Counted from the stretch's first letter, positions 1 to 64,000 are shown. The stretch: 64,000 nucleotides of DNA from a virus (IMGVR_UViG_3300023196_003068:1-64000), one strand, 5' to 3'. The notes: a model not told the origin generated them from the letters alone. Translations and numbers: made by a program.

Positions 1-104
1 ATAAGAAAAAGATATGGTAGACGTACCACAATCATTCTTATTACGTGTGGGTATGTGGCTGCTCAACATAACACTTCGGAACTGAGGCCATGAAACATTA
101 AATT
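1..104. other. Left-edge region upstream of the first gene; hairpin-rich, no complete gene
   Basis: No complete gene is visible. Only the frame starting at base 1 is open; it runs 30 codons to a TGA at 91-93 and could be the tail of a gene cut by the window edge. Two hairpins can be drawn on the + strand: TGGTA (15-19) with TACCA (24-28) around a GACG loop, and TGGC+CTCA (56-59, 62-65) with TGAG+GCCA (83-90). This could be the 3' end of a structured RNA or the leader of the gene at 105. No promoter or tRNA signature was recognised. Confidence 0.3.
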
Positions 105-569
105 ATGACACTTAACGATATAAAAACGTACATCATTAAACAAAATTTAGATAGCCCTTCTCGAAAAAGAAAAGCTATTGACCAACGTATGTATCTTTAT
201 GCATATATATATCACTTTTTAAACTATAAAAATCTCACCAAAATAGGGAAACTATTTGGTAATAGAAATCACGCGTCTATAAGACATGCATTAATTAATG
301 CACCGCAAATACAATTCCAGGAAGATTTCTTAAACAATACCAAAGAACTCAATGATCAAATCCCTATTATTATTCCAGAGTATAAACAGAGCTTAAAAAA
401 CATAACACACACCTACGAACTTAACATTAAGGTGTCACGTTCTGAATTCTATACTTATATGGAAACTAAGGATAACAAAATAGTTTATGACATACTATTT
501 CGCCACCTTATAGGCTCCGCACCAAAACTTAATAACTCAAGGAATCCTTTCAAAATATCAAACAAATAA
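105..569 (+). CDS. DnaA domain-IV-like DNA-binding protein
   Basis: A 154-aa protein whose residues 19-65 resemble the C-terminal DNA-binding domain (domain IV) of the replication initiator DnaA: a basic SRKRKAIDQR start, a helix, then TKIGKLFG-NRNHASIRHAL. This last part matches the DnaA signature in which a G/N-R-[DN]-H-[TA]-[ST] segment contacts the DnaA box. There is no AAA+ domain, so it cannot be a full initiator. It probably binds DnaA-box-like sites, perhaps at the phage origin, or interferes with host DnaA; that role is inference. Residues 70-154 are unassigned. It is the first complete gene of the replication cluster, which fits a replication or regulatory role. Confidence 0.7.
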   Translation: MTLNDIKTYIIKQNLDSPSRKRKAIDQRMYLYAYIYHFLNYKNLTKIGKLFGNRNHASIRHALINAPQIQFQEDFLNNTKELNDQIPIIIPEYKQSLKNITHTYELNIKVSRSEFYTYMETKDNKIVYDILFRHLIGSAPKLNNSRNPFKISNK

Positions 570-626
570 AGGTACTATCATCACTTCACTCTATACAATT
601 ATCACACTTATAAAAAACATCTATAA

Positions 627-1259
627 ATGGACACAGAAACTATTACCTATAAATCACATAAAATCGAAATAGAACAGGACGATTCAGCAGAAAATCCTAG
701 AACACATCACGATCCTATATCAACTATAGTAGCTAATGAGATTACATATAATGAATCCGAGCACACTGATTATTCTTCAATTAACGATTGGTTAGAATAC
801 GAAACATGGGAGGACATTAAAAAGCATTATATATTCAATGTTAAAATTGTAGCTATATTGCCTTTATACCTTCGCAATGATTGGGTTGATACATTAAATA
901 CAACACAGCAAGGTCGTCAGATAGGATTTATATATATTACCAAAGAATCCTGGAACAATCAAATGGGTACTGATTTTGACTCACACAAACAAAAAAGAAG
1001 CCTAGCCAATAGATATATAAAAGCAGAAATAGAAACACTTAATAATTGGCTTATGAATGATTGTTATGGTTGGACAATTCCATCACTAATGGAATCCTGT
1101 TGGGGGTTTTATGGTTCTGACCATAGTAAATCCGGTTTATTAGAATCCGCAAAAGATGAGATAGACCATGATCTTAGATACAAGCATAAAATACACCTTG
1201 AGAAGCTTAAAAAATACATTAAAGGAAATACACCAATACAATATAGATTTACGACATGA
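627..1259 (+). CDS. Conserved phage hypothetical protein
   Basis: A 210-aa protein of unknown function. It resembles a family common in phages and plasmids, with an early segment on the pattern YKSHKIEIEQDDSAENPR, a central ILPLYL followed by GFIYITKE, and a C-terminal stretch in which an acidic helix leads to a WLMNDCYGW block and then CWGFYG. I know of no assigned activity for it. Its stop overlaps the start of the downstream helicase by four bases (ATGA at 1256-1259), so the two are probably translationally coupled. The 57-base gap upstream shows no clear promoter. Confidence 0.65.
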   Translation: MDTETITYKSHKIEIEQDDSAENPRTHHDPISTIVANEITYNESEHTDYSSINDWLEYETWEDIKKHYIFNVKIVAILPLYLRNDWVDTLNTTQQGRQIGFIYITKESWNNQMGTDFDSHKQKRSLANRYIKAEIETLNNWLMNDCYGWTIPSLMESCWGFYGSDHSKSGLLESAKDEIDHDLRYKHKIHLEKLKKYIKGNTPIQYRFTT

Positions 1260-2599
1260 AAAATCCTAAAAAAATATTAGATGCGAGAGAAACAAATATT
1301 GATTATACTCGCGATCAAGCAAAAGCATTAGTGCATATAGAATCCTTTTTATCCACAAATGATAAATTTTACCTACTTGTAGGTAATGCAGGAACCGGTA
1401 AAACAACTATTGCCGAAAATATAGCCAGATACTCAAATGCACTTATTTTAGCACCAACAAACGCAGCTATTAAAAGACTTAAGGATAAGTTTATGTCTGA
1501 AACAATTAAAGACAATCGATTTAAAACTATTCATCAAGCATTATACGGAACTCCAGACTTAGATACAGGAGAGTTTAGAATATCAGATAATATGGAATCT
1601 CGCTGCGTATACCTTATTGATGAAGTCTCTATGATTGATTTGAAAGTCTTAAAAGATTTAATAGTAGAAACCACCAAAAAGAATTCTCGAATCATATTTA
1701 TGGGAGATGATTTTCAATTGGAACCTATAGGATATGATCCTAAAATATTCCAATGGGAAGCCTGCCCATTTATGCTCGAACATCATAATGAACGATTCCA
1801 AGAAAATTGGAAGTTTAAGCTAAATGAAGTCAAGCGTAGCGATGGAGTAATTTTATCCGTAGCTACTCATTTGAGAAACAATAAAGGATGTCAAATCCTT
1901 AACTATAACACCCCTGAATTTAAGGTTGTTCCAAAATTCACCGAAGAATTACCTTTAGATATATCACACGAGAAAGATTTCATTGTCTTGGTATCTACCA
2001 ATAAAAGAAGAATGAAATACAACCAACATATTCGTATTGCTAAATTTAAAGAAGATGCAGTACATCCGGTTGTTGATGGAGAAAGATTAATATCAGTAGC
2101 TAATGCACAATACCTAAATGGAGATATATATACCATTCGACATCCAAAAATAATTGATGAATTTAATGTGGAGATAAATATAGGAACTCAAAATGATCCT
2201 AATTTTAAAGAATACCAATTTATCCTATTAGAGCATGAAGTAGAGAACTCTTTTAACTCATTTAAAACTCTTCTCATACCTAATTTAGATAAACCATCAT
2301 TACATCCCACAACATTACTATCATCACAATACATTAAAAATCACCCAAAACTTACTAAGTTCACAAAATCATATTACAACAAAAAAAAGATATGGAACAA
2401 TATGGTAAACATTTCAACATATGGATATGCCACATCAGTACATAAAAGCCAGGGCAACGAATGGGATACAGTTTATATTGATTGCGATTGGCTATCAAAT
2501 AAATGGAATCATGCACGTTGGCTATATACAGCTATCACAAGAGCTAAAAAACGTGTAGAATTAAAGAAGTCAAATTATTTTCAACTAATAGATATTTAA
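1256..2599 (+). CDS. SF1 DNA helicase (Dda/RecD2-like)
   Basis: A 447-aa superfamily 1 helicase with a full motif set. Walker A GNAGTGKT lies at about residues 43-50, motif Ia around LAPTNAAIKRL, Walker B IDEVSM near 122, motif III GDDFQLEP near 151, motif V SVHKSQGNEW near 395 and motif VI TAITRAKKRV near 427. The VHKSQG and AITRAKK blocks are typical of the RecD2/Dda branch of 5'-3' helicases; the length is close to T4 Dda (439 aa). It likely remodels forks, initiation structures or recombination intermediates. It overlaps the upstream gene by four bases and is followed after one base by the Api92-like gene. Confidence 0.88.
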   Translation: MKNPKKILDARETNIDYTRDQAKALVHIESFLSTNDKFYLLVGNAGTGKTTIAENIARYSNALILAPTNAAIKRLKDKFMSETIKDNRFKTIHQALYGTPDLDTGEFRISDNMESRCVYLIDEVSMIDLKVLKDLIVETTKKNSRIIFMGDDFQLEPIGYDPKIFQWEACPFMLEHHNERFQENWKFKLNEVKRSDGVILSVATHLRNNKGCQILNYNTPEFKVVPKFTEELPLDISHEKDFIVLVSTNKRRMKYNQHIRIAKFKEDAVHPVVDGERLISVANAQYLNGDIYTIRHPKIIDEFNVEINIGTQNDPNFKEYQFILLEHEVENSFNSFKTLLIPNLDKPSLHPTTLLSSQYIKNHPKLTKFTKSYYNKKKIWNNMVNISTYGYATSVHKSQGNEWDTVYIDCDWLSNKWNHARWLYTAITRAKKRVELKKSNYFQLIDI

Positions 2600-2600
2600 T

Positions 2601-3194
2601 ATGCCAAATTGGTGCTATAATAGCGTACAGTTCGATGGAGACGAAAAACAAATAAGTAGAATACAAAAGGTATTCGATAAAATGATACAAATTCAAGTAA
2701 GAACACAAAAAGCATCTAAATTTTTGCTTATAGAGAAAAATGAAGACCTACAATATTGCTTTGATATCAACTTTGAAAAAGGCGATGATCATATGTCATA
2801 TACAACCAGATGGAGTCCAGACCCCAAGACATTTGTAATAATATCTAAGCTGTTTAATGTCGGATTTCATTATGAGTGTGATGAATCAGGAATGGGAATC
2901 TATGGAGCATATAAATTTTGTCCACATGAAAACATTCTATACCAAAAATTTCTTACCGATGATGATATAAGTAGCTGTCATGTTTGTGATAACGAAGAAC
3001 ATGGAGATCCTTGTAAAAAAGAAGATTGCATGCATACCTTTGTAAATTACGACACAATGGATAATGCTCTTGAAGATACTTTATGGGAAGAATGTGAAGA
3101 ACATTCTAATATAGAATACAAACACCATGTAGATCCAAGACGCGAAATTCAAATAATTAATGGCGTTTATCCACCTACTAATGCAGATACTTAA
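2601..3194 (+). CDS. Api92-like ferredoxin-fold protein (DUF1281 type)
   Basis: A 197-aa protein beginning MPNWCYNSVQFDG, the signature start of the Api92-like/DUF1281 family found in many phages and plasmids. The family's ferredoxin-like domain fills roughly residues 1-115 and includes a TRWSPDPKTF block and a GMGIYGAY block. Residues 125-150 hold a cluster of cysteines and histidines (CHVC, CKKEDCMH) that could bind a metal; this looks like an addition to the basic fold. The function of the family is not known. Its end overlaps the next gene's likely start by 14 bases. Confidence 0.72.
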   Translation: MPNWCYNSVQFDGDEKQISRIQKVFDKMIQIQVRTQKASKFLLIEKNEDLQYCFDINFEKGDDHMSYTTRWSPDPKTFVIISKLFNVGFHYECDESGMGIYGAYKFCPHENILYQKFLTDDDISSCHVCDNEEHGDPCKKEDCMHTFVNYDTMDNALEDTLWEECEEHSNIEYKHHVDPRREIQIINGVYPPTNADT

Positions 3195-3573
3195 GATAAC
3201 ACTAAAAAAAGAAGGAGATAAGCTAATCATTCCAAATAAGTTGGATGAGGAAAGATATAAATTATTCATAAATTCCCTTGACCAGGATAATGAAGTTGAA
3301 GTCCTCTTTGAATTAAAAAAAGAAGACAACACAAAGTCTCAATTAGCCAAAATACATGTATGTATTAAAATTATGGCAGACGAACAAGGATCCAGTGTGC
3401 GAGACATGAAACAACAAGTAAAAAATGAATGTGGAATGTCTTATATGGATGAGAAACAAAATAAAGTATATGAATCCTTTGCTAAGTGCTCTAAAAAAGA
3501 GCTATCAAACGTAATAGAAACATGTATTCAAATGGCAAGATTCATGAATATTAATCTCAATCATCTAGATTGA
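3181..3573 (+). CDS. Hypothetical protein, possibly NinB-like
   Basis: A 130-aa protein starting at ATG 3181. An in-frame ATG at 3160 would give a longer overlap with the upstream gene, so the nearer start is preferred. The C-terminal half (LAKIHVCIKIMADEQG, then FAKCSKKELSNVIETCIQMA) has the helical layout of small phage recombination proteins of the NinB type, in which an S-x-x-E-L segment leads into a final helix. This resemblance is weak and no catalytic residues are recognised. Its last 17 bases overlap the 3' end of the antisense gene at 3557-3859, so the two are tail to tail. Confidence 0.55.
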   Translation: MQILKITLKKEGDKLIIPNKLDEERYKLFINSLDQDNEVEVLFELKKEDNTKSQLAKIHVCIKIMADEQGSSVRDMKQQVKNECGMSYMDEKQNKVYESFAKCSKKELSNVIETCIQMARFMNINLNHLD

Positions 3574-3859
3574 TATCCGGAACAGGCTTATACACTAAAA
3601 CATCTTGTTCTGCAGCTGCATTTTCAATGCCCATAAGCATAACATACATTAAGTATAGCCTATGCTCTTTTAAAGTAGTAATCTTTTTATTAGATATGTT
3701 ATCTAATATCAAGCCAATACCTGCCTTATCCTCACCTTCAATAAGAAAATTATTGAAGACCGATTTCAGGCTAATATAATAATCACCTATTATTTCAATC
3801 TTAATAACTGAATCCTTGGGAATAGAAGGATATTTTTTAACTTTTAAATCATCACTCAT
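3557..3859 (-). CDS. Small antisense hypothetical protein within the early operon
   Basis: A 100-aa protein on the minus strand, the only minus-strand gene seen left of 23 kb. It is called real because it fills a 285-base gap that has no convincing + strand gene, has ordinary soluble-protein composition and ends in an acidic tail (PDINLDD). Its start codon and that of the UDG-like gene share the tetramer CATG at 3857-3860, so both genes start back to back, and its 3' end overlaps the upstream + gene by 17 bases. No family is recognised. It could be a toggle-like regulator or simply an inserted gene; the alternative is a fortuitous antisense frame. Confidence 0.65.
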   Translation of the reverse strand: MSDDLKVKKYPSIPKDSVIKIEIIGDYYISLKSVFNNFLIEGEDKAGIGLILDNISNKKITTLKEHRLYLMYVMLMGIENAAAEQDVLVYKPVPDINLDD

Positions 3860-4532
3860 GAGTAATACTAATAAAATTCAAGACACAATAAACAAACTTT
3901 GTACAAAATACGAAAAAACATCTTGGGTAGACACTCTACCAGTCATTTTTAAAACCGAAGAGTTTGAAATGGCCATGAACCAATTGATAAGTGACATCCA
4001 GGCGGGACAGCCTTTCACACCAACTTTCAAAGACTTATTTAAATCATTTGATCTTTGTCAATTAAAGGACGTAAAAGTTATCTTTGTTAACTCACATCCA
4101 TATTCAGAAAAAGGAATAGCCAATGGACTTGCCTTTGGTGGAGCTCTCAGCCCTTTTACAAAAGAAATCGATGATTTCTATCCTCTTCCTAATTTTGATG
4201 ATGATAAATTATCTTTAGAATATCTTCCTAAAAATGGAGTAATGCTTCTTAACAGAGCATTAACCTGTCCCATAGGAAAAGATACAGATCATATTCCCAT
4301 GTGGACACCCATATTTGATGAGCTATTTAAAGACATCGCATATAAAACATCAAAAACAATATTTGTATTTATTGGAAATGATGTAGAATACTTATCAAAG
4401 CACGTTAGAAAAGGGCAATATAAACTATTCATTCCCGAAATTCCATCTGAAGGTCAATGGGACTCTATAGATATACTAAATCGCATAAACGAAATCCTAA
4501 AAAAGATTGAAAAAGAACCGATTGATTGGTGA
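3858..4532 (+). CDS. Uracil-DNA glycosylase-like protein with altered catalytic motif
   Basis: A 224-aa protein with the family 1 UDG layout: a strand followed by VNSHPYSEKGIANGLAF (V77 onward), where UNG has a GQDPYH...GLCF block, then YLPKNGVMLLNRALT near residues 123-137, matching UNG's leucine-rich LLN segment, then WTPIFDELF. The catalytic Asp of GQDPY is replaced by His80, and the usual HPSPLS loop is not recognisable (LFIPEIPSEGQW is in its place). UDGs excise uracil from DNA; with these changes this protein may be a binding-only or repurposed version. The ATG at 3858 is preferred to one at 3816 that would lie inside the antisense gene. Confidence 0.72.
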   Translation: MSNTNKIQDTINKLCTKYEKTSWVDTLPVIFKTEEFEMAMNQLISDIQAGQPFTPTFKDLFKSFDLCQLKDVKVIFVNSHPYSEKGIANGLAFGGALSPFTKEIDDFYPLPNFDDDKLSLEYLPKNGVMLLNRALTCPIGKDTDHIPMWTPIFDELFKDIAYKTSKTIFVFIGNDVEYLSKHVRKGQYKLFIPEIPSEGQWDSIDILNRINEILKKIEKEPIDW

Positions 4533-4559
4533 TAATTCACTATATTGGTAGCCCCTTTT

Positions 4560-5162
4560 ATGTTAAAGCAATCAACATTCTTTAGGAAACTAAAACAAAA
4601 AAAACTTACCCTGATGGAGTATCAAACTATCTATAATCTTAAGATAATAGACAATACAACGTTGTCTAAATCAACAAAAGATAAGATAAGAAAGATGATA
4701 CCATCTATATATATTAACCTTGGAAGTTGCACATTATCCGATAAAGGAGAAAGATTAGTTAATGAAATAGAAATGTTATTTAAGCCTCTTAAGAAGCTAA
4801 AAAACATTGAACTACTAGGAAATGATTTTAAAGAAAAAATCCAGGAGTTCGTAATGATATTTCCAAAACAAAAACTTCCTTCAAATAAATACGCAAGAGG
4901 TAATGTTAAGAACATAGAGATAAATTTTATGTGGTTCTTTCAAGAATACACAGACTATAATTGGAAGATAATATTAGAAGCTACTGAAAAATACGTAGAA
5001 GAATACAGACTAAACAATTATGAGTACATGAGAACAGCAATGTATTTTATTAAAAAGATAAAAGATAACACACCCGAATCGGAATTAGCAAACTATTGTG
5101 ACATTGTTACTAATTCTGATGATTACATCCCCAAGCGTCAAATTAAATCGCGTGTAGTATGA
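4560..5162 (+). CDS. Possible replicative helicase loader / replisome accessory protein
   Basis: A 200-aa protein starting at ATG 4560; an in-frame TTG at 4545 would add five residues. The C-terminal half has a recognisable layout seen upstream of DnaB-type helicases in Bacteroidota phages: a FPKQKLPSNKYARGN segment, a WFFQEY block, an ILEATEKYV helix, then MRTAMYFIKK and a final ELANYCD. Its position directly before the helicase, with a four-base ATGA overlap at 5159-5162, suggests a helicase loader or fork organiser. This is inference from context; there is no ATPase motif, so it is not a DnaC-type loader. Confidence 0.55.
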   Translation: MLKQSTFFRKLKQKKLTLMEYQTIYNLKIIDNTTLSKSTKDKIRKMIPSIYINLGSCTLSDKGERLVNEIEMLFKPLKKLKNIELLGNDFKEKIQEFVMIFPKQKLPSNKYARGNVKNIEINFMWFFQEYTDYNWKIILEATEKYVEEYRLNNYEYMRTAMYFIKKIKDNTPESELANYCDIVTNSDDYIPKRQIKSRVV

Positions 5163-6169
5163 GTGAGAAAGCTAACAACACTACTGTACAAAATTGGATT
5201 TCACATCATATATTCTATGAAGAAGCTTTGCTTTATATGGAGAAGCGAGCAGAAGGTAAGATTCATAGCTTTAAAACTCCTTGGCATAAAATTAATGATG
5301 CAGGGATACTTGGGTTCGAATACAACTCTATAATCCTATTAGCGGCACGCCCCGGTGGAGGAAAGACTTTAATGAAAGATCAAATGATTCGTGAAGGTTT
5401 TCGTATCAACAAGGGGCAAGGAATACGCGTCTTAGAATTTAATTTTGAAATGGTAGGAAGAAACTCTAAGATAAGAGAATTCTCATCTGTAAGTAAACAC
5501 AGCTACAAATATTTATGTAGCGCAGAACAAGAAGGGGTTACTATTGATCCAGAACTCATTGAAAAATGTAGAAAATATGCAGCTTCGGCTTCAAAATATC
5601 CGATTGATGTTGTAGATAAACCAACTCCTGTAACAGGACTTCGTTCTACTATCATCAATTATATGGATTACCATTATAAAAAAAACGGAAGATATCCTAA
5701 AACAATTGTAACATTAGACCATTCAGTATTAGTAAAAAAAACTAAAGGACAATCAACTTTAGAAATGCTTAACGCTTTAGGAGAAATGACAACTGAACTA
5801 AAGAAAATATATCCAATACTTTTTATAATACTATCACAATTAAACAGAGAAATAGACTCCCCAGTAAGATGCGAAAATGGTAGACATGGGAATTATCCCT
5901 CACCAAATGATATCTTTGGAGGAGATGCATTAAATCAACATGCAGATATGGTAATCATTCTTGATAGACCAGCTCTTAGGCATATCACTGTATATGGACC
6001 AGAGCGATATATCATTGAAGATGATACACAATTAGTAGCTCATATTGTAAAAACTAGAACAGGAGATACTCGTATGAGTTTCTTTGGTGCAAATTTTAAA
6101 AATATGTCCATAGATGATGCAAACACTCCTCCACAAGAGGAGCCTAGAAAAAAACATGGCAAAAAATAA
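5159..6169 (+). CDS. DnaB-like replicative DNA helicase
   Basis: A 336-aa RecA-fold hexameric helicase (SF4). Walker A ARPGGGKT is at residues 63-70, Walker B lies in TIVTLDHSVL near residue 187, the H3-like LSQLNREID near 226, and HADMVIILDRP follows. The enzyme would unwind DNA at the fork with the phage primase and polymerase. It is shorter than bacterial DnaB (about 470 aa) and lacks the N-terminal collar domain, so primase contact may be made another way. The C-terminus is basic and low-complexity (KKHGKK). It overlaps the upstream possible loader by four bases and the next gene by 14. Confidence 0.88.
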   Translation: MSEKANNTTVQNWISHHIFYEEALLYMEKRAEGKIHSFKTPWHKINDAGILGFEYNSIILLAARPGGGKTLMKDQMIREGFRINKGQGIRVLEFNFEMVGRNSKIREFSSVSKHSYKYLCSAEQEGVTIDPELIEKCRKYAASASKYPIDVVDKPTPVTGLRSTIINYMDYHYKKNGRYPKTIVTLDHSVLVKKTKGQSTLEMLNALGEMTTELKKIYPILFIILSQLNREIDSPVRCENGRHGNYPSPNDIFGGDALNQHADMVIILDRPALRHITVYGPERYIIEDDTQLVAHIVKTRTGDTRMSFFGANFKNMSIDDANTPPQEEPRKKHGKK

Positions 6170-6653
6170 TAACATTGGTATGAGTAATAAAATAAAAATA
6201 GCCGAGTTACGCGAAAAACATGAAAGAACTTTCGAAAAATTAGGAGTACCCGATGCTCTTTATATTCCAAAAATGATCTTCGGAACACCTCTAAGATTAT
6301 TATTCTTTAGAAGTGAACTTGAAGCTGGCAAAGATATATACACAGAAAGAGTAAATCAAGATTATGAAACATTAGATGAAAAACGATCATTATATGTATG
6401 GAAATTTGATGCTGAATATAAAGATAAGCTAGAAAAAAAACCATATGGAGATGATGTCATGTATTATATTGACTTTAGTGACTTCAAATCTATTCCTATC
6501 AATGAAGAAGCAGCTAAATTTGATATTCCAGACCCTAATTCAGATGCTCCATTTGAAGAACTTATGGTTAGAGATTTATGTGCGATATTATGGAAGGAAC
6601 CAGTAAGCCAAAAAAGTTGGCTTAATGATTTAGTTAAACAAGTAAAACGTTAA
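6156..6653 (+). CDS. Hypothetical protein of the replication operon
   Basis: A 165-aa protein with no recognised family. The ATG at 6156 follows an A-rich stretch and overlaps the helicase end by 14 bases; an in-frame ATG at 6180 just after the helicase stop is a reasonable alternative start. It opens with a charged helix (AELREKHERTFEKLG), then an aromatic-rich middle, and ends in a basic segment (NDLVKQVKR). Its position between the DnaB-like helicase and the Sak4-like ATPase suggests a role in replication or recombination, but no motif supports a specific one. Confidence 0.6.
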   Translation: MAKNNNIGMSNKIKIAELREKHERTFEKLGVPDALYIPKMIFGTPLRLLFFRSELEAGKDIYTERVNQDYETLDEKRSLYVWKFDAEYKDKLEKKPYGDDVMYYIDFSDFKSIPINEEAAKFDIPDPNSDAPFEELMVRDLCAILWKEPVSQKSWLNDLVKQVKR

Positions 6654-6655
6654 AA

Positions 6656-7480
6656 ATGCAAAAAATAAATTTACCAACAAAGCCGCGACCTGCGGTACAG
6701 TTAACACCAAGAAGAACAATATTATTTTCCAAGCCTAAGACAGGGAAAACTATAACGGTAAGCAAATTACCTAAATGTTTAATCCTTGATTTTGAAAAAG
6801 GAACATTGGCTATTGACGCAATAGCATATCAAATTAATAAAGTTAAAGATGTAATTGATGTATGTGCTCAAATAAAAGAGGATGGTTATCCTTATGATTA
6901 CATTGCTATAGATACGGCATCAGCATTAGAAGAAATGTGCCATCCAGAAGCTGAACGTAGATGGTCTAGAACAAAAGATGGATCCAAATGGTTTCTTACC
7001 GATGATAAAGGAAATCTACACCCACAATCAGGGAAGGCAACAATGGGAAATATATTAAATCTCCCTTTCGGTAAAGGCTATGCGTTAATAGCAGAAGTAT
7101 TTACAGAAGTGCTAAATATTATAGAAAAACATGCTCCAAAAATAATCATACTCGCACATAGCACATATGCTACAGTAAACAAAGAAGGAGTAGAATTTAA
7201 TTCACTTGACATAATGTTAGGAAAGAAAAGTAAATTCGCTGCAACATTCCGAGCAGATGCTATTGGATATATTTATCGTAAAGGAAAACAAAACTTTATA
7301 AACTTTACAGCATCAGAAGATGTAGGTGCTGGAGGAAGACATCGTTATTTAGAAAAAGACCATATTTTAATAAGTGAATGGGATATAGATAAAGAAGGTA
7401 ATGAAGAACTCATTACATATTGGGATAAGATTTACACCCCTAAGAATGGTAAATCAACTAAGAAAACCATTAAAAAATAA
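6656..7480 (+). CDS. Sak4-like RecA-fold ATPase (single-strand annealing/recombinase)
   Basis: A 274-aa P-loop ATPase of the phage nucleotide-binding protein type to which Sak4 belongs. Walker A FSKPKTGKT is at residues 24-32, a strand with LILDFEKG follows as in Sak4, Walker B YDYIAIDTAS is near 81-90, and a sensor-like IIILAHSTY near 165. Sak4-type proteins bind single-stranded DNA and help annealing or strand exchange with a phage SSB. The SSB-like gene follows after three bases, which supports this reading. The basic C-terminus (KNGKSTKKTIKK) may contact DNA. Confidence 0.78.
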   Translation: MQKINLPTKPRPAVQLTPRRTILFSKPKTGKTITVSKLPKCLILDFEKGTLAIDAIAYQINKVKDVIDVCAQIKEDGYPYDYIAIDTASALEEMCHPEAERRWSRTKDGSKWFLTDDKGNLHPQSGKATMGNILNLPFGKGYALIAEVFTEVLNIIEKHAPKIIILAHSTYATVNKEGVEFNSLDIMLGKKSKFAATFRADAIGYIYRKGKQNFINFTASEDVGAGGRHRYLEKDHILISEWDIDKEGNEELITYWDKIYTPKNGKSTKKTIKK

Positions 7481-7483
7481 AAG

Positions 7484-8269
7484 ATGGGAATAAATACTAG
7501 TGACATAAAAGTAGGAGGGGGTAGCCTTCCAAAATCATTTACACCAGGAAATCATGTTTGTAAAATCAACAACATTTCTTTGCGATGGCCTAAGTACTTG
7601 CAAAATAAAGGCGAAAAAGCTTATGAAGTTGTTCTGGATTTAGAAACAAAACCCATCACTGAAGAATTTGAAGGATGGCTAATTGATTCCGAAAAAGAAA
7701 ACGGACCAAGATATCTTGGGCAAACCGGAAGAATTAAAAGTCGAAAATGGCCATACAAAGATGGATCGTGGACTAAAGACGGAAAAACTGTAAAATTTGA
7801 TATGGCTTTAGACATCCTAAAGGTAATCAAAAGCATTGAAAATGAATGTAACTCACAATTCCTTATGGAAACATCAGGAAAATACGATACAGTTGAAGAA
7901 ATCGTAGAGGCTTTTAATAACGCCAAGCCATTCAAAGATGTATATATGAACTGGTGCATAGGTGGAGAACAAGAAATACAAGATAACGGACATCCGAAGT
8001 ATTATATGTTTCTTCCTAAATACCAAAGAGGTACAAGCTTGTTCGCTAACGAAGAAAAAGCAAATCAAGTCCTCGTCTTTGACAAAGCATTGCATGTTGA
8101 AGGCAAGCCTTCAGCTCAACCAGTAGCTGGATTTTCAGCTAATGAAAATGAAGCTAAAGCAGGAGGAGCTGACGCATTATGGGATAATTCAGCTGATGAT
8201 AAAGAAGACCCGTTTGCGGTAGACAATTCATCTAATGATGAAGAAGATCCGTTTGCAGTAGAAGAATAA
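7484..8269 (+). CDS. Single-stranded DNA-binding protein-like
   Basis: A 261-aa protein judged to be the phage SSB from its position after the Sak4-like ATPase, its SSB-like organisation and its acidic tail. Residues 1-190 form a probable OB-type domain rich in K, W and aromatic residues. After a flexible Ala/Glu linker, the last 25 residues are strongly acidic and contain EDPFAV twice. Acidic tails ending in Pro-Phe are the docking site of bacterial SSBs for partner proteins. The fold is not proven by eye. A strong terminator follows at 8287-8318, so this is probably the end of a transcription unit. Confidence 0.62.
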   Translation: MGINTSDIKVGGGSLPKSFTPGNHVCKINNISLRWPKYLQNKGEKAYEVVLDLETKPITEEFEGWLIDSEKENGPRYLGQTGRIKSRKWPYKDGSWTKDGKTVKFDMALDILKVIKSIENECNSQFLMETSGKYDTVEEIVEAFNNAKPFKDVYMNWCIGGEQEIQDNGHPKYYMFLPKYQRGTSLFANEEKANQVLVFDKALHVEGKPSAQPVAGFSANENEAKAGGADALWDNSADDKEDPFAVDNSSNDEEDPFAVEE

Positions 8270-8286
8270 CAATTTTTTCACTATTA

Positions 8287-8318
8287 AAAGGTGGGACACA
8301 ATAGTTCCACCTTTTTTT
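8287..8318 (+). terminator. Rho-independent terminator after the SSB-like gene
   Basis: AAAGGTGG (8287-8294) pairs with CCACCTTT starting at 8307 around a 12-base loop, followed at once by a run of T. It would separate the replication/recombination genes from the primase gene starting at 8330. Confidence 0.85.
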
Positions 8319-8329
8319 AACCTTAATAT

Positions 8330-9325
8330 ATGGGAATAGACACTAGAATATTCAGCACAGATACGTTCCCTGTACCAAACACCTGGGTTTTTGAGAAATT
8401 CTTAAACCTTAGTGAGAGATTAACAGGACAATCCGTATCAATAAAATCAATCTTCAACAAAGAAGACAGTAATCCATCTATGATTATATATCTACATGAG
8501 AATAATAAGTATAAGTTTAAAGATTTCTCTACCGGACATCATGGAGATGCCGTAGATTTAATACAACTACTCTATCAATTACCTAATCGTCAGGAAGCAT
8601 TTCGAAAAACATATGATTTTTGGAAAGCTGATGATTATGAAAGCTATAGTATTGAAGAAATAATTCCAACTAAAAAAGAAGTAACTAATTATGTAGTACG
8701 ACAATGGAATACTAATGATGTTAACTATTGGACTAAATATTATTTAGGATCCGATATGTTAGAACACTACTGCATAAAACCATTAGAATCATATACTTTT
8801 AAAATTACAAGGGGGTCTGATGTTAGCGAAAAAATATTCGAAAACCCTTATTGTTATGGATATTTTAGAGCCAACGGAATGTTATATAAAATATACAATC
8901 CAAAAGCAAAGCGTACTAAATTCATTAAGGTTAAAAACTATATACAAGGACACGACCAATTAACTTACAAGAAAAATTGGTTAGTAATACTTGCATCTCT
9001 TAAAGACCTTATGACATTTATGAAGCTTAACCTATCAAACATAGAGTGCATTGCTCCAGACAGTGAGAACACTATGATTACTCCAAAGCAACTATCGTAC
9101 TATAGAAGGAGGTATAAATATATATCCGTTCTTTTTGATAATGATATAGCAGGAAAAAAAAGTGCTCTTAAATACAAAGAAAAATATGAGATTCCTTATA
9201 CAGAATTTGAAGTTGAGAAAGATATGGCTGACTGTATAAAAGAACATGGATTAAAAAACACGAGAATATTTCTTAAACCCCACTTATTAAAAACTAAAGA
9301 TGAACTTACCAGAAAAAATAGATAA
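8330..9325 (+). CDS. DnaG-type primase (TOPRIM)
   Basis: A 331-aa primase-like protein. Residues 44-83 follow the layout of the DnaG zinc-binding domain (NKEDSNPS, then FKDFSTGHHGDAVDLI), but the zinc-ligand cysteines and histidine are missing. A TOPRIM domain follows: a strand LVILASLKD near residues 219-227 and the acidic DND at D270 and D272 in LFDNDIAGKKSA. The usual TOPRIM Glu is Ala in this reading. It would make RNA primers for the phage polymerase. The C-terminus overlaps the next gene by 26 bases. The terminator just upstream suggests it has its own promoter, which I could not place. Confidence 0.72.
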   Translation: MGIDTRIFSTDTFPVPNTWVFEKFLNLSERLTGQSVSIKSIFNKEDSNPSMIIYLHENNKYKFKDFSTGHHGDAVDLIQLLYQLPNRQEAFRKTYDFWKADDYESYSIEEIIPTKKEVTNYVVRQWNTNDVNYWTKYYLGSDMLEHYCIKPLESYTFKITRGSDVSEKIFENPYCYGYFRANGMLYKIYNPKAKRTKFIKVKNYIQGHDQLTYKKNWLVILASLKDLMTFMKLNLSNIECIAPDSENTMITPKQLSYYRRRYKYISVLFDNDIAGKKSALKYKEKYEIPYTEFEVEKDMADCIKEHGLKNTRIFLKPHLLKTKDELTRKNR

Positions 9326-9749
9326 GCTTTTTAAAACAAAGGAAGAAGACAATATCAAATTAGCAAAAAACATAATTACACAAAAGACAGATAGTCAAAA
9401 TGTTATAGCATTTATCTGTATATTAAAAAAACACAGGCAATTTGAAACATGCAAAGAGTACTCAATAATAGAGTCAGTAAATAAAGTACTGAAAGAAAAA
9501 ATAAGCAACCAAATATCAGCAGACACTATTAATTACACAATAGCCAATGTATTTAGATGGGCAATAACTAATTTCAAAAGTATAGATAACATAAACTATG
9601 CTTATGAAATGTATACAATGTATATAAATACACTTAAAGCAAAGGCTATAGATGAAATAACTCTACAAACAAAACTTAAAGGATCGATAATTGAGTCCGA
9701 TGAAGATGGACCAAATCCACCCATTCACAAAGAAGATTTACCTTTTTAA
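9300..9749 (+). CDS. Small helical protein with SSB-like C-terminal tip
   Basis: A 149-aa, mainly helical, lysine-rich protein of no recognised family. Its last 16 residues are acidic and end in HKEDLPF, which closely resembles the C-terminal tip of bacterial SSB (for example DDDIPF) used to recruit replication and repair proteins. It may therefore be a second ssDNA-binding or replisome-tethering factor; this is inference from the tip and from its place between primase and the VWA/MoxR pair. It starts inside the end of the primase gene and is followed by the VWA gene after three bases. Confidence 0.55.
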   Translation: MNLPEKIDKLFKTKEEDNIKLAKNIITQKTDSQNVIAFICILKKHRQFETCKEYSIIESVNKVLKEKISNQISADTINYTIANVFRWAITNFKSIDNINYAYEMYTMYINTLKAKAIDEITLQTKLKGSIIESDEDGPNPPIHKEDLPF

Positions 9750-9752
9750 ATT

Positions 9753-10934
9753 ATGATAAGAAATGTACTAAAAATATCTAAAGAACTTCTTTATGATCAA
9801 CCATTTTATGGTTCAGTCCTACTGAGCTTATTAAAGGAAGTTAATAACAAAAAAACAAAAACAGCCGGAGTTGGTCTTAACGGAATAATGTATAAATTAT
9901 ACATCAACTCAGATTTTTGGGATCAATTATCCGACAACCATAAACAAGGATTATTGATGCATGAATTGGGACATATAATAAACTTTCATCTTGTAGAATA
10001 TAACCATCTTGAAAATCAAAAGATTGCTAATATTGCTATGGATATATATATTAATCAAACCATCCCTAAAGATTTATTACCAGATGGCGCATGTACCTGG
10101 GATAAGTATGAAAATCTTAAACCGAATAAAGACACCAATTGGTATTATCAAAAACTTATAGAGAACAATGATTCTGATTCAGATAAATGTCTTGAAAATT
10201 GTTTGTCTGCCATGGAAAATGGCGATGGTGAGTGTAACGATGGTGACGGAAATACTATTAACGTTCCAGATCACGATTGGAAAGAAATAGAAGAAGCATC
10301 CGAAGCTGTTCAGAAAATGATTAGTAAAAATACACAGGTATTACTAAGTGAAATTGTAAAATCCATAGCAGATCCAGGATGTATTCCTGGTGGATTACAA
10401 GATTTACTTGATACATTAACTACAATTGAACCACCTAAATTTAATTGGAGAGCCTTTGTGAAACGCTTTATAGGAACATCGACGCGAGTAGATGTAAAAA
10501 AGACAAGAAGAAAAAAAAGTAAGCGGTTTAAAGACATGGCGGGTTCTAGAGAACAATTCTTTTCTAACATTCTTGTAGCTATAGATACTTCTGCATCTGT
10601 AAATGAAGCAGAACTTATAGAGTTTCAAAATGAATTACACCATATGCATAAGACTGGTCATGATATAGAAATCATTTTATGCGATACTCAAATACAAGAC
10701 CAATTCAAATTTAATCCACGAAAGCCTTTAAAAGTAACAGGGAGAGGTGGTACAATATTTCAACCTGTTATAGATGTCTATAACAAGAATATAAGAAAAT
10801 ACTCCTGCTTAATCTATCTTACAGATGGTGAAGCACCATCCCCTGAAAATGCTAGGGGAAATATATTATGGGTTCATTCAAGTCATTCAACAATTAATGA
10901 TGAACTCCCAGGAAGATGTATAAAGTTAAACTAA
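9753..10934 (+). CDS. Metallopeptidase-like / VWA domain protein (DUF2201 type)
   Basis: A 393-aa two-domain protein. The N-terminal part has a zincin motif HELGH at residues 70-74 followed by a NIAMD segment, as in the putative metallopeptidase domain of DUF2201 proteins. The C-terminal part is a von Willebrand A fold with an intact metal-ion site: DTSAS at residues 278-282, the GGT near 332-334 and TDGE near 357-360. Proteins of this type work with MoxR AAA+ ATPases, and one is encoded 16 bases downstream. The pair may act as a metal-dependent chaperone or remodelling factor. Its target in the phage is unknown. Confidence 0.8.
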   Translation: MIRNVLKISKELLYDQPFYGSVLLSLLKEVNNKKTKTAGVGLNGIMYKLYINSDFWDQLSDNHKQGLLMHELGHIINFHLVEYNHLENQKIANIAMDIYINQTIPKDLLPDGACTWDKYENLKPNKDTNWYYQKLIENNDSDSDKCLENCLSAMENGDGECNDGDGNTINVPDHDWKEIEEASEAVQKMISKNTQVLLSEIVKSIADPGCIPGGLQDLLDTLTTIEPPKFNWRAFVKRFIGTSTRVDVKKTRRKKSKRFKDMAGSREQFFSNILVAIDTSASVNEAELIEFQNELHHMHKTGHDIEIILCDTQIQDQFKFNPRKPLKVTGRGGTIFQPVIDVYNKNIRKYSCLIYLTDGEAPSPENARGNILWVHSSHSTINDELPGRCIKLN

Positions 10935-10950
10935 ATAATTTTTATGTACT

Positions 10951-12189
10951 ATGAGTAAATCAATCGTATCACAAGTAAACATCAAACAGTTAGAAGAAGT
11001 TTTAACTCACATGATTAATAACAATAATACAATACAACACAACGGCCAAACACCTGTAGCAATGAATGTAGTAGGTGCAGCTGGATTAGGTAAGACAAGT
11101 GTAATAAAACAAGTTGGAATAGCAAAAGGTTTTAAACCTGAAAATATTGTAAAGCTATCCCTATCTACATTTGAAGAAATAGGCGACCTTATAGGAATAC
11201 CTGTTACTGAATTCAAAATGGCTAAAAAGAATCCCGAAACAAAAGAAAAGAAAGCTACATACAGCACTCTATGGGTTAAAGAACAAGCAATCAATAGCTT
11301 TGAAAAAGCAGGATACCTTGTAACAAATGAATCCAGAATGAGTTACTCAGTTCCTGAATGGATTGCAGGAAAGACAGGCCCCGGTATTTTAATATTAGAT
11401 GATTACACTAGAGCATCGCAAAGATTTACTCAAGCCGTAATGGAGTTAATCGAATGTCAAGAATATGCTACATGGAAATTGCCTGAAGGATGGACTATCT
11501 TACTATCATCCAATCCAGACGACGGCATATACAATGTAACAGATCAAGACCCTGCACAACGCTCAAGATATATGAATGTATCACTAAAATTTGATGCTGA
11601 AATATGGGCTGAATGGGCAGAGAAGAATAGAATTGATTCACGATGCATAAACTTTATACTCTTAAATAAAGAGTTAGTTAAAGAAGAAGTACCCGAAGTT
11701 AACGCAAGAAGTATCACAAAATTCTTTAATTCTATATCCAGCATTAATGATTTTAACATTCCTAAAAACTTAGAGCTAATCCAATTACTTGGAGAAGGTT
11801 CACTTGGGGTTGAAGCAACAACAATGTTTACAGCATTTATTCATAATAAAATGGATAAGCTTATAACAACTCAAGAGATTTTAGATACTACCGTTCCTTT
11901 TAAAGACATAGAAAAGAAATTACAGAAGCTCATTAAAGGGAAGAAAGATAATTACAGAGGGGATATCGCATACGTAATATGCTCCAGACTCATAACATAT
12001 GCTCAATTCCATCTAACTGAAGATAATGTAACTGATGAAATTATAAAACGCATTGAAGAGCTATTATCTACAGACAGCCTTGGTACAGACCTTAAATTTG
12101 TATTAGGAAAGAAGATAACCAATCTTGATGTTCAAGCATTTAATAAGCTATTAACATCAGACGCAGTACTTGATAATATTTTAGAATAA
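10951..12189 (+). CDS. MoxR-family AAA+ ATPase
   Basis: A 412-aa AAA+ ATPase of the MoxR type. Walker A GAAGLGKTS is at residues 43-50, Walker B LILDDYTRA near residue 147, and a sensor-1 like LLSSNPDD near 185-191. An RSRYMNV arginine-containing segment follows, and the C-terminal half is helical, as expected for the lid domain. MoxR proteins usually pair with VWA proteins to insert cofactors or remodel complexes; here the VWA/metallopeptidase gene is immediately upstream. A stem-loop lies downstream at 12207-12230. Confidence 0.82.
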   Translation: MSKSIVSQVNIKQLEEVLTHMINNNNTIQHNGQTPVAMNVVGAAGLGKTSVIKQVGIAKGFKPENIVKLSLSTFEEIGDLIGIPVTEFKMAKKNPETKEKKATYSTLWVKEQAINSFEKAGYLVTNESRMSYSVPEWIAGKTGPGILILDDYTRASQRFTQAVMELIECQEYATWKLPEGWTILLSSNPDDGIYNVTDQDPAQRSRYMNVSLKFDAEIWAEWAEKNRIDSRCINFILLNKELVKEEVPEVNARSITKFFNSISSINDFNIPKNLELIQLLGEGSLGVEATTMFTAFIHNKMDKLITTQEILDTTVPFKDIEKKLQKLIKGKKDNYRGDIAYVICSRLITYAQFHLTEDNVTDEIIKRIEELLSTDSLGTDLKFVLGKKITNLDVQAFNKLLTSDAVLDNILE

Positions 12190-12206
12190 CATAAATCTAT
12201 ATGTAA

Positions 12207-12230
12207 AAGGGGAGGAGAAATTCTCCCCTT
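12207..12230 (+). promoter_or_regulatory. Stem-loop abutting the next start codon
   Basis: AAGGGGAG (12207-12214) pairs with CTCCCCTT (12223-12230) around an eight-base loop. Only a short A/T stretch and no T-run follow, and the next ATG is four bases away, so it may act as a weak terminator or control translation of the downstream gene by hiding its start region. Confidence 0.5.
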
Positions 12231-12233
12231 ATT

Positions 12234-12662
12234 ATGATGAACAAGCCTATTTTAAATAAGAAGCGATATAATCGCATGAAACAAATGATGAAAGGAACTG
12301 ATGAAGACCTTAAACTTATCATAAACATCATTGATAATTGTAATATTGAAGAATCATTATTATATATCCTTGCATTAATACCCCATCGTTATGATGAAAA
12401 AAAAACAATGGCTACACCCATAACAAGGAGTTATAAATTATTTACCTTCCTATCAGATCTAGACCCCACCATTGGAAGATTTGTGGGAATTCAATATGAT
12501 CTAAATAAGTTAATAGATGTTTGGAAAGCTCATTGCATTAGAGAAAACAAGAATCCAACACAAGGAAGTAAATTCTTAGCTATGGAGTATATTGAACCAC
12601 CAAAAAATCTTAACGTTAAATCCACAATACCAAAACTCAATCCTAAAAGAAAACAAAGATGA
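12234..12662 (+). CDS. Hypothetical protein of the replication cluster
   Basis: A 142-aa basic protein with no recognised family. Two adjacent ATG codons (12234, 12237) could start it. It is mostly helical in the first 100 residues, with a YILALIPHRYDEKK segment, and ends in a lysine-rich tail (PKLNPKRKQR) that could bind nucleic acid. Its stop overlaps the start of the nuclease gene by four bases (ATGA at 12659-12662), so the two are probably translated together and may work together. Confidence 0.6.
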   Translation: MMNKPILNKKRYNRMKQMMKGTDEDLKLIINIIDNCNIEESLLYILALIPHRYDEKKTMATPITRSYKLFTFLSDLDPTIGRFVGIQYDLNKLIDVWKAHCIRENKNPTQGSKFLAMEYIEPPKNLNVKSTIPKLNPKRKQR

Positions 12663-13714
12663 ATACACCAGAAAAAGATACATTAAAACAAGAGAAAGAA
12701 TTCCAAGAAGAAAAATTTTACTTCAGCTTTAGTTCATTAGTAAAACTACTAACTGATCCAAGAGTATTTTATAGAGATTACATATTAAAAGAACGAGAAG
12801 AATTAAGTGCGAAATACTTAGACATAGGAGAATTAGTACATTGCTTTGTTTTAGAACCTGAAAACTTTGAAGACAAATTTGTCCTTATGTCAAAAAAAGT
12901 ACCAGGAGGAAAGCTAAAAGAAGTTATTGATGATGTATACAACAAGTCATTCCCTTCTACTGACGTTCCTTTAGATGATTTAAGTATGAGAGATTTAATA
13001 ATCTCTACATTAAAAGAGTGCGATTTATATCAGGGACTTGTAGACTCTAAGAAAGAAGTTAATGGTGTAAAACCAACTGGCGATGATAAAAGATTAGAAA
13101 AGGCTGTTACCCCGGAAACGATTGAATACTTTAATGTATTAAGAGAAGGAGAAACTAAGACTATTGTAGATATAAACACAAGTATTATTGCAAAAGAAAA
13201 AGCCAATGCGATACTTAATAACAAAACAGCTATGTCCCTATTGGAAATAGCAGAAGAAGATCAGGATTTACATATAGAAATACATAAAGAAATCGAACTT
13301 AAAGCTGAATTAGATAGCTATGCATTTGGATTGAAAGGTATTATTGACTGCGTAAAAGTTGACTATGAAAATGATACCATACATATTATAGACATAAAAA
13401 CAACATCCAAGACTCTAAATGATTGGACTAAAGGTTTTGGCACCTCGCCCTATAAGTATTGGCTACAACCAATTGTATATAAAGAACTATTGTTATCTCT
13501 TATTCGCAGGAACGATAGAAAAGAATGGAAAATGAAGGTTCATTATGTAGTTATTGATAAAGACAACCAGGTATATTGCTACCCAGTATCTACAGAATCC
13601 TTACGAATATGGGAAAAAGAAGCTAAAGAATCTTATGATATCGCCAAATGGCATTTAGAAAACAATAACTTTGAATTACCATACAACTATGCAAACAATT
13701 TTGTAGAACTATAA
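12659..13714 (+). CDS. PD-(D/E)XK exonuclease (RecE/Exo VIII-like)
   Basis: A 351-aa nuclease of the PD-(D/E)XK superfamily. The N-terminal helical part has DIGELVHCFVLEP near residues 54-66, matching the G-x-x-[VL]-H-x-x-x-L-E motif of RecE/DUF3799 exonucleases. The catalytic core is KGIID (D230) followed by IIDIKTT (D245, K247) and a YWLQPIVY segment near residue 268 that fits the conserved Gln-Tyr motif. It would degrade one strand of dsDNA ends to give 3' tails for the Sak4-like annealing protein, forming a Red-like recombination system. This pairing is inferred from family knowledge. Confidence 0.82.
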   Translation: MNTPEKDTLKQEKEFQEEKFYFSFSSLVKLLTDPRVFYRDYILKEREELSAKYLDIGELVHCFVLEPENFEDKFVLMSKKVPGGKLKEVIDDVYNKSFPSTDVPLDDLSMRDLIISTLKECDLYQGLVDSKKEVNGVKPTGDDKRLEKAVTPETIEYFNVLREGETKTIVDINTSIIAKEKANAILNNKTAMSLLEIAEEDQDLHIEIHKEIELKAELDSYAFGLKGIIDCVKVDYENDTIHIIDIKTTSKTLNDWTKGFGTSPYKYWLQPIVYKELLLSLIRRNDRKEWKMKVHYVVIDKDNQVYCYPVSTESLRIWEKEAKESYDIAKWHLENNNFELPYNYANNFVEL

Positions 13715-13730
13715 GACTTTTATATATTTG
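13699..13730 (+). promoter_or_regulatory. Candidate Bacteroidota-type promoter
   Basis: TTTG at 13700-13703 and TATATTTG at 13723-13730 are separated by 19 bases. This fits the Bacteroides consensus (TTTG at -33 and TAnnTTTG at -7). The start codon of the next gene at 13746 lies 16 bases after the -7 box, giving a very short leader. It overlaps the end of the nuclease gene. Confidence 0.5.
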
Positions 13731-13745
13731 AACTAAATAAAATTT

Positions 13746-14159
13746 ATGCCAAAAGAAATCAACAACAACGCAATTGGGAACATAATGCTTATTAAAAGTT
13801 CGTTCCAACAAGAACAAATGGAGAAAGCAGTAGATAATTTCTCAGGAGTTCCAATGTCTACAGACTCACCCTTTGTAGAGATAATTTGGGATCCTGTAAG
13901 ATACACTCTTGCTATTATCAGCAAAATTAAAAAGGAATCTTTTCATTTCTTACCTAAGTTAAATGGTAGTGGAATTCCATTACCAAACAACAACAAACAA
14001 TCAGCTGCTCAAGTGCCATATCAGCAAGAAAGAGTGCTTATTGAAACATTCCATGAATACTTCATTGAAGATTTGGATGATGTTAAAAAATTCTTAACTG
14101 TATATGCCTACAATCAAGATTTTGATTGGGATGCCTTTGTTGGTAAGAAGAAAGAATAA
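13746..14159 (+). CDS. Hypothetical protein preceding DNA polymerase
   Basis: A 137-aa protein with no family recognised. It contains a mixed beta-rich middle (FVEIIWDPVRYTLAIISK), a Gln/Asn-rich linker around residues 80-92, and a C-terminal helical part that includes ETFHEYFIEDLDD. It has its own candidate promoter just upstream and a strong terminator downstream, so it probably forms a one-gene unit. That suggests it is made at a different level from its neighbours. Its role is unknown. Confidence 0.6.
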   Translation: MPKEINNNAIGNIMLIKSSFQQEQMEKAVDNFSGVPMSTDSPFVEIIWDPVRYTLAIISKIKKESFHFLPKLNGSGIPLPNNNKQSAAQVPYQQERVLIETFHEYFIEDLDDVKKFLTVYAYNQDFDWDAFVGKKKE

Positions 14160-14178
14160 TAAAGAAGCCTTTAATATG

Positions 14179-14207
14179 AAGGGTACTCAAACGAGTGCCC
14201 TTTTTTT
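14179..14207 (+). terminator. Rho-independent terminator before DNA polymerase
   Basis: AAGGGTACT (14179-14187) pairs with AGTGCCCTT (14194-14202) as a nine-pair stem, with one G-U pair and a six-base loop, ending in a run of seven T. It should end transcription before the polymerase gene at 14220. Confidence 0.9.
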
Positions 14208-14219
14208 ATCTCATAACAT

Positions 14220-16280
14220 ATGAAAAAAACATACATACATGACTATGAAACAATAAAGAACTGTTTCCTTGCTGTTTATATAAACATTAAGGACACGAAA
14301 GAAATAATAAAATTTGAGGTATCCACTTATGAAAATAAATTCACTCAATATATAGCATTCCTTGATGAAATCATGGAAAAACATTACCTGGTTTCATTTA
14401 ATGGACTAAACTTCGATTCTCAAGTAGCATTATATTGTTATAAAAATAAAGATGCATTTTTTAAATGGTCTGGAGAAGAAATAGCTACAAGCATATTTGA
14501 ATTTGTACAAACGCTTATAGAGACAAAGAACAAAAAAGGATATCCGATATACTATATTAAAGAACTACCCTTTAGAGAGATCGATTTAGCTGAGATTAAC
14601 AATTATAACAATCAGCAAAAGTTTGCATCTTTAAAATGGTTGCAATACAATATGGATTGGCACAATATCATGGACATGAATTGTAAGCCAGACAGTATTC
14701 TTAATATGAAAGAAATCATAGAGCTCACCGTCTATTGTATCAATGATTGCCTTTCGACTAGAGAACTATTAACCCGAAATATAGAGCTAATTAAGGTAAG
14801 AAAGGATTTATCTAAACACTTTAAAATAGACCTTCAAAATTTATCTGAACCTAAGCTCGTCAAAGCTATCCTACTTGATTTATTAAGTAAGGATATGAAT
14901 ATTGATAAAGCCGAATTAAAAGAAATGAAAACATATAGGAACGTCATCCACTTAGGAGAAGCAATACTTCCTTATATTGAATTCATCACAAAACCTTTAC
15001 AAAACACCCTACATAAGTTCAAGCAACTAAAATTAGATGCGGATAATTTAAAGGGAAGTTTTAAGCATAAAATCACATACAGAGGGTTGCAGTTATCTTT
15101 TGCTCTTGGAGGAATTCATGGTGCTAAAAGAGGCTTATATAGGCATAGTGAAGATATGATTATTAAATCATTTGATGTCAAATCATATTACCCAAACCTA
15201 TGCATACGTAATAAATGGAGCCCAGCACATCTTCCTGCAGATATTTTCTGTAAAAGATATGTGTGGTTCTATGACGAAAGATTAAAATATCCTAAATCAA
15301 ATCCATTAAACTATCTATATAAGATTGTGTTAAACTCAGCGTTTGGCTTAAGCAATGAAAAGAATAGCTTTTTAAAAGATAGCATGTTTACAATGCAAAT
15401 AACGTGTAATGGACAACTGCTGCTAATACAGCTATTGGAAAAGCTTTGTGAAAATATACCAGGAGCAAGGCCCATTATGGTTAATACAGATGGAGGAGAA
15501 ATAATATTTCCCAAAGAACATGAATCTCAATATGATTTGATATGTAAGCAATGGGAAGAAACAACTAACTTAATATTAGAGTATGAATACTATGAAAAAC
15601 TAATTATATGGGACGTAAATAATTATATTGGAATATTCAAGCCTTATGAAATAACTGAAGATGAGGCTAATGATATGTTTAAGAAAACATACCCAAAACC
15701 TTTAATAAAGAAAACGAATGGTAAATTTTATCACTATCCGGTTAAGCTTAAGGGAAGGTTTGATATCAATAAAGAGTTACATAAAAATAAAAGCTATAGA
15801 ATAAAAGCTATAGCAATATACAATTACTTTATACACAATGTAAGTCCAGAAAAGACAGTTAATGCCTGCAAAAATATATATGATTTTTGTGCAGGTATCC
15901 GGGCTAAAGGTGATTGGAAGATAATACAAACATGCGTTGAAGACGGAGATTTATATAATTATAACACACAAAAAACAATGCGTTATTATATAGCAAATCG
16001 TGGATGTAAATTAATCAAAGAACAGCGCACTGTTATTGAAAAACCATTAGACATAAAAAATACAAAGGGAGATGTAGTTAAGCATTATAAAAAAGGAGAT
16101 GTTGTAGTAAAACAAATCAAAGTAGAAGCATCTAATGTAATGGAGCAAGTTGCTATAAAAATCGATCCCGATAAAAAGTTTGAAGATTATGACATTAATC
16201 TCGCATATTATTTACGCCTAATTAAAAAAGAAATAGAAACAGTAGAACCCTTAAACAAAACTAAAAGTTTATTCTCATGA
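14220..16280 (+). CDS. Family B DNA polymerase with 3'-5' exonuclease, compact form
   Basis: A 686-aa replicative polymerase. The proofreading motifs are HDYET (D8, E10) for Exo I, FNGLNFDSQ near residues 60-68 for Exo II and YCINDCLSTREL near 171-182 for Exo III. Polymerase motif A is DVKSYYP at D319, motif B KIVLNSAFG starts near residue 368 and motif C is VNTDGGEI near 420-427, keeping the second Asp of the usual DTD. Only about 50 residues separate motifs A and B, so the fingers region is short and no TPR1-like insertion is present. It overlaps the next gene by four bases (ATGA at 16277-16280). Confidence 0.88.
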   Translation: MKKTYIHDYETIKNCFLAVYINIKDTKEIIKFEVSTYENKFTQYIAFLDEIMEKHYLVSFNGLNFDSQVALYCYKNKDAFFKWSGEEIATSIFEFVQTLIETKNKKGYPIYYIKELPFREIDLAEINNYNNQQKFASLKWLQYNMDWHNIMDMNCKPDSILNMKEIIELTVYCINDCLSTRELLTRNIELIKVRKDLSKHFKIDLQNLSEPKLVKAILLDLLSKDMNIDKAELKEMKTYRNVIHLGEAILPYIEFITKPLQNTLHKFKQLKLDADNLKGSFKHKITYRGLQLSFALGGIHGAKRGLYRHSEDMIIKSFDVKSYYPNLCIRNKWSPAHLPADIFCKRYVWFYDERLKYPKSNPLNYLYKIVLNSAFGLSNEKNSFLKDSMFTMQITCNGQLLLIQLLEKLCENIPGARPIMVNTDGGEIIFPKEHESQYDLICKQWEETTNLILEYEYYEKLIIWDVNNYIGIFKPYEITEDEANDMFKKTYPKPLIKKTNGKFYHYPVKLKGRFDINKELHKNKSYRIKAIAIYNYFIHNVSPEKTVNACKNIYDFCAGIRAKGDWKIIQTCVEDGDLYNYNTQKTMRYYIANRGCKLIKEQRTVIEKPLDIKNTKGDVVKHYKKGDVVVKQIKVEASNVMEQVAIKIDPDKKFEDYDINLAYYLRLIKKEIETVEPLNKTKSLFS

Positions 16281-17695
16281 ACAGACCCAATTATTACAAA
16301 TATTGTACAGAAGAATTCTTACGAAATGTAGAATTACCAAAGAAAACAAAATCATACACGCCAATTACACATGGCGAGATAATAGATAAAGTTAACGCAG
16401 AACTAAGTAATGCCGGCTTTATTATAGAGAAAAGCGAATACATATATACCTATGACGGTAAAATTGTAGTATCAAAAATATATATTAAATCAGATAAAGA
16501 TCCAGAAATGGGAATGCTATTTTCCTGGGCTAATTCATACAACAAAATGGTTAAATTTAGTTGTGGAATTGGAGCATTTATATACGAAAATAAAGCATCA
16601 TTCTTTGGAACTGAAGGATTATCCTGGAATAGAAAACATACAGGTACCGCTAATCAAGAGGCGTTTACTATTATTGAACAAATAGTTGATAATGCGGATG
16701 CACACTTTACCAAAATTATTGAAGAAAGAGATCAAATGAAAAGGAATCCCATGTCTATTGAACTATATGGACAATTGATGGGAGCTTTATATTTTGAACA
16801 TGAAATACTAACGTCATCACAAGTATCGTTTACTAATCATGAATATAAAGACAAAAAATCCACAGCTACTGATAAAGAAAACCTTTGGGGCTTATATAAA
16901 TTATTAATGTTTGGAATGGAAGCTGCAATTATTGCTAAATGGCAAACATCTCAGCAAAAGTTACATCATTTAATAATGACTGAATATGCCATTGCTACAG
17001 ACGATTATTTATCAATTGCAGTAGGTACAACAGCACAATCAGACAATCCAATGCCAACGATTGGAGAAAATGCTGGAATAAATAAGGAAGCTCCTTTACA
17101 ACCAGGAGAACTTAGAGAAACCGATCCTCCCGAAGTAATACCTGCAGTATTTGTAGATAACAACGATGATAAAATAACAGCTGTAGAAGAAGGTTTAGAC
17201 CATTATACGGGAGATGAAGATCCATTCAAGGATGAATTAAAAGTAGCTGAAGTTGACTTTGAAGATGATGGCAGACCAGTAGCTACACCTGAGATACCTG
17301 TAGGTGATACTCCAGAAATTACAGGGGTACCTGACGGAAATGTGTTATCTGATACAGAAGAAGACATAAATATATTAACTGTAAATGAACATCTAACACA
17401 TGTGCCAGATTCTGAATTAGAGAACCTATTTCCGGAAGATGATGAAAAAGAAGCTTTATTAGATGCAGCTGCAGCTATTAAAGATCCAGTTCCAATCATT
17501 GATCCGGTAAAAGAAACAGAAAGTTTCTTAGATATTAAGGAGCATGATGTTCCAAAAGAAGTATCTAAAGAAGATACGGCAATAGAAAAGAAAATGAAAA
17601 CATTATTTGGCTCAGTTCAACCATATACAATAGAAGAGAACGATACTCAAATAAACGTCATTTTAAACGAAACAAAAGAATGTTTCTTTGTTTGA
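16277..17695 (+). CDS. DUF932-like protein with acidic C-terminal tail
   Basis: A 472-aa protein. Residues 1-255 resemble the phage/plasmid DUF932 family, with an FSWANSYNKM block followed by FSCGIGAFIYEN, a pattern like the family's N-S-Y-D then G-x-G-x-F segment. The function of DUF932 proteins is not established. From about residue 260 to the end the chain is acidic, low-complexity and probably disordered, and includes GDEDPFKDE, which recalls the EDPF repeats at the end of the SSB-like protein. This tail could bind the same partners. The gene is the last coding sequence before the non-coding RNA region at 17696. Confidence 0.55.
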   Translation: MNRPNYYKYCTEEFLRNVELPKKTKSYTPITHGEIIDKVNAELSNAGFIIEKSEYIYTYDGKIVVSKIYIKSDKDPEMGMLFSWANSYNKMVKFSCGIGAFIYENKASFFGTEGLSWNRKHTGTANQEAFTIIEQIVDNADAHFTKIIEERDQMKRNPMSIELYGQLMGALYFEHEILTSSQVSFTNHEYKDKKSTATDKENLWGLYKLLMFGMEAAIIAKWQTSQQKLHHLIMTEYAIATDDYLSIAVGTTAQSDNPMPTIGENAGINKEAPLQPGELRETDPPEVIPAVFVDNNDDKITAVEEGLDHYTGDEDPFKDELKVAEVDFEDDGRPVATPEIPVGDTPEITGVPDGNVLSDTEEDINILTVNEHLTHVPDSELENLFPEDDEKEALLDAAAAIKDPVPIIDPVKETESFLDIKEHDVPKEVSKEDTAIEKKMKTLFGSVQPYTIEENDTQINVILNETKECFFV

Positions 17696-17888
17696 GAAGG
17701 GGTAAGGTGTAAGGAGATAAAGCTCGTCATTGCGGAGACGAGGAAAATAATTTAATCATGCTATTAGTTATTGTCCTTCCCTAGTGTGAATAAGTAACTA
17801 TGTGCACAAACCTTTCCTTACGGTAAAGTACATTGAGGAATGATTAAAAACGCGGTGACTAGCCCCCTACCATAGTGGGGGCTTTTTT
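17696..17888 (+). ncRNA. Candidate structured non-coding RNA (unknown class)
   Basis: A 211-base gap between genes with dense self-complementarity. Hairpin CTCGTC (17723-17728) pairs with GACGAG (17737-17742). TTTAATCAT (17751-17759) pairs perfectly with ATGATTAAA (17840-17848), closing a domain that contains TAGTTA (17765-17770) with TAACTA (17795-17800). GTAAGGA (17709-17715) can pair with TCCTTAC (17815-17821), and AGGG+AAGG (17698-17701, 17704-17707) with CCTTCCCT (17775-17782), so two alternative folds exist. It ends in a strong terminator. I do not recognise an RNase P, tmRNA, 6S, ribozyme or intron signature. It could be a standalone RNA or a switchable leader of the gene at 17907. Confidence 0.6.
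17861..17888 (+). terminator. Strong rho-independent terminator of the ncRNA region
   Basis: AGCCCCC (17861-17867) pairs with GGGGGCT (17877-17883) around a nine-base loop, followed by a run of T to 17888. It ends the non-coding region and lies 19 bases before the next start codon, so it could also act as an attenuator for the accessory genes. Confidence 0.92.
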
Positions 17889-17906
17889 ATTATAAAATAC
17901 TTAACA

Positions 17907-18104
17907 ATGAGTAAAAAAAGATACGATGTAATATCACCAGACGGGATTCCAATTAGATATTTTAATTGGAAGACTAAAAAAGAAGCTCAACAAGGATTAC
18001 TTACTTGGATGGAGCGATATGAAACACAGGGTTATTATAGCTCTAATCAAGGAAGGATACCCTTAGATAAGTTAGAATCACAATGTAAAATTATAGAAAT
18101 TTAG
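17907..18104 (+). CDS. Small hypothetical protein
   Basis: A 65-aa basic protein beginning KKRYDVISPDGIPI and containing WKTKKEAQQGLLTWMERY. Such short proteins with a Y-D-V-x-S-x-D-G start are common in Bacteroidota and their phages, but I know of no function. It is the first gene after the terminator at 17861-17888 and is followed after one base by the DNA ligase gene, so the two are probably cotranscribed. Confidence 0.6.
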   Translation: MSKKRYDVISPDGIPIRYFNWKTKKEAQQGLLTWMERYETQGYYSSNQGRIPLDKLESQCKIIEI

Positions 18105-18105
18105 T

Positions 18106-19182
18106 ATGACACAAGAATCAATTACATTATCGTACCAGCAGGGTACGTCAGACAAAGTGTATAACGCAGAATTAACAAAACAACCAGAAGGTTGGGTAGT
18201 CAATTTTGCATATGGAAGGAGAGGTAACTCCTTAAATACAGGAACAAAAACCAAAGAACCAGTTACATATGAAGTAGCTAAAAAGACTTATGATAAATTA
18301 GTAAAATCCAAGACAGCTAAAGGATATAAAACTAATGGAGCCAATGGGTCTTCCATAAGCGTAATTACAGATAAAGAAGATAGCGGAATCTATCCTCAAT
18401 TATTAAATGAAATTACAGAAGAACAAGCAATGCTTTTTATTAACGATCCTAACTATTGTATGCAGGAAAAATTTGATGGCAAACGTAGGTTGATTATCAA
18501 AAATAAAGATAACTCAATACAGGGTATTAATAAAAAAGGAATAGTTATAGCCTTAACAAAAGAAATAGAAGATATTTCTAAAGGGGTTAATGGTCCATAT
18601 ATCATAGACGGAGAAGATATGGGAGATGTAATAATGTTATTTGACAACATAACTAATCCTGATGAAGCTTATATGCATAGATATCATAAACTATCTAAAC
18701 TAATAGGCTCTCCAACCAATAATATACCACTCAAAGTAGTAACAACAGCTTGGGATAAAAATGCCAAGCTCAACACTTTTTGTCGATTAAAACAAGAAAG
18801 AGCTGAAGGAGTTGTATTTAAACATATCTCAGCATTTTACTCAGCCGGAAGACCAGCATCGGGAGGTAGTCAATACAAGTGCAAATTCTATGAGACAGCA
18901 TCATGTATAGTAGAAAGCATAAGTTCTGTCAAGAACTCTATAGGACTAAAGGTTTATGATGATTCACATCCTGTATCATTAGTAGGAGTTCCTGTAGGAA
19001 ATACAACACTTTATCCTAATTCTCCTAAAGTTAAAATTGGAGATATAGTAGAAATAAAGTATCTATACTATAATGAAGGAGGTTCTTTGTACCAACCGGT
19101 ACTGCTTGCTGTAAGAGATGATGTGGATACAGATGAGTGTCTATTATCTAAACTTAAAAGAAAGAAAGATGAAACTCCTTAA
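18106..19182 (+). CDS. ATP-dependent DNA ligase with N-terminal WGR domain
   Basis: A 358-aa fusion. Residues 1-85 are a WGR-like domain (FAYGRRGNSLNTGTK), a fold known in PARPs and some bacterial proteins for binding DNA ends. The ligase part follows: the adenylation motif EKFDGKRR with Lys122, a DGEDMG segment near residue 167, EGVVFKH near 234 (motif IV) and YKCKFYETASCIV near 258-270 (motif V). It would seal nicks using ATP, and the WGR domain may direct it to broken ends. There is no separate BRCT or N-terminal DNA-binding domain. It overlaps the next gene by 14 bases. Confidence 0.82.
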   Translation: MTQESITLSYQQGTSDKVYNAELTKQPEGWVVNFAYGRRGNSLNTGTKTKEPVTYEVAKKTYDKLVKSKTAKGYKTNGANGSSISVITDKEDSGIYPQLLNEITEEQAMLFINDPNYCMQEKFDGKRRLIIKNKDNSIQGINKKGIVIALTKEIEDISKGVNGPYIIDGEDMGDVIMLFDNITNPDEAYMHRYHKLSKLIGSPTNNIPLKVVTTAWDKNAKLNTFCRLKQERAEGVVFKHISAFYSAGRPASGGSQYKCKFYETASCIVESISSVKNSIGLKVYDDSHPVSLVGVPVGNTTLYPNSPKVKIGDIVEIKYLYYNEGGSLYQPVLLAVRDDVDTDECLLSKLKRKKDETP

Positions 19183-19822
19183 AAACAAATGGGAAATAAA
19201 ACCTCTGCTTCTTAATGAAGCAAGAGGTTTTGTAGAAGAACATCACTATGCTCATGGATGTGGTAAAGTTGCTACAGAATGCTATGGGCTATATTTTAAA
19301 GGAGATCCTTATACGTTACATGGTGTAGCTATATGGAATCCTCCAGCTTATGGAGCAGCCATTAAAGCTCACAATGATTTTGCAAATGTACTTTCATTGA
19401 CCAGGTTCTGCTTAGTTGATGAACGTCCTGAAAATGCTGGTTCATTCTTAATAAGTAATAGTGTATCAAGAGTTCAACGTAGATACCATACCTTATTAAC
19501 TTATGCAGACACAGCTCTTAATCATAATGGAGGGCTGTATAGAGCATCTAATTGGAGTTATGATGGATTAACTAACCCTGCCCCTAGATGGTGGGATCCT
19601 GTAGAAGAACGATTAGTATCTCAAAAACGTGGACCTAAGACATATAACAAACAAGAAATGTTAGATATGGGTAACGAGTATCTTGGTAAATTCCAGATGC
19701 ATAAGTATCTGTATCCACGCTTTGGTCAAAGAAAGAATATAACTATAACACCAAAATCAATGGAACTTGATTTTATTCAAACAGAATTAACATTCACTAA
19801 AGACGGTAAATTAAGAAAGTAA
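19169..19822 (+). CDS. Mom-like GNAT protein (putative DNA-modification enzyme)
   Basis: A 217-aa protein of the phage GNAT-fold group that includes Mom of phage Mu, which modifies adenine in DNA and protects it from restriction. Supporting segments are the N-terminal EEHHYAHG, a strand reading GLYFKG then GVAIWNPPAYG, LSLTRFCLVDERPENAGSFL, and RYHTLLTYADTALNHNG with GLYRASNW, the layout seen in Mom-like proteins. The ATG at 19169 is used; an in-frame ATG at 19118 would lie deeper in the ligase gene. The substrate and product are not provable from sequence, and another GNAT role is possible. Confidence 0.65.
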   Translation: MKLLKNKWEIKPLLLNEARGFVEEHHYAHGCGKVATECYGLYFKGDPYTLHGVAIWNPPAYGAAIKAHNDFANVLSLTRFCLVDERPENAGSFLISNSVSRVQRRYHTLLTYADTALNHNGGLYRASNWSYDGLTNPAPRWWDPVEERLVSQKRGPKTYNKQEMLDMGNEYLGKFQMHKYLYPRFGQRKNITITPKSMELDFIQTELTFTKDGKLRK

Positions 19823-19824
19823 AC

Positions 19825-19998
19825 ATGAAAGAGTCTATTATAAATAAAGAAGGAAAAAAATTAATTGGTGCAACAGCAGTTGCTGATATGATTAAAACCG
19901 TAGTCAACTCATTAAAGGAGGGGCAAAAAGAAGAATACTTAAAAACAATAGTTTCAGAATTAAAAAAAGAATATGGCAGTAGATTTAAGATGTCCTGA
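19825..19998 (+). CDS. Small hypothetical protein
   Basis: A 57-aa lysine-rich helical protein starting two bases after the Mom-like gene stop and ending at TGA 19996-19998. Its sequence opens MKESIINKEGKKLIG, which suggests a single amphipathic helix. No family is recognised. It overlaps the start of the zinc-ribbon gene at 19973 by 26 bases. Confidence 0.5.
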   Translation: MKESIINKEGKKLIGATAVADMIKTVVNSLKEGQKEEYLKTIVSELKKEYGSRFKMS

Positions 19999-20113
19999 TT
20001 GTGCAGACAATTTAGGAAAAGACGTAGAGAACCCTAACCCCGCATATTGTGGAAATTGTGGTGAAGATAATATTAAAAATCCTAGAGGATATAAAGAAGA
20101 AGAAGATGAGTAG
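19973..20113 (+). CDS. Small zinc-ribbon-like protein
   Basis: A 46-aa protein with two Cys pairs, CPDC near the start and CGNC about 20 residues later, which would bind one zinc in a ribbon-like fold. The rest is acidic at the end (KEEEDE). Such mini zinc-ribbons often act as nucleic-acid or protein adaptors; no specific family is recognised. It lies in a run of tightly packed small accessory genes and overlaps the next one by eight bases (20106-20113). Confidence 0.55.
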   Translation: MAVDLRCPDCADNLGKDVENPNPAYCGNCGEDNIKNPRGYKEEEDE

Positions 20114-20330
20114 AATACTAATAGAATACTTACCACCCATATCAGAAAAAGGTATGGAAATAATACAAGAAAACATAAGCCCATCTATGACAAGCTCAGA
20201 TGGAGAATCTAATCAATACGATTTAGATATTGTCCTAAAAGATATAGGACACGAATTACCACACAATGATAAGGAATACCTTGGGGGTATTCATAATGAA
20301 GACGTACCAGTAGAATATATAGAAATGTAA
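20106..20330 (+). CDS. Small hypothetical protein
   Basis: A 74-aa acidic protein starting at ATG 20106, which overlaps the zinc-ribbon gene by eight bases; a longer reading from 20049 would overlap it much more. It contains YLPPISEKGMEIIQ and a Ser-rich middle. No motif points to a function. Confidence 0.5.
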   Translation: MSRILIEYLPPISEKGMEIIQENISPSMTSSDGESNQYDLDIVLKDIGHELPHNDKEYLGGIHNEDVPVEYIEM

Positions 20331-20331
20331 T

Positions 20332-20637
20332 ATGAAACTAACAAAGATAAAAGATACCGGAGTATACAATGGCCACAGCAATGGAGCCAAAATACAAGAA
20401 ATAATTCTAAAGAATGAAGACAAAGTTAAGTATAAGATATATATTAACTCTGAATCATTTGTTAGACAATCCTATGGAAGATTATCTAAATGGGATGATG
20501 AGAAAGGATGGAATGTAATAACGACTATTAATCCTAAAACAGATTACAACATTGATATTTCCTATGGAAATGGACATAGAACGGATGCCTTTGAACCTAT
20601 AATAAAAGACTTCAAAGAAATGATTAAACACTTCTAA
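20332..20637 (+). CDS. Hypothetical protein
   Basis: A 101-aa protein, probably beta-rich, with KYKIYINSESFVRQS followed by GRLSKWDDEKGWNVI. The shape suggests a small beta-sheet domain, possibly distantly like the neighbouring WGR proteins, but no family is recognised. It sits one base after the previous stop in the accessory run. Confidence 0.55.
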   Translation: MKLTKIKDTGVYNGHSNGAKIQEIILKNEDKVKYKIYINSESFVRQSYGRLSKWDDEKGWNVITTINPKTDYNIDISYGNGHRTDAFEPIIKDFKEMIKHF

Positions 20638-20639
20638 CT

Positions 20640-20825
20640 ATGAAAAAAACTTTAACATATAGAGTTACGTATTACGACAACCAAGGAAATATAAGTCTAT
20701 GGGGATACCATACAGATGAAGGTTTTAAAAAATCTATTGAAAAACATAATCAAGATTTTAAAAAAGGTGAAGATACACTTCTTACAAAAGATGATTTTGA
20801 ATTTGAACCTTTTACAATAGACTAA
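20640..20825 (+). CDS. Small hypothetical protein
   Basis: A 61-aa protein, mostly charged, with a beta-like start (TLTYRVTYYDNQGN) and an acidic C-terminus. It begins two bases after the previous stop and ends two bases before the next start, so it is clearly part of the same transcript. No family is recognised. Confidence 0.5.
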   Translation: MKKTLTYRVTYYDNQGNISLWGYHTDEGFKKSIEKHNQDFKKGEDTLLTKDDFEFEPFTID

Positions 20826-20827
20826 CT

Positions 20828-20986
20828 ATGAAAGAAGCCAATTGTGTAATATGTAGAAAGAAAATAGAAGGTATCGGAAACAACGCAATGCCCTTTAAAA
20901 GGGGCGTGTGTTGTGATAAATGCAACCTTACCAAGGTCATACCTAAAAGAATGGAACAAACAAAGATTACTATCATCAAACCATAA
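20828..20986 (+). CDS. Small Cys-rich zinc-binding protein
   Basis: A 52-aa protein with CVIC near the start and a second cluster, CCDKC, about 20 residues later. The sequence GNNAMPF followed by RGVCCDKCN matches a small zinc-binding protein that recurs in many Bacteroidota and other phages. Four cysteines would bind one zinc. The role is unknown, though such proteins are often called host- or nucleic-acid-contacting factors. Confidence 0.62.
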   Translation: MKEANCVICRKKIEGIGNNAMPFKRGVCCDKCNLTKVIPKRMEQTKITIIKP

Positions 20987-20990
20987 CAAC

Positions 20991-21584
20991 ATGAAAAACA
21001 AAATCCAACAAGTAACACAGCAAGAGTATCAATTATTAGAAATAAAAGCAGCATCTGAATTAGAGTTAGACCTCAAAAACATCAAATACTTTGCAGGACA
21101 CGATGGAATGCAAGGAATTAATGCTGACCTATACCATCAGGGTAAAAAGTTTGCTCACGCTTATGACGATGCATATGGAGGAGAAATGGACATATCTCCA
21201 ATAGACAGAGAATCGCGTTCAGTCATAGATTTAATAAATGCCAAACTAAATGGATATCCAGAGTATGAGTATATATTTGAACAAAGTAATGGAAAACCAG
21301 TTGGCGGTGATCCATTTACTATGAATTCTAAAATATCCTTACGCGGAATCGTAGATGCTCTTGCTTACAAAAAAGCAAAAGATAAGACAGACAGAAAAGG
21401 TATTGTATATCTAGAAAAAAATGAAGAATATACTATATCCTGGGGATCCAGCCTTAAAAAGTTCATTCAGAAATATCCCACAAAATCAATTCCAACGATA
21501 CAAAAAAAGTATGATGATTTAAAGTCAAAAAATCATACTATTTTAAATACAGAGTATCTAGCTGAAATAGGAATTAAAATATGA
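20991..21584 (+). CDS. Hypothetical protein
   Basis: A 197-aa protein of no recognised family. The ATG at 20991 follows the zinc-binding gene by four bases, whereas an earlier in-frame ATG would overlap it by about 70 bases. Its middle (HDGMQGINADLYHQGKKFA, then AYDDAYGGEMD) and the later GKPVGGDPF show no catalytic motif I know. It overlaps the next gene by four bases. Confidence 0.55.
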   Translation: MKNKIQQVTQQEYQLLEIKAASELELDLKNIKYFAGHDGMQGINADLYHQGKKFAHAYDDAYGGEMDISPIDRESRSVIDLINAKLNGYPEYEYIFEQSNGKPVGGDPFTMNSKISLRGIVDALAYKKAKDKTDRKGIVYLEKNEEYTISWGSSLKKFIQKYPTKSIPTIQKKYDDLKSKNHTILNTEYLAEIGIKI

Positions 21585-21784
21585 CAAGCGAAGAATTTAT
21601 GAAGAAAGTCCTCATGGAGTGTAATAAACGTTCCATGATGACTTATTCATTTAAAGACAAAGAATATAGCAAGTTTAGAAATTGGTTCTTTAGATATGCA
21701 AAAAAACATATGGGCTGGAATAAATGGAAGGCCCGAACAGAGTTTGAACAATTTGCGAAAGCATTTAAAATAACTATTAAATGA
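21581..21784 (+). CDS. Small basic hypothetical protein
   Basis: A 67-aa basic protein rich in aromatic residues (FRNWFFRYAKKHMGW). It overlaps its neighbours by ATGA at both ends (21581-21584 and 21781-21784). Its size and charge suggest a nucleic-acid-binding helix bundle, but no family is recognised. Confidence 0.5.
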   Translation: MTSEEFMKKVLMECNKRSMMTYSFKDKEYSKFRNWFFRYAKKHMGWNKWKARTEFEQFAKAFKITIK

Positions 21785-22080
21785 AGCTTATAGAGTTTTT
21801 AACAGAAGATGAGATACATATAATCAATCATCAGATACTTGAAGGAGAATCAATGCGGCACATTAGTAATGCATATCCAAAACTTACTGAAATAAAACGA
21901 GCTGTATTGTGGAATCATATGCGATTAATAAGATTCCCTCCACCAACAAAAATACTTGGTTATAAAAACGAACCATATCAAGATGAGGACCAAATTGGCA
22001 AAATGCCAAAATATACTTGGGAGTCATTATCTAAAGAAGAAAAAGAATTTTATTATATAAACCCCCAAACAAAATGGTAG
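21781..22080 (+). CDS. Possible helix-turn-helix protein
   Basis: A 99-aa protein whose first half (LTEDEIHIINHQILEG, then SMRHISNAYPKLTEIKRA) has the look of a helix-turn-helix: two short helices separated by a GESMRHI turn. If so it would bind DNA and could regulate this accessory operon. The second half is acidic and unassigned. The call is weak. It overlaps its downstream neighbour by seven bases. Confidence 0.45.
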   Translation: MKLIEFLTEDEIHIINHQILEGESMRHISNAYPKLTEIKRAVLWNHMRLIRFPPPTKILGYKNEPYQDEDQIGKMPKYTWESLSKEEKEFYYINPQTKW

Positions 22081-22532
22081 GAAAACAAATAAGTAAAACA
22101 CATTTAGAATATGTAGGCGGAAATTCATTCAAAGAATACAATGTTATAGTGACAAAGACCTCTAAAATTAATGGCCACTTCTATTATAACGTATATGGGC
22201 TTTATGGCCGTATTGGAAACAACTTAGTTGAAGTTGAAAAAGCATCCGGTGTGAATAATTTACACGCACTAAGAGTTGCAGATGATCTTGTAAATTCTAA
22301 AACAAAGAAGGGATATTCTATTATAACAGAAGATTCTGTGTCTAAATTCGATAAGGACTATGTTGAAGAATTAACACAAAGAGCTGCAACATTAACTGCT
22401 GAAGGACAACTTGAGAGAAATCACTATTCAAACCTTAAATCAATGCTTACTTCACCAGACGAAGAAACATTAATAATGGCAGAAAAGATAATCATTGAAA
22501 ACGAAGAGAATACTGTCGCTAACTCTAATTAA
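22074..22532 (+). CDS. WGR-domain-like protein
   Basis: A 152-aa protein whose residues 8-80 resemble a WGR domain: a first strand THLEYVGGNSFKEYNVIV, a YYNVYGLYGRIGN segment and KTKKGYSI later, the same order as in the N-terminal part of the DNA ligase at 18106. The WGR fold binds DNA or RNA ends. The C-terminal half is helical and acidic. It may modulate repair or ligation with the WGR-ligase of the same module; this link is inference. Confidence 0.6.
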   Translation: MVGKQISKTHLEYVGGNSFKEYNVIVTKTSKINGHFYYNVYGLYGRIGNNLVEVEKASGVNNLHALRVADDLVNSKTKKGYSIITEDSVSKFDKDYVEELTQRAATLTAEGQLERNHYSNLKSMLTSPDEETLIMAEKIIIENEENTVANSN

Positions 22533-22538
22533 CATATT

Positions 22539-23096
22539 ATGACTAAATCCAAAATACTAGAAGAATTCACAAAGCACAGGCACGATCATAAAAGCTATGT
22601 GTTTTTATATCCCTTACTACAATTACCAAAAACAATTCTCAAACCTCTAAATACATTTCTATACTTAAATAAAAAGGAAGTGTATAAATATAAATATCTA
22701 TTTGCATTATATCACGAATCATTAGAAAAGATAGAAGAAGCTATGCATATTATAGAGGACAATAACTTTTTTGATTTTAAACTAACAGATAGAGATGGTT
22801 ATATTATAGTTGTATTTATGCTAGAAAACCACTCTATCTATTTTGACAAAATCATGAAAGGAGAATATTCAAAATTAGAGCCTCTTGAAAAGTTATTATT
22901 AAATCAAGCGGGACACCCAATAGCGGCAATAGGTACAAACCCACAACACTTCTATAGGGATTATGCAGACGATATGGACATATCCGAAAGCGACATAGCA
23001 GAAGGGGCTAACTTAATAAACCCTCCTAATATGACTACTGAAATTTTACAAGTAGATAAAAAAGTAATGTCTGACTTTTATAAATACACTAATTAG
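22539..23096 (+). CDS. Hypothetical protein, last gene of the + strand module
   Basis: A 185-aa protein, mostly helical, with a KSYVFLYPLLQLPK start and an acidic region (DDMDISESDIAEG) near the end. No family is recognised. Its TAG stop at 23094-23096 overlaps the TAA stop of the giant minus-strand gene by two bases, so the two transcription units run into each other without an intervening terminator. Confidence 0.6.
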   Translation: MTKSKILEEFTKHRHDHKSYVFLYPLLQLPKTILKPLNTFLYLNKKEVYKYKYLFALYHESLEKIEEAMHIIEDNNFFDFKLTDRDGYIIVVFMLENHSIYFDKIMKGEYSKLEPLEKLLLNQAGHPIAAIGTNPQHFYRDYADDMDISESDIAEGANLINPPNMTTEILQVDKKVMSDFYKYTN

Positions 23097-26000
23097 TATG
23101 GGAAGGCTTGTTCGCTTTCAATTCCATCTGCTGGAGATATTAAATTTCCATTATAACCAAGCAGCTTACTAAGAATAGCATGCGTCCATTTCGTCTCCTC
23201 AGATTGCTGAAAGGTATAGGGACCGGCATTTTGTTTAATCTCGGTATCCTTACCTTCAGCCATCTCTTTCATAAGTTGAATAATCAACATTATATCTTTA
23301 TAAGCCCCCTCTTGTGCTGCATTTTTCATCATTAACATATCGCCCATCAGCATAAACCCACGAAAAGGATTAAATGTTTTATTTTCTCTTTCCACCCTTA
23401 GACTCAATCTTAAAAATTGAAGTTTCCAATAATCTGTCCAGTCCATATCTGCCCAGGGATGAGCATCTGCTCTACGAGCATCTGCTATCCAGGGAAGATT
23501 TGGCAAAGATGTTGTATTTTTTAAATCCATTATCATACCATCTCTATCTTGTCCTTCCACTAATTCACCATCTAAATTATAATAATTATAAGTAAAAGCT
23601 CTATCGTCATCATCATCATTAAACCTTAACCATAAATGAAACTGATCAATAAGCATATTTACAATACTTGCCATTACAACCTGCATAACAGCAGTTTTAC
23701 GCCCTTGATTTCTCCAAATAGAAGTCAAACGAGAACCTGTAACATTTCCTTGAGATATATCTTTAAGACCAAAAAGCAAATCCCTACCGGCTAAAGCCGC
23801 CTCAATAAATTGACCATATTCTGCTGTTTGAGTATACCAATCAAATCTTCTCTGAAACCTATCCCTCTTACTTGTTTGTTGAGATCTAGTTCTAACTTGA
23901 TAACGATCTAGAGTCATACCCGGAAGAAATCGCATTACAGCAAACGCTGCTTTACCCGTTAAAGTTCTATTAACAAACTCAGATTCAGCAGACAGACCAG
24001 CAATACCTGTTGTTTTCTTAAGATAACCTTTATGATGTTTAATAATCTGCTGTATTTTTTTACCTAATACAACACGCCCTTCTTTATCATAGGTAATAGA
24101 ATATTCTTCTGGAACTCCAGCCTTTGTTTGTATCACACCATCAACAAGTTCTATAGCATTATCTAGCGTAGTAAACCTATCAGAGCCCTCCATCTTAAAA
24201 CGATATTTCTTATTATCAAGAAGAGCATACATAGCAGTATAGTTTGCTTCATTCTGTAGATAAGCCCTTATGCCAAATCCTACACGAAGCGTTACCACAT
24301 CTATGACAGATGTACGAGATCCACGCTCTCCAACACTTTGAGCAAGTCTATCAGGACTTGCATCCATAATATCTAAAAATTGCAAGGTAATAGGTTTTGC
24401 AGAAGCTTTATATTGTTGATAAGTAACTACACCAATAGCCCTCTTAGCCTTTAACTTTCCAACTAAAAGATTTTTAGCATTAAAATGACGAGTATCTGTA
24501 ATTTTATAAAGAAATTGAATATTAGCACTCAAATAGTTTGTTACATCAGACATCCAATTAAACATAAACCACTTCCTACTTGAGAGTTTCATGAATTTAC
24601 TAAGAATAACAGCTCTAGCTTTTCTAGATGAATCTTTCTCCCATCGAGATGACAATCTAAGACCTGAAAAATATTGTTCCAAAATATTTCCTACAGCAAA
24701 TGCCCTGTTAGATATTGTATTATCTCTACTCATTTGTTGTAATGTTTTCGTTCTATTCTTAATTCTAGCAACAGTTGGATCTTGAATTTGATCCTTTACT
24801 ATCTGATTAAGAGATTGTGCCAATGAATTTATCTCACCAAGAGATTTAAAAATCTCTACCGAATGTTGATACTTACCTATACTACTAATGATATCAGTAC
24901 TAACTTCATTGACATCAATATCATACATACCGGTAATTGGTCTTGTTAAGGTCTGCATTTGTGCATTGGGAACTTTCAATCCTTGAGCCAAATGATTATA
25001 ACCATACTCAACATCATCCCTTTGAATTCTCCAAATATTTCGAATAGACTCAATTAGTCTATTTGTACCAATGCCCCTTAAAATTTTGCTAGACGTGGAA
25101 TCACCCTTAGCATATCTATTATAAACAGCACCAATACCAATACCCTCTACAAATTTCTTACGAGTTCTAGGGAAATGCAATCCTAATTTTTGAGAATTAG
25201 AAAGATTTGCTTGATTATCCAGATGATGGTTCTTTACATACTGTAATAAATCCCATTTAACACGATTCTTTTCAAACAAATCAAAATACTCCTGATTTAT
25301 GAATCTATCATCCTTTGCTCCATTCTCTACAGTTTTAGGCAACCACTCCCCTTTATTATTTATAGTCGCCACAACAAGTTTACCGTTATCATCTACATAA
25401 TCTCGTTCTATTTTTTTAGTAAGAAACTCATCTTTTACTTTTCGGACTTGATAATTTGAATTAGGAACCCTAGGTACACCATCAAATTCTAATAACCCAG
25501 TAACATTTCCGTCTGAATCCTTTAAAGGGAAGGCTTTGTAAAAATTATCATCAGTTGGACGTGTATATTGCCAAATAGAAGTTTTCATATAAATAATGGT
25601 TGGCTTTCCCTTATCTATAGTACGCTCTGCTTCGTAATGGTTATCGTCAAACCATTGTTTAAACATACTATTTTCTTCTCTAATTATATCAAGCGTACCT
25701 CTAAAACCATCATCTGATAATATAGACTCAAATATATCATCACTTACAATATCTCCACTCTCCCTATCGATATTATATCTCTGATACACCTCATTATCAA
25801 ACATCTTTTTAGTTTTATCATTGGAATCTATGATTTCTAAAAACCTATCTCTATAGAATCCAGTAGAAAAACTTCTTGCCAGTCTACCTAACAAGGTATC
25901 AATTTCTTGAAGTCGAGCGGCAGACGCTTCACTAATGCCAAGAGATGTTAATCCTTTAGCTAACTGCCTAACAAAGTATTTATGCGCTAAAGCATCCTCA

Positions 26001-28993
26001 TTATTTTTATGTTTCCCATGCTTATCATAATAAGAACTAAGATATGCTAACTCGCTGAGTTGATTTTTTGTTAAGCCTAACTTTGTATATAGCTCACCCC
26101 TTGCTTCTTCAATTTTTTCATGAAGATTTCTAATCTTTATTTGAACATCCCTAGTAAGAGTATTACCATTAGAATGGCCCATCGACGTTCTTGCAGGTTT
26201 AGATAACTCATATATCTCCTCATACAAGGGAGTAAGATCGGTTATCTCTATATTCTTTTGTGTAAGCGGTTCAAGAATTTCTGAGCGTTCATCAAGTAGT
26301 TGCTTACGTTCATCATACCATTTATCATCAACCTGTACTATAGTATTATGCTCAATCCACGTATCTATTGCATTTTGAAAAGCCTCTGTTCCTGGAGAAA
26401 GCTTAGGATTTTTTTCAAGAGATGCAATCATATTATCATAAGCATCTTGAAACTTTTCATCATTTGTTGTAGATTCATAAAATGGACGTTGTTTTTCACG
26501 AAACTCACGCAGCCTCTCTGCTATAGCAAGGGCTTCTCCTGTTTTTTTATTTCCTAACTCATCCGTTAAGCTAAATAAATACTCATACTCCCTCCATTTT
26601 TCCTGAAGAGCTTCAGCATTTTCGACATTTATATGGGCATCAAGAGCAACATCGGCTAACTCATCAGCTTCTTCATAAAACTTATCCAAAGCCATACGTG
26701 CTTTTATACCAATATCATCTCTAAATAGTTTCCTAACCTCATATACTTCAGAAACATTAGTTTGGTTCATGAAGTCTGTCTTAAAATCTTCAAGCTTTCC
26801 TCTGGCAATGATATATTCTCTGTGGTTTTTTACCTTCGGATTTCTCCTATATTCTTCCTTAGCGTTGTTAACTTCTTGTTTCAACAACTTTTCTGTATAA
26901 TGATGGCTATCTTGACTCTTTTTGCCATTAAAAGCATTTTGAAATTCCCAAACTTCAAAATTTTCTACCTCTCCTTTATCATTCTCTCTTCCATAATCTG
27001 TAACTTGACCTAACGCTCTTCCTAAATTCCCCTGGCCTACCCATCGTTTAAAATTCCAACCAGTAGCTCTGAAGTGTTCTTTCAAACCATCAAGAAACTC
27101 CGCTTCATTCTTATTGATATTAGCATTGGCCTCATTTAACTTATTCTCTAGAAATGAGAAAAAACTACCCACTATTTTATCCTGAGAATTATTATACCCT
27201 TCATAATATACATTAACCCAGCTAGGATCTAAGGCCCCTTCCACGAGTATTCTTTTAAAATCCTCTATGTTAGGCTTAAACGCCTCCAGGGCCATGTTAG
27301 AAAGTTCTATAAGCTCATTCTCTTCGGGTGTGGATAATTTCTCATCAACTTTTGATAACCTATTTTGTTTACGCTCAAGTACATCTTTACGATTAAGCTC
27401 ATCAACAGTTAAGCCATAATATTCTTTATGCATCTGATTGTATTCAGCGTAATTAGACTCCTTTAACCTTTCTAATTCATCTAAATACATCTTATCGGCA
27501 TTTCCCTGAGCTTCAATCATTTGAGAATAAAGTACATCAGCCACACCATCAATACGCATAACATCAACCTTCTTCTTAAGAGCATAAATCTTACTCTTTA
27601 AGTCAGATAAAAATTCACGTAAGCTACCTTTACCTTCAGGTAAAATCCCTTTTGTTTCTTCAGCAATTAAGTTATCGATATAGTTATACCACTGGTCTAC
27701 ATACTGAGCAATCCCAAACATTGTATCAATACTAGCAGGATCTATAAGTTTTGTTTTAGGAAGAGAATCTATCTTAGCACCAAAAGCATCCATTACAGTA
27801 TCCACTTCTGTTATTGTATTAACAAACATTTGGATTCGCTTTGAAACAATAGAAGCCGCATCTCCATTATTAAGTGCTGCAACATACTCGTCGGTAAGCC
27901 TATCCATCCTTGGTATTGCTTTACGGTCATTAGTATCTGAAGCAAATTTCTCAGCAGCTTGCCTCATTTTTTGTAGAATACCGGTATTATCTTCAGTAAC
28001 AAGACCTTCTGCAAATCTCTCATAAATAGTCCCCTCCCTCATGTTGGCAACCTGAGATTTAATAACAGTATTAAGATCATCCATAATATCTTGAGCCTTT
28101 GAACGAGACTCTTTATTCTGGGCATCCATCATCTTAGTAAACTCCTTTTGAAGCATGATAACATCATCCTTCTTTAAAAGCTCTACATTTAACTTAAAAT
28201 TCTCACCCTGATTAAGCATATCAACAAAATCATGTAATGATGTATCCCCGGATAGCTTTGCTACATTAACAGACCTACCAAATTTCTTACGTAAAAATTG
28301 TCTGATATTGTATATTAATTTATCAAACCAGCTCTTACTTTTAGTTAAAGACTTATCGTTTATATGAGTTAATGCTCTAACAATAGCCTCTTCCATAAAA
28401 AGATTATGATCCTCAACCTTCCCATAGTAAGAATCCTTCTTAAGTTCTTCAACAATAATATTCCCAAAATCTTCTTTAAGGAGATCGGTATATAATTTTT
28501 GCATCAGCTTTGGATTGCTTTTAGAGAGAGCCTTTATTATAGGATGGGAAAATTCATGGAAAATAGTTTCCGGAGTAAACTCCCCTTCAGTAAAATAAAC
28601 GGTTCCTGCTTGATAAAATCCTTTAACATCTATAGAACTATTTCTTAAATCCTTAGACTCTTTTGCAGATACAATTCTATAATCAATCCCTAATTGATTT
28701 GAAAAAGCCTCCATTGCGGACATACTCTCCTTAGTATTCCTTTGAATAATTATCTTTTCAAGATCCCTAATAATGTCCTCCTCTGTTACTTTAGGAACAT
28801 CTTGAGCAGTATCCAGGATTTTTGGAATATCTACATCCATAAATCGATCATTGATTTTTTTCAACACAACGCTTGGTGGACGAACCACTCCGTCTTGTTC
28901 AAAATAATCACGTTCAGCCTCCCTTTCTCCTACAACAGAAGACAGCTTTTTAAATCTATCCTGGTCTACTTTATTTATAATGCAAATTCCCAT
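23093..28993 (-). CDS. Giant virion protein with zincin-like motif (1,966 aa)
   Basis: The last gene of the minus-strand late operon. HEFSHP at residues 146-151 is a zinc-metallopeptidase-like HExxH motif, in a region reading AGTVYFTEG then ETIFHEFSH. The middle is charged and partly coiled-coil. The last 600 residues are richer in aromatic and Arg residues and end in an acidic NDDDDDR block near the C-terminus. The size and place match the giant proteins grouped with the virion RNA polymerase in crAss-like phages. It is probably packaged and ejected with the polymerase; a structural partner role is inference. Confidence 0.65.
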   Translation of the reverse strand: MGICIINKVDQDRFKKLSSVVGEREAERDYFEQDGVVRPPSVVLKKINDRFMDVDIPKILDTAQDVPKVTEEDIIRDLEKIIIQRNTKESMSAMEAFSNQLGIDYRIVSAKESKDLRNSSIDVKGFYQAGTVYFTEGEFTPETIFHEFSHPIIKALSKSNPKLMQKLYTDLLKEDFGNIIVEELKKDSYYGKVEDHNLFMEEAIVRALTHINDKSLTKSKSWFDKLIYNIRQFLRKKFGRSVNVAKLSGDTSLHDFVDMLNQGENFKLNVELLKKDDVIMLQKEFTKMMDAQNKESRSKAQDIMDDLNTVIKSQVANMREGTIYERFAEGLVTEDNTGILQKMRQAAEKFASDTNDRKAIPRMDRLTDEYVAALNNGDAASIVSKRIQMFVNTITEVDTVMDAFGAKIDSLPKTKLIDPASIDTMFGIAQYVDQWYNYIDNLIAEETKGILPEGKGSLREFLSDLKSKIYALKKKVDVMRIDGVADVLYSQMIEAQGNADKMYLDELERLKESNYAEYNQMHKEYYGLTVDELNRKDVLERKQNRLSKVDEKLSTPEENELIELSNMALEAFKPNIEDFKRILVEGALDPSWVNVYYEGYNNSQDKIVGSFFSFLENKLNEANANINKNEAEFLDGLKEHFRATGWNFKRWVGQGNLGRALGQVTDYGRENDKGEVENFEVWEFQNAFNGKKSQDSHHYTEKLLKQEVNNAKEEYRRNPKVKNHREYIIARGKLEDFKTDFMNQTNVSEVYEVRKLFRDDIGIKARMALDKFYEEADELADVALDAHINVENAEALQEKWREYEYLFSLTDELGNKKTGEALAIAERLREFREKQRPFYESTTNDEKFQDAYDNMIASLEKNPKLSPGTEAFQNAIDTWIEHNTIVQVDDKWYDERKQLLDERSEILEPLTQKNIEITDLTPLYEEIYELSKPARTSMGHSNGNTLTRDVQIKIRNLHEKIEEARGELYTKLGLTKNQLSELAYLSSYYDKHGKHKNNEDALAHKYFVRQLAKGLTSLGISEASAARLQEIDTLLGRLARSFSTGFYRDRFLEIIDSNDKTKKMFDNEVYQRYNIDRESGDIVSDDIFESILSDDGFRGTLDIIREENSMFKQWFDDNHYEAERTIDKGKPTIIYMKTSIWQYTRPTDDNFYKAFPLKDSDGNVTGLLEFDGVPRVPNSNYQVRKVKDEFLTKKIERDYVDDNGKLVVATINNKGEWLPKTVENGAKDDRFINQEYFDLFEKNRVKWDLLQYVKNHHLDNQANLSNSQKLGLHFPRTRKKFVEGIGIGAVYNRYAKGDSTSSKILRGIGTNRLIESIRNIWRIQRDDVEYGYNHLAQGLKVPNAQMQTLTRPITGMYDIDVNEVSTDIISSIGKYQHSVEIFKSLGEINSLAQSLNQIVKDQIQDPTVARIKNRTKTLQQMSRDNTISNRAFAVGNILEQYFSGLRLSSRWEKDSSRKARAVILSKFMKLSSRKWFMFNWMSDVTNYLSANIQFLYKITDTRHFNAKNLLVGKLKAKRAIGVVTYQQYKASAKPITLQFLDIMDASPDRLAQSVGERGSRTSVIDVVTLRVGFGIRAYLQNEANYTAMYALLDNKKYRFKMEGSDRFTTLDNAIELVDGVIQTKAGVPEEYSITYDKEGRVVLGKKIQQIIKHHKGYLKKTTGIAGLSAESEFVNRTLTGKAAFAVMRFLPGMTLDRYQVRTRSQQTSKRDRFQRRFDWYTQTAEYGQFIEAALAGRDLLFGLKDISQGNVTGSRLTSIWRNQGRKTAVMQVVMASIVNMLIDQFHLWLRFNDDDDDRAFTYNYYNLDGELVEGQDRDGMIMDLKNTTSLPNLPWIADARRADAHPWADMDWTDYWKLQFLRLSLRVERENKTFNPFRGFMLMGDMLMMKNAAQEGAYKDIMLIIQLMKEMAEGKDTEIKQNAGPYTFQQSEETKWTHAILSKLLGYNGNLISPADGIESEQAFPY

Positions 28994-28994
28994 A

Positions 28995-30101
28995 CTAACA
29001 ATCTTTTCTTTTGCGTTTAATTCTACTTAAATCCTTGTCATTAATGTCCTGGCTTAAATCTTTTGATGGATCGTGTGGCCACTCTGTAGCTGTGTCTTGC
29101 TTTTCTGCGGTTGATTTATAGTTGTCTGGATTAGAGATATCATTCTTAGCAAAAGCCTCTTTTTCGAATTTTCTCACACCATCCACTATTAAACGTTGAG
29201 CTTCTGATACTAAATTACTCCCCTCAATTGTTTTGAGTAACTCATCAAGCCTCCCTCTGATACCTCTTACATTCTCTATACGGTCTGAGACTGTCTTGTC
29301 TTCTTCCTTTAGTGCTGCGTATTCTTTTTCTTGTTTTGAGAGTTCTCGACTGGTAGACTTTTTGTGTTGGTCTTTTTGGATGCCGCTCATATCTCTAACA
29401 CGCTCAATGTTTTCTATTAAATAGTCTATTGTGTTGTTATGAACTTCATCAATAGGACTGCGCAACTTATTTAACTCCTCTATCAATGTCCCATTACGAA
29501 TGCTTATCGAATTAACAATAATATCAAAATCAAGAAGCTTCCTATATAGCTTAACATCTGGTCTGTGGGGTTTTTCTTCTGCTTTTTGAGATTCTCCACT
29601 CCTAACTATAGCTCTAGAAGGGTGAACACTCTGCTCAATCTCCCATTCATTCTTATAGTAGTCAGCATCAGATTGATAATCTCGTTTTTCTTGATCCAGC
29701 AATGCGGTATCGCCTTTAAAAAAAGCAATGTCTCTTTTGAAATCATCAAACTCATCATTTACTTCTTCAAGATCCTTATCGCCATACTTAACCCTCCAGG
29801 CTTGCACTAGGATATTCGGAGTAGAAATAGTAACCTCAATTGAATCAACCAATGTATTATTAATGGAAGTCCATCCTTGAGCAAACTTCGGCCCATACAT
29901 GGCTCCCATTTTTTTAGAAACCCTTTCTGCATTCTTATTAGCAATATGCCATAATTTAGATTTATCAAACTTATGACTAACCGGCATCAATATTACACCA
30001 GGCTTAATTTCACGAAAGGATGTAGACTTCCCCTTAAATGCCTGAATTGCATTATATGTACTTTGTTCTACTCTCTCGTCTAAACTACAATCGTTAGCCA
30101 T
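28995..30101 (-). CDS. Coiled-coil protein between the giant late genes
   Basis: A 368-aa charged protein between the RNA polymerase protein and the 1,966-aa protein. The first 130 residues are mixed; the rest is rich in Glu, Lys, Asp and Arg with long helices likely to form coiled coils, and the tail is basic (SRIKRKRKDC). It starts MANDCSLDE, with a cysteine at position 5. No family is recognised. Its position suggests it is packaged with, or scaffolds, the giant proteins. Confidence 0.6.
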   Translation of the reverse strand: MANDCSLDERVEQSTYNAIQAFKGKSTSFREIKPGVILMPVSHKFDKSKLWHIANKNAERVSKKMGAMYGPKFAQGWTSINNTLVDSIEVTISTPNILVQAWRVKYGDKDLEEVNDEFDDFKRDIAFFKGDTALLDQEKRDYQSDADYYKNEWEIEQSVHPSRAIVRSGESQKAEEKPHRPDVKLYRKLLDFDIIVNSISIRNGTLIEELNKLRSPIDEVHNNTIDYLIENIERVRDMSGIQKDQHKKSTSRELSKQEKEYAALKEEDKTVSDRIENVRGIRGRLDELLKTIEGSNLVSEAQRLIVDGVRKFEKEAFAKNDISNPDNYKSTAEKQDTATEWPHDPSKDLSQDINDKDLSRIKRKRKDC

Positions 30102-30104
30102 AAT

Positions 30105-33100
30105 TTAACATATTTCATCTGGTAAACTGTCTATATCTTCTTGAGTAAGAGCCGTTCCCTTATCTTTTTGTTGATCTGTTATATCTATTGTTCTCGAAGG
30201 TGCCTTTGGCATTCCTTCAGTTATATCAGATGCTCTCCTAAAAGTAAGAGTTATTGTGTAATCTTTAACCACCCTTCCGTCAGGAAGAGTAATAGGAGGC
30301 AAATTATTTCCTTTTGTCGGTGCCATAGGTGTATCATGAGCCATTTCAAATCTTCCTTTTCCATCCATTCCAAAAGTATAAATAGTTCCCGATTTTGTGG
30401 GAATTTCAGTTTTTCTACCCGTCTCAGCCCAAGAAGCCAGGCCAGTAGGATTGCCATTTTTATCTATATCCTCATAAATATTAATAGCATTCCCTACACC
30501 AATGGTATATACAACCACCCCATAGTTTCTTGCAGTTTCACTTTCTGTAGTATCTCTATGTGTAGAAATCTTATCACCAGGTAAATAAATATTACCAATA
30601 ACAGCATCATAATTGGACATATCGATTCCTAAAACTTGCTCCACTTCATCAATTATAGGTTGTAATACAGACAAACCAGGTAATGGATTTCCCTTTTGAT
30701 CTAAACCATGATACGCATATTTGAATCCTGTGGATTTAGTAATACCCTTTCTTTTCATTTCTGCAACCTCAGCATCTCTTGATCTTTTATCATATGAATT
30801 AATTTCCAACTTAGGATCAGCATCCAATTCAATACGTGTCCATCTTAATCCAAACTGAAACATTAGATTGGCTCTCGCACCTATATTCTCTTTAGTTGCT
30901 TGAGCTAGAATTTGAGGCTGAATAAGCTTAATAAATTCCTTCTCCTTTTCTATGGAAGGGTTTGTCTCTGCAACATTCACCCCATAGGCATCAGATATAA
31001 CTCTTACTGGGGTCTTAGGTAGCTTTTTCTTGTATAGATCAAGAATATCCTTCCTATTTCCATCAGTAGCTCCCCACTTCATTTTTTTATTAGATGTAAG
31101 AGAGATAATATTTTCCTTTGGAGTTACTAAATATTTAGCACCTTTATAAGCAACCTGAATAGCTTTAGAATTTAATGGAGTTAAATTTTTCTCGCTAAAA
31201 GATTTTTTAGCCTTAGCACCTTCTTCTTTTAAATTAAGAACTTGCCATGTTCCATTAGTATTTTTCTTAACAGCAATGTACGTAATTCCTTTGGAGTCTT
31301 TAACATACCTACCAACTTCTACAGACAGTTTGTCTTCACTAGTTGTAAGCTTACCTTTAAATGTTGCTTTATATACATCCCTAATAGCTTCTTCTGCATT
31401 AGCAGACATGCCTCTACTACCAATAGCTGCAAAATTATTAGTCAAAATAGGTGTATCAATTGACACAAATTTAGAACCATCCCAAGTATACCATCCTTGT
31501 GGTAAATGTGAATCGGCTTTTTTATTAGGATCATTATACACATATACAGGTTTTCCAGCTTGTATAGCCATTTCTACAGCATACCCAGTACCGCCTTGAA
31601 CAGACTCAGATTTGCTAATTTTTCTTTGCTTATCTTCTGGTTTATATGCATCTTCACTCCAAGTATCCCCCTTTTTTCCAATCGGAGCAACAGCAAATAC
31701 AGCTTCTGAATTAGCAACTTGTGCCCAATTTCTTATTAATCTTGAATCAGACATAGTTTTATACGCATAACCCCACATTTCTTTAGCGGCACTAGCTACT
31801 TTTGTCTTGCCATCCGTTTCAATTTGTGTATTTGTTATATCTACATTACCATAAGGTGCATTTGTTTTAGAAACTTTACCTAAATAATAATGATTGAATT
31901 TAATAGCACCAAATTCCTTAGCTATATCATCCCATATTTTATCTGCGCCAAGAGCTCCACCTGAATGAGCTGTAAAATCTTTAGGATTATTTGTACCCTC
32001 CGGTCGGTCTGCTACAACTTTATTATAAGCATTTATTAATGTTTTTAGAAAATGATTCCCTTTATCTGAAGTCCACCATGTACCTTCTCCTTTTTGATAA
32101 GCTTGAGCATCATCTTTTTCATCGTAAGTATGAATAGATTTTTCCAAGAATTCAAGACCGCCCCGCTCTATTATTTTATCAACTAAGAAAGGATACTGAC
32201 GTAGCTTAGCCTCTATAAGATTAGTAATAAGTTCAAGATTTCTCGAAGTTGTACCTCCTTTGCCTTCTTCTCTTAAATCAAAATAAGCTTCTTCTACGTC
32301 TAAGTAAGGCCTTCCTAGTGGATTACCAGCATAGTTAAGACCTTTATCTAGCTGTAGATAAGTTCCTATAAGTTTACCCTTAGATTTTGAAGACTTTCCT
32401 CTAGGATTATAATGAGTAGGATTAGTAAGAGCTGCTCCCAATGGATCATTAGAACCACTAAATATATTTACACCCTTAACACTAGTTGATTGGGAAGGTG
32501 CTACATCATTAATAAAATAATCCAATACAGTAGCGTGAGATGGGCCACCAATATTTTTATAATATTCAATTGGTAAACCTCTTAACTTTCCTTTCTTAAA
32601 AGCCTCTAATAAAGCCGTTCTATACTCTTGCTCCATAGTTGTATGCATTGTGCCTTGAAGCCACCCTATAAATTCTTGAGCTCCTCTTCCTGGTTTATTA
32701 GGATCCGCTGATATCGGATTTCCTATAGCGTTATACTGTTGAAATGATTTTAAGAAACCTAATTTCTTATTAACCCTAAATGCAGTAACAACTTTTTTAT
32801 TCCTAGTATTTTTAAAAATCCTTAAATGACCTGTTGTTTCATCCACTCCTTCTACAATCACAACCTTTCCGCGAATAGTCTTACCCCCAAGCTTATTCCA
32901 TACTTCCATGATTTTAGCAGAAAACTTGTCCTTTCCTACAGAAATACTCTTTTGATTTTTAAGTTTTGCAATTTCGGTATTTCGATAAACAGTCCTAACT
33001 TCCATTAAGACCTTCTCTAACATTGTAGAATATGGACTAACACCTATTTCTATAGGCCCATCAGTATTTGCAAGTCGATCAAAGAAGTCAGATTTTTTGT

Positions 33101-36100
33101 CACCATGATTCTTGAATTTATCCTTTACCTTTTGCTTCATATCATTAGCAACCTCAATAATAGATTCATTCGTTATAAGATCATCAGCTGACCTACTGTT
33201 TATCTCTTTTGAAAGAGCCTCATTAAACAAATAATCTAAGCCAAGATAATCCAACTTAACAGGAGCCTTATTAGGATCAAATAAATTATTTACTGAAAGA
33301 TCTTTGTCATTTGTCCACTCCATGTACTTACCAATTGGAGCATATCTAGGAATCGCTACCCAGCCTTTTTCTTTAAGAAAGTCAGACGCTAATTGCTCAA
33401 TTCCAGAATCTTTAAGACCTATATTAAAACGAGCCCCGGCTTTCATGGCTTTTTTAATTTTAGGTAAATAGTGTGTCTTAAACACTGCTTCAATTTCTTT
33501 TTGATACCCCTCTTCCTTAAGATCATGGGCTTCTTTAGCTCTAAACGTATTGTTACCAAACACCCAAACAACATCCTCTGAGCTAAATTTAGTTTTACTA
33601 TGAGCTAATCGCTCCTTATAATCCCCTGCTTCAATTATTCCTATATATTTAGAAGTAGTACTTCTTGGTATGCCCGAAAGCTCAACATCTTTCCCAATAG
33701 CTACTGTAGAAGCATTAGCCATTGCTTCATCTCTAGAAGTATCCTTTGCTCTTGCTCCCTCGATAGTCGCTATAGATATATTATCTGGTGTTTGACCAAG
33801 AGATAGATCAACGAGATATGGAACTGATTTTCTATTGTCTATACCAAATTCAGTAAGTAGCATTTGATCAAGTTCTTCTTGAATAACACCCTCCGGAGCA
33901 TCTATTTTTCTATCTAGAATATATATCTCCTCTCCTTTTAGTTCTTCTATAAAATCCAAATCAAGGCTATTACCTTTAAACCATTGATGATCATAAACCT
34001 GAATTGAATCAGACGGCAACTCATTAAAATTATTTACAATCTGAACATTATTATACGTCAGAGATTTAACAACATGAGTCTCAATTGTAACACCCAAATC
34101 ATCTTTCATGTAATTTATACCCCTACTCATTATCCTTGAAGCATTCTCCTTGCTAAGAAGCCCATCATATATTGCAGTAAATAGGTCTATATACCCTATG
34201 GATTCTAAAGGAGTTCCGCTTGCCTTAGCTTTCTCTGCCGCCTTCAATGCTCGAATTACTCTCTCTGCTTTAATCCCTTCCTCAATAACATTCCAAAGCT
34301 TATATTGGTTGATGATTTTTGTTAACGCATATTTAGCACCAGTATTTAAACCAGTTTGCATTATAGCCATATTCCCAAACTTATTAAAAAAATCAGCAAC
34401 AGCTGGTATTCTATGAGCTTTAAGTGCAATAAGATTTTCACGATAAATTCTAGCCATATCTGCATCCTTAATATCGGAAAGGAATATATTAGTTTTGCGA
34501 AGATCTATGGCATAATCAAAACGCAAATCTTGTATTAAACTAAAATTTTCACGCAACTCAGGATGCTTTTGCATAAGCCTTCTTAATATTGATGCTCTGC
34601 CCATTCTGAAATCAAACATTGCTACAGGATCATCGGACCGATATAATGCTGCTTTATATAAAAGTGCAACTCTAGTAAATGTCCCACTAGAATAACTATT
34701 AAACTGGTATAAATGTTTTTGAACCTCCTCATTGCTCATATCTTTAGTTTCCTCCTCTAATTTTGCAAACTCTATTGAGAACCGAACAAATTGATTTCTA
34801 CCTCCCGGTGGAAACATTTGGGATAAATCTGAAGATATATAATCCGCACCAAAAAGAATAGTACTAACTCTTTGTTGCGCTTCATCCATCCACTTACTTC
34901 CAAAGGTAATTTTTTTATCCACCTCATTAATAACCAAAGGATCTGAACTCCCCTGAACTTCTTCTAATGCATACCCATCATAGCTTTCTGAATTAAATAA
35001 AGAGTTCTGATATAAGAATAGTGTGAAATCATTCTTAAACTTATTTCTAGTGACTTGTGGGATAATGCCTGGCGGGGAGTTTATTTCAAATGACTTCTCG
35101 ATAACAATAGGATTGTTACGTAAAGCAAAATATTTACTAAACAACTCTATTATAAATTGATCATTATCAAAGATACCAACAGGAGAAAATTCTATTTCGT
35201 CAAACCATAGATTAGGAATAGCTGATTGCTTACTTTTAAACTTAGTAGTTCTTGTTATGCGGTTTGTCGCTTCAGAAATACTCCTTATTTTTTGAGTGTC
35301 AAACTTTGTTAAATCTTGAAATGTCTGAAGGTCTAATGCCAAATCTTCAATCTCAAGATAATGAGAAAATATCTTAAACTGTTCAAAAGAAAAAGCTCCT
35401 TTACCATCTACTGCTTTAAGCCCCTCATCCAACAAGTCTTTAATTACACTAAAGTCTAAATTACCATCTAATAATGCACTAACTTTCTTGTATTCAGATG
35501 CCTTCCATTCTCTTTCATCTTTAAAACCATCTCCCTCTTTAAACCAATCAAACATTGCATACCGAGCCTTGCTTAATATTTTTGACCTCTCCACAATAGG
35601 ACTCACTCCAAACTCATCACTAAGATTACTAAAGACACCAGAAAGCTCTGCCTTTATTTTGTTATACTTAACAATCATTGGCATCGAAACAAAGTATGCA
35701 ATATCCTTAATACTCATTCCGGCCATAACCATAAGCAAAAGCTGTGGAGTATTCTCTTTATTTCCTTGAATTTTAAATATCCATGGGTTAGTTGCAACAT
35801 CTACATACCCATTAACTAATTGCCCAAGAACTTGTGATATAGGTAACCCGTCCATATTCTTAGCCATAGCGAGTGATATTGCACCATTCGCCTTATTGTG
35901 CTTAAACTTAATGGTATAATCAGTAAACTCAAATATAACCTTATTGGCAATATCTATTTGAGCCTTTGTAGATTTATCATTTTCTAATACCTCAATAGCC
36001 TTTGCGTGTTCTCGCTTTTCTTTTTCAGTAGCAGTATTAAGTGTTGCTCCAAATCTTGTAAATAAAGCATAATATGTCGTAGCAATAGCGGCTATACCCA

Positions 36101-39100
36101 GAGCATCTATTCCTATAGAATTATCTTGTTGTTTTTGTAGATTCATTCTATAGTCTAAGACAGTAGACCTTGCTATATCTGTTCCTGCTTCTTTATCTAA
36201 TCGGTTGAATTCATTAAAGCTTTTTTCTATAAGGGCATATGCCTGGTCAGCTAAACTTCTTAAATCAGTTTCTTCTTGAGCTTTAGTTTTACGCTTTTTC
36301 TTTTTTGTCTTACCCTCTACCTTCTCTTCAGTCTTTCCTTCTGTAAATAGATCGGTTTTATTTGGACGAATAAGAGCTTCAAAATTATTACTCATAGTAA
36401 TTCTATCCTTGAAAGATTTTAAAAGCTCATTTTCTAAGCCTCCCATTCCTTTATTAAATAGCTTTCTTAATACTCTTCCCTTTTTAACTTTAAGATCTTC
36501 AGCTTTATCATATAAACCATTAATCTCCGCTCTATAATTATCTTTAATCTTTTCAATTGTTGCGGTTTCCTCTGAAGTAAAAACTATTTCAGCTAGAGCT
36601 ATATCAAGTCTTTCATCAAATACGGCAATACCTTCATCAATAGCCTGTTGTATCTCAGAAATACGCGATGATGTATATGCATGCACATTTCTTTGTTGCT
36701 TACGAGTATAATTTTTAAAATTACCTACACTATTATAAACATCACTTGCATATTGCAAAGTCTCCACCATTTGCATCTCAAGCTTCTCCATTTGAATAGC
36801 ATACTGCGGGAATTTAGCTCTTATAATCCCCTCAATATCTTTAATACTTTCATTAACCTTCTTTAGCTCATTTATTCTTCTTGTTTTAGCATCCTTTATC
36901 TGATCATAAACATCATTTATTTTAGTAGAGTATCCATCAATACTTTTCCCTAACTTCTCAAAACTTTCAGAAACCTTTTTGTGTACCTGCATTTCAACAC
37001 TTCCATTTATTGAAACTATATTTGGAAACATTGTAAACAGCTTATCAAAATCAAAATCTGAACCTGTTTTTGCGACTATCTCTGAAGGGACAACAACGAT
37101 AGGACCAACGGACTCTGGTAAGAACTGCTTAACTACCATTGCCTCTAGTGTGTTTTCTTCTGCTGTAGGTATACGTGGCCCTGCAATAGTAAGCATATCT
37201 TCATACTTAGCGAACCATTCCTTGTCACGCAAAGCACTATTTAATCGAGCTAAAGAAGCCTGACTATCTATAATGTCCTTGCCTGACTTAGCATCCTTTA
37301 CTCTTACAGTAATATCTTGACCATCGGGATGCTTTAATTTTAATAGATGCTTGAATTTACCTTGAAGGCCAATCTTAACCTCCATCTTAGATATCTTATA
37401 ATCAGCCCAAGCTCCCTCTCTTTCGTCTTTTATAAAGTTCCCATCTGCATCTTTTAAGTAGTAACTCTTAAGATCTCCGGCACTTAATATATCTCCAAAT
37501 TTTTCTATGTCTTCTGCTGTAGGCCCTTCAAAAGATTCCTGCATTGCTCCAGTAACCTGAACCAAAGGCTCACCATTAACCTCTATTCCCCGAAGCTTCT
37601 TGTCAACCATTACTGTAAGAATCTTCTCTATTTTTTCAGCAACCAAAGAAATAGATAAATCATCTATCATTTCTCCACTACCATCCTGTTTTGATATAAA
37701 CTGAACCTCTTCTGGAAGTAAATCTTCTTTCTCTAATTGTGATTGAATATAGATTAATAGCTTTTTTGTATCCCCTTTATAAGTTTTTTTCTCTTTACCT
37801 TCAACCCAGGTAATTTCTTCTTCCATTCCTATATCAAAAAGTAAATCTTCTTTAAGTTTTACTTCCATCCGATGAAGAATATCCTCATAGTTGGTTAACC
37901 ACTTGTAATTTGGAGATTTATTCTCTTGTTCTTTTTCAGATAAACTATCCCAATTTTCCTCTATAACTTTCCATTGCTTTGCAGTACCATTAAAATCAGT
38001 CGGCACACCACCCTCCATAATGCCCAATAGAACTAATTTTCTCCATTGTGTTGGCAGTGTAGTGTAGCCCTTATATCCACTCTGAGTTCTAATCTGATCC
38101 CTAAGCCACCTAACATGAATTTTATTTATAGTAAAGGGAGCATCTGTTATTTCTCTTTCTTTGTTGTAAACATCATCAGCCTTAGCATCTTCTATCGCAT
38201 TTTTATTTATACTACCATCTGAATTTTTTCCTTTTATAGTTACAATAGTGGAAAGTTTAGAGCCTGTCTCCATGGTAACATAATGAACACCATCTTCCAT
38301 CATTTTTTCATGAAGCTTTTCTAATTTAGTCCCTGCATAAGCAGTAGGAATGATTGGTGCTAATGAGTACTTATGAAAGCCCCTCATCTGTAGACCATAA
38401 TTATTGTTATCTTCATTTGAGATGTTCCCATTGTATTGAAACTTCCTAACAGGAAACGTAACCTTTAAGTCTGCCGGCTCAAGAGTCTCTCCCTTAAGGA
38501 TTTTTTGATAAACAGACTCCTGGCTAGCCTCACCTGTAGTCGTCCAATTATTAGAAGCCATCGATAGGATCCGATATGTATCAAATGTTATCCATCCTTG
38601 AGCATCAGCCTCCTCTATTCCTTCATAATTTTCTTTTTTAGTACCACCCAGTTTTTCGTATTGGTCTTTAAAATAAGAATCATGCTCAGACTCTTTAATT
38701 ATTCCTGTATTTAAATGACCATCAAACGTAGTCTCCTTAAATGTTTTGCCAATTGCCTTCATGTGCTTTTTGGCAAACCCATTCATTTCAAATACATTAT
38801 TTTTCTCAGTGTTTATATAGTTATACCAGCTTTGATCAAACCGAAACATGTCTCCTGTAGAGATAACCCCCGCATTACGTTTGTGGAAATTTCCAGCTGC
38901 AACTTCATAAATGGCTAAATCTCCAACAAACATTGTAACATAGTTAACATTGTTGATGTAATTGTTTATGATCATTGCCCTAAACATCCTCTCCTTAGTA
39001 GTGGCTACTTCTTCTTTATCATTTTTTCGATACTCTTCAATCTTATTTTCTGCAATTTTAACGTCTCCCTTCTCCTTAAGTAGCTCCTCAGATCGTTTTT

Positions 39101-42100
39101 CAAAATATCTTTTTAAGTCTTTTTCAATTTCCTTTTTTTCCGAAAAAGAAAGCGTAGAATCTAATGTAAAAGATGTATCAATATTTCTTTCCAAAAGTCT
39201 CTTTTGTACATCATCGCTTAACAATAAATCAAACATGTGAAGATCCTCTCCTCTTTCTAAAAATCCCTTATCAAACTTAACGGTCTCACCCTTTTCAATA
39301 CGAGCCTTGATAGCCTTAATGCGTGCTATACGAACTAACTCCCCCTCCAGGTGTCCTTGAAATTGATTATATAGTATTAATGAATTAATCGGACTCTTAA
39401 GGTCGTCATACTCTTCAGAAAAAATATGATTTATCTCATTCATACTTACAACCAATCCTTTTCGTGGATTAATTTCTCCTTTAACTTTAACCGGAGCAAA
39501 TACAGTAGCAGATGTAGCCTTTGCTTCAGATCGTGGTATCTCCTGACGAGCCGCCAATGTTAAATACATATCAGATATAAACTTGGTATTCTCATCTGAT
39601 GAAATAGCCTCTATTCCTTTTTCTTCTCTTCCATACCTTACCTTAGAGCCTGATAAAGTTTCATGTGTAATATTAATAGCTGGATTACGCTCCCCTCTTT
39701 TATCACCTTCAATATCCAATTGAAACATTTGAATAAACCAAGTATTACCTGCTATAGCCGGATTAGTTTCAACATTAAATCCCTCCATACCAGGAATGCC
39801 TATTAATTCATCATAACTCTTTGCGTTATTTAAGGTAGCAGCCTGGATTGTCATCGATGAATGCTTCGTCTTTTCAGACATGCGTTCATTATTTGCATTG
39901 AATTCAGTAAAATTTACATACTCATCAGAAAGATGTTGTGCTAACTGTACGATTTGTTCATAATACCCACTAACATCTGGCTGTGTTCGCTTCTCATTAT
40001 TGGGGTCTATATAATCAAATGATTTAAAAAGACTCTCAAGGTCGTATATACGAGAAACTTTCTCCGAAGCAAACTCACCTCGTAACTTAATGGATTCTAT
40101 AATATAGTGAAGAACCCCCTTACCAATTCCCAATTCCTCATACCCTTTTTCAAGAGCATCTCTTACCTCAATGGTTTCAGGTAACTCAATTCCTATAATC
40201 TTTAATAAAGGAAAAGGATCTGCCAACCATTGTTTGCGATGAAAAGGTTCGTAATCATAATTTACATCTTTTTCTTTGTGAAACAACTCACCAGATGCAT
40301 TTATAGGAACATGAACCATAGTTTCAAAGCTCTCTATTACACCCATTAAATCATAAGTTTCTAGGTATTGACGATTATCTGCTTCATCTGTTGCGTAAAT
40401 AGACCATTCGTTTATTTCAGATTGATTTCTAAAGTTATCCCGCCATTGTCCTTTAATGATTGCAGCATTCCCTTTTGGCTTACCTACAATTGACTCCCAT
40501 CGAACACTCTCAGTCGCTTCATCTTCTATCTTTTCTAATGAATGATAAGTAAGACGATTTGTTGCTTTAGCTATAGATTGCCACAATGCTCCCCACTGAA
40601 CTTGCTCAACTGTTTTAATATCCGCAGATTGCAAATCACCCATTACCTTTAGCACCTGTCTTATTTCATGGTCAAACTTTGCTGCTTCTTTAAGTGCGTT
40701 ATAAATATCATCTGCATCTACGCGATTTCCTACTATTTTAACAAGCTTCCCTAATATTGTCTTAAAAGGGAGTGGCTGCGGAAGACCCAGGCGATTTGGT
40801 TTATATTTATCACTTCTTCCTTGTCTTTTATATGAAGGAATCCCACTCAATAAATGTCGGGTAAGATCATTTGCCGACTCAGTAATTGAAAATTCAGCTC
40901 CCGTCCGATCAAAAACATGTCTTAAGCGAGCATCTGTTTCATCATCCGTAAGCTCCTCAATATTTTGAACCTCCTCATTGAAAGTGTAAAAATCAGCATA
41001 GTTGTTTAGGAATAGTCCAATTATTGTATTATTGTCATCTTTAAAAGTATTAATCGAAGCTTCGGTATCTCCAAAAGAATCTAAAATTTTATCCAATAAT
41101 GCCACCTTCTCAGCTTCCACTATAGATAAAACATTCATCCCGTTCATGTATATTTGTCGCTTTGTTTTAAATACATTCTCCATGTACTTAAAAGCTGCTG
41201 CTAAAATAGAAGGCTCTTGCACAACTCTTAAATATCCAAGACCATTCCTAATACTAGTCTTTCCCAGGTGACCATCAAGTAACTTATTTGCTTCTTTATA
41301 GTTTTTATTAAACTCAGGATCGCTTACATCTAAAGATGATAACTGGGTAAGCAATTCAATCGCTTTTAGATTTGACTCAGGAGTAGCTCCTGTATTTAAT
41401 GCTGTTACTACAAATCTATGCATCAATGCTTTCATTGATGTCATGGTTATATTAACATCATCAAAACTTAAATCTACATCCTTCCCAAGCTCAAAGCTAG
41501 AGTAATATGTTTCCGGATCATTGGGAATCTCAAATTTAGATATATCAATATTTCCTTCGTATAAATCTTTAAAGATGGCATTAACTTTTGGGCCAAACTT
41601 ATTAAGAGTAGTAACTTCGTTTACTGTTGTTTTACCAAAGAATTTTTTTAATTGAGCCAACAACTTCGCAAAGAACTTAGCAACTTTAGATTTTGGCTTT
41701 TTATTAAAGGCACTACGATTAGTAGCATATTTACGAAATTCCTCTGCTAAATACTCTTCTATTTCTAAATCTGTAGCATCTTTAAAGTTTAATGTCTTAG
41801 CCTTTCCTAAAACCGTTACTGTAAATTGACCACCAAGACCCCTAACCTCTTTATAAATTTCAGCAACTTCCTCTTTAGTTAATATGGAATCAGTAAGACC
41901 ATGCCATGATTCATGGTATATATCTGTTTTTTGCGAACCAGAATATAGTGTAATTAATCCCGCTATATAATCAGCCACATATTTTGGTCCCTTTTCATGA
42001 ACCTTATCCTTAATTTGAAGGCGTATAACTTTTCTTAAAGGATTATCTTCTGATTTCCACCATCTATCTGCAGCATCATCTTGTTCTTTAGTAGATTTTC

Positions 42101-43898
42101 CTCGTTTGTTATGCTCCGATATTGTTCTAAAAAGTAAATCTTTTGCTTCTTCGTCGGTTTTTTCTTCTATCTCCGTAGATGCCTCTATAGAGGAAAATGA
42201 TAAATAAGAACCATGGCCTCTAATCTCTCCTTTATCATTGGGAACTTGTGTAATATAACCATTATCACTAATAAACGCTGCTCTATCTTTTTCGACTATT
42301 GTTATTTCATTATCCTTAATAGAACCTACAACCCTAACCTTATCTGTTAATGTTACCCCACGATATAAACCAAAATTAATTTCTGGTTTACGAGCCATCA
42401 TTATTCTATCCCCATCTCTAAATATTTGATTATGAAAGGTTACATTCTCTAATCCATTTACAAGCTCATAATCTTTAGGAAGATCTTGATGATAATCAAA
42501 TGGTACAAGCTTTTGCGTCCACTCAATAAAGGTTTCTTTAAAATTCTCAAAATTAACCGGAGAACCATTCCTGAACACGATTGCCCTAGAATCACCCAGG
42601 ACTACTGATGTAATTCTTATGCCATCATCTTTAATTGTAAAAGGTATCTCGTGTTTTATATTGCTACTCGCTCTAAACTGAATAAAATTAGTAATAAGCC
42701 TTTTCCTTTCAATTAATGGCAAAGGATTACCATCTATTTTTAAATCAGGATTTACTATTAGCTCTGCAATATAATCAAGTTCCTTTTCGGATAACTGATC
42801 TAAAGGTTTATTGTGTATTCTAGCAGGTGCCGATGATCTAGGAACTTTCAGTACTGGAAAATTGGATTTACCTATAGATGCAATAGTCAGCACAGTCTCA
42901 CTAATATTTCTAATACTCCCTATAGGAGTTTGTGTATTGTGATCCCTTGCAACAAACCCGATGCTACTAGCATTCATGTTTAAATGAAAGAATACATTTT
43001 TCTCAGCCAAAAGCTTTCTTGAAGTATTCAACATTGCGATATGATTATCTATCTCTGCATTAACAAGTTTTGATGCATCCTCCGGGCTTAATGGTTCTTC
43101 TTTTCTATTCACAAGTGAATCAATTTTAGATTCAATAGTTACCTTATACTCAGCCTTGCTTACTCTTATAGGAAAAGCAGGAATCTTACCATTAACATCA
43201 GGGTTTCCTTGTTCATCGAACTTAACTATATTGCCATCCTTATCAACTAACACCATCACCGGGCGAGACAAATCATCCTTTGGATACTTATAACTAATAT
43301 CAGAGTTAAGATTAGCTTGTTCAATGGTCATCATTTTAAACCTATACCCCTTGCTATTGTTAGAATTAATTACAGAAGTCTGAACAGCAATTTCAAATAC
43401 CTTTTCCTGGTCTGGTACATTCTTGGAATATTGAAAATCTGCATCCCACTCAGACTCCTGGCTAATAGTCTTAGCAAAAGAACGAGATATTGCGTTATAC
43501 GAAAGAGGAGCCATTGGTGCTACTGTAATGCCGCCAACTCCTAGTGAGCTAACTATACCAGTAATTATGTTCTGAAAGTCCTCTTTAGATGGTTGTTGAG
43601 AAGCCTTATATATCTCAGTTCTTTTTTTGTTTATCTCTCCAACAAGAGTCTTCTCATTAATTGCCGGGTTCTTTAGGATATACTGCGTAAGTATTTCAGG
43701 CAGAATTGTGAAGTGCTGAATAAGAGTTTCTTGATTATCAAGCTTAGTCTCAGATAGATTAAAATCCTTAAGGGCTTTCTGATAAAGTTCTCTTTGAATT
43801 TCATCATACGTCTTCTCGTTGGAAATTATATTCTCCAAATTATTTGTGAAGTAAGTCCCAAAAAGATTAATTGACCTAGAAGTTATACAAACATTCAT
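30105..43898 (-). CDS. Giant virion RNA polymerase with C-terminal enzyme-like domains (4,597 aa)
   Basis: Central region: DxDxD at D2281, D2283 and D2285 in KTGSDFDFDKLF, preceded by a PRIP then FLPESVGPIVVVPSEIV run, matching the catalytic beta'-type barrel of RNA polymerases and of crAss-phage RNAP (family of phi14:2 gp66). Near 662 lies HESWH, a zincin-like motif. The C-terminal third has, in order, a SLOG-like segment (GLKDSGIEQLASDFL, near 3500), a DUF4326-like GNPI...GPSHATVLDYF (3720-3790), a NADAR-like stretch (about 3815-3955), a YspA/SLOG domain with SGGALGADKIW (3978 on), GGTGYAVEMAI and AAIGSRG (near 4158), and an AlkB-type oxygenase: HRD near 4447, AHD near 4521 and a later FRR. 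It overlaps the upstream stop as TAATG. Roles outside the polymerase are inferred. Confidence 0.82.
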   Translation of the reverse strand: MNVCITSRSINLFGTYFTNNLENIISNEKTYDEIQRELYQKALKDFNLSETKLDNQETLIQHFTILPEILTQYILKNPAINEKTLVGEINKKRTEIYKASQQPSKEDFQNIITGIVSSLGVGGITVAPMAPLSYNAISRSFAKTISQESEWDADFQYSKNVPDQEKVFEIAVQTSVINSNNSKGYRFKMMTIEQANLNSDISYKYPKDDLSRPVMVLVDKDGNIVKFDEQGNPDVNGKIPAFPIRVSKAEYKVTIESKIDSLVNRKEEPLSPEDASKLVNAEIDNHIAMLNTSRKLLAEKNVFFHLNMNASSIGFVARDHNTQTPIGSIRNISETVLTIASIGKSNFPVLKVPRSSAPARIHNKPLDQLSEKELDYIAELIVNPDLKIDGNPLPLIERKRLITNFIQFRASSNIKHEIPFTIKDDGIRITSVVLGDSRAIVFRNGSPVNFENFKETFIEWTQKLVPFDYHQDLPKDYELVNGLENVTFHNQIFRDGDRIMMARKPEINFGLYRGVTLTDKVRVVGSIKDNEITIVEKDRAAFISDNGYITQVPNDKGEIRGHGSYLSFSSIEASTEIEEKTDEEAKDLLFRTISEHNKRGKSTKEQDDAADRWWKSEDNPLRKVIRLQIKDKVHEKGPKYVADYIAGLITLYSGSQKTDIYHESWHGLTDSILTKEEVAEIYKEVRGLGGQFTVTVLGKAKTLNFKDATDLEIEEYLAEEFRKYATNRSAFNKKPKSKVAKFFAKLLAQLKKFFGKTTVNEVTTLNKFGPKVNAIFKDLYEGNIDISKFEIPNDPETYYSSFELGKDVDLSFDDVNITMTSMKALMHRFVVTALNTGATPESNLKAIELLTQLSSLDVSDPEFNKNYKEANKLLDGHLGKTSIRNGLGYLRVVQEPSILAAAFKYMENVFKTKRQIYMNGMNVLSIVEAEKVALLDKILDSFGDTEASINTFKDDNNTIIGLFLNNYADFYTFNEEVQNIEELTDDETDARLRHVFDRTGAEFSITESANDLTRHLLSGIPSYKRQGRSDKYKPNRLGLPQPLPFKTILGKLVKIVGNRVDADDIYNALKEAAKFDHEIRQVLKVMGDLQSADIKTVEQVQWGALWQSIAKATNRLTYHSLEKIEDEATESVRWESIVGKPKGNAAIIKGQWRDNFRNQSEINEWSIYATDEADNRQYLETYDLMGVIESFETMVHVPINASGELFHKEKDVNYDYEPFHRKQWLADPFPLLKIIGIELPETIEVRDALEKGYEELGIGKGVLHYIIESIKLRGEFASEKVSRIYDLESLFKSFDYIDPNNEKRTQPDVSGYYEQIVQLAQHLSDEYVNFTEFNANNERMSEKTKHSSMTIQAATLNNAKSYDELIGIPGMEGFNVETNPAIAGNTWFIQMFQLDIEGDKRGERNPAINITHETLSGSKVRYGREEKGIEAISSDENTKFISDMYLTLAARQEIPRSEAKATSATVFAPVKVKGEINPRKGLVVSMNEINHIFSEEYDDLKSPINSLILYNQFQGHLEGELVRIARIKAIKARIEKGETVKFDKGFLERGEDLHMFDLLLSDDVQKRLLERNIDTSFTLDSTLSFSEKKEIEKDLKRYFEKRSEELLKEKGDVKIAENKIEEYRKNDKEEVATTKERMFRAMIINNYINNVNYVTMFVGDLAIYEVAAGNFHKRNAGVISTGDMFRFDQSWYNYINTEKNNVFEMNGFAKKHMKAIGKTFKETTFDGHLNTGIIKESEHDSYFKDQYEKLGGTKKENYEGIEEADAQGWITFDTYRILSMASNNWTTTGEASQESVYQKILKGETLEPADLKVTFPVRKFQYNGNISNEDNNNYGLQMRGFHKYSLAPIIPTAYAGTKLEKLHEKMMEDGVHYVTMETGSKLSTIVTIKGKNSDGSINKNAIEDAKADDVYNKEREITDAPFTINKIHVRWLRDQIRTQSGYKGYTTLPTQWRKLVLLGIMEGGVPTDFNGTAKQWKVIEENWDSLSEKEQENKSPNYKWLTNYEDILHRMEVKLKEDLLFDIGMEEEITWVEGKEKKTYKGDTKKLLIYIQSQLEKEDLLPEEVQFISKQDGSGEMIDDLSISLVAEKIEKILTVMVDKKLRGIEVNGEPLVQVTGAMQESFEGPTAEDIEKFGDILSAGDLKSYYLKDADGNFIKDEREGAWADYKISKMEVKIGLQGKFKHLLKLKHPDGQDITVRVKDAKSGKDIIDSQASLARLNSALRDKEWFAKYEDMLTIAGPRIPTAEENTLEAMVVKQFLPESVGPIVVVPSEIVAKTGSDFDFDKLFTMFPNIVSINGSVEMQVHKKVSESFEKLGKSIDGYSTKINDVYDQIKDAKTRRINELKKVNESIKDIEGIIRAKFPQYAIQMEKLEMQMVETLQYASDVYNSVGNFKNYTRKQQRNVHAYTSSRISEIQQAIDEGIAVFDERLDIALAEIVFTSEETATIEKIKDNYRAEINGLYDKAEDLKVKKGRVLRKLFNKGMGGLENELLKSFKDRITMSNNFEALIRPNKTDLFTEGKTEEKVEGKTKKKKRKTKAQEETDLRSLADQAYALIEKSFNEFNRLDKEAGTDIARSTVLDYRMNLQKQQDNSIGIDALGIAAIATTYYALFTRFGATLNTATEKEKREHAKAIEVLENDKSTKAQIDIANKVIFEFTDYTIKFKHNKANGAISLAMAKNMDGLPISQVLGQLVNGYVDVATNPWIFKIQGNKENTPQLLLMVMAGMSIKDIAYFVSMPMIVKYNKIKAELSGVFSNLSDEFGVSPIVERSKILSKARYAMFDWFKEGDGFKDEREWKASEYKKVSALLDGNLDFSVIKDLLDEGLKAVDGKGAFSFEQFKIFSHYLEIEDLALDLQTFQDLTKFDTQKIRSISEATNRITRTTKFKSKQSAIPNLWFDEIEFSPVGIFDNDQFIIELFSKYFALRNNPIVIEKSFEINSPPGIIPQVTRNKFKNDFTLFLYQNSLFNSESYDGYALEEVQGSSDPLVINEVDKKITFGSKWMDEAQQRVSTILFGADYISSDLSQMFPPGGRNQFVRFSIEFAKLEEETKDMSNEEVQKHLYQFNSYSSGTFTRVALLYKAALYRSDDPVAMFDFRMGRASILRRLMQKHPELRENFSLIQDLRFDYAIDLRKTNIFLSDIKDADMARIYRENLIALKAHRIPAVADFFNKFGNMAIMQTGLNTGAKYALTKIINQYKLWNVIEEGIKAERVIRALKAAEKAKASGTPLESIGYIDLFTAIYDGLLSKENASRIMSRGINYMKDDLGVTIETHVVKSLTYNNVQIVNNFNELPSDSIQVYDHQWFKGNSLDLDFIEELKGEEIYILDRKIDAPEGVIQEELDQMLLTEFGIDNRKSVPYLVDLSLGQTPDNISIATIEGARAKDTSRDEAMANASTVAIGKDVELSGIPRSTTSKYIGIIEAGDYKERLAHSKTKFSSEDVVWVFGNNTFRAKEAHDLKEEGYQKEIEAVFKTHYLPKIKKAMKAGARFNIGLKDSGIEQLASDFLKEKGWVAIPRYAPIGKYMEWTNDKDLSVNNLFDPNKAPVKLDYLGLDYLFNEALSKEINSRSADDLITNESIIEVANDMKQKVKDKFKNHGDKKSDFFDRLANTDGPIEIGVSPYSTMLEKVLMEVRTVYRNTEIAKLKNQKSISVGKDKFSAKIMEVWNKLGGKTIRGKVVIVEGVDETTGHLRIFKNTRNKKVVTAFRVNKKLGFLKSFQQYNAIGNPISADPNKPGRGAQEFIGWLQGTMHTTMEQEYRTALLEAFKKGKLRGLPIEYYKNIGGPSHATVLDYFINDVAPSQSTSVKGVNIFSGSNDPLGAALTNPTHYNPRGKSSKSKGKLIGTYLQLDKGLNYAGNPLGRPYLDVEEAYFDLREEGKGGTTSRNLELITNLIEAKLRQYPFLVDKIIERGGLEFLEKSIHTYDEKDDAQAYQKGEGTWWTSDKGNHFLKTLINAYNKVVADRPEGTNNPKDFTAHSGGALGADKIWDDIAKEFGAIKFNHYYLGKVSKTNAPYGNVDITNTQIETDGKTKVASAAKEMWGYAYKTMSDSRLIRNWAQVANSEAVFAVAPIGKKGDTWSEDAYKPEDKQRKISKSESVQGGTGYAVEMAIQAGKPVYVYNDPNKKADSHLPQGWYTWDGSKFVSIDTPILTNNFAAIGSRGMSANAEEAIRDVYKATFKGKLTTSEDKLSVEVGRYVKDSKGITYIAVKKNTNGTWQVLNLKEEGAKAKKSFSEKNLTPLNSKAIQVAYKGAKYLVTPKENIISLTSNKKMKWGATDGNRKDILDLYKKKLPKTPVRVISDAYGVNVAETNPSIEKEKEFIKLIQPQILAQATKENIGARANLMFQFGLRWTRIELDADPKLEINSYDKRSRDAEVAEMKRKGITKSTGFKYAYHGLDQKGNPLPGLSVLQPIIDEVEQVLGIDMSNYDAVIGNIYLPGDKISTHRDTTESETARNYGVVVYTIGVGNAINIYEDIDKNGNPTGLASWAETGRKTEIPTKSGTIYTFGMDGKGRFEMAHDTPMAPTKGNNLPPITLPDGRVVKDYTITLTFRRASDITEGMPKAPSRTIDITDQQKDKGTALTQEDIDSLPDEIC

Positions 43899-46800
43899 TA
43901 GTTCTTACAGTTATTAAGTTCTTCTATAATTGACGCGTTCAATTCTTCAGGTGACATTTCCGATACATCTTTTGTAGATTTTGCTAAATTCCCAAATATC
44001 TTACTCAATGGTTCAGCAAGTTCATTAACATCTTCTTCCGCAATAGTTGAGTCAAATTTCGATGGATCATAATCTGTTCCTTCCTCAAGAACTAATTGAG
44101 CGGTTCCAATAAACGATAGGGGGTTCATGGAAACGATACCCCCATCGCTATAGCGTTGCATGGTTATTCGCATATCATTTGATGGTAAAATTCTCATTAT
44201 CCCGTCTTTAGTTTCAACAGCCTTATAATGGAAGTCTGGATTTTGAATTGCTATATGAACTTCATTACTTAGCATGGCTCTTTGTTTATCACTAAAATTA
44301 GGATCATTAATCAGAGAAGTTATAGCTATCAAATCTTTTAATGATGTTGATTCCTGGATATAACTTCGAAGTGATTTTGCATACCTATATATTTCAGTTC
44401 TGCCTACCACCTTTTTTGAGCTCTCATAAACAACATCATCTATTGCTTTAACCCTTTCTTCTGCCTCTGCCACCGCGTTCATCTTCCTATACAACTTCAT
44501 TTCTGCCTCTGTAAGAGTTGAAACATCTCCATGAAATGCCCCATTAGCAATTAGAAACATATTTGTTTTCTCATACAACTCTCGATCCTGGGCTTTACCT
44601 TCAACTTCTCCCAATCCTTCGGGCGAAGTATAGAAATCCATTTTATTAAAAGATAAAATCTCCTTCTCCATTGATGTTACTAAATGATCTTTTAAATTAG
44701 ATACAGTTGCGTAGTCCTTTAGGATGGTGCTTACACTTTTCTTAATGTCGATACCCAAGGCAGTTATCTGTTCCAATTGCTCATCATTAAAGATACTATT
44801 AATAATATCTCCTACGGACTTAAGTTTAGAATTTTTAGCAGTATAACTTCTCGTCTTTTTGCCCGGCACAGCATTCGGATGTATGTCAGTATTTTTAAGA
44901 AAGTTATATACCATATAATCTATTGAAAGATTATTTGAAATGGCCCCAGTTGGATGGCCAAAATGCTCTTCTAGTTTCTCGGTAAGTGTTTGAGAATCCG
45001 TCTTCTTATCTTTAATTGTTGGATCTTTTTTAAATACTCTATAAGATACTTTATCTGTAGCTGTTTTATATCTTTCAATTCTAAAAGGCGATTTGCTTTT
45101 TTTAAGTGACGCATTAATAGATCGCGCTACCTCAGTGGACATTGTTTTTTTATCAAATGTTTCATCTAATAAGTCCCTAATTGCTCCCTTGTCTTCGGTA
45201 TCTATATTTAATCCATCTTTCTTTATGGACTTATTAAGATTATTGATTTGCTTATAAAACTCATATGCATCATTTATGAATTCTTCTTTTGGCTTTAAGG
45301 CAGAGGTTGGCCATTGCTGTAGGAATAACTCCCAATTTGATTTCGGTATCTTAAATCTTACAGGAACTTCTACATCATTGCCTGCATAAACTAACTCTTC
45401 GTCTGAACTCAACAGCTCTAAGTTTGCGTTAAACCTATCTTTTGAACTCTTAGCATCTGCATCTTCTTTCTTTTCTGATTCCTTTTTCTTTTTATGATAT
45501 TCCTTTGCTATGCTTTCTAAAAGAACCGACGGATCATCGCCAATAGTAATGCTATTTAGTATATCTAATCTATTTTGAACTACTTTTTCTGAAAATAATT
45601 CCGTAAACCCTGGGAAAAAATCATTGAGATTTTTAGCTGTAAACTCTGTACCTGGATTAAAGAACTCACGCTCTCTTTCTTTAAGCTCTTGATTTATACG
45701 ATCAAAGGTATCGCTTCCGTATTTATTAAATTTCGGATCCTTTCCTTCATGATGCATCTCAATAAACCATCCATTTTTAGCAAAGCCTAAAAGCGGAACC
45801 CATTCACCCTTTGATTTTTTATTGCCCTCTCCAACAGAACGGTACATTAGAAATCTTTTGCCATTTGCAAATACATCAATAACCAAACGACCATCAATAA
45901 CTGCACGTAACTCTCCATACTCCCAATCAGAACCCGCTTCATCAAGCTCCTTGCCTAAAGCAACATATTTTTTTAAGTATGCCAAACTTTTTGGATCGTT
46001 TCCATCTTCAACATCAACTACCCAATTATCCAAAGCACCTATAGCATTACCAGAAGTTATTACATGAGGTGCCACTTTGTTTTCATCTGCCGAAGGAGGT
46101 GGTGAAGGATTATCTACTTTTTTAACAGGATCATGGGCTTTTTTATTCCACTCACTCATTGCTTTAATATACTTCCCAGTAGACATCTTACTTTCTATGG
46201 CTTTAACATCTTCTTCAGTTAAGCTTTCCACTCTAGCCATAGGACTTAATACAGGGGGCTCTGAATCAAAATCTTTATTTGCCTTAATAGCCTTATCATC
46301 ATCATCTTTTTTAGGCTTCTGTTTATGATTGGGATCTATTTCTTGAAGATGGAATTCTGCAAAAACTTGTTGAAGTTCTTCTGGAAGTTGGTAGAATGAA
46401 GTCTCATTATCAATTATGATATTTCCACTGGAATCTGTATCAACTTTTGTCTGAACTTCAGAGCCTGGTTGAATAGGTATAGAATCATCTACTGCAATAT
46501 CCTCTTCAATCTTAATCCGTCTTTCATTAAGTTCTGCAATTTTTAATTTTGCGTCTTCAATCTTTTTCTTTACGCGATTGCGCTGTCTCCAAGATAAAAT
46601 TCTAGATACATCTTTCGTACTTTTAAGTTCTGCCCTTAATTTTGCAAGTTCTTCTTCTAGAACGGGAAGAGTCTTATTAATAACCTCAAGTTCGTTCTCT
46701 ACAATTGGGGGAGTTTCATCTTTGCTAACTTCCTTTGGATCTTCTTCTTTTGGTTCTTCAACAACTTCTTCTGTAGGACTCTCTTGTGGTTCTACAGGAG

Positions 46801-49800
46801 GTTCAATTGGTTTTTCCTGAGAAACAACTTCATCTATATTCTCATCGGTAAGTGTTAGGAATGCTAAGTCTAATGCTCTATCCAATACGGAGCCATCGAA
46901 ATTTCCCCTGAGCATATCCTCAACTTCTTTTTTAAGAGACTTCCACAGATTCCCACCTTCAACATCTGAAATATCTTCCACGCGAGCCATTACATCTTGT
47001 AATGATTTGTTGTTTAAGCTCTCAGATAAAAATACAGCTACACTACTAAAAATAGGATGCTGGTCAAGCTCTTCTTTAGTCCACTCTTTAGAATCGCGCT
47101 TAAGAAAAGCATGCTTAGTATCTTCCATAAGGTCTTCAACATCAGACTTGAGACTTGGATTAGCCTCTATCTTTTGATTAAAGTAGTTTTGTAGCAACGC
47201 AGAAATTGCAAGATATTCAAACGCTGTCTCACCTCCCTTATAGTCTTCAGCACTAAAGCGAACATCTATTACTATGTCCCCTTTATCGTTCATGTCTATT
47301 GGGGCATCTCCAGAATCAGTAAGAATAACTCTCGTGTCGTTAACCCCTCCCAACTCTATAATCTCAGATAATATTGCCCTCTCAGTCTGGTTTAATTTTT
47401 TGCTTCGCAATAGCTTCTTAACGAAAGTTGAAAGAGTTGTACGCTTATTCTTCCCATTGCTATAATCTTTGATTAGTTCATTGGCATTTCTTTTATCGGA
47501 CTTACCTTTCTTCTTTCCCCTCCATCCTTTACCAGGAGCTGTAATGGTTTTACCTGTAAGTTTTTTATAACGCCTCGATACTATGTTTTGTGCCTCTCTT
47601 AGCCTCTCCCCTGTAAGCTGCTTTTTGGTTTTAATATCAAAGAACTGTGAAGGCATGATGCCTCTCTTAATTAAATCATCAACTTGACTTAAGTTAAATA
47701 TTATACCCTCCTTTAGCAGGTCACTTATAGCATCATCTGAAGCTTTCTTTTCATAAAATAACTTTAGGGAATTCTCAATGATACGCTCCTTCTCTTCTTC
47801 ATGCTCTTCAAGAGATTTTTTTATACGATCTATATGTGTTAATGAAGATACCGGATCTTTCATGGTATTAATAAATCTTTGTAATACCTTTGATTCTCCA
47901 CGAAGATTCATATAATCCCAAACTTCTTGAAACTTCTCTTTATTAACAATCTCCGCTGCTTTAGAGGATTGAGTATCAGTTGTTAAATTATAAAAGTCAT
48001 TAAATGCTTTAAACATTTCATCAAAAACATCTTCGGTAGCTTCTAAGTTATCCGTTAACTTCTCATACTTTTCTAAAGCCTCATCGTACTTTTTTAATGC
48101 TTCTAATTCCCCCTTTTTTTTAATGGATGTACCAACTTGATATTCTTCTGAAGCAGCTATATCAGTTTCTAATGACTTTATGCGCTTCTGGATATCATCT
48201 CTAGAGAGAATATCATTAAGGTCTGTTGTTGAAAATTTTTCATCCGTAACATAATAATACAAAGCATCCATTCTACCTGACAATTCATGCATCCTGTCTT
48301 CAGAAAAAAGCAACTCTCTTTTAAGTTCCTTAGTAGCATTATATAAAAGCTTTTTCTCCATAAACTCAGGATCATCTACCTCTAATGCTTGAATATTTAT
48401 TGGTTCTATAACATCCTTTTCTATACGATCATATGTTTCTTTAAATAACTTTATACGACCTACATACTTATCAACTTTTGTTAGAAATTCTCCTTTGTTT
48501 TCTGTAGTAATATCTGTTCTACCAAAAGCTTGATTTAATTCTTCAGCTGTATAGTTATGCGTATCCTTTAGGAAATCGATGAGCTCCTCTTCCATGCCAG
48601 ACTCCATCAATGTTTCCAAACCTAATCGAAATGCTTCGGCCCTCTCATCCTCATGGCTCTTTCTATCTCCTTCCTCAGCAGAAGTGGCCATTTTTTCTCG
48701 CGCTATAGATTGAGCGAATAAAGGATGATTTGCAAAATCACTCCAGCTACCACTATCGTTAAAGAATTTGGTTAACTCTTTAGCCTTTACTTTAGCAGTT
48801 TCATAACTCCTTTCTCGCGCTTGATGGAATTCTTCATTTGCAGTAAATCTTTTATAACCACCCCCCTTTGTAAAACTATTAACAGCAGAAATTGATGCAC
48901 CAAAAGGAGATGCAAAGGTACCCATAAGCATACCCGAAGCAAATGAATGCCATGAGGCATCCCCTATTGAATCAAAAAACGCATCCCAATATGCTCCCTG
49001 TAAATGAGAACCTCCTCCAGCATATCTTTTACCCGCACCAGAAATAATATCCTGTCCTACCTCCTGAAAACCCTCCATTGAATTACCTAGAGTTTTCTTA
49101 GCGGTTCCTGCCCAAGTTAGCGAGCTAATTTTTTTCTTTAGATAATTGCTAACAACTTTTTTTGGATCTACTGCCTCAATCACACTCCTTCCCCCAACCC
49201 TCTTAGCTGTAAGCTGTAAAGATCGATGCATTCCAAATAGCTTATTAACAGAACGCATGCTTTTAAACATACCATTAAAAGTAACAGCGTTTGTTGCATA
49301 TATTAATCCAAAATTTCCAGAGTAAGTAGCGTCATATGCAACTTGAGCATCGGCATTTATACCATCTAACATGGTATCATCCATTGTTTTCCCAATATTG
49401 GTTGCATTCCATTCTCTAATTTTTTCTTCTCTATACTCATCCCTAGCAAGATTAGCCTCTAATCTGGATTCAGCATGTGACATATAAAACTTACGACCAT
49501 CTCTAGCAAGAGCTCCGGCACCCTCTAAAACCTTTGCTAATCCATTCAGGTCTTTGAATTTATCAGCATTTCTTACATGATCAAAGGTGTTACTTAAAGG
49601 CAATAGGCCTCTAAAATATTTACCTGTAGAACCAACTCCGGAGGCAAGCCTGGCATTTTTAATATTCTTAGTGAAATTAATTGCATCAATCATCCTATCG
49701 AACCCCTTGACAATTTTTTGAGCTCTATGTAAGTAATTCATCCCTCTTGCTCCAACAGCCACGCCTTCGGCAACGGTTAATGGTGCTCCCGCGCCTCCCG

Positions 49801-50407
49801 TTAATGCTGTAGCTCCAGCTAATAAAAGTTCCTCAGAAGCAATAGCCCCCATGATACCTACAGTATATCCAGACGATAGCATTGTGTTGGCAAGAAAACC
49901 AGCAGTTCCCTTTCTAGTAGATCCATAGAGATCCATTGTTTCGGCAAATTCTTTATGAATGTTCTCATTGCCAAATGCACCAAAGCCAAATGTATCTCTC
50001 CAGCCTACACCTGCTAATTTCCACAACCCCGTCCAAGCCCTTTGTACATCAGCCGATGCGCTTGTATTCTGATTATAAAAGGAAGAGTTATCTCTAAAGG
50101 GGTCATAGCCTAACTTACCATAGGTCTCACTACCATAGGTGAGATATCTATCAATATCTTTTCCAGCAAAATCATAAGCCGCACCAAATCCAGCCATACC
50201 AAATACCCGATCTCCTTGTTGAGCAATAACACTATTTGCTACATGATGTGGGGTTATGACATCATCTGGTATATCGTCTGGATCTGTAATGTTATCTACA
50301 TTACGGCGATGCTGAATACTATTTGCTACATCATAAGGATTTGTAATACTATTCGCTACATCATGCGGAGTTATAATATCTGTGGTGGATTCTTCTTTTT
50401 TCGCCAT
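43898..50407 (-). CDS. Giant virion protein with repeats and a hydrophobic segment (2,169 aa)
   Basis: The gene upstream of the RNA polymerase gene. The N-terminus (residues 11-61) has imperfect repeats built on [TN]P[HY][DH]VANS. Residues 171-222 form a long Gly/Ala-rich hydrophobic stretch (including GIMGAIASEELLLAGATAL) that could insert in a membrane, as expected for an ejected protein helping DNA or protein cross the host envelope. Near 1190-1240 is a Pro/Glu/Val-rich linker and then a coiled coil. No enzyme motif is recognised. Size and position match the RNA-polymerase-associated giant proteins of crAss-like phages. Confidence 0.65.
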   Translation of the reverse strand: MAKKEESTTDIITPHDVANSITNPYDVANSIQHRRNVDNITDPDDIPDDVITPHHVANSVIAQQGDRVFGMAGFGAAYDFAGKDIDRYLTYGSETYGKLGYDPFRDNSSFYNQNTSASADVQRAWTGLWKLAGVGWRDTFGFGAFGNENIHKEFAETMDLYGSTRKGTAGFLANTMLSSGYTVGIMGAIASEELLLAGATALTGGAGAPLTVAEGVAVGARGMNYLHRAQKIVKGFDRMIDAINFTKNIKNARLASGVGSTGKYFRGLLPLSNTFDHVRNADKFKDLNGLAKVLEGAGALARDGRKFYMSHAESRLEANLARDEYREEKIREWNATNIGKTMDDTMLDGINADAQVAYDATYSGNFGLIYATNAVTFNGMFKSMRSVNKLFGMHRSLQLTAKRVGGRSVIEAVDPKKVVSNYLKKKISSLTWAGTAKKTLGNSMEGFQEVGQDIISGAGKRYAGGGSHLQGAYWDAFFDSIGDASWHSFASGMLMGTFASPFGASISAVNSFTKGGGYKRFTANEEFHQARERSYETAKVKAKELTKFFNDSGSWSDFANHPLFAQSIAREKMATSAEEGDRKSHEDERAEAFRLGLETLMESGMEEELIDFLKDTHNYTAEELNQAFGRTDITTENKGEFLTKVDKYVGRIKLFKETYDRIEKDVIEPINIQALEVDDPEFMEKKLLYNATKELKRELLFSEDRMHELSGRMDALYYYVTDEKFSTTDLNDILSRDDIQKRIKSLETDIAASEEYQVGTSIKKKGELEALKKYDEALEKYEKLTDNLEATEDVFDEMFKAFNDFYNLTTDTQSSKAAEIVNKEKFQEVWDYMNLRGESKVLQRFINTMKDPVSSLTHIDRIKKSLEEHEEEKERIIENSLKLFYEKKASDDAISDLLKEGIIFNLSQVDDLIKRGIMPSQFFDIKTKKQLTGERLREAQNIVSRRYKKLTGKTITAPGKGWRGKKKGKSDKRNANELIKDYSNGKNKRTTLSTFVKKLLRSKKLNQTERAILSEIIELGGVNDTRVILTDSGDAPIDMNDKGDIVIDVRFSAEDYKGGETAFEYLAISALLQNYFNQKIEANPSLKSDVEDLMEDTKHAFLKRDSKEWTKEELDQHPIFSSVAVFLSESLNNKSLQDVMARVEDISDVEGGNLWKSLKKEVEDMLRGNFDGSVLDRALDLAFLTLTDENIDEVVSQEKPIEPPVEPQESPTEEVVEEPKEEDPKEVSKDETPPIVENELEVINKTLPVLEEELAKLRAELKSTKDVSRILSWRQRNRVKKKIEDAKLKIAELNERRIKIEEDIAVDDSIPIQPGSEVQTKVDTDSSGNIIIDNETSFYQLPEELQQVFAEFHLQEIDPNHKQKPKKDDDDKAIKANKDFDSEPPVLSPMARVESLTEEDVKAIESKMSTGKYIKAMSEWNKKAHDPVKKVDNPSPPPSADENKVAPHVITSGNAIGALDNWVVDVEDGNDPKSLAYLKKYVALGKELDEAGSDWEYGELRAVIDGRLVIDVFANGKRFLMYRSVGEGNKKSKGEWVPLLGFAKNGWFIEMHHEGKDPKFNKYGSDTFDRINQELKEREREFFNPGTEFTAKNLNDFFPGFTELFSEKVVQNRLDILNSITIGDDPSVLLESIAKEYHKKKKESEKKEDADAKSSKDRFNANLELLSSDEELVYAGNDVEVPVRFKIPKSNWELFLQQWPTSALKPKEEFINDAYEFYKQINNLNKSIKKDGLNIDTEDKGAIRDLLDETFDKKTMSTEVARSINASLKKSKSPFRIERYKTATDKVSYRVFKKDPTIKDKKTDSQTLTEKLEEHFGHPTGAISNNLSIDYMVYNFLKNTDIHPNAVPGKKTRSYTAKNSKLKSVGDIINSIFNDEQLEQITALGIDIKKSVSTILKDYATVSNLKDHLVTSMEKEILSFNKMDFYTSPEGLGEVEGKAQDRELYEKTNMFLIANGAFHGDVSTLTEAEMKLYRKMNAVAEAEERVKAIDDVVYESSKKVVGRTEIYRYAKSLRSYIQESTSLKDLIAITSLINDPNFSDKQRAMLSNEVHIAIQNPDFHYKAVETKDGIMRILPSNDMRITMQRYSDGGIVSMNPLSFIGTAQLVLEEGTDYDPSKFDSTIAEEDVNELAEPLSKIFGNLAKSTKDVSEMSPEELNASIIEELNNCKN
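50225..50377 (-). repeat. PHDVANS-type repeats at the N-terminus of the 2,169-aa protein
   Basis: The coding strand repeats a short unit three times (ITPHDVANS, TNPYDVANS, ITPHHVANS), with a shortened DPDDIPDD-containing spacer between the second and third. The DNA keeps near-identical words around the CTACATCAT reading on the plus strand. It looks like slippage-type expansion within a surface-exposed leader or tag. Confidence 0.7.
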
Positions 50408-50408
50408 C

Positions 50409-52850
50409 TTATTCTACTGTGAATTTATCTGCGTTAAGATCATCCCATTCTTTTAAAATACTCTTTGATATATCCATCGCTCTTTCAATATCAACTAAAG
50501 CATTGGCACCTAAAAATAATTCATAATCTTCATAGCCCATAGCGGGTTCTTTAACATTCAAAGTTTTCATCATTAAATATTTAGCACCATGCTTGTCTAT
50601 TATTTTATAGTCTTTAGATGCCTTATATTTTCCATTCCATCCAGAAATATCCCACCCTCCGGAAAGTTTATAGGCCCAATCTTGAGGAGTGTCATAACTT
50701 TCTACCGCATATTGTTCTTTAGCAGCTTCTGCAGCTTTTGTATCAACATAAAAAGTAAAACTAGTTGGCTTTTTACCTTTAGTTGTAACAACATAAGCCG
50801 ATTTTCCGGGTATAGAAGATAATCTAGCAAATCTAACATCAAAACCAAGTCTATTATCCATATTGAAAAGCTTTTTAACTGCCTTCTGTTTATCTTCTGA
50901 AGATATTTTTTCAAGATCTGCTTCTTGTATATTCTGACTATACTCTCCTAGAGCAACGTAACCCGTACCCCCATCCTGAACGCTTTCCTTTATCAAATTA
51001 GCAATTGTCTTAAAATTACTACTCTTACCGCCATTATCATCTTCATGCAACTTAACATTGTTGTGTCCAACAAGAGTCGACCTATTGCGCCCCAAACCTA
51101 ATGTTCGCGTAGACTCTATAAATATTTCATGAGGTGAGAGATCATTATAATCTATTTGATATTCATCTCTCATCTCATCATAAGCATCTTTCATATCAGC
51201 CCAGGTATATGCCGCAATGTTACCACCAACCGTTTCTCCTGGACTACGATAACTAGGCCCTTCGCCACCATAACCACCACTAGGGATTCTTTTTGTGGGT
51301 TCACGATAATTACTTTCATACATAGTCCCAGTATACCCCCTTCTAGTACTTGGATGTGTCTTTCCTTCTTTGCGAAATTTTGCTAATACATCACTAAACT
51401 CTAACAACCCTCCCGCCTCATCAAACATAGTACGCCTTATCATTTGTTTTGGGACACTATATCCTGATTTTGTTTTAAGTAAGAATTCTGCTACAGCCTT
51501 CTCTTTTAATCTATCAAATACTTCATCCGATTGATCCTGGTCTTTGAGTAAATTTTTATATATATTATCCCATGCAATCTTTTCATTTTCTCCATTTGTG
51601 GTGGAATAATAGTCAGAATTAAAATCATCGGAGTACTTGTTCATAAGATTTTTCTTTCCATAATAACCCATTCCTCCAATAAGTTTTTTTATATCCCGCC
51701 TATTCTCATATATAAACTTTTGCCTACTTTCATTATTAGCAGGAAGCTTATTAAGTCCCTCTAATAATTCAGCTGCCTTTGATTTAGCTGCCGTACTAGT
51801 TGAAGGATCATTCATCCCCCATTTTTGAATATGTTCCAACCCGGCAATACTTAAATTTTTAATAAGTTCTTTATTATTAAAACTACTTGTAGCTCCACCT
51901 CCAAAATCAGATTTTGTATAATTACCAAATCCAAAGTCTAACCAACTATTAATTATAGGAGTCATAGCATTTTTATTAAGCTGCTCCTTCATCTCTCCTT
52001 TTGTAGTTTTAATTTTATTGAAAGTACGTTTTGGATCTGTAATATCTTCAGTATGCGTAGGTATTCCTCCTTCCCAAATTTTCTCTACTGCGAATGGAAA
52101 ACTCGCTGTAAGTGATGACTTCCAGGCCATGCCCCACAATGATGTGTAATCTTCTGATACTATATCAGTAGAATATTTATCCTTATCTGCCCCATGCAAC
52201 GTACTCTCAATTATCATTTGTTGTGATATCTCTGGAATTTTTTCTGAATCCATTAGCTTCCAACTGCTAGGGCCGCTATCTGAGGGCACAAATCCAATAT
52301 CAAAATCCCCACCTTTTACACGCACCACGTCCTGAAAAGCACGAGATTGCTCAAGAAATTGTTTTCTTAGCTCATCTATCTTAGCAAAGTCCTCATCACT
52401 TGAGGCACTCTTGGAAAGTTTAGCCAGCTGCCAAGAAGTTAGTCCTAGAGCCTTAGATGAACCCTTTAGGGTTGCGGGATCATCCTCATCTGCCTTTATA
52501 TGACTTAAAGCAACTTTGTATTGACCATTAAGAGAGTTCATGAACATATCATTCATATCATCATCCCCAAACTTTAAAAAATCCTCTCTCGGCATTTGTG
52601 ATACTTTCTTCGTATCTATATCTTCTACGGAGATAGTTCCCATTTTATCAAACCCCCATTGTGGATCACTCCAATTAGTTGTGGGGGGTTCTTCTTCAAT
52701 AGCCGCCTTAATCTTAGATACTGCCGATGTTCCGGCACGCAAACCTAATCCCACACCTATCCCTCCACTCGCATCCTTATCACTAGATTTAACAGTCTTG
52801 GTAATTGGTTTAGTTGTGGTAACACCGCTTTTATCATCATCCCCCTTCAT
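50409..52850 (-). CDS. Virion cargo-type protein (813 aa)
   Basis: A charged protein with an unstructured, Ser/Thr/Lys-rich start (KSGVTTTKPITKTV) and a Gly-rich GIGVGLGLRAG segment, followed by mostly helical sequence. A Gly/Pro-rich loop near residues 515-545 (GGYGGEGPSY) precedes a WADMKDAYDEMRDEY region. No catalytic motif is visible. It lies between the 2,169-aa protein and the cargo-type protein at 52857-54737, so it is probably a head or ejection protein. This call is from position and size. Confidence 0.6.
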   Translation of the reverse strand: MKGDDDKSGVTTTKPITKTVKSSDKDASGGIGVGLGLRAGTSAVSKIKAAIEEEPPTTNWSDPQWGFDKMGTISVEDIDTKKVSQMPREDFLKFGDDDMNDMFMNSLNGQYKVALSHIKADEDDPATLKGSSKALGLTSWQLAKLSKSASSDEDFAKIDELRKQFLEQSRAFQDVVRVKGGDFDIGFVPSDSGPSSWKLMDSEKIPEISQQMIIESTLHGADKDKYSTDIVSEDYTSLWGMAWKSSLTASFPFAVEKIWEGGIPTHTEDITDPKRTFNKIKTTKGEMKEQLNKNAMTPIINSWLDFGFGNYTKSDFGGGATSSFNNKELIKNLSIAGLEHIQKWGMNDPSTSTAAKSKAAELLEGLNKLPANNESRQKFIYENRRDIKKLIGGMGYYGKKNLMNKYSDDFNSDYYSTTNGENEKIAWDNIYKNLLKDQDQSDEVFDRLKEKAVAEFLLKTKSGYSVPKQMIRRTMFDEAGGLLEFSDVLAKFRKEGKTHPSTRRGYTGTMYESNYREPTKRIPSGGYGGEGPSYRSPGETVGGNIAAYTWADMKDAYDEMRDEYQIDYNDLSPHEIFIESTRTLGLGRNRSTLVGHNNVKLHEDDNGGKSSNFKTIANLIKESVQDGGTGYVALGEYSQNIQEADLEKISSEDKQKAVKKLFNMDNRLGFDVRFARLSSIPGKSAYVVTTKGKKPTSFTFYVDTKAAEAAKEQYAVESYDTPQDWAYKLSGGWDISGWNGKYKASKDYKIIDKHGAKYLMMKTLNVKEPAMGYEDYELFLGANALVDIERAMDISKSILKEWDDLNADKFTVE

Positions 52851-52856
52851 TGTTTC

Positions 52857-54737
52857 TTATTTAATAATTACTGCCTGCGTATTTAGTACGTCTATAAAAT
52901 TAGCATCAGTAACTCGTTTATATCCACTAGGCCCCACCTCTCCAAATTCGGGACCTTTATGCCAAGTATTATTACCATCTTTGTAATACGTAGCATCTGT
53001 CTTATCACCAAGCTGCATTACTGCATAATATTTTTCTTTTGAAATTACAGCCCCTTTTGGTTTACTCAAATCACTCATATCCATATTTTTCTTTCCTAAT
53101 TGAACAACAAGATCGTTGTATACGTCAGTAGTTATATTTTCCCAATGAATGTTTCTATTTACTTCATCCGTAGATTCAGCTCCCAATGCTTCCAGAAGTT
53201 GTATTGCCTCTAAGTTTACTTGAGATTGTAATCTATGCTTTTCTGCAACAGCATCCTCCATCGCTTTTCTAACTTTAACTTTATCCCCCTGCTGCGCTGG
53301 GTCATTTAACCAGGCTACTATTTCCTCCAAACTCGCATTTTGCACATAATTCGACTCACCCTGACCCATTGCTTTCTTCACCGCATCCTCCACGTCATAA
53401 TTTAACAAAGCTTTCGATGCTACATCCAATTGAGTACCTTTCTCAGAAATATCCGTATCAACAGTGCTGCCATCTCCATATAAAGCCTTATATCTTGCAA
53501 CAGCCATTGCATTTTCTCCTTGTTGTCTTATTTGAGCCATTCTATGCGCAGCCTTAAGATTCTCAAGAGCAAAATCATCTGCTGTCATAGTTATCTCCAT
53601 GTCACGATGAGCTAGAGTTTTTGATGCCTTTAGTAAATCACTATTAAGATAATCCATAGCAAGAGATTCATCTATCATACTAGCTATGGCATTCATGTTC
53701 CTTTGGTTATACTTGTTCTTTTGAGCACTCTTAATCCTATCGGTAGCCTGCTTTGCCATCATTGCTTGCCCAAGTAATTCATTAAGATCATTTGCCTCTT
53801 TAACTTTTTCTGTATCCTTATCAGTATATACTCCGTTGTCAAAATCCTTTTTAAGAGCCTTAAGCTTCCCCTCTATAGAACTTACATCTAAGTCAACACC
53901 ATTTGCAATTTCTTCAGCATTGGCAATTATCCCTTCTCCTTGTTGTTCAATATAACCAAGAGCCGCATCCTCAAGAGTATTAAACTCTCCGGACTGTACC
54001 GCCTGGTGCGTCCAATCCTTTCTTTTGTTATAAGCCTGAACCTTATACATATCATAATACTGAGGGTTGTCTCTAAAAAGAGCACCAAACATTTCAGTAA
54101 GAGGGGAGATAACATTTTCGCCATTTACAGTACGGTATATATACTTTCCGCTCGGCTTGTCTAAGGTAACCTTAAGGCCTGCTTCTTCTGCATATTCAAT
54201 AGCCTTATCCATCATGTTATTATATGGTATGAACCTAACGTTGCCCATACCCATGGATTCATCATTAGAAGAATTCTTAAACTCTTCTCGCTTGTAGTTC
54301 ATATACTTCATGCCTTCGTCCCAATATTGACCACCACATTTTTCATAATCCTGACAATTCTTAAAACCTTCGGCACGCTGTACTTCACTTTGATAATTTT
54401 TAGTCCAGACCATATCCTTAACTAAATAATCATTTTCGTAAATCTGATTGAATACATGCTGCGCTTGGGATACATTAGAGTCTAATGATAAATCTAATCC
54501 TGCAACTTTTCTTAAATCGCTATCAATAAGCTTGAAAAATTCTTCACGCGACTCAATATTAATATCCCTGGTAAGTCCCGAATTAAGAATCTTACCATAC
54601 ATATCACTAAGCTTCTTATGACCAGCATCATATTTAGCCTGGCGAGTAGAGAGTAATTGTGCCTCAAACTGCCAATTAGTTTGAGGTGGTCTAACCGTTG
54701 CTACCTTATCTTGTACGTTCTGTATATAAGTTGCCAT
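52857..54737 (-). CDS. crAss-type virion cargo protein (626 aa)
   Basis: A protein whose first 200 residues follow a layout typical of crAss-like phages: TNWQFEAQLLSTRQAKYDAG, then KLSDMYGKILNSGLTRD, then KLIDSDLRKVAGLDLSLDSN, then QIYENDYLVKDMVWTKNYQS, and QYWDEGM. Proteins of this family are carried inside the virion. The rest is helical. It would be packaged cargo that helps ejection or fills the capsid or tail; no enzymatic motif is present. The gene starts about 50 bases after the stop of the 683-aa gene, across a gap with a perfect inverted repeat. Confidence 0.75.
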   Translation of the reverse strand: MATYIQNVQDKVATVRPPQTNWQFEAQLLSTRQAKYDAGHKKLSDMYGKILNSGLTRDINIESREEFFKLIDSDLRKVAGLDLSLDSNVSQAQHVFNQIYENDYLVKDMVWTKNYQSEVQRAEGFKNCQDYEKCGGQYWDEGMKYMNYKREEFKNSSNDESMGMGNVRFIPYNNMMDKAIEYAEEAGLKVTLDKPSGKYIYRTVNGENVISPLTEMFGALFRDNPQYYDMYKVQAYNKRKDWTHQAVQSGEFNTLEDAALGYIEQQGEGIIANAEEIANGVDLDVSSIEGKLKALKKDFDNGVYTDKDTEKVKEANDLNELLGQAMMAKQATDRIKSAQKNKYNQRNMNAIASMIDESLAMDYLNSDLLKASKTLAHRDMEITMTADDFALENLKAAHRMAQIRQQGENAMAVARYKALYGDGSTVDTDISEKGTQLDVASKALLNYDVEDAVKKAMGQGESNYVQNASLEEIVAWLNDPAQQGDKVKVRKAMEDAVAEKHRLQSQVNLEAIQLLEALGAESTDEVNRNIHWENITTDVYNDLVVQLGKKNMDMSDLSKPKGAVISKEKYYAVMQLGDKTDATYYKDGNNTWHKGPEFGEVGPSGYKRVTDANFIDVLNTQAVIIK

Positions 54738-54785
54738 CTATTAACTTTTTATCAAAAATACTAATTCGTATTAACTATATTTTAG
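54738..54785 (-). promoter_or_regulatory. AT-rich intergenic gap with inverted repeat, possible promoter
   Basis: One of only two gaps over 40 bases in the late region. TTAACTA (54771-54777) and TAGTTAA (54783-54789) form a perfect inverted repeat with a five-base loop that overlaps the upstream stop codon. On the minus strand the gap contains TAGTTAATACGAATTAGTAT, a word partly shared with the other large late gap at 61487-61551. It may be a late promoter or an RNA-processing site. Confidence 0.35.
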
Positions 54786-56837
54786 TTAACTATTAAAACC
54801 AGTATTATAATTATCCGCATATGGAGGATTTGTATCTCTTTTACGAACTTCGTATTTACCTGAATGTATTGCCAACGCCATATCTGTAATCTCTTTTTCT
54901 GATGCTTCAGGAAGTTTTCGTCTAAGGTCTGCCCATGTTGTGGCTATTTCTTTTTCCTGAGTACCAGCAGCAGGAGTGTCTTTCCCTCTAATAAACCCAT
55001 GAACCCCTGTGTCTGGATCAGTAGCATATTGCTCACCGATAGTAGACTCTAGGTTTAATCTATTTCTGCGCTCATCCCACATTGCAATTTCATTCTCCAC
55101 AATATTATTATCAGCAATTTTTCTAGCATTAGCATATTCTTGCTGGAGAATTGTAGTTTTATCGTGATGCCCTTCAATTGCTTTAGATAATCTTTCCGAA
55201 GCTCTGTTTGCGATTTGTGTATTTGTCAGGTTCTCCCTATTGTAAGCAGCTACATTCTTATCTTCATACTGTCCAACAAGCTTGCCCATCAACTCAAACT
55301 GTTGACCAGCAAGGAAATTAGATACCTGTTGTTGTTGTGGAGCAAACATAGCCTGCTTAGTCCCCGCATCGCTTGTCATTGATTGCATTGAAGCAATTGC
55401 TTGGTCAGGGCTATAATAAATTTGATCCGCATACGTAGTATCTTCAATCGGAGTAAAGGGAGATAGTCGTGGAATATTTGACTTATTCTTTATAGCCTGA
55501 TGTAACGCTCGCTTATGATCCCAGCGATAGTCCATGTTGCGCTCCTTTGGTTGAGCATCAATATGGTCAAGATCGCCCCAATTGAATTCTTTATCTAATA
55601 TCTTTGGGTCTGGTTGAACTCTCTCAATAGAACCATCTGGATTAAAACGGTATGCCTCATATTCTCCATCGCCTTTCCATAAATACCAATTTCCATCACT
55701 CGCTTCAATTCCTTTTTCCTTAATATCACTCTGTAATAAATCGTACTTTTCTTTATCCTTGATATCAGTGATATGACTCCATGGTGCGCGATAGTGATAA
55801 AGTCCATCTTGAAATCCTTTAATGATATAATCATCGTCTATAGCCCCGCTTTTATAATAATCCTGAAGCTCCTTGTTCGTGAAATCTTTACCATTCTTCG
55901 GAGTGAATCCCTGCTGCTTCATCTTCTTTTGAAGTGCCGTATTAGGTCTATGCGACTTTTTTACGCCCTCCCAATTAAGCATGTAATCAACAACGATGTC
56001 AGGCATTTCGGATGCCTTAGCCTGCATTTCTACAATCTTACTATATATCGCCTTACGATCTTTGAACTTATTTTCGGGCAATGCTTCCAACTCTAAACGC
56101 TCAAGAGTTTTATTAAGAGATATAAGCCCCTCTCTTAGATAGGCATCCTTTGGTTTTCTAGGATTAGTTTTCCCCCAATCGTGAGGATGCACATGATACT
56201 CTCCTCCAATAGTTGCTTCAGGTAGTTCGTCAAACCCTACTTCAATACCATTTTCCGCAAGCAATGGTTGAGAATCACCAGCCTCTCCCTGTTCAGTAGT
56301 ACCAAACAGTTGGTCATAATTAATCCCCATTCTTTCCATGAATGGTTCAAAGTGTTTAGAATGTTCATCAGGAGAACCCTTCTTCTCATGAAACTCTTGT
56401 ATAGCAAACAACGCACTCAGCTTAAAGTTGCCATCATCAAGATTTTTCTCAAGAGAATCATTAGTTATCCTATCGTTATTCTCATCTTCAAGTTCCTCCT
56501 GCCATTTAGTAATATCATATTTCTTTGATACCTGAGCAAAGGTCTTAGGCTTCTTTCCGCTTTCATTGAAAAACTTTAGGATGAGTGGGTCTTTAATCTT
56601 AAGCTTATCTGAGTAAACAATAGTACCATCTGGAACATCCAAAGGAGTTCCCCCTTCACTATGCTTTTTACCACCAATAGCAACAATTTTCTTTTGATTG
56701 CTGACACCATCTGCAGTAATCATTGTTTCACCCTTCTCCGCTTCTATATTAGCTTCCTCTCTAGGCACGCCTTGATTGGTGTGCATTCCCTCCTGTTCGT
56801 CAGGAGTTTTTTCTATACGAAACTTCTTTTCGCCCAT
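54786..56837 (-). CDS. crAss-type virion protein with EKGE/HSEGG motif (683 aa)
   Basis: A 683-aa protein. Residues 25-90 carry the pattern EANIEAEKGETMI, then GGKKHSEGGTPLDVPDGTI and VYSDKLKIKDP, a signature recurring in structural proteins of crAss-like and other Bacteroidota phages. The middle holds a GEYHVHPHDW block and a Trp/Asp-rich stretch (WYLWKGDGEYEAYRF), and the C-terminal third is helical and Gln/Asn/Arg-rich. Its start overlaps the stop of the upstream 1,549-aa gene as TAATG. It is probably a packaged cargo or tail-associated protein. Confidence 0.65.
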   Translation of the reverse strand: MGEKKFRIEKTPDEQEGMHTNQGVPREEANIEAEKGETMITADGVSNQKKIVAIGGKKHSEGGTPLDVPDGTIVYSDKLKIKDPLILKFFNESGKKPKTFAQVSKKYDITKWQEELEDENNDRITNDSLEKNLDDGNFKLSALFAIQEFHEKKGSPDEHSKHFEPFMERMGINYDQLFGTTEQGEAGDSQPLLAENGIEVGFDELPEATIGGEYHVHPHDWGKTNPRKPKDAYLREGLISLNKTLERLELEALPENKFKDRKAIYSKIVEMQAKASEMPDIVVDYMLNWEGVKKSHRPNTALQKKMKQQGFTPKNGKDFTNKELQDYYKSGAIDDDYIIKGFQDGLYHYRAPWSHITDIKDKEKYDLLQSDIKEKGIEASDGNWYLWKGDGEYEAYRFNPDGSIERVQPDPKILDKEFNWGDLDHIDAQPKERNMDYRWDHKRALHQAIKNKSNIPRLSPFTPIEDTTYADQIYYSPDQAIASMQSMTSDAGTKQAMFAPQQQQVSNFLAGQQFELMGKLVGQYEDKNVAAYNRENLTNTQIANRASERLSKAIEGHHDKTTILQQEYANARKIADNNIVENEIAMWDERRNRLNLESTIGEQYATDPDTGVHGFIRGKDTPAAGTQEKEIATTWADLRRKLPEASEKEITDMALAIHSGKYEVRKRDTNPPYADNYNTGFNS

Positions 56838-59800
56838 TAGTGTAATTGTGTTAAACTATATCCTGCTTTTTCTAAAAGCCTTCTTTGTTTATTAGTCATC
56901 GTATGCTCAGAACCTTTCTCCATTCCGGTAGCACCTTTAATTAATCCTCCGTATTTAGCCCAATTATCATTCATTGGACCTGTATAATTATAAAATTGAC
57001 CTTGATTAAATGAGCCAATATCTCCCGTTCCTGGAAGAACGTTCGCTCCTCTCTTATAAGGAATATCCTTTCTTAGATTATAAGCATGATATCCTTCATC
57101 CATATCCTTTTCGTGGCGCGTTAGATTTTCAAGAGCCCTTTGCTTAGCAGCTTCTGGACTATTTGCATCTCGATATTCATTCATTTGATCTAAAAATCCT
57201 TTGAATTGATGCCCAAAAGGTATTAATCCTTCTCGCGTAAATTGATCCATATTAAAATCCCATCCACCTTGGTCTGAAAATTCACCACCACTATTAAACT
57301 TCAAGCGTTTAGGATCCCATTTAAAAGGACTTCCATATATTTGACCGCCATAATATTTCTTTTCTAAATTAGGCTCCCAATTAGGGTAATCGTAAGGGCT
57401 ATATCCTCCCTCTGGCGATGCTTCTTGATTAATATAATCATCTACGGCATCTGCTAAAGCCGGGTTGTTTAAATAATCCTGCATTGTTGTATTAGTTTCC
57501 AATAAAGCTTTTTGTAAAGCTTCTTCTGAATTTGGATTGGTTCGCTTTGGATTCATGGTGCTTGCTCCCGGCTTTGATGGGGGTTGTCGAATCGCAGGAT
57601 CAACATATTGACCACTTGGATATTCTTCTCCTGGTTGTAATTGAGATTGATTATTTTCATCAGCCCAAACAAACCCATCACCAATTGGAATCTTACGTCT
57701 AGTATCACTTGAAGGAGCTTGATTTGCTCCCTGACGCATTGGGTTTTCGGCATTTCTTGCCCTTCTCTCATCTCCACGCCTACCAAGATATCGCCGCTGT
57801 CTAGATTCAGGCTGTTGTTGTTGCTGTTGTTGCTCTTGAACATTAGATACCTCTTCAACATTTGTATGTGGATACTCTTTAGCTTCTGCTTCACTTGCCG
57901 TCATTTGCTCTTTCCCTCTTGGTGTTGTAGCGATTACCATTTGTTCTTGAGAACTATTAGTCGCGACATTAGGATTATTAACGGGAACGTCAAGATATCC
58001 ATCAAACATTGGAATTCTTTCCATTTGTTGTTCAGGAGCATTTGAAGGATCCTGTGGTTTATTTGGGTCTTGAGTATCCCCTGGTCGTTGTATAAGACGC
58101 GTATTATAACGAGTTCCTATTTGCTTTTTGTTTCCAAAGATGTTAACCTTGTCTTGACCTTTACGTCTTCCGAATCGTTTCTGCTTCCATAAAGGATCTT
58201 CAGAAACAATTTCATGAGTCTTTCCTATTGCACTTCTGAATTCTTCAAACGTTTTGTCTGAGAAATCCCCAATCCCTTTAAAGCTATTCCTAGAATTTCT
58301 ACTGAAAGCCCCAAGCATATTGGCAGCTGGTTGCATTCCCCACCGTTGATTATAATATCCACCTGACCTAGGGCTACCATGTGCATTCCATCCTCTATAG
58401 TATTGATCTCTATTATTATTATACCCTTGTTGATTTCGTATATCATATACATCATTTGGATCCCAAGAACCAAGATTACGATTCCTTCTCATGTAATCTT
58501 CATATTCGGCTTGTTCCTCTGGAGATACTTCTCCTCTACTAAGTCTAGCACCGTATCGATCTTCTGGGCTCCAATGGCCGCGATTTGGATCATAGTGCTT
58601 ATATTCCTGCCCCTCATAAGCCATAGGTAAGTCATACTCACCACCATCAGCATATGAATCAATCTCTCCTCCATAAACTTTTTTTCCGGGAGAGACTATG
58701 CGATGGCTAGGGTTGGGTTGTAAAAATTTAGCAATTGCTTCTTTTTCTTCTGGACTATATCTAGTATCATCCACAAAACCAACATCCTTTTTAACTATAT
58801 TCGGATCGTTCCTTAAGTCTCTTTCAAGTCTTGATATTTCAGAAGGAGTATATGTATCTGCCTTGCTTTGAACATTTTTAAAATTAAGCAGCTTATCAAG
58901 CTCTTTTTTGCTTGTACCATACTTGCTACTTAAGGCATCATCTAAATTTTCTGCCATTTCTTTAAAGGTTTTACTTCCATAAAATTCTTTAAAGCCTTCA
59001 TCCTTTATAAACCAATTTTTATTATTATGGGTACTAGAATGACCTCCATAAACTTGCCATTTACCTCCCGTACCTTTCTTTGCCCAATTTGTTGATTTAT
59101 AAAACATCTCGGAAGAACCATCAGGCATTTTTACTTCTACAATCGGCCTTCCTTTATATGTGCCATGATACTCAATTAAATCTTTATGCAACAATTGTTT
59201 TCCAGAGGCTCCCGTTTTATCCCACATTTGACCCCTTAATTTTAGGCCTTCTAATACTTCAGGAACATCATCGACATGGGCACTCATTGGTCCAGAAAAT
59301 GAAACACCTTCTGAAACACCTTTACTTTCTGCAACTAAAAAATCATCAACAAGAGCTTGTCGTTTCATTTGTTTAGCTAAAAACTTATCAATAACAGATT
59401 GATCAACCTTTGGTGACTTAGCCGCATCATCTCCACCAGCTAAAAAATCATCAACAACAGATTGCTTAACCTTTGGTGACTTAACTGCATCGTCTCCTGC
59501 AGCTAAAAACTTATCAATAGTAGATTGCTTAACCTTCCCTGATTTAAGGGCATAGTCAATACTCCTAGCATCAAGTTCTCCCGGATTCTCTAAAAACTTT
59601 GCAATTGTTTTTTGTTCTTTAGGACTAAAACCCTTGAGAGGGTTTCCTGAAAATGGATTGGGTAGACTCCTAGGTTTTAAACCTTTCAAAGCCTGATTGA
59701 AAGTTTTAGCCCCCCTCCCTATATTTCCTAAAAAAGGAATAAGATTTAATCCTGCTGTAAGATAGTCCCCATCTTTTGTTGCTAAATCAGCGTTACTAGC

Positions 59801-61486
59801 CCATTTTAAAGGGTTGCTCATTTCATTAGCAAAAGTAAGTGGATTATACTCTGATCCAAATGGTGTATGTCCTGCATGAAGCATCGCATTGTAATTAGAG
59901 GGCATATTCCCTATCCCCCCACCTGAAATTGAATATTTAGCAGCAGCCATTGGGTTAGTAATAATATCTGTAAATCTTTCCCAACCATCTCTTTCTGGTG
60001 CAGTTTTTACACTTCCTCGATTTGCATCAAAATGAGATTGAGTATCGTAATACTTAGCCAAATCCGCATCACCTATAATAGTACCTTCCTTTGTTAGGCC
60101 TCCAGGATCTTGCCACTTACCACTAGCAATCTGATTACGTGCTATTGCGGCTTTTGAATATTGTTCAGCCATGCCAGAATGTATAGGGTCTGCTTCTAAT
60201 AATGGCGGTGTAATACTTGTTGATTCAGATACAGCTGTATAATCTGAATCTAAATAAGGGTCTTCTCTATTTAAAAGTTTATTCTTTAAATAGGATGAGG
60301 TCTTTGGTTTTTTTACCAAAGGTCTTGAAATACTAGCACCTTTAAGTCTTCCTTTTCCTTTCTTTTTCTTTTCATCCTCTTCGCCCCCATCAGCATATGC
60401 TTTAGGTTCAAACATACCTTCTGATTGGCCGTAACTATTTGTAAGATTATTTTTAACATAGTTAGCGTGCATGTATTTTGTAATAGCATCGCTTAATCCA
60501 TTAGCATATCCCACAGTACTAGACTTATCCAAAGAGCTTTCGTCTGTTTTTCCTCCTGCCTCATATGCCTTAATTCTCTCCCTCTTTATCTTATTGAAGT
60601 CCTTCTTCATTCCACCAAGCATAGCCATTTGCAAACCTTCGGGATGTCCATCTGTACCTAAATTATCTTGCTCATTCTGAACAGCAGTTGCCATTTCTTG
60701 AACCATCGTTTTCTGCTCTTCAGGCTTTGCCTTTTTAAGAGCATCCATAATCTCTTCGGGCTTTACTCCAGATATTTGAGAAAATGCTATAATTAATTGC
60801 TTTAGCTGTTCCTCTTGAGACTCACCGCTTATTGTTTGAGACTCACCGCCTTGTGCCATCATGGGGGGCTGGCCTCCTTGTTGAGGGGGAGCACCTTCCT
60901 GCCCTTGACCACCTTGCATAATTTGTTGCATAACCTGTTGAACTTGTTCTTCGGGCATGCCTAATTGAACTAAAACTTGGGCTACTGCTTCAGGGGGAAC
61001 ACCTTGCTCCATTAAAGCTTGAGCTATCTGCATAGGGTCTGCTCCCTCTTCAGCCATTTGTTGAGCCATCTGCATTACTTGTTGCATTGGATCACCACCA
61101 CCTTGAGGTTGACCCTCTGGAGCTTGGCCTCCATTAGCCATTTCAGAATCAGCCATAACACTTCCATCCGGCATCTGATGATGTCCTTCGGGAACACCCC
61201 CTTCTTGTGGGGGAGGCCCTCCTTCTTGTTGTGCGCCCTGCATAACTTGTTCCATAACTTGCATTACCTGTTCTTCAGGTATACCTAGCTGTGTAAGAAC
61301 TTGAGCCACTATCTCTGGAGGGAGTCCTTGCTGTAGTAAAGTTTGTGCAATTTGCATAGGATCGGCACCTTCTTCTGCCATCTGCTGTGCAGCTTGCATA
61401 ACTTGAGCTAATTGATCCTCTCCACCTTGAGGCTGCCCTTGAGGTGCCTCCATTCCTTCCTGTGCTTTTTTTAACTTTCTTTTCAT
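56837..61486 (-). CDS. Repeat-rich giant virion protein (1,549 aa)
   Basis: The N-terminus has two copies of a 108-residue unit (residues 13-120 and 121-205) rich in Gln, Met, Glu and Pro, each with an ADPMQIAQ helix and a Gly/Pro linker. Around residues 650-700 a 21-residue unit (KVKQSTIDKFLAAGDDAVKSP) recurs three times. Elsewhere are short Gly-Gly segments (YADGGE, YGGEI, AQGGE, YGGQI, NSGGE) and a poly-Gln tract (near 57,810-57,840). The final region holds LIKGATGMEKGSEHTMTNK. No enzyme motif is seen. Its place after the muzzle-type gene suggests a tail or cargo protein with repeated, flexible, extended parts. Confidence 0.65.
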   Translation of the reverse strand: MKRKLKKAQEGMEAPQGQPQGGEDQLAQVMQAAQQMAEEGADPMQIAQTLLQQGLPPEIVAQVLTQLGIPEEQVMQVMEQVMQGAQQEGGPPPQEGGVPEGHHQMPDGSVMADSEMANGGQAPEGQPQGGGDPMQQVMQMAQQMAEEGADPMQIAQALMEQGVPPEAVAQVLVQLGMPEEQVQQVMQQIMQGGQGQEGAPPQQGGQPPMMAQGGESQTISGESQEEQLKQLIIAFSQISGVKPEEIMDALKKAKPEEQKTMVQEMATAVQNEQDNLGTDGHPEGLQMAMLGGMKKDFNKIKRERIKAYEAGGKTDESSLDKSSTVGYANGLSDAITKYMHANYVKNNLTNSYGQSEGMFEPKAYADGGEEDEKKKKGKGRLKGASISRPLVKKPKTSSYLKNKLLNREDPYLDSDYTAVSESTSITPPLLEADPIHSGMAEQYSKAAIARNQIASGKWQDPGGLTKEGTIIGDADLAKYYDTQSHFDANRGSVKTAPERDGWERFTDIITNPMAAAKYSISGGGIGNMPSNYNAMLHAGHTPFGSEYNPLTFANEMSNPLKWASNADLATKDGDYLTAGLNLIPFLGNIGRGAKTFNQALKGLKPRSLPNPFSGNPLKGFSPKEQKTIAKFLENPGELDARSIDYALKSGKVKQSTIDKFLAAGDDAVKSPKVKQSVVDDFLAGGDDAAKSPKVDQSVIDKFLAKQMKRQALVDDFLVAESKGVSEGVSFSGPMSAHVDDVPEVLEGLKLRGQMWDKTGASGKQLLHKDLIEYHGTYKGRPIVEVKMPDGSSEMFYKSTNWAKKGTGGKWQVYGGHSSTHNNKNWFIKDEGFKEFYGSKTFKEMAENLDDALSSKYGTSKKELDKLLNFKNVQSKADTYTPSEISRLERDLRNDPNIVKKDVGFVDDTRYSPEEKEAIAKFLQPNPSHRIVSPGKKVYGGEIDSYADGGEYDLPMAYEGQEYKHYDPNRGHWSPEDRYGARLSRGEVSPEEQAEYEDYMRRNRNLGSWDPNDVYDIRNQQGYNNNRDQYYRGWNAHGSPRSGGYYNQRWGMQPAANMLGAFSRNSRNSFKGIGDFSDKTFEEFRSAIGKTHEIVSEDPLWKQKRFGRRKGQDKVNIFGNKKQIGTRYNTRLIQRPGDTQDPNKPQDPSNAPEQQMERIPMFDGYLDVPVNNPNVATNSSQEQMVIATTPRGKEQMTASEAEAKEYPHTNVEEVSNVQEQQQQQQQPESRQRRYLGRRGDERRARNAENPMRQGANQAPSSDTRRKIPIGDGFVWADENNQSQLQPGEEYPSGQYVDPAIRQPPSKPGASTMNPKRTNPNSEEALQKALLETNTTMQDYLNNPALADAVDDYINQEASPEGGYSPYDYPNWEPNLEKKYYGGQIYGSPFKWDPKRLKFNSGGEFSDQGGWDFNMDQFTREGLIPFGHQFKGFLDQMNEYRDANSPEAAKQRALENLTRHEKDMDEGYHAYNLRKDIPYKRGANVLPGTGDIGSFNQGQFYNYTGPMNDNWAKYGGLIKGATGMEKGSEHTMTNKQRRLLEKAGYSLTQLH
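59380..59545 (-). repeat. 63-bp tandem repeats inside the 1,549-aa gene
   Basis: A 63-base unit is present nearly three times in tandem, coding for 21-residue helical units with SxIDKFLA/VDDFLA cores and the AGDDA linker. Copies differ at a few bases (for example Thr/Val and Lys/Asp changes), so they look like an older in-frame expansion. Confidence 0.85.
60872..61450 (-). repeat. 324-bp duplication at the start of the 1,549-aa gene
   Basis: Codons 13-120 and 121-205 encode two closely similar segments with a period of 108 residues. Both contain QMAEEGADPMQIAQ and VAQVL...LGIPEEQV or LGMPEEQV, and both end in a Gly/Pro/Gln linker. This is a recent in-frame duplication. Confidence 0.85.
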
Positions 61487-61551
61487 ATCTACTCTCTTAT
61501 ATATAAGATACTGAATTTTATCGAACTTTATTAACTAAAAAATGTTTAGGA
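61487..61551 (-). promoter_or_regulatory. Late intergenic gap, possible promoter
   Basis: A 65-base AT-rich gap before the 1,549-aa gene, the largest in the minus-strand region. It holds the palindrome CTTATATATAAG (61496-61507) and, on the minus strand, TAGTTAATA followed at 16 bases by AGTAT, similar to the gap at 54738-54785. No standard Bacteroidota -7 box is visible. Confidence 0.35.
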
Positions 61552-62814
61552 TTATGTGAGTGTCCAAATACCATCTGCGTTTTGTTTCCATTCTCCTCCT
61601 TGAGAAAAGGGTTCAAATTTTTGAGGAGGAGGGAATGTTTTATTTTGTTTAGCCCAAGCTTCTCTTTCTTTCGTGTTTTTAACTCCTGGATAATCAGCAG
61701 GAACTACAGCTTCGATCCAAGAGTTAGTTTTAGCATCCCAAAACTTAGCCTTACTGTAAAGATCATCCTGGACTATAACACTATTATCTGGAGCTGTAGG
61801 TTTGGCATATATAGGATAAACATCCGTAACTCCCGCAAATTCAGTTCTATATGTATCAGGCTTATATCCTTGAGTATAACGCTTATCATCAAACTCACCC
61901 GATCCTGTGTAGTCTTCCTTTCTGGGGATATATGTATCAGGATTAGTTCCGCCAGGTCCAAGCGGAGAGAAGTCTTCATTGTCCAAATCTTCATACCAAC
62001 CCCATTTGCTATTATAGTTATTTGTTATGTATGTAGGGTTATTTCTGCTCATCTCAACACTATTCTTTATGTCCTCATCTGTAATGTTTGGGTATACAGA
62101 TTTTATGTAATCGTAATCTAATTCGTCCTCGATAAGAGATGTCCAAGGTTTCTTCCATTTACCTCGATTATAATCTTGACTATACCATCTGGAGAAGAAA
62201 TCATCATATATCTTACCTGATTCAAGATACTTAATAGGAACATACTTATTCCATGATTCATCAGGCCTTTCTAAGCTAAACTTATAGTCTTTTCGAGTTA
62301 CAGGAAAATTCCTCAAGCCATGCATACTCACACCTCTATCTCTAAAATATTGTTCGACTTGATCACCAAGACCTTGACTCTCCTCAAAAGAAGATACATA
62401 TCTATTAAATCTAGGGATACTGTAAGATTTTTTGTTGATTTCGGTGCTCAGGTAGGGGAAATTTTCTGGGCGTAAAATGTAATCTTCCCTTTCTTTAGCA
62501 TCAAGGTAATTATCATTTTCGTTAGTATACTCTTTTAATTGTTCTTCATAAGCTTTACGTCTAGGATCGTTCTTGTTTAACTCATCAAATGTGGTAGACC
62601 TAGGTGTTGTTTTCTTTAAATCGGTCTCATCATACTTGTTGATGAATGACTTTTTAAGTTTTCTATCTCTACGTCTTTTACCTTTACCATGCTTCTTGCC
62701 CCCATGAGGATATTTATCCACATCTTGAGTCCAAATACCATCTGCGTTTTGTTTCCATTCTCCTCCGTTAGGATACTTGCATAATGGCGCGAATACTTTT
62801 CTGTTCAAACTCAT
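61552..62814 (-). CDS. Virion-module protein with duplicated ends (420 aa)
   Basis: A protein with the same 13-residue block, GGEWKQNADGIWT, near its N-terminus (after LCKYPN) and again at its C-terminus (before LT), each preceded by a Gly-Gly context. Between them is a basic KKHGKGKRRRDRKLKK region near residues 41-56 and then mixed, Tyr- and Asp-rich sequence. The Gly-Gly motifs are like those in the neighbouring 1,549-aa protein, which may be cleavage or binding sites. No family is recognised. The stop of the upstream muzzle-type gene overlaps its start (TAATG at 62812-62816). Confidence 0.65.
   Translation of the reverse strand: MSLNRKVFAPLCKYPNGGEWKQNADGIWTQDVDKYPHGGKKHGKGKRRRDRKLKKSFINKYDETDLKKTTPRSTTFDELNKNDPRRKAYEEQLKEYTNENDNYLDAKEREDYILRPENFPYLSTEINKKSYSIPRFNRYVSSFEESQGLGDQVEQYFRDRGVSMHGLRNFPVTRKDYKFSLERPDESWNKYVPIKYLESGKIYDDFFSRWYSQDYNRGKWKKPWTSLIEDELDYDYIKSVYPNITDEDIKNSVEMSRNNPTYITNNYNSKWGWYEDLDNEDFSPLGPGGTNPDTYIPRKEDYTGSGEFDDKRYTQGYKPDTYRTEFAGVTDVYPIYAKPTAPDNSVIVQDDLYSKAKFWDAKTNSWIEAVVPADYPGVKNTKEREAWAKQNKTFPPPQKFEPFSQGGEWKQNADGIWTLT
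61563..61599 (-). repeat. 37-bp direct repeat, copy near the 3' end of the 420-aa gene
   Basis: Identical in sequence to 62730-62766, about 1.17 kb away at the other end of the same gene. It encodes the GGEWKQNADGIW block. Confidence 0.9.
62730..62766 (-). repeat. 37-bp direct repeat, copy near the 5' end of the 420-aa gene
   Basis: Matches 61563-61599 exactly over 37 bases. Both copies are in frame and give the same block near the N- and C-termini. Recombination between them could delete most of the gene in frame. Confidence 0.9.
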
Positions 62815-64000
62815 TATCTTGGGCTTATTTGAACTTTCGTATTAGAAAGCAATAACATCATTTTTTTATTTCCGGATACAGTCCTTCTTAATAATAACCT
62901 TGTGTTATTATGCCTAAACTTTTTACGTTGAAACTCATGCTTGACATAATTTAAGTTATTAGGATTTAAGTCAGTAACATAACCATTAGGTTTTGTATAC
63001 CAAATAGTATTATTTGCAATGCTATATTCACCCCGATCTTTAGTAACATCCCAAAATTGGTTGAATCTATATTTCTGCTCCTCCTTTGAGTAAAGAATAT
63101 CAATATTATTTAATCCTACTATAGGATATTCCACTAAGCTTGATACATTATTCTTTGGCTCAAGATTTAACTTTAACAATCCAGAAACCTGTTCCGAGTT
63201 ATATATTATTGCTTCATCAAAATTGAAATCTAATACATGAAACCTATCCCTACAGTTTTCTGAAAACTCATAAGCCTGCATTAAGTATTCAACATTACGC
63301 AATGTAACAACCGTTGGTGTAGTATCTACCTGAAAGCCCACCTCAAACGGATAGTCTTCCCCATAGAAATTACAATAACTATCGCATCGATCATTATGCC
63401 TCCATATACCATCATCCTTTATAGTAAGGAATGTATTCTTTCCTGACATGTGTAGATTTGGATGCCAATCGTGATGTGAGATATATTCACCAGTATCTGC
63501 ATCAAAACTAACAGTCCATGAAGCATCATCGAAGTATAAAGGATTTCCTATTTGCACATTTGTAATCTGATCGACTACAAAAATACCATTCCCCTTGTAA
63601 ACCATCTTGTTTAACCATTCGGGTTTTGCCCTAAAGTCTCGTTTACAAAAGTAAATAAAGCCCCACTCGTTATCATATATCGTTTGACATCCGACACCGG
63701 AGACAGGATTATCTAATAAATCGTAATCGGGAAAATTAATTAGTATCTGATAAGGCAGGTACTGATTAAACCAATACTTGTTGTGCTTTACTGTTAGCTC
63801 CTGTAGAGCTTTACCAACTTTAAAAACCTTCCCTTGTTCCTGACTTATATAGAATAAACCATGAGGTGTATTTACAGCACCCCTCCTACTTTGACATGAA
63901 CCATATTCTAATTCTTTATCAGTATTTGATATACGTTGCATTTCTCTAGCAAACAAACCTCCATCACCAACTGTTATGGTTGTGCCGCTTTTAAGTTGTA
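62814..64000 (-). CDS. crAss-type muzzle/stabilization protein, C-terminal part (partial)
   Basis: The reading frame stays open to the right edge of the window, so the 5' end of the gene lies beyond base 64000 and the visible 395 codons are the C-terminal part. A TTG within the frame is not the start, since coding sequence (VGDGGLFAREMQRIS) continues upstream of it. The segment FAREMQRIS, then YGSCQSRRGAVNTPHGLFY and SQEQGKVFKVG, is typical of the tail stabilization or muzzle protein of crAss-like phages, which forms the end of the tail tube and contacts DNA. Other pieces (NPVSGVGCQTIYDNEW) fit the same family. It is the most upstream gene seen of the late operon. Confidence 0.75.
   Translation of the reverse strand, partial: QLKSGTTITVGDGGLFAREMQRISNTDKELEYGSCQSRRGAVNTPHGLFYISQEQGKVFKVGKALQELTVKHNKYWFNQYLPYQILINFPDYDLLDNPVSGVGCQTIYDNEWGFIYFCKRDFRAKPEWLNKMVYKGNGIFVVDQITNVQIGNPLYFDDASWTVSFDADTGEYISHHDWHPNLHMSGKNTFLTIKDDGIWRHNDRCDSYCNFYGEDYPFEVGFQVDTTPTVVTLRNVEYLMQAYEFSENCRDRFHVLDFNFDEAIIYNSEQVSGLLKLNLEPKNNVSSLVEYPIVGLNNIDILYSKEEQKYRFNQFWDVTKDRGEYSIANNTIWYTKPNGYVTDLNPNNLNYVKHEFQRKKFRHNNTRLLLRRTVSGNKKMMLLLSNTKVQISPR

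What the first reader, a model, noticed from the sequence alone, without database searches (positions are those of the whole stretch)
30105..34000. Nucleotide-signal-like domain battery fused to a virion RNA polymerase
The C-terminal third of the 4,597-aa polymerase protein shows, in order, a SLOG-like segment (GIEQLASDFL near 3500), a DUF4326-like region, a NADAR-like region, a YspA-type SLOG domain (SGGALGADKIW at 3978) and an AlkB-type oxygenase (HRD, AHD, FRR). SLOG, DUF4326 and NADAR families are linked in the literature to NAD+/ADP-ribose and nucleotide second messengers, AlkB to nucleic-acid demethylation. Inference: the packaged polymerase may bring counter-defence or host-signal-blocking activities with it.
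Basis: partly seen in the sequence, partly recalled or inferred. Interest (0 to 1): 0.82.

Follow-up and report, generated by a model that had tools for sequence, protein, structure and literature searches.

The report
Enzyme battery on packaged phage polymerase
A crAss-like virus of bacteria carries, on the end of the polymerase it probably injects into its host, five extra enzyme-like modules that related viruses own in shuffled combinations, which suggests that the polymerase also delivers early counter-defence tools.

Summary
The 4,597-aa protein is a crAss-type RNA polymerase (SDFDFD motif; nearest annotated relative phi14:2 gp66). Its C-terminus carries, in the stated order, a Rossmann/SLOG-like domain (3384-3541), a DUF4326-like domain (3741-3798), a divergent NADAR (3804-3962), a SLOG domain (3969-4183) and an AlkB-type oxygenase (4302-4570). 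Each is recovered by a profile built without this protein (E 2e-13 to 7e-80). AlkB is firmest: 12 of 12 relatives hit Pfam PF13532 (best 2e-24) and HxD...H is invariant in 58 of 58. NADAR is invisible to Pfam but 97% probable by profile-profile comparison with YbiA/gp30.3. The first SLOG call rests on motif only. Relatives do not keep the order: 111 non-redundant polymerases from IMG/VR, collected by these domains, show 19 multi-module orders, and this protein's five modules are the maximum. In an RNAP-core-only sample, 19 of 70 carry at least one module. Modules are 60-68% identical between phages whose polymerase cores are about 30% identical, so they are exchanged. The polymerase block is virion cargo in phi14:2 and crAss001. 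I read it as a polyvalent, injected polymerase delivering ADP-ribose- and nucleic-acid-directed counter-defence enzymes. Activity, ligands and packaging of this protein are inferred, not shown.

The parts
30105..43898 (-). 4,597-aa crAss-type virion RNA polymerase with accessory modules
   Evidence: uninterrupted ORF; similarity to phi14:2 gp66 RNAP, E 4e-6 over two segments
41529..42101 (-). N-terminal zincin-like metallopeptidase region with HESWH (residues 662-666)
   Evidence: homologous region in 139 distinct proteins of the fetched loci, HExxH kept in 117
37044..37058 (-). RNAP catalytic motif DFDFD (residues 2281-2285)
   Evidence: invariant DxDxD in alignment A10 with phi14:2 gp66
33276..33749 (-). 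module 1: Rossmann/SLOG-like domain, residues 3384-3541
   Evidence: 14-sequence family A8, model without this protein E 4.7e-27; AF2 pLDDT 81, alpha/beta; Foldseek gave no SLOG hit
32505..32678 (-). module 2: DUF4326-like domain, residues 3741-3798
   Evidence: family A2; 7 of 13 members hit PF14216, best 5.9e-4; E 2.1e-13 without own
32013..32489 (-). module 3: divergent NADAR domain, residues 3804-3962
   Evidence: hhalign 97.4% vs YbiA/gp30.3 profile, unrelated pairs at or below 1.4%; E 2.5e-34 without own
31350..31994 (-). module 4: SLOG domain (SGGALGAD, GGTGYAVEMA), residues 3969-4183
   Evidence: PHROG 768 E 6e-10; relatives with weak hits to cpYpsA, YAcAr, DprA and LDcluster4 models; E 1.2e-59 without own
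30999..31322 (-). short conserved linker domain, residues 4193-4300, fold unknown
   Evidence: homologues in L165, L178, L146
30189..30995 (-). module 5: AlkB-type 2OG-Fe(II) oxygenase, residues 4302-4570 (H4447, D4449, H4521, R4554)
   Evidence: PF13532 in 12 of 12 relatives, best 2.4e-24; PDB AlkB 4.7e-7 and 5xeg 1.9e-12; catalytic residues invariant

Best explanation
The protein is a polyvalent virion RNA polymerase of a crAss-like phage. It is packaged in the capsid and pushed into the cell ahead of or with the DNA, as in crAss001 and phi14:2. The polymerase core transcribes the early genes. The C-terminal modules act in the first minutes: NADAR hydrolyses ADP-ribose N-glycosidic adducts or related small molecules, SLOG binds or cleaves ADP-ribose or nucleotide signals, the DUF4326-like domain may process the products, and the AlkB oxygenase removes alkyl or methyl groups from nucleic acid. 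Modules are exchanged between phages as cassettes, as expected if host defences select the set. A conserved N-terminal zincin-like peptidase may release modules after entry. Shown here: domain presence, catalytic-site conservation, recurrent fusion, shuffling and exchange. Inferred: packaging of this particular protein, ejection, activity, ligands, and counter-defence as the purpose.
For: RNAP identity. Packaging of homologues: the phi14:2 record annotates gp65-gp70 from MS/MS; crAss001 RNAP proteins found in virions by MS and modelled as ejected (PMC10172136). Domains. Catalytic residues under selection, at positions not used as search patterns: AlkB H, D and H 58/58, SLOG D 82/84, NADAR H 40/41. 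Shuffling: 19 multi-module orders in 111 proteins. Exchange: this protein's AlkB is 63% and SLOG 68% identical to modules on polymerases whose cores are 29% identical, while its closest cores (L176, L201; 41% and 40%) carry AlkB only 30% identical. In RNAP-core-sampled loci all module hits lie in the polymerase ORF and none elsewhere. Tails of related polymerases also hold ART-PolyVal and zeta-toxin domains. Family functions: PMC9503650, PMC11125620.
Against: No activity or ligand data. At the position where 36 of 41 NADAR relatives have K, this protein has R. PF08719 and PF10686 models do not reach this protein or most relatives. 49 of the RNAP-core-sampled polymerases with a complete C-terminus have none of the five modules, so none is essential. 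Foldseek searches were uninformative.
Confidence: 0.55

Rival explanations
1. Template cleaning: the tethered AlkB and NADAR act as erasers of base adducts (alkyl or methyl groups, ADP-ribosyl-guanine) on the incoming phage DNA just where the fused polymerase must read it; SLOG and DUF4326 handle the released products.
For: Fusion to the polymerase rather than to any other virion protein: all module hits in RNAP-core-sampled loci lie in the polymerase ORF. NADARs reverse guanine ADP-ribosylation of DNA, including a phage gp30.3-type enzyme in vitro (PMC11125620). AlkB profiles match nucleic-acid demethylases.
Against: Polymerase-only cargo may simply be the convenient injected protein; SLOG and DUF4326 have no known template role; no DNA-modification evidence for this phage.
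Confidence: 0.15
2. Ligand-gated transcription: SLOG and related domains sense host NAD+ or ADP-ribose signals and tune the injected polymerase allosterically.
For: The same SLOG family is fused next to the unrelated N4-type virion RNAP of Schitoviridae (Pylas, PT15-A5) as well as to crAss-type RNAP. PMC9503650 proposes sensing roles for SLOG fusions to nucleic-acid enzymes.
Against: Modules sit at either end and in many orders, unlike a conserved allosteric arrangement; invariant AlkB catalytic residues point to enzymes.
Confidence: 0.15
3. Decaying or neutral passengers: the modules are non-functional remnants kept by chance fusion.
For: Most sampled polymerases lack them; R for K in the NADAR; PT15-A5 has lost the SLOG SGGA motif.
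Against: Catalytic residues conserved across highly diverged copies; long ORF intact; the same families recur in many phages.
Confidence: 0.08

Closest known systems
Polyvalent proteins of phages and conjugative elements (Iyer et al. 2017, PMC5512222)
   Same: giant multi-domain, predicted injected proteins with shuffled enzymatic domains; zincin-like peptidase common; N4-like RNAP named as a member domain
   Different: that paper's text has no mention of SLOG, NADAR, AlkB or crAss; here the carrier is a crAss-type RNAP
crAss-like virion RNAP (phi14:2 gp66, crAss001 gp47/gp49/gp50)
   Same: DxDxD motif, gene block and genome position
   Different: gp66 is 2,180 aa and has none of the modules; here 2,303 residues follow the catalytic motif against about 805
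NAD+/ADP-ribose domain networks of viruses (PMC9503650, PMC7824862)
   Different: described as typically standalone outside eukaryotic RNA virus polyproteins; fusion to a virion RNA polymerase not found in the passages read
Schitoviridae (N4-like) virion RNAP of Klebsiella phage Pylas
   Same: same SLOG family inside the virion RNAP protein, 36% identical
   Different: N4-type single-subunit polymerase, SLOG at residues 984-1158, no AlkB, NADAR or DUF4326 detected

Membership tests
crAss-type virion RNA polymerase | DxDxD catalytic motif and similarity to phi14:2 gp66 | tested here: met
crAss-type virion RNA polymerase | presence in the virion | not testable with these tools
   homologues only:
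AlkB-like 2OG-Fe(II) oxygenase (PF13532) | profile match | tested here: met
   12 of 12 relatives, best 2.4e-24; own 1.5e-4, below the curated cut-off by itself
AlkB-like 2OG-Fe(II) oxygenase (PF13532) | HxD...H iron ligands and 2OG-binding Arg | tested here: met
   H4447, D4449, H4521 58/58; R4554 57/58 with 1 gap
AlkB-like 2OG-Fe(II) oxygenase (PF13532) | demethylase activity on nucleic acid | not testable with these tools
   needs assay
NADAR (PF08719) | curated Pfam match | tested here: not met
   0 of 16 records; 1 of 7 members at E 0.046
NADAR (PF08719) | collinear profile-profile homology to YbiA and gp30.3 | tested here: met
   97.4%, E 9.6e-12, 112 columns; positive control gp30.3-YbiA 96%. 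gp30.3 alone gives only 11%
NADAR (PF08719) | active-site residues | tested here: inconclusive
   E, Y, K3898, GG and H3923 kept, but R3876 where 36 of 41 have K; catalytic mapping not verified on a structure
DUF4326 (PF14216) | profile match | tested here: inconclusive
   7 of 13 relatives up to E 5.9e-4, own none; homology of own to those relatives E 2.1e-13
SLOG superfamily, module 4 | profile match and nucleotide-binding motifs | tested here: met
   PHROG 768 6e-10; weak hits to four SLOG-superfamily Pfam models in different members; SGGAxGxD and GGTG conserved. Pfam does not hit this protein itself
SLOG superfamily, module 1 | SLOG fold | tested here: inconclusive
   motif FNVGtasGiDxmAxdYL in family A8; Foldseek best hits are methyltransferase-like, E 0.03
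Polyvalent proteins | several unrelated enzymatic domains in one injected protein | tested here: inconclusive
   multi-domain: met; injection inferred. ART-PolyVal domain in related polymerase tails

The most novel reading that the evidence does not exclude
Virion RNA polymerases of environmental crAss-like phages serve as a mobile docking platform for base-adduct erasers: a NADAR and an AlkB tethered to the polymerase clean ADP-ribosylated or alkylated template DNA at the moment of first transcription, with cassettes swapped between phages to match host defences and possibly freed by a built-in peptidase.
Probability: 0.15. Interest if true: 0.88.

Novelty: new variant of a known kind. Interest (0 to 1): 0.7.

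Why it matters
It joins two known themes, injected polyvalent proteins and viral ADP-ribose or nucleotide-signal enzymes, on the crAss-like virion polymerase, which is carried by very abundant phages. The AlkB family on these polymerases had no match in 50,697 deposited phage records with three different queries, so it appears to be known only from metagenomes. The module set differs from phage to phage, which offers a natural series for asking which host defences each module answers.

Tried and rejected
Direct single-sequence searches of each segment in deposited phages found only module 4. PADLOC gave nothing. PDB sequence searches gave nothing for modules 1-4. The AF2 model of modules 2-4 (pLDDT 80.7) and that of module 1 gave no meaningful Foldseek hit, so fold-library confirmation failed and is not claimed. 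Modules 1 and 4 are not similar to each other or to E. coli Smf/DprA by hhalign (0.3-0.4%), so a DprA identity is not supported. Assembly artefact rejected: the same fusions occur on many independent contigs. The claim that relatives keep the same order is rejected. My first alignment for folding misplaced the DUF-only rows and was replaced.

Full report
Identity. The window is 64 kb of a 74,408-base IMG/VR record. ORF 30105-43898 (-) encodes 4,597 aa. Its core matches phi14:2 gp66, the crAss-like virion RNAP, with SDFDFDK at 2280-2286 aligned to the invariant DxDxD. phi14:2 gp66 has 2,180 aa, about 805 after the motif; here 2,303 residues follow. The flanking 2,169-aa and 1,966-aa ORFs occupy the positions of phi14:2 gp67 and gp65, although only the first has a weak sequence match to its counterpart.

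Observation. All motifs are present at the stated places. Pfam alone sees only AlkB, below cut-off, and PHROG sees module 4. The remaining identifications needed relatives. tblastn in deposited phages found only module 4, but in striking places: inside the N4-type virion RNAP of Klebsiella phage Pylas and Alteromonas phage PT15-A5, and near the C-terminus of giant proteins of gut crAss phages cr109_1 and cr130_1.

Relatives. IMG/VR scans with the SLOG, NADAR, AlkB and module-1 alignments gave over 200 loci. HMMs over their ORFs show the modules fused to crAss-type polymerases, mostly C-terminal, sometimes N-terminal (L153, L111). Among 111 non-redundant polymerases, 57 have one module, 37 two, 4 three, one four (L142) and one five, the window's own; 11 have none; there are 19 multi-module orders. 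This sample was drawn by the modules themselves, so it does not give prevalence. A scan with the RNAP motif alone gave 70 non-redundant polymerases, of which 19 carry at least one of the five modules; that sample is the 80 best matches to this polymerase, not a random one. None of the module hits in those loci lay outside the polymerase ORF.

Identification of each module. AlkB: PF13532 in 12 of 12 members, best 2.4e-24; PDB AlkB proteins; HxD...H invariant in 58 of 58 and R in 57 with one gap. SLOG, module 4: PHROG 768 (6e-10) and weak hits to four different SLOG-superfamily Pfam models in other members, with SGGAxGxD and GGTG conserved. NADAR: Pfam fails, but hhalign against E. coli YbiA plus phage NADARs fetched for the purpose gives 97.4% over 112 collinear columns; unrelated profile pairs give 1.4% or less and the positive control 96%. 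DUF4326: 7 of 13 members hit PF14216 weakly. Module 1: a family of 14 with a DvVWVFGSG ... FNVGtasGiDxmAxdYL pattern and a confident alpha/beta model, but no SLOG in fold searches; I call it Rossmann/SLOG-like only. Models built without the window protein recover all five in it.

Exchange. For this protein the nearest SLOG (L013) is 68%, the nearest NADAR (L093, L094) 67-68% and the nearest AlkB (L140, L141) 63% identical, on different phages. The RNAP cores of L013 and L141 are 29% identical to this one; the L093 core comparison covers only 98 residues. The closest cores (L176 41%, L201 40%) carry AlkB only 30% identical. Modules therefore travel apart from the polymerase.

Mechanism. RNAP proteins of crAss001 are virion cargo by MS, and a model has them ejected, partly unfolded, before the DNA (PMC10172136). 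NADARs reverse guanine ADP-ribosylation of DNA, and phage versions retain activity (PMC11125620). SLOG, NADAR and DUF4326 in DNA viruses are proposed to counter diffusible ADP-ribose signals (PMC9503650); these are proposals, not assays. AlkB enzymes remove alkyl groups from nucleic acids (established knowledge). I therefore favour an injected early counter-defence battery. A further piece is an N-terminal HESWH region: homologous regions in 139 distinct proteins of the fetched loci keep HExxH in 117, and zincin-like peptidases are the commonest domain of polyvalent proteins, with autoproteolytic release suggested there for one neighbouring domain (PMC5512222). HExxH appears by chance in about 6% of shuffles of this protein, so the conservation, not the single motif, is the evidence.

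Known or new. The kind, polyvalent injected proteins, is known, and N4-like RNAP is already counted among them. In the held literature I found no report of SLOG, NADAR, DUF4326 or AlkB on crAss-type RNAP; the library lacks most subscription papers, including the phi14:2 structure paper, so absence there is weak evidence. AlkB of this family had no match in deposited phages with three queries.

Noticed in passing
window 41529-42101 (-), HESWH at 41901-41915: Zincin-like HExxH region near the N-terminus of the polymerase, with HExxH in 117 of 139 distinct homologous regions among fetched loci; possible self-processing peptidase.
   Followed up: partly
window 23093-28993 (-), residue 146 of the 1,966-aa protein: A second HExxH (HEFSH) in the downstream protein of the polymerase block.
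   Followed up: no
tails of L231-L310 polymerases: RNAP-core-sampled polymerase tails also match DUF7831 (13 of 56), SF1/PIF1-like helicase (5), ART-PolyVal (2), cpYpsA SLOG (1) and zeta toxin (1).
   Followed up: no
L317 5974-6771 and L313-L329: Homologues of the SLOG module are encoded in genomes of Flavobacterium, Paenimyroides and others; in Flavobacterium antarcticum as a standalone gene close to WYL-regulator-like and integrase-like ORFs (by eye), perhaps a mobile or defence island.
   Followed up: partly
L004 and L005 giant genes: The SLOG-bearing genes of gut crAss phages cr109_1 and cr130_1 read through TAG codons, as expected for stop-recoded crAss phages.
   Followed up: partly
window 3816-4532 (+): ORF resembling uracil-DNA glycosylase by eye; not searched.
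   Followed up: no
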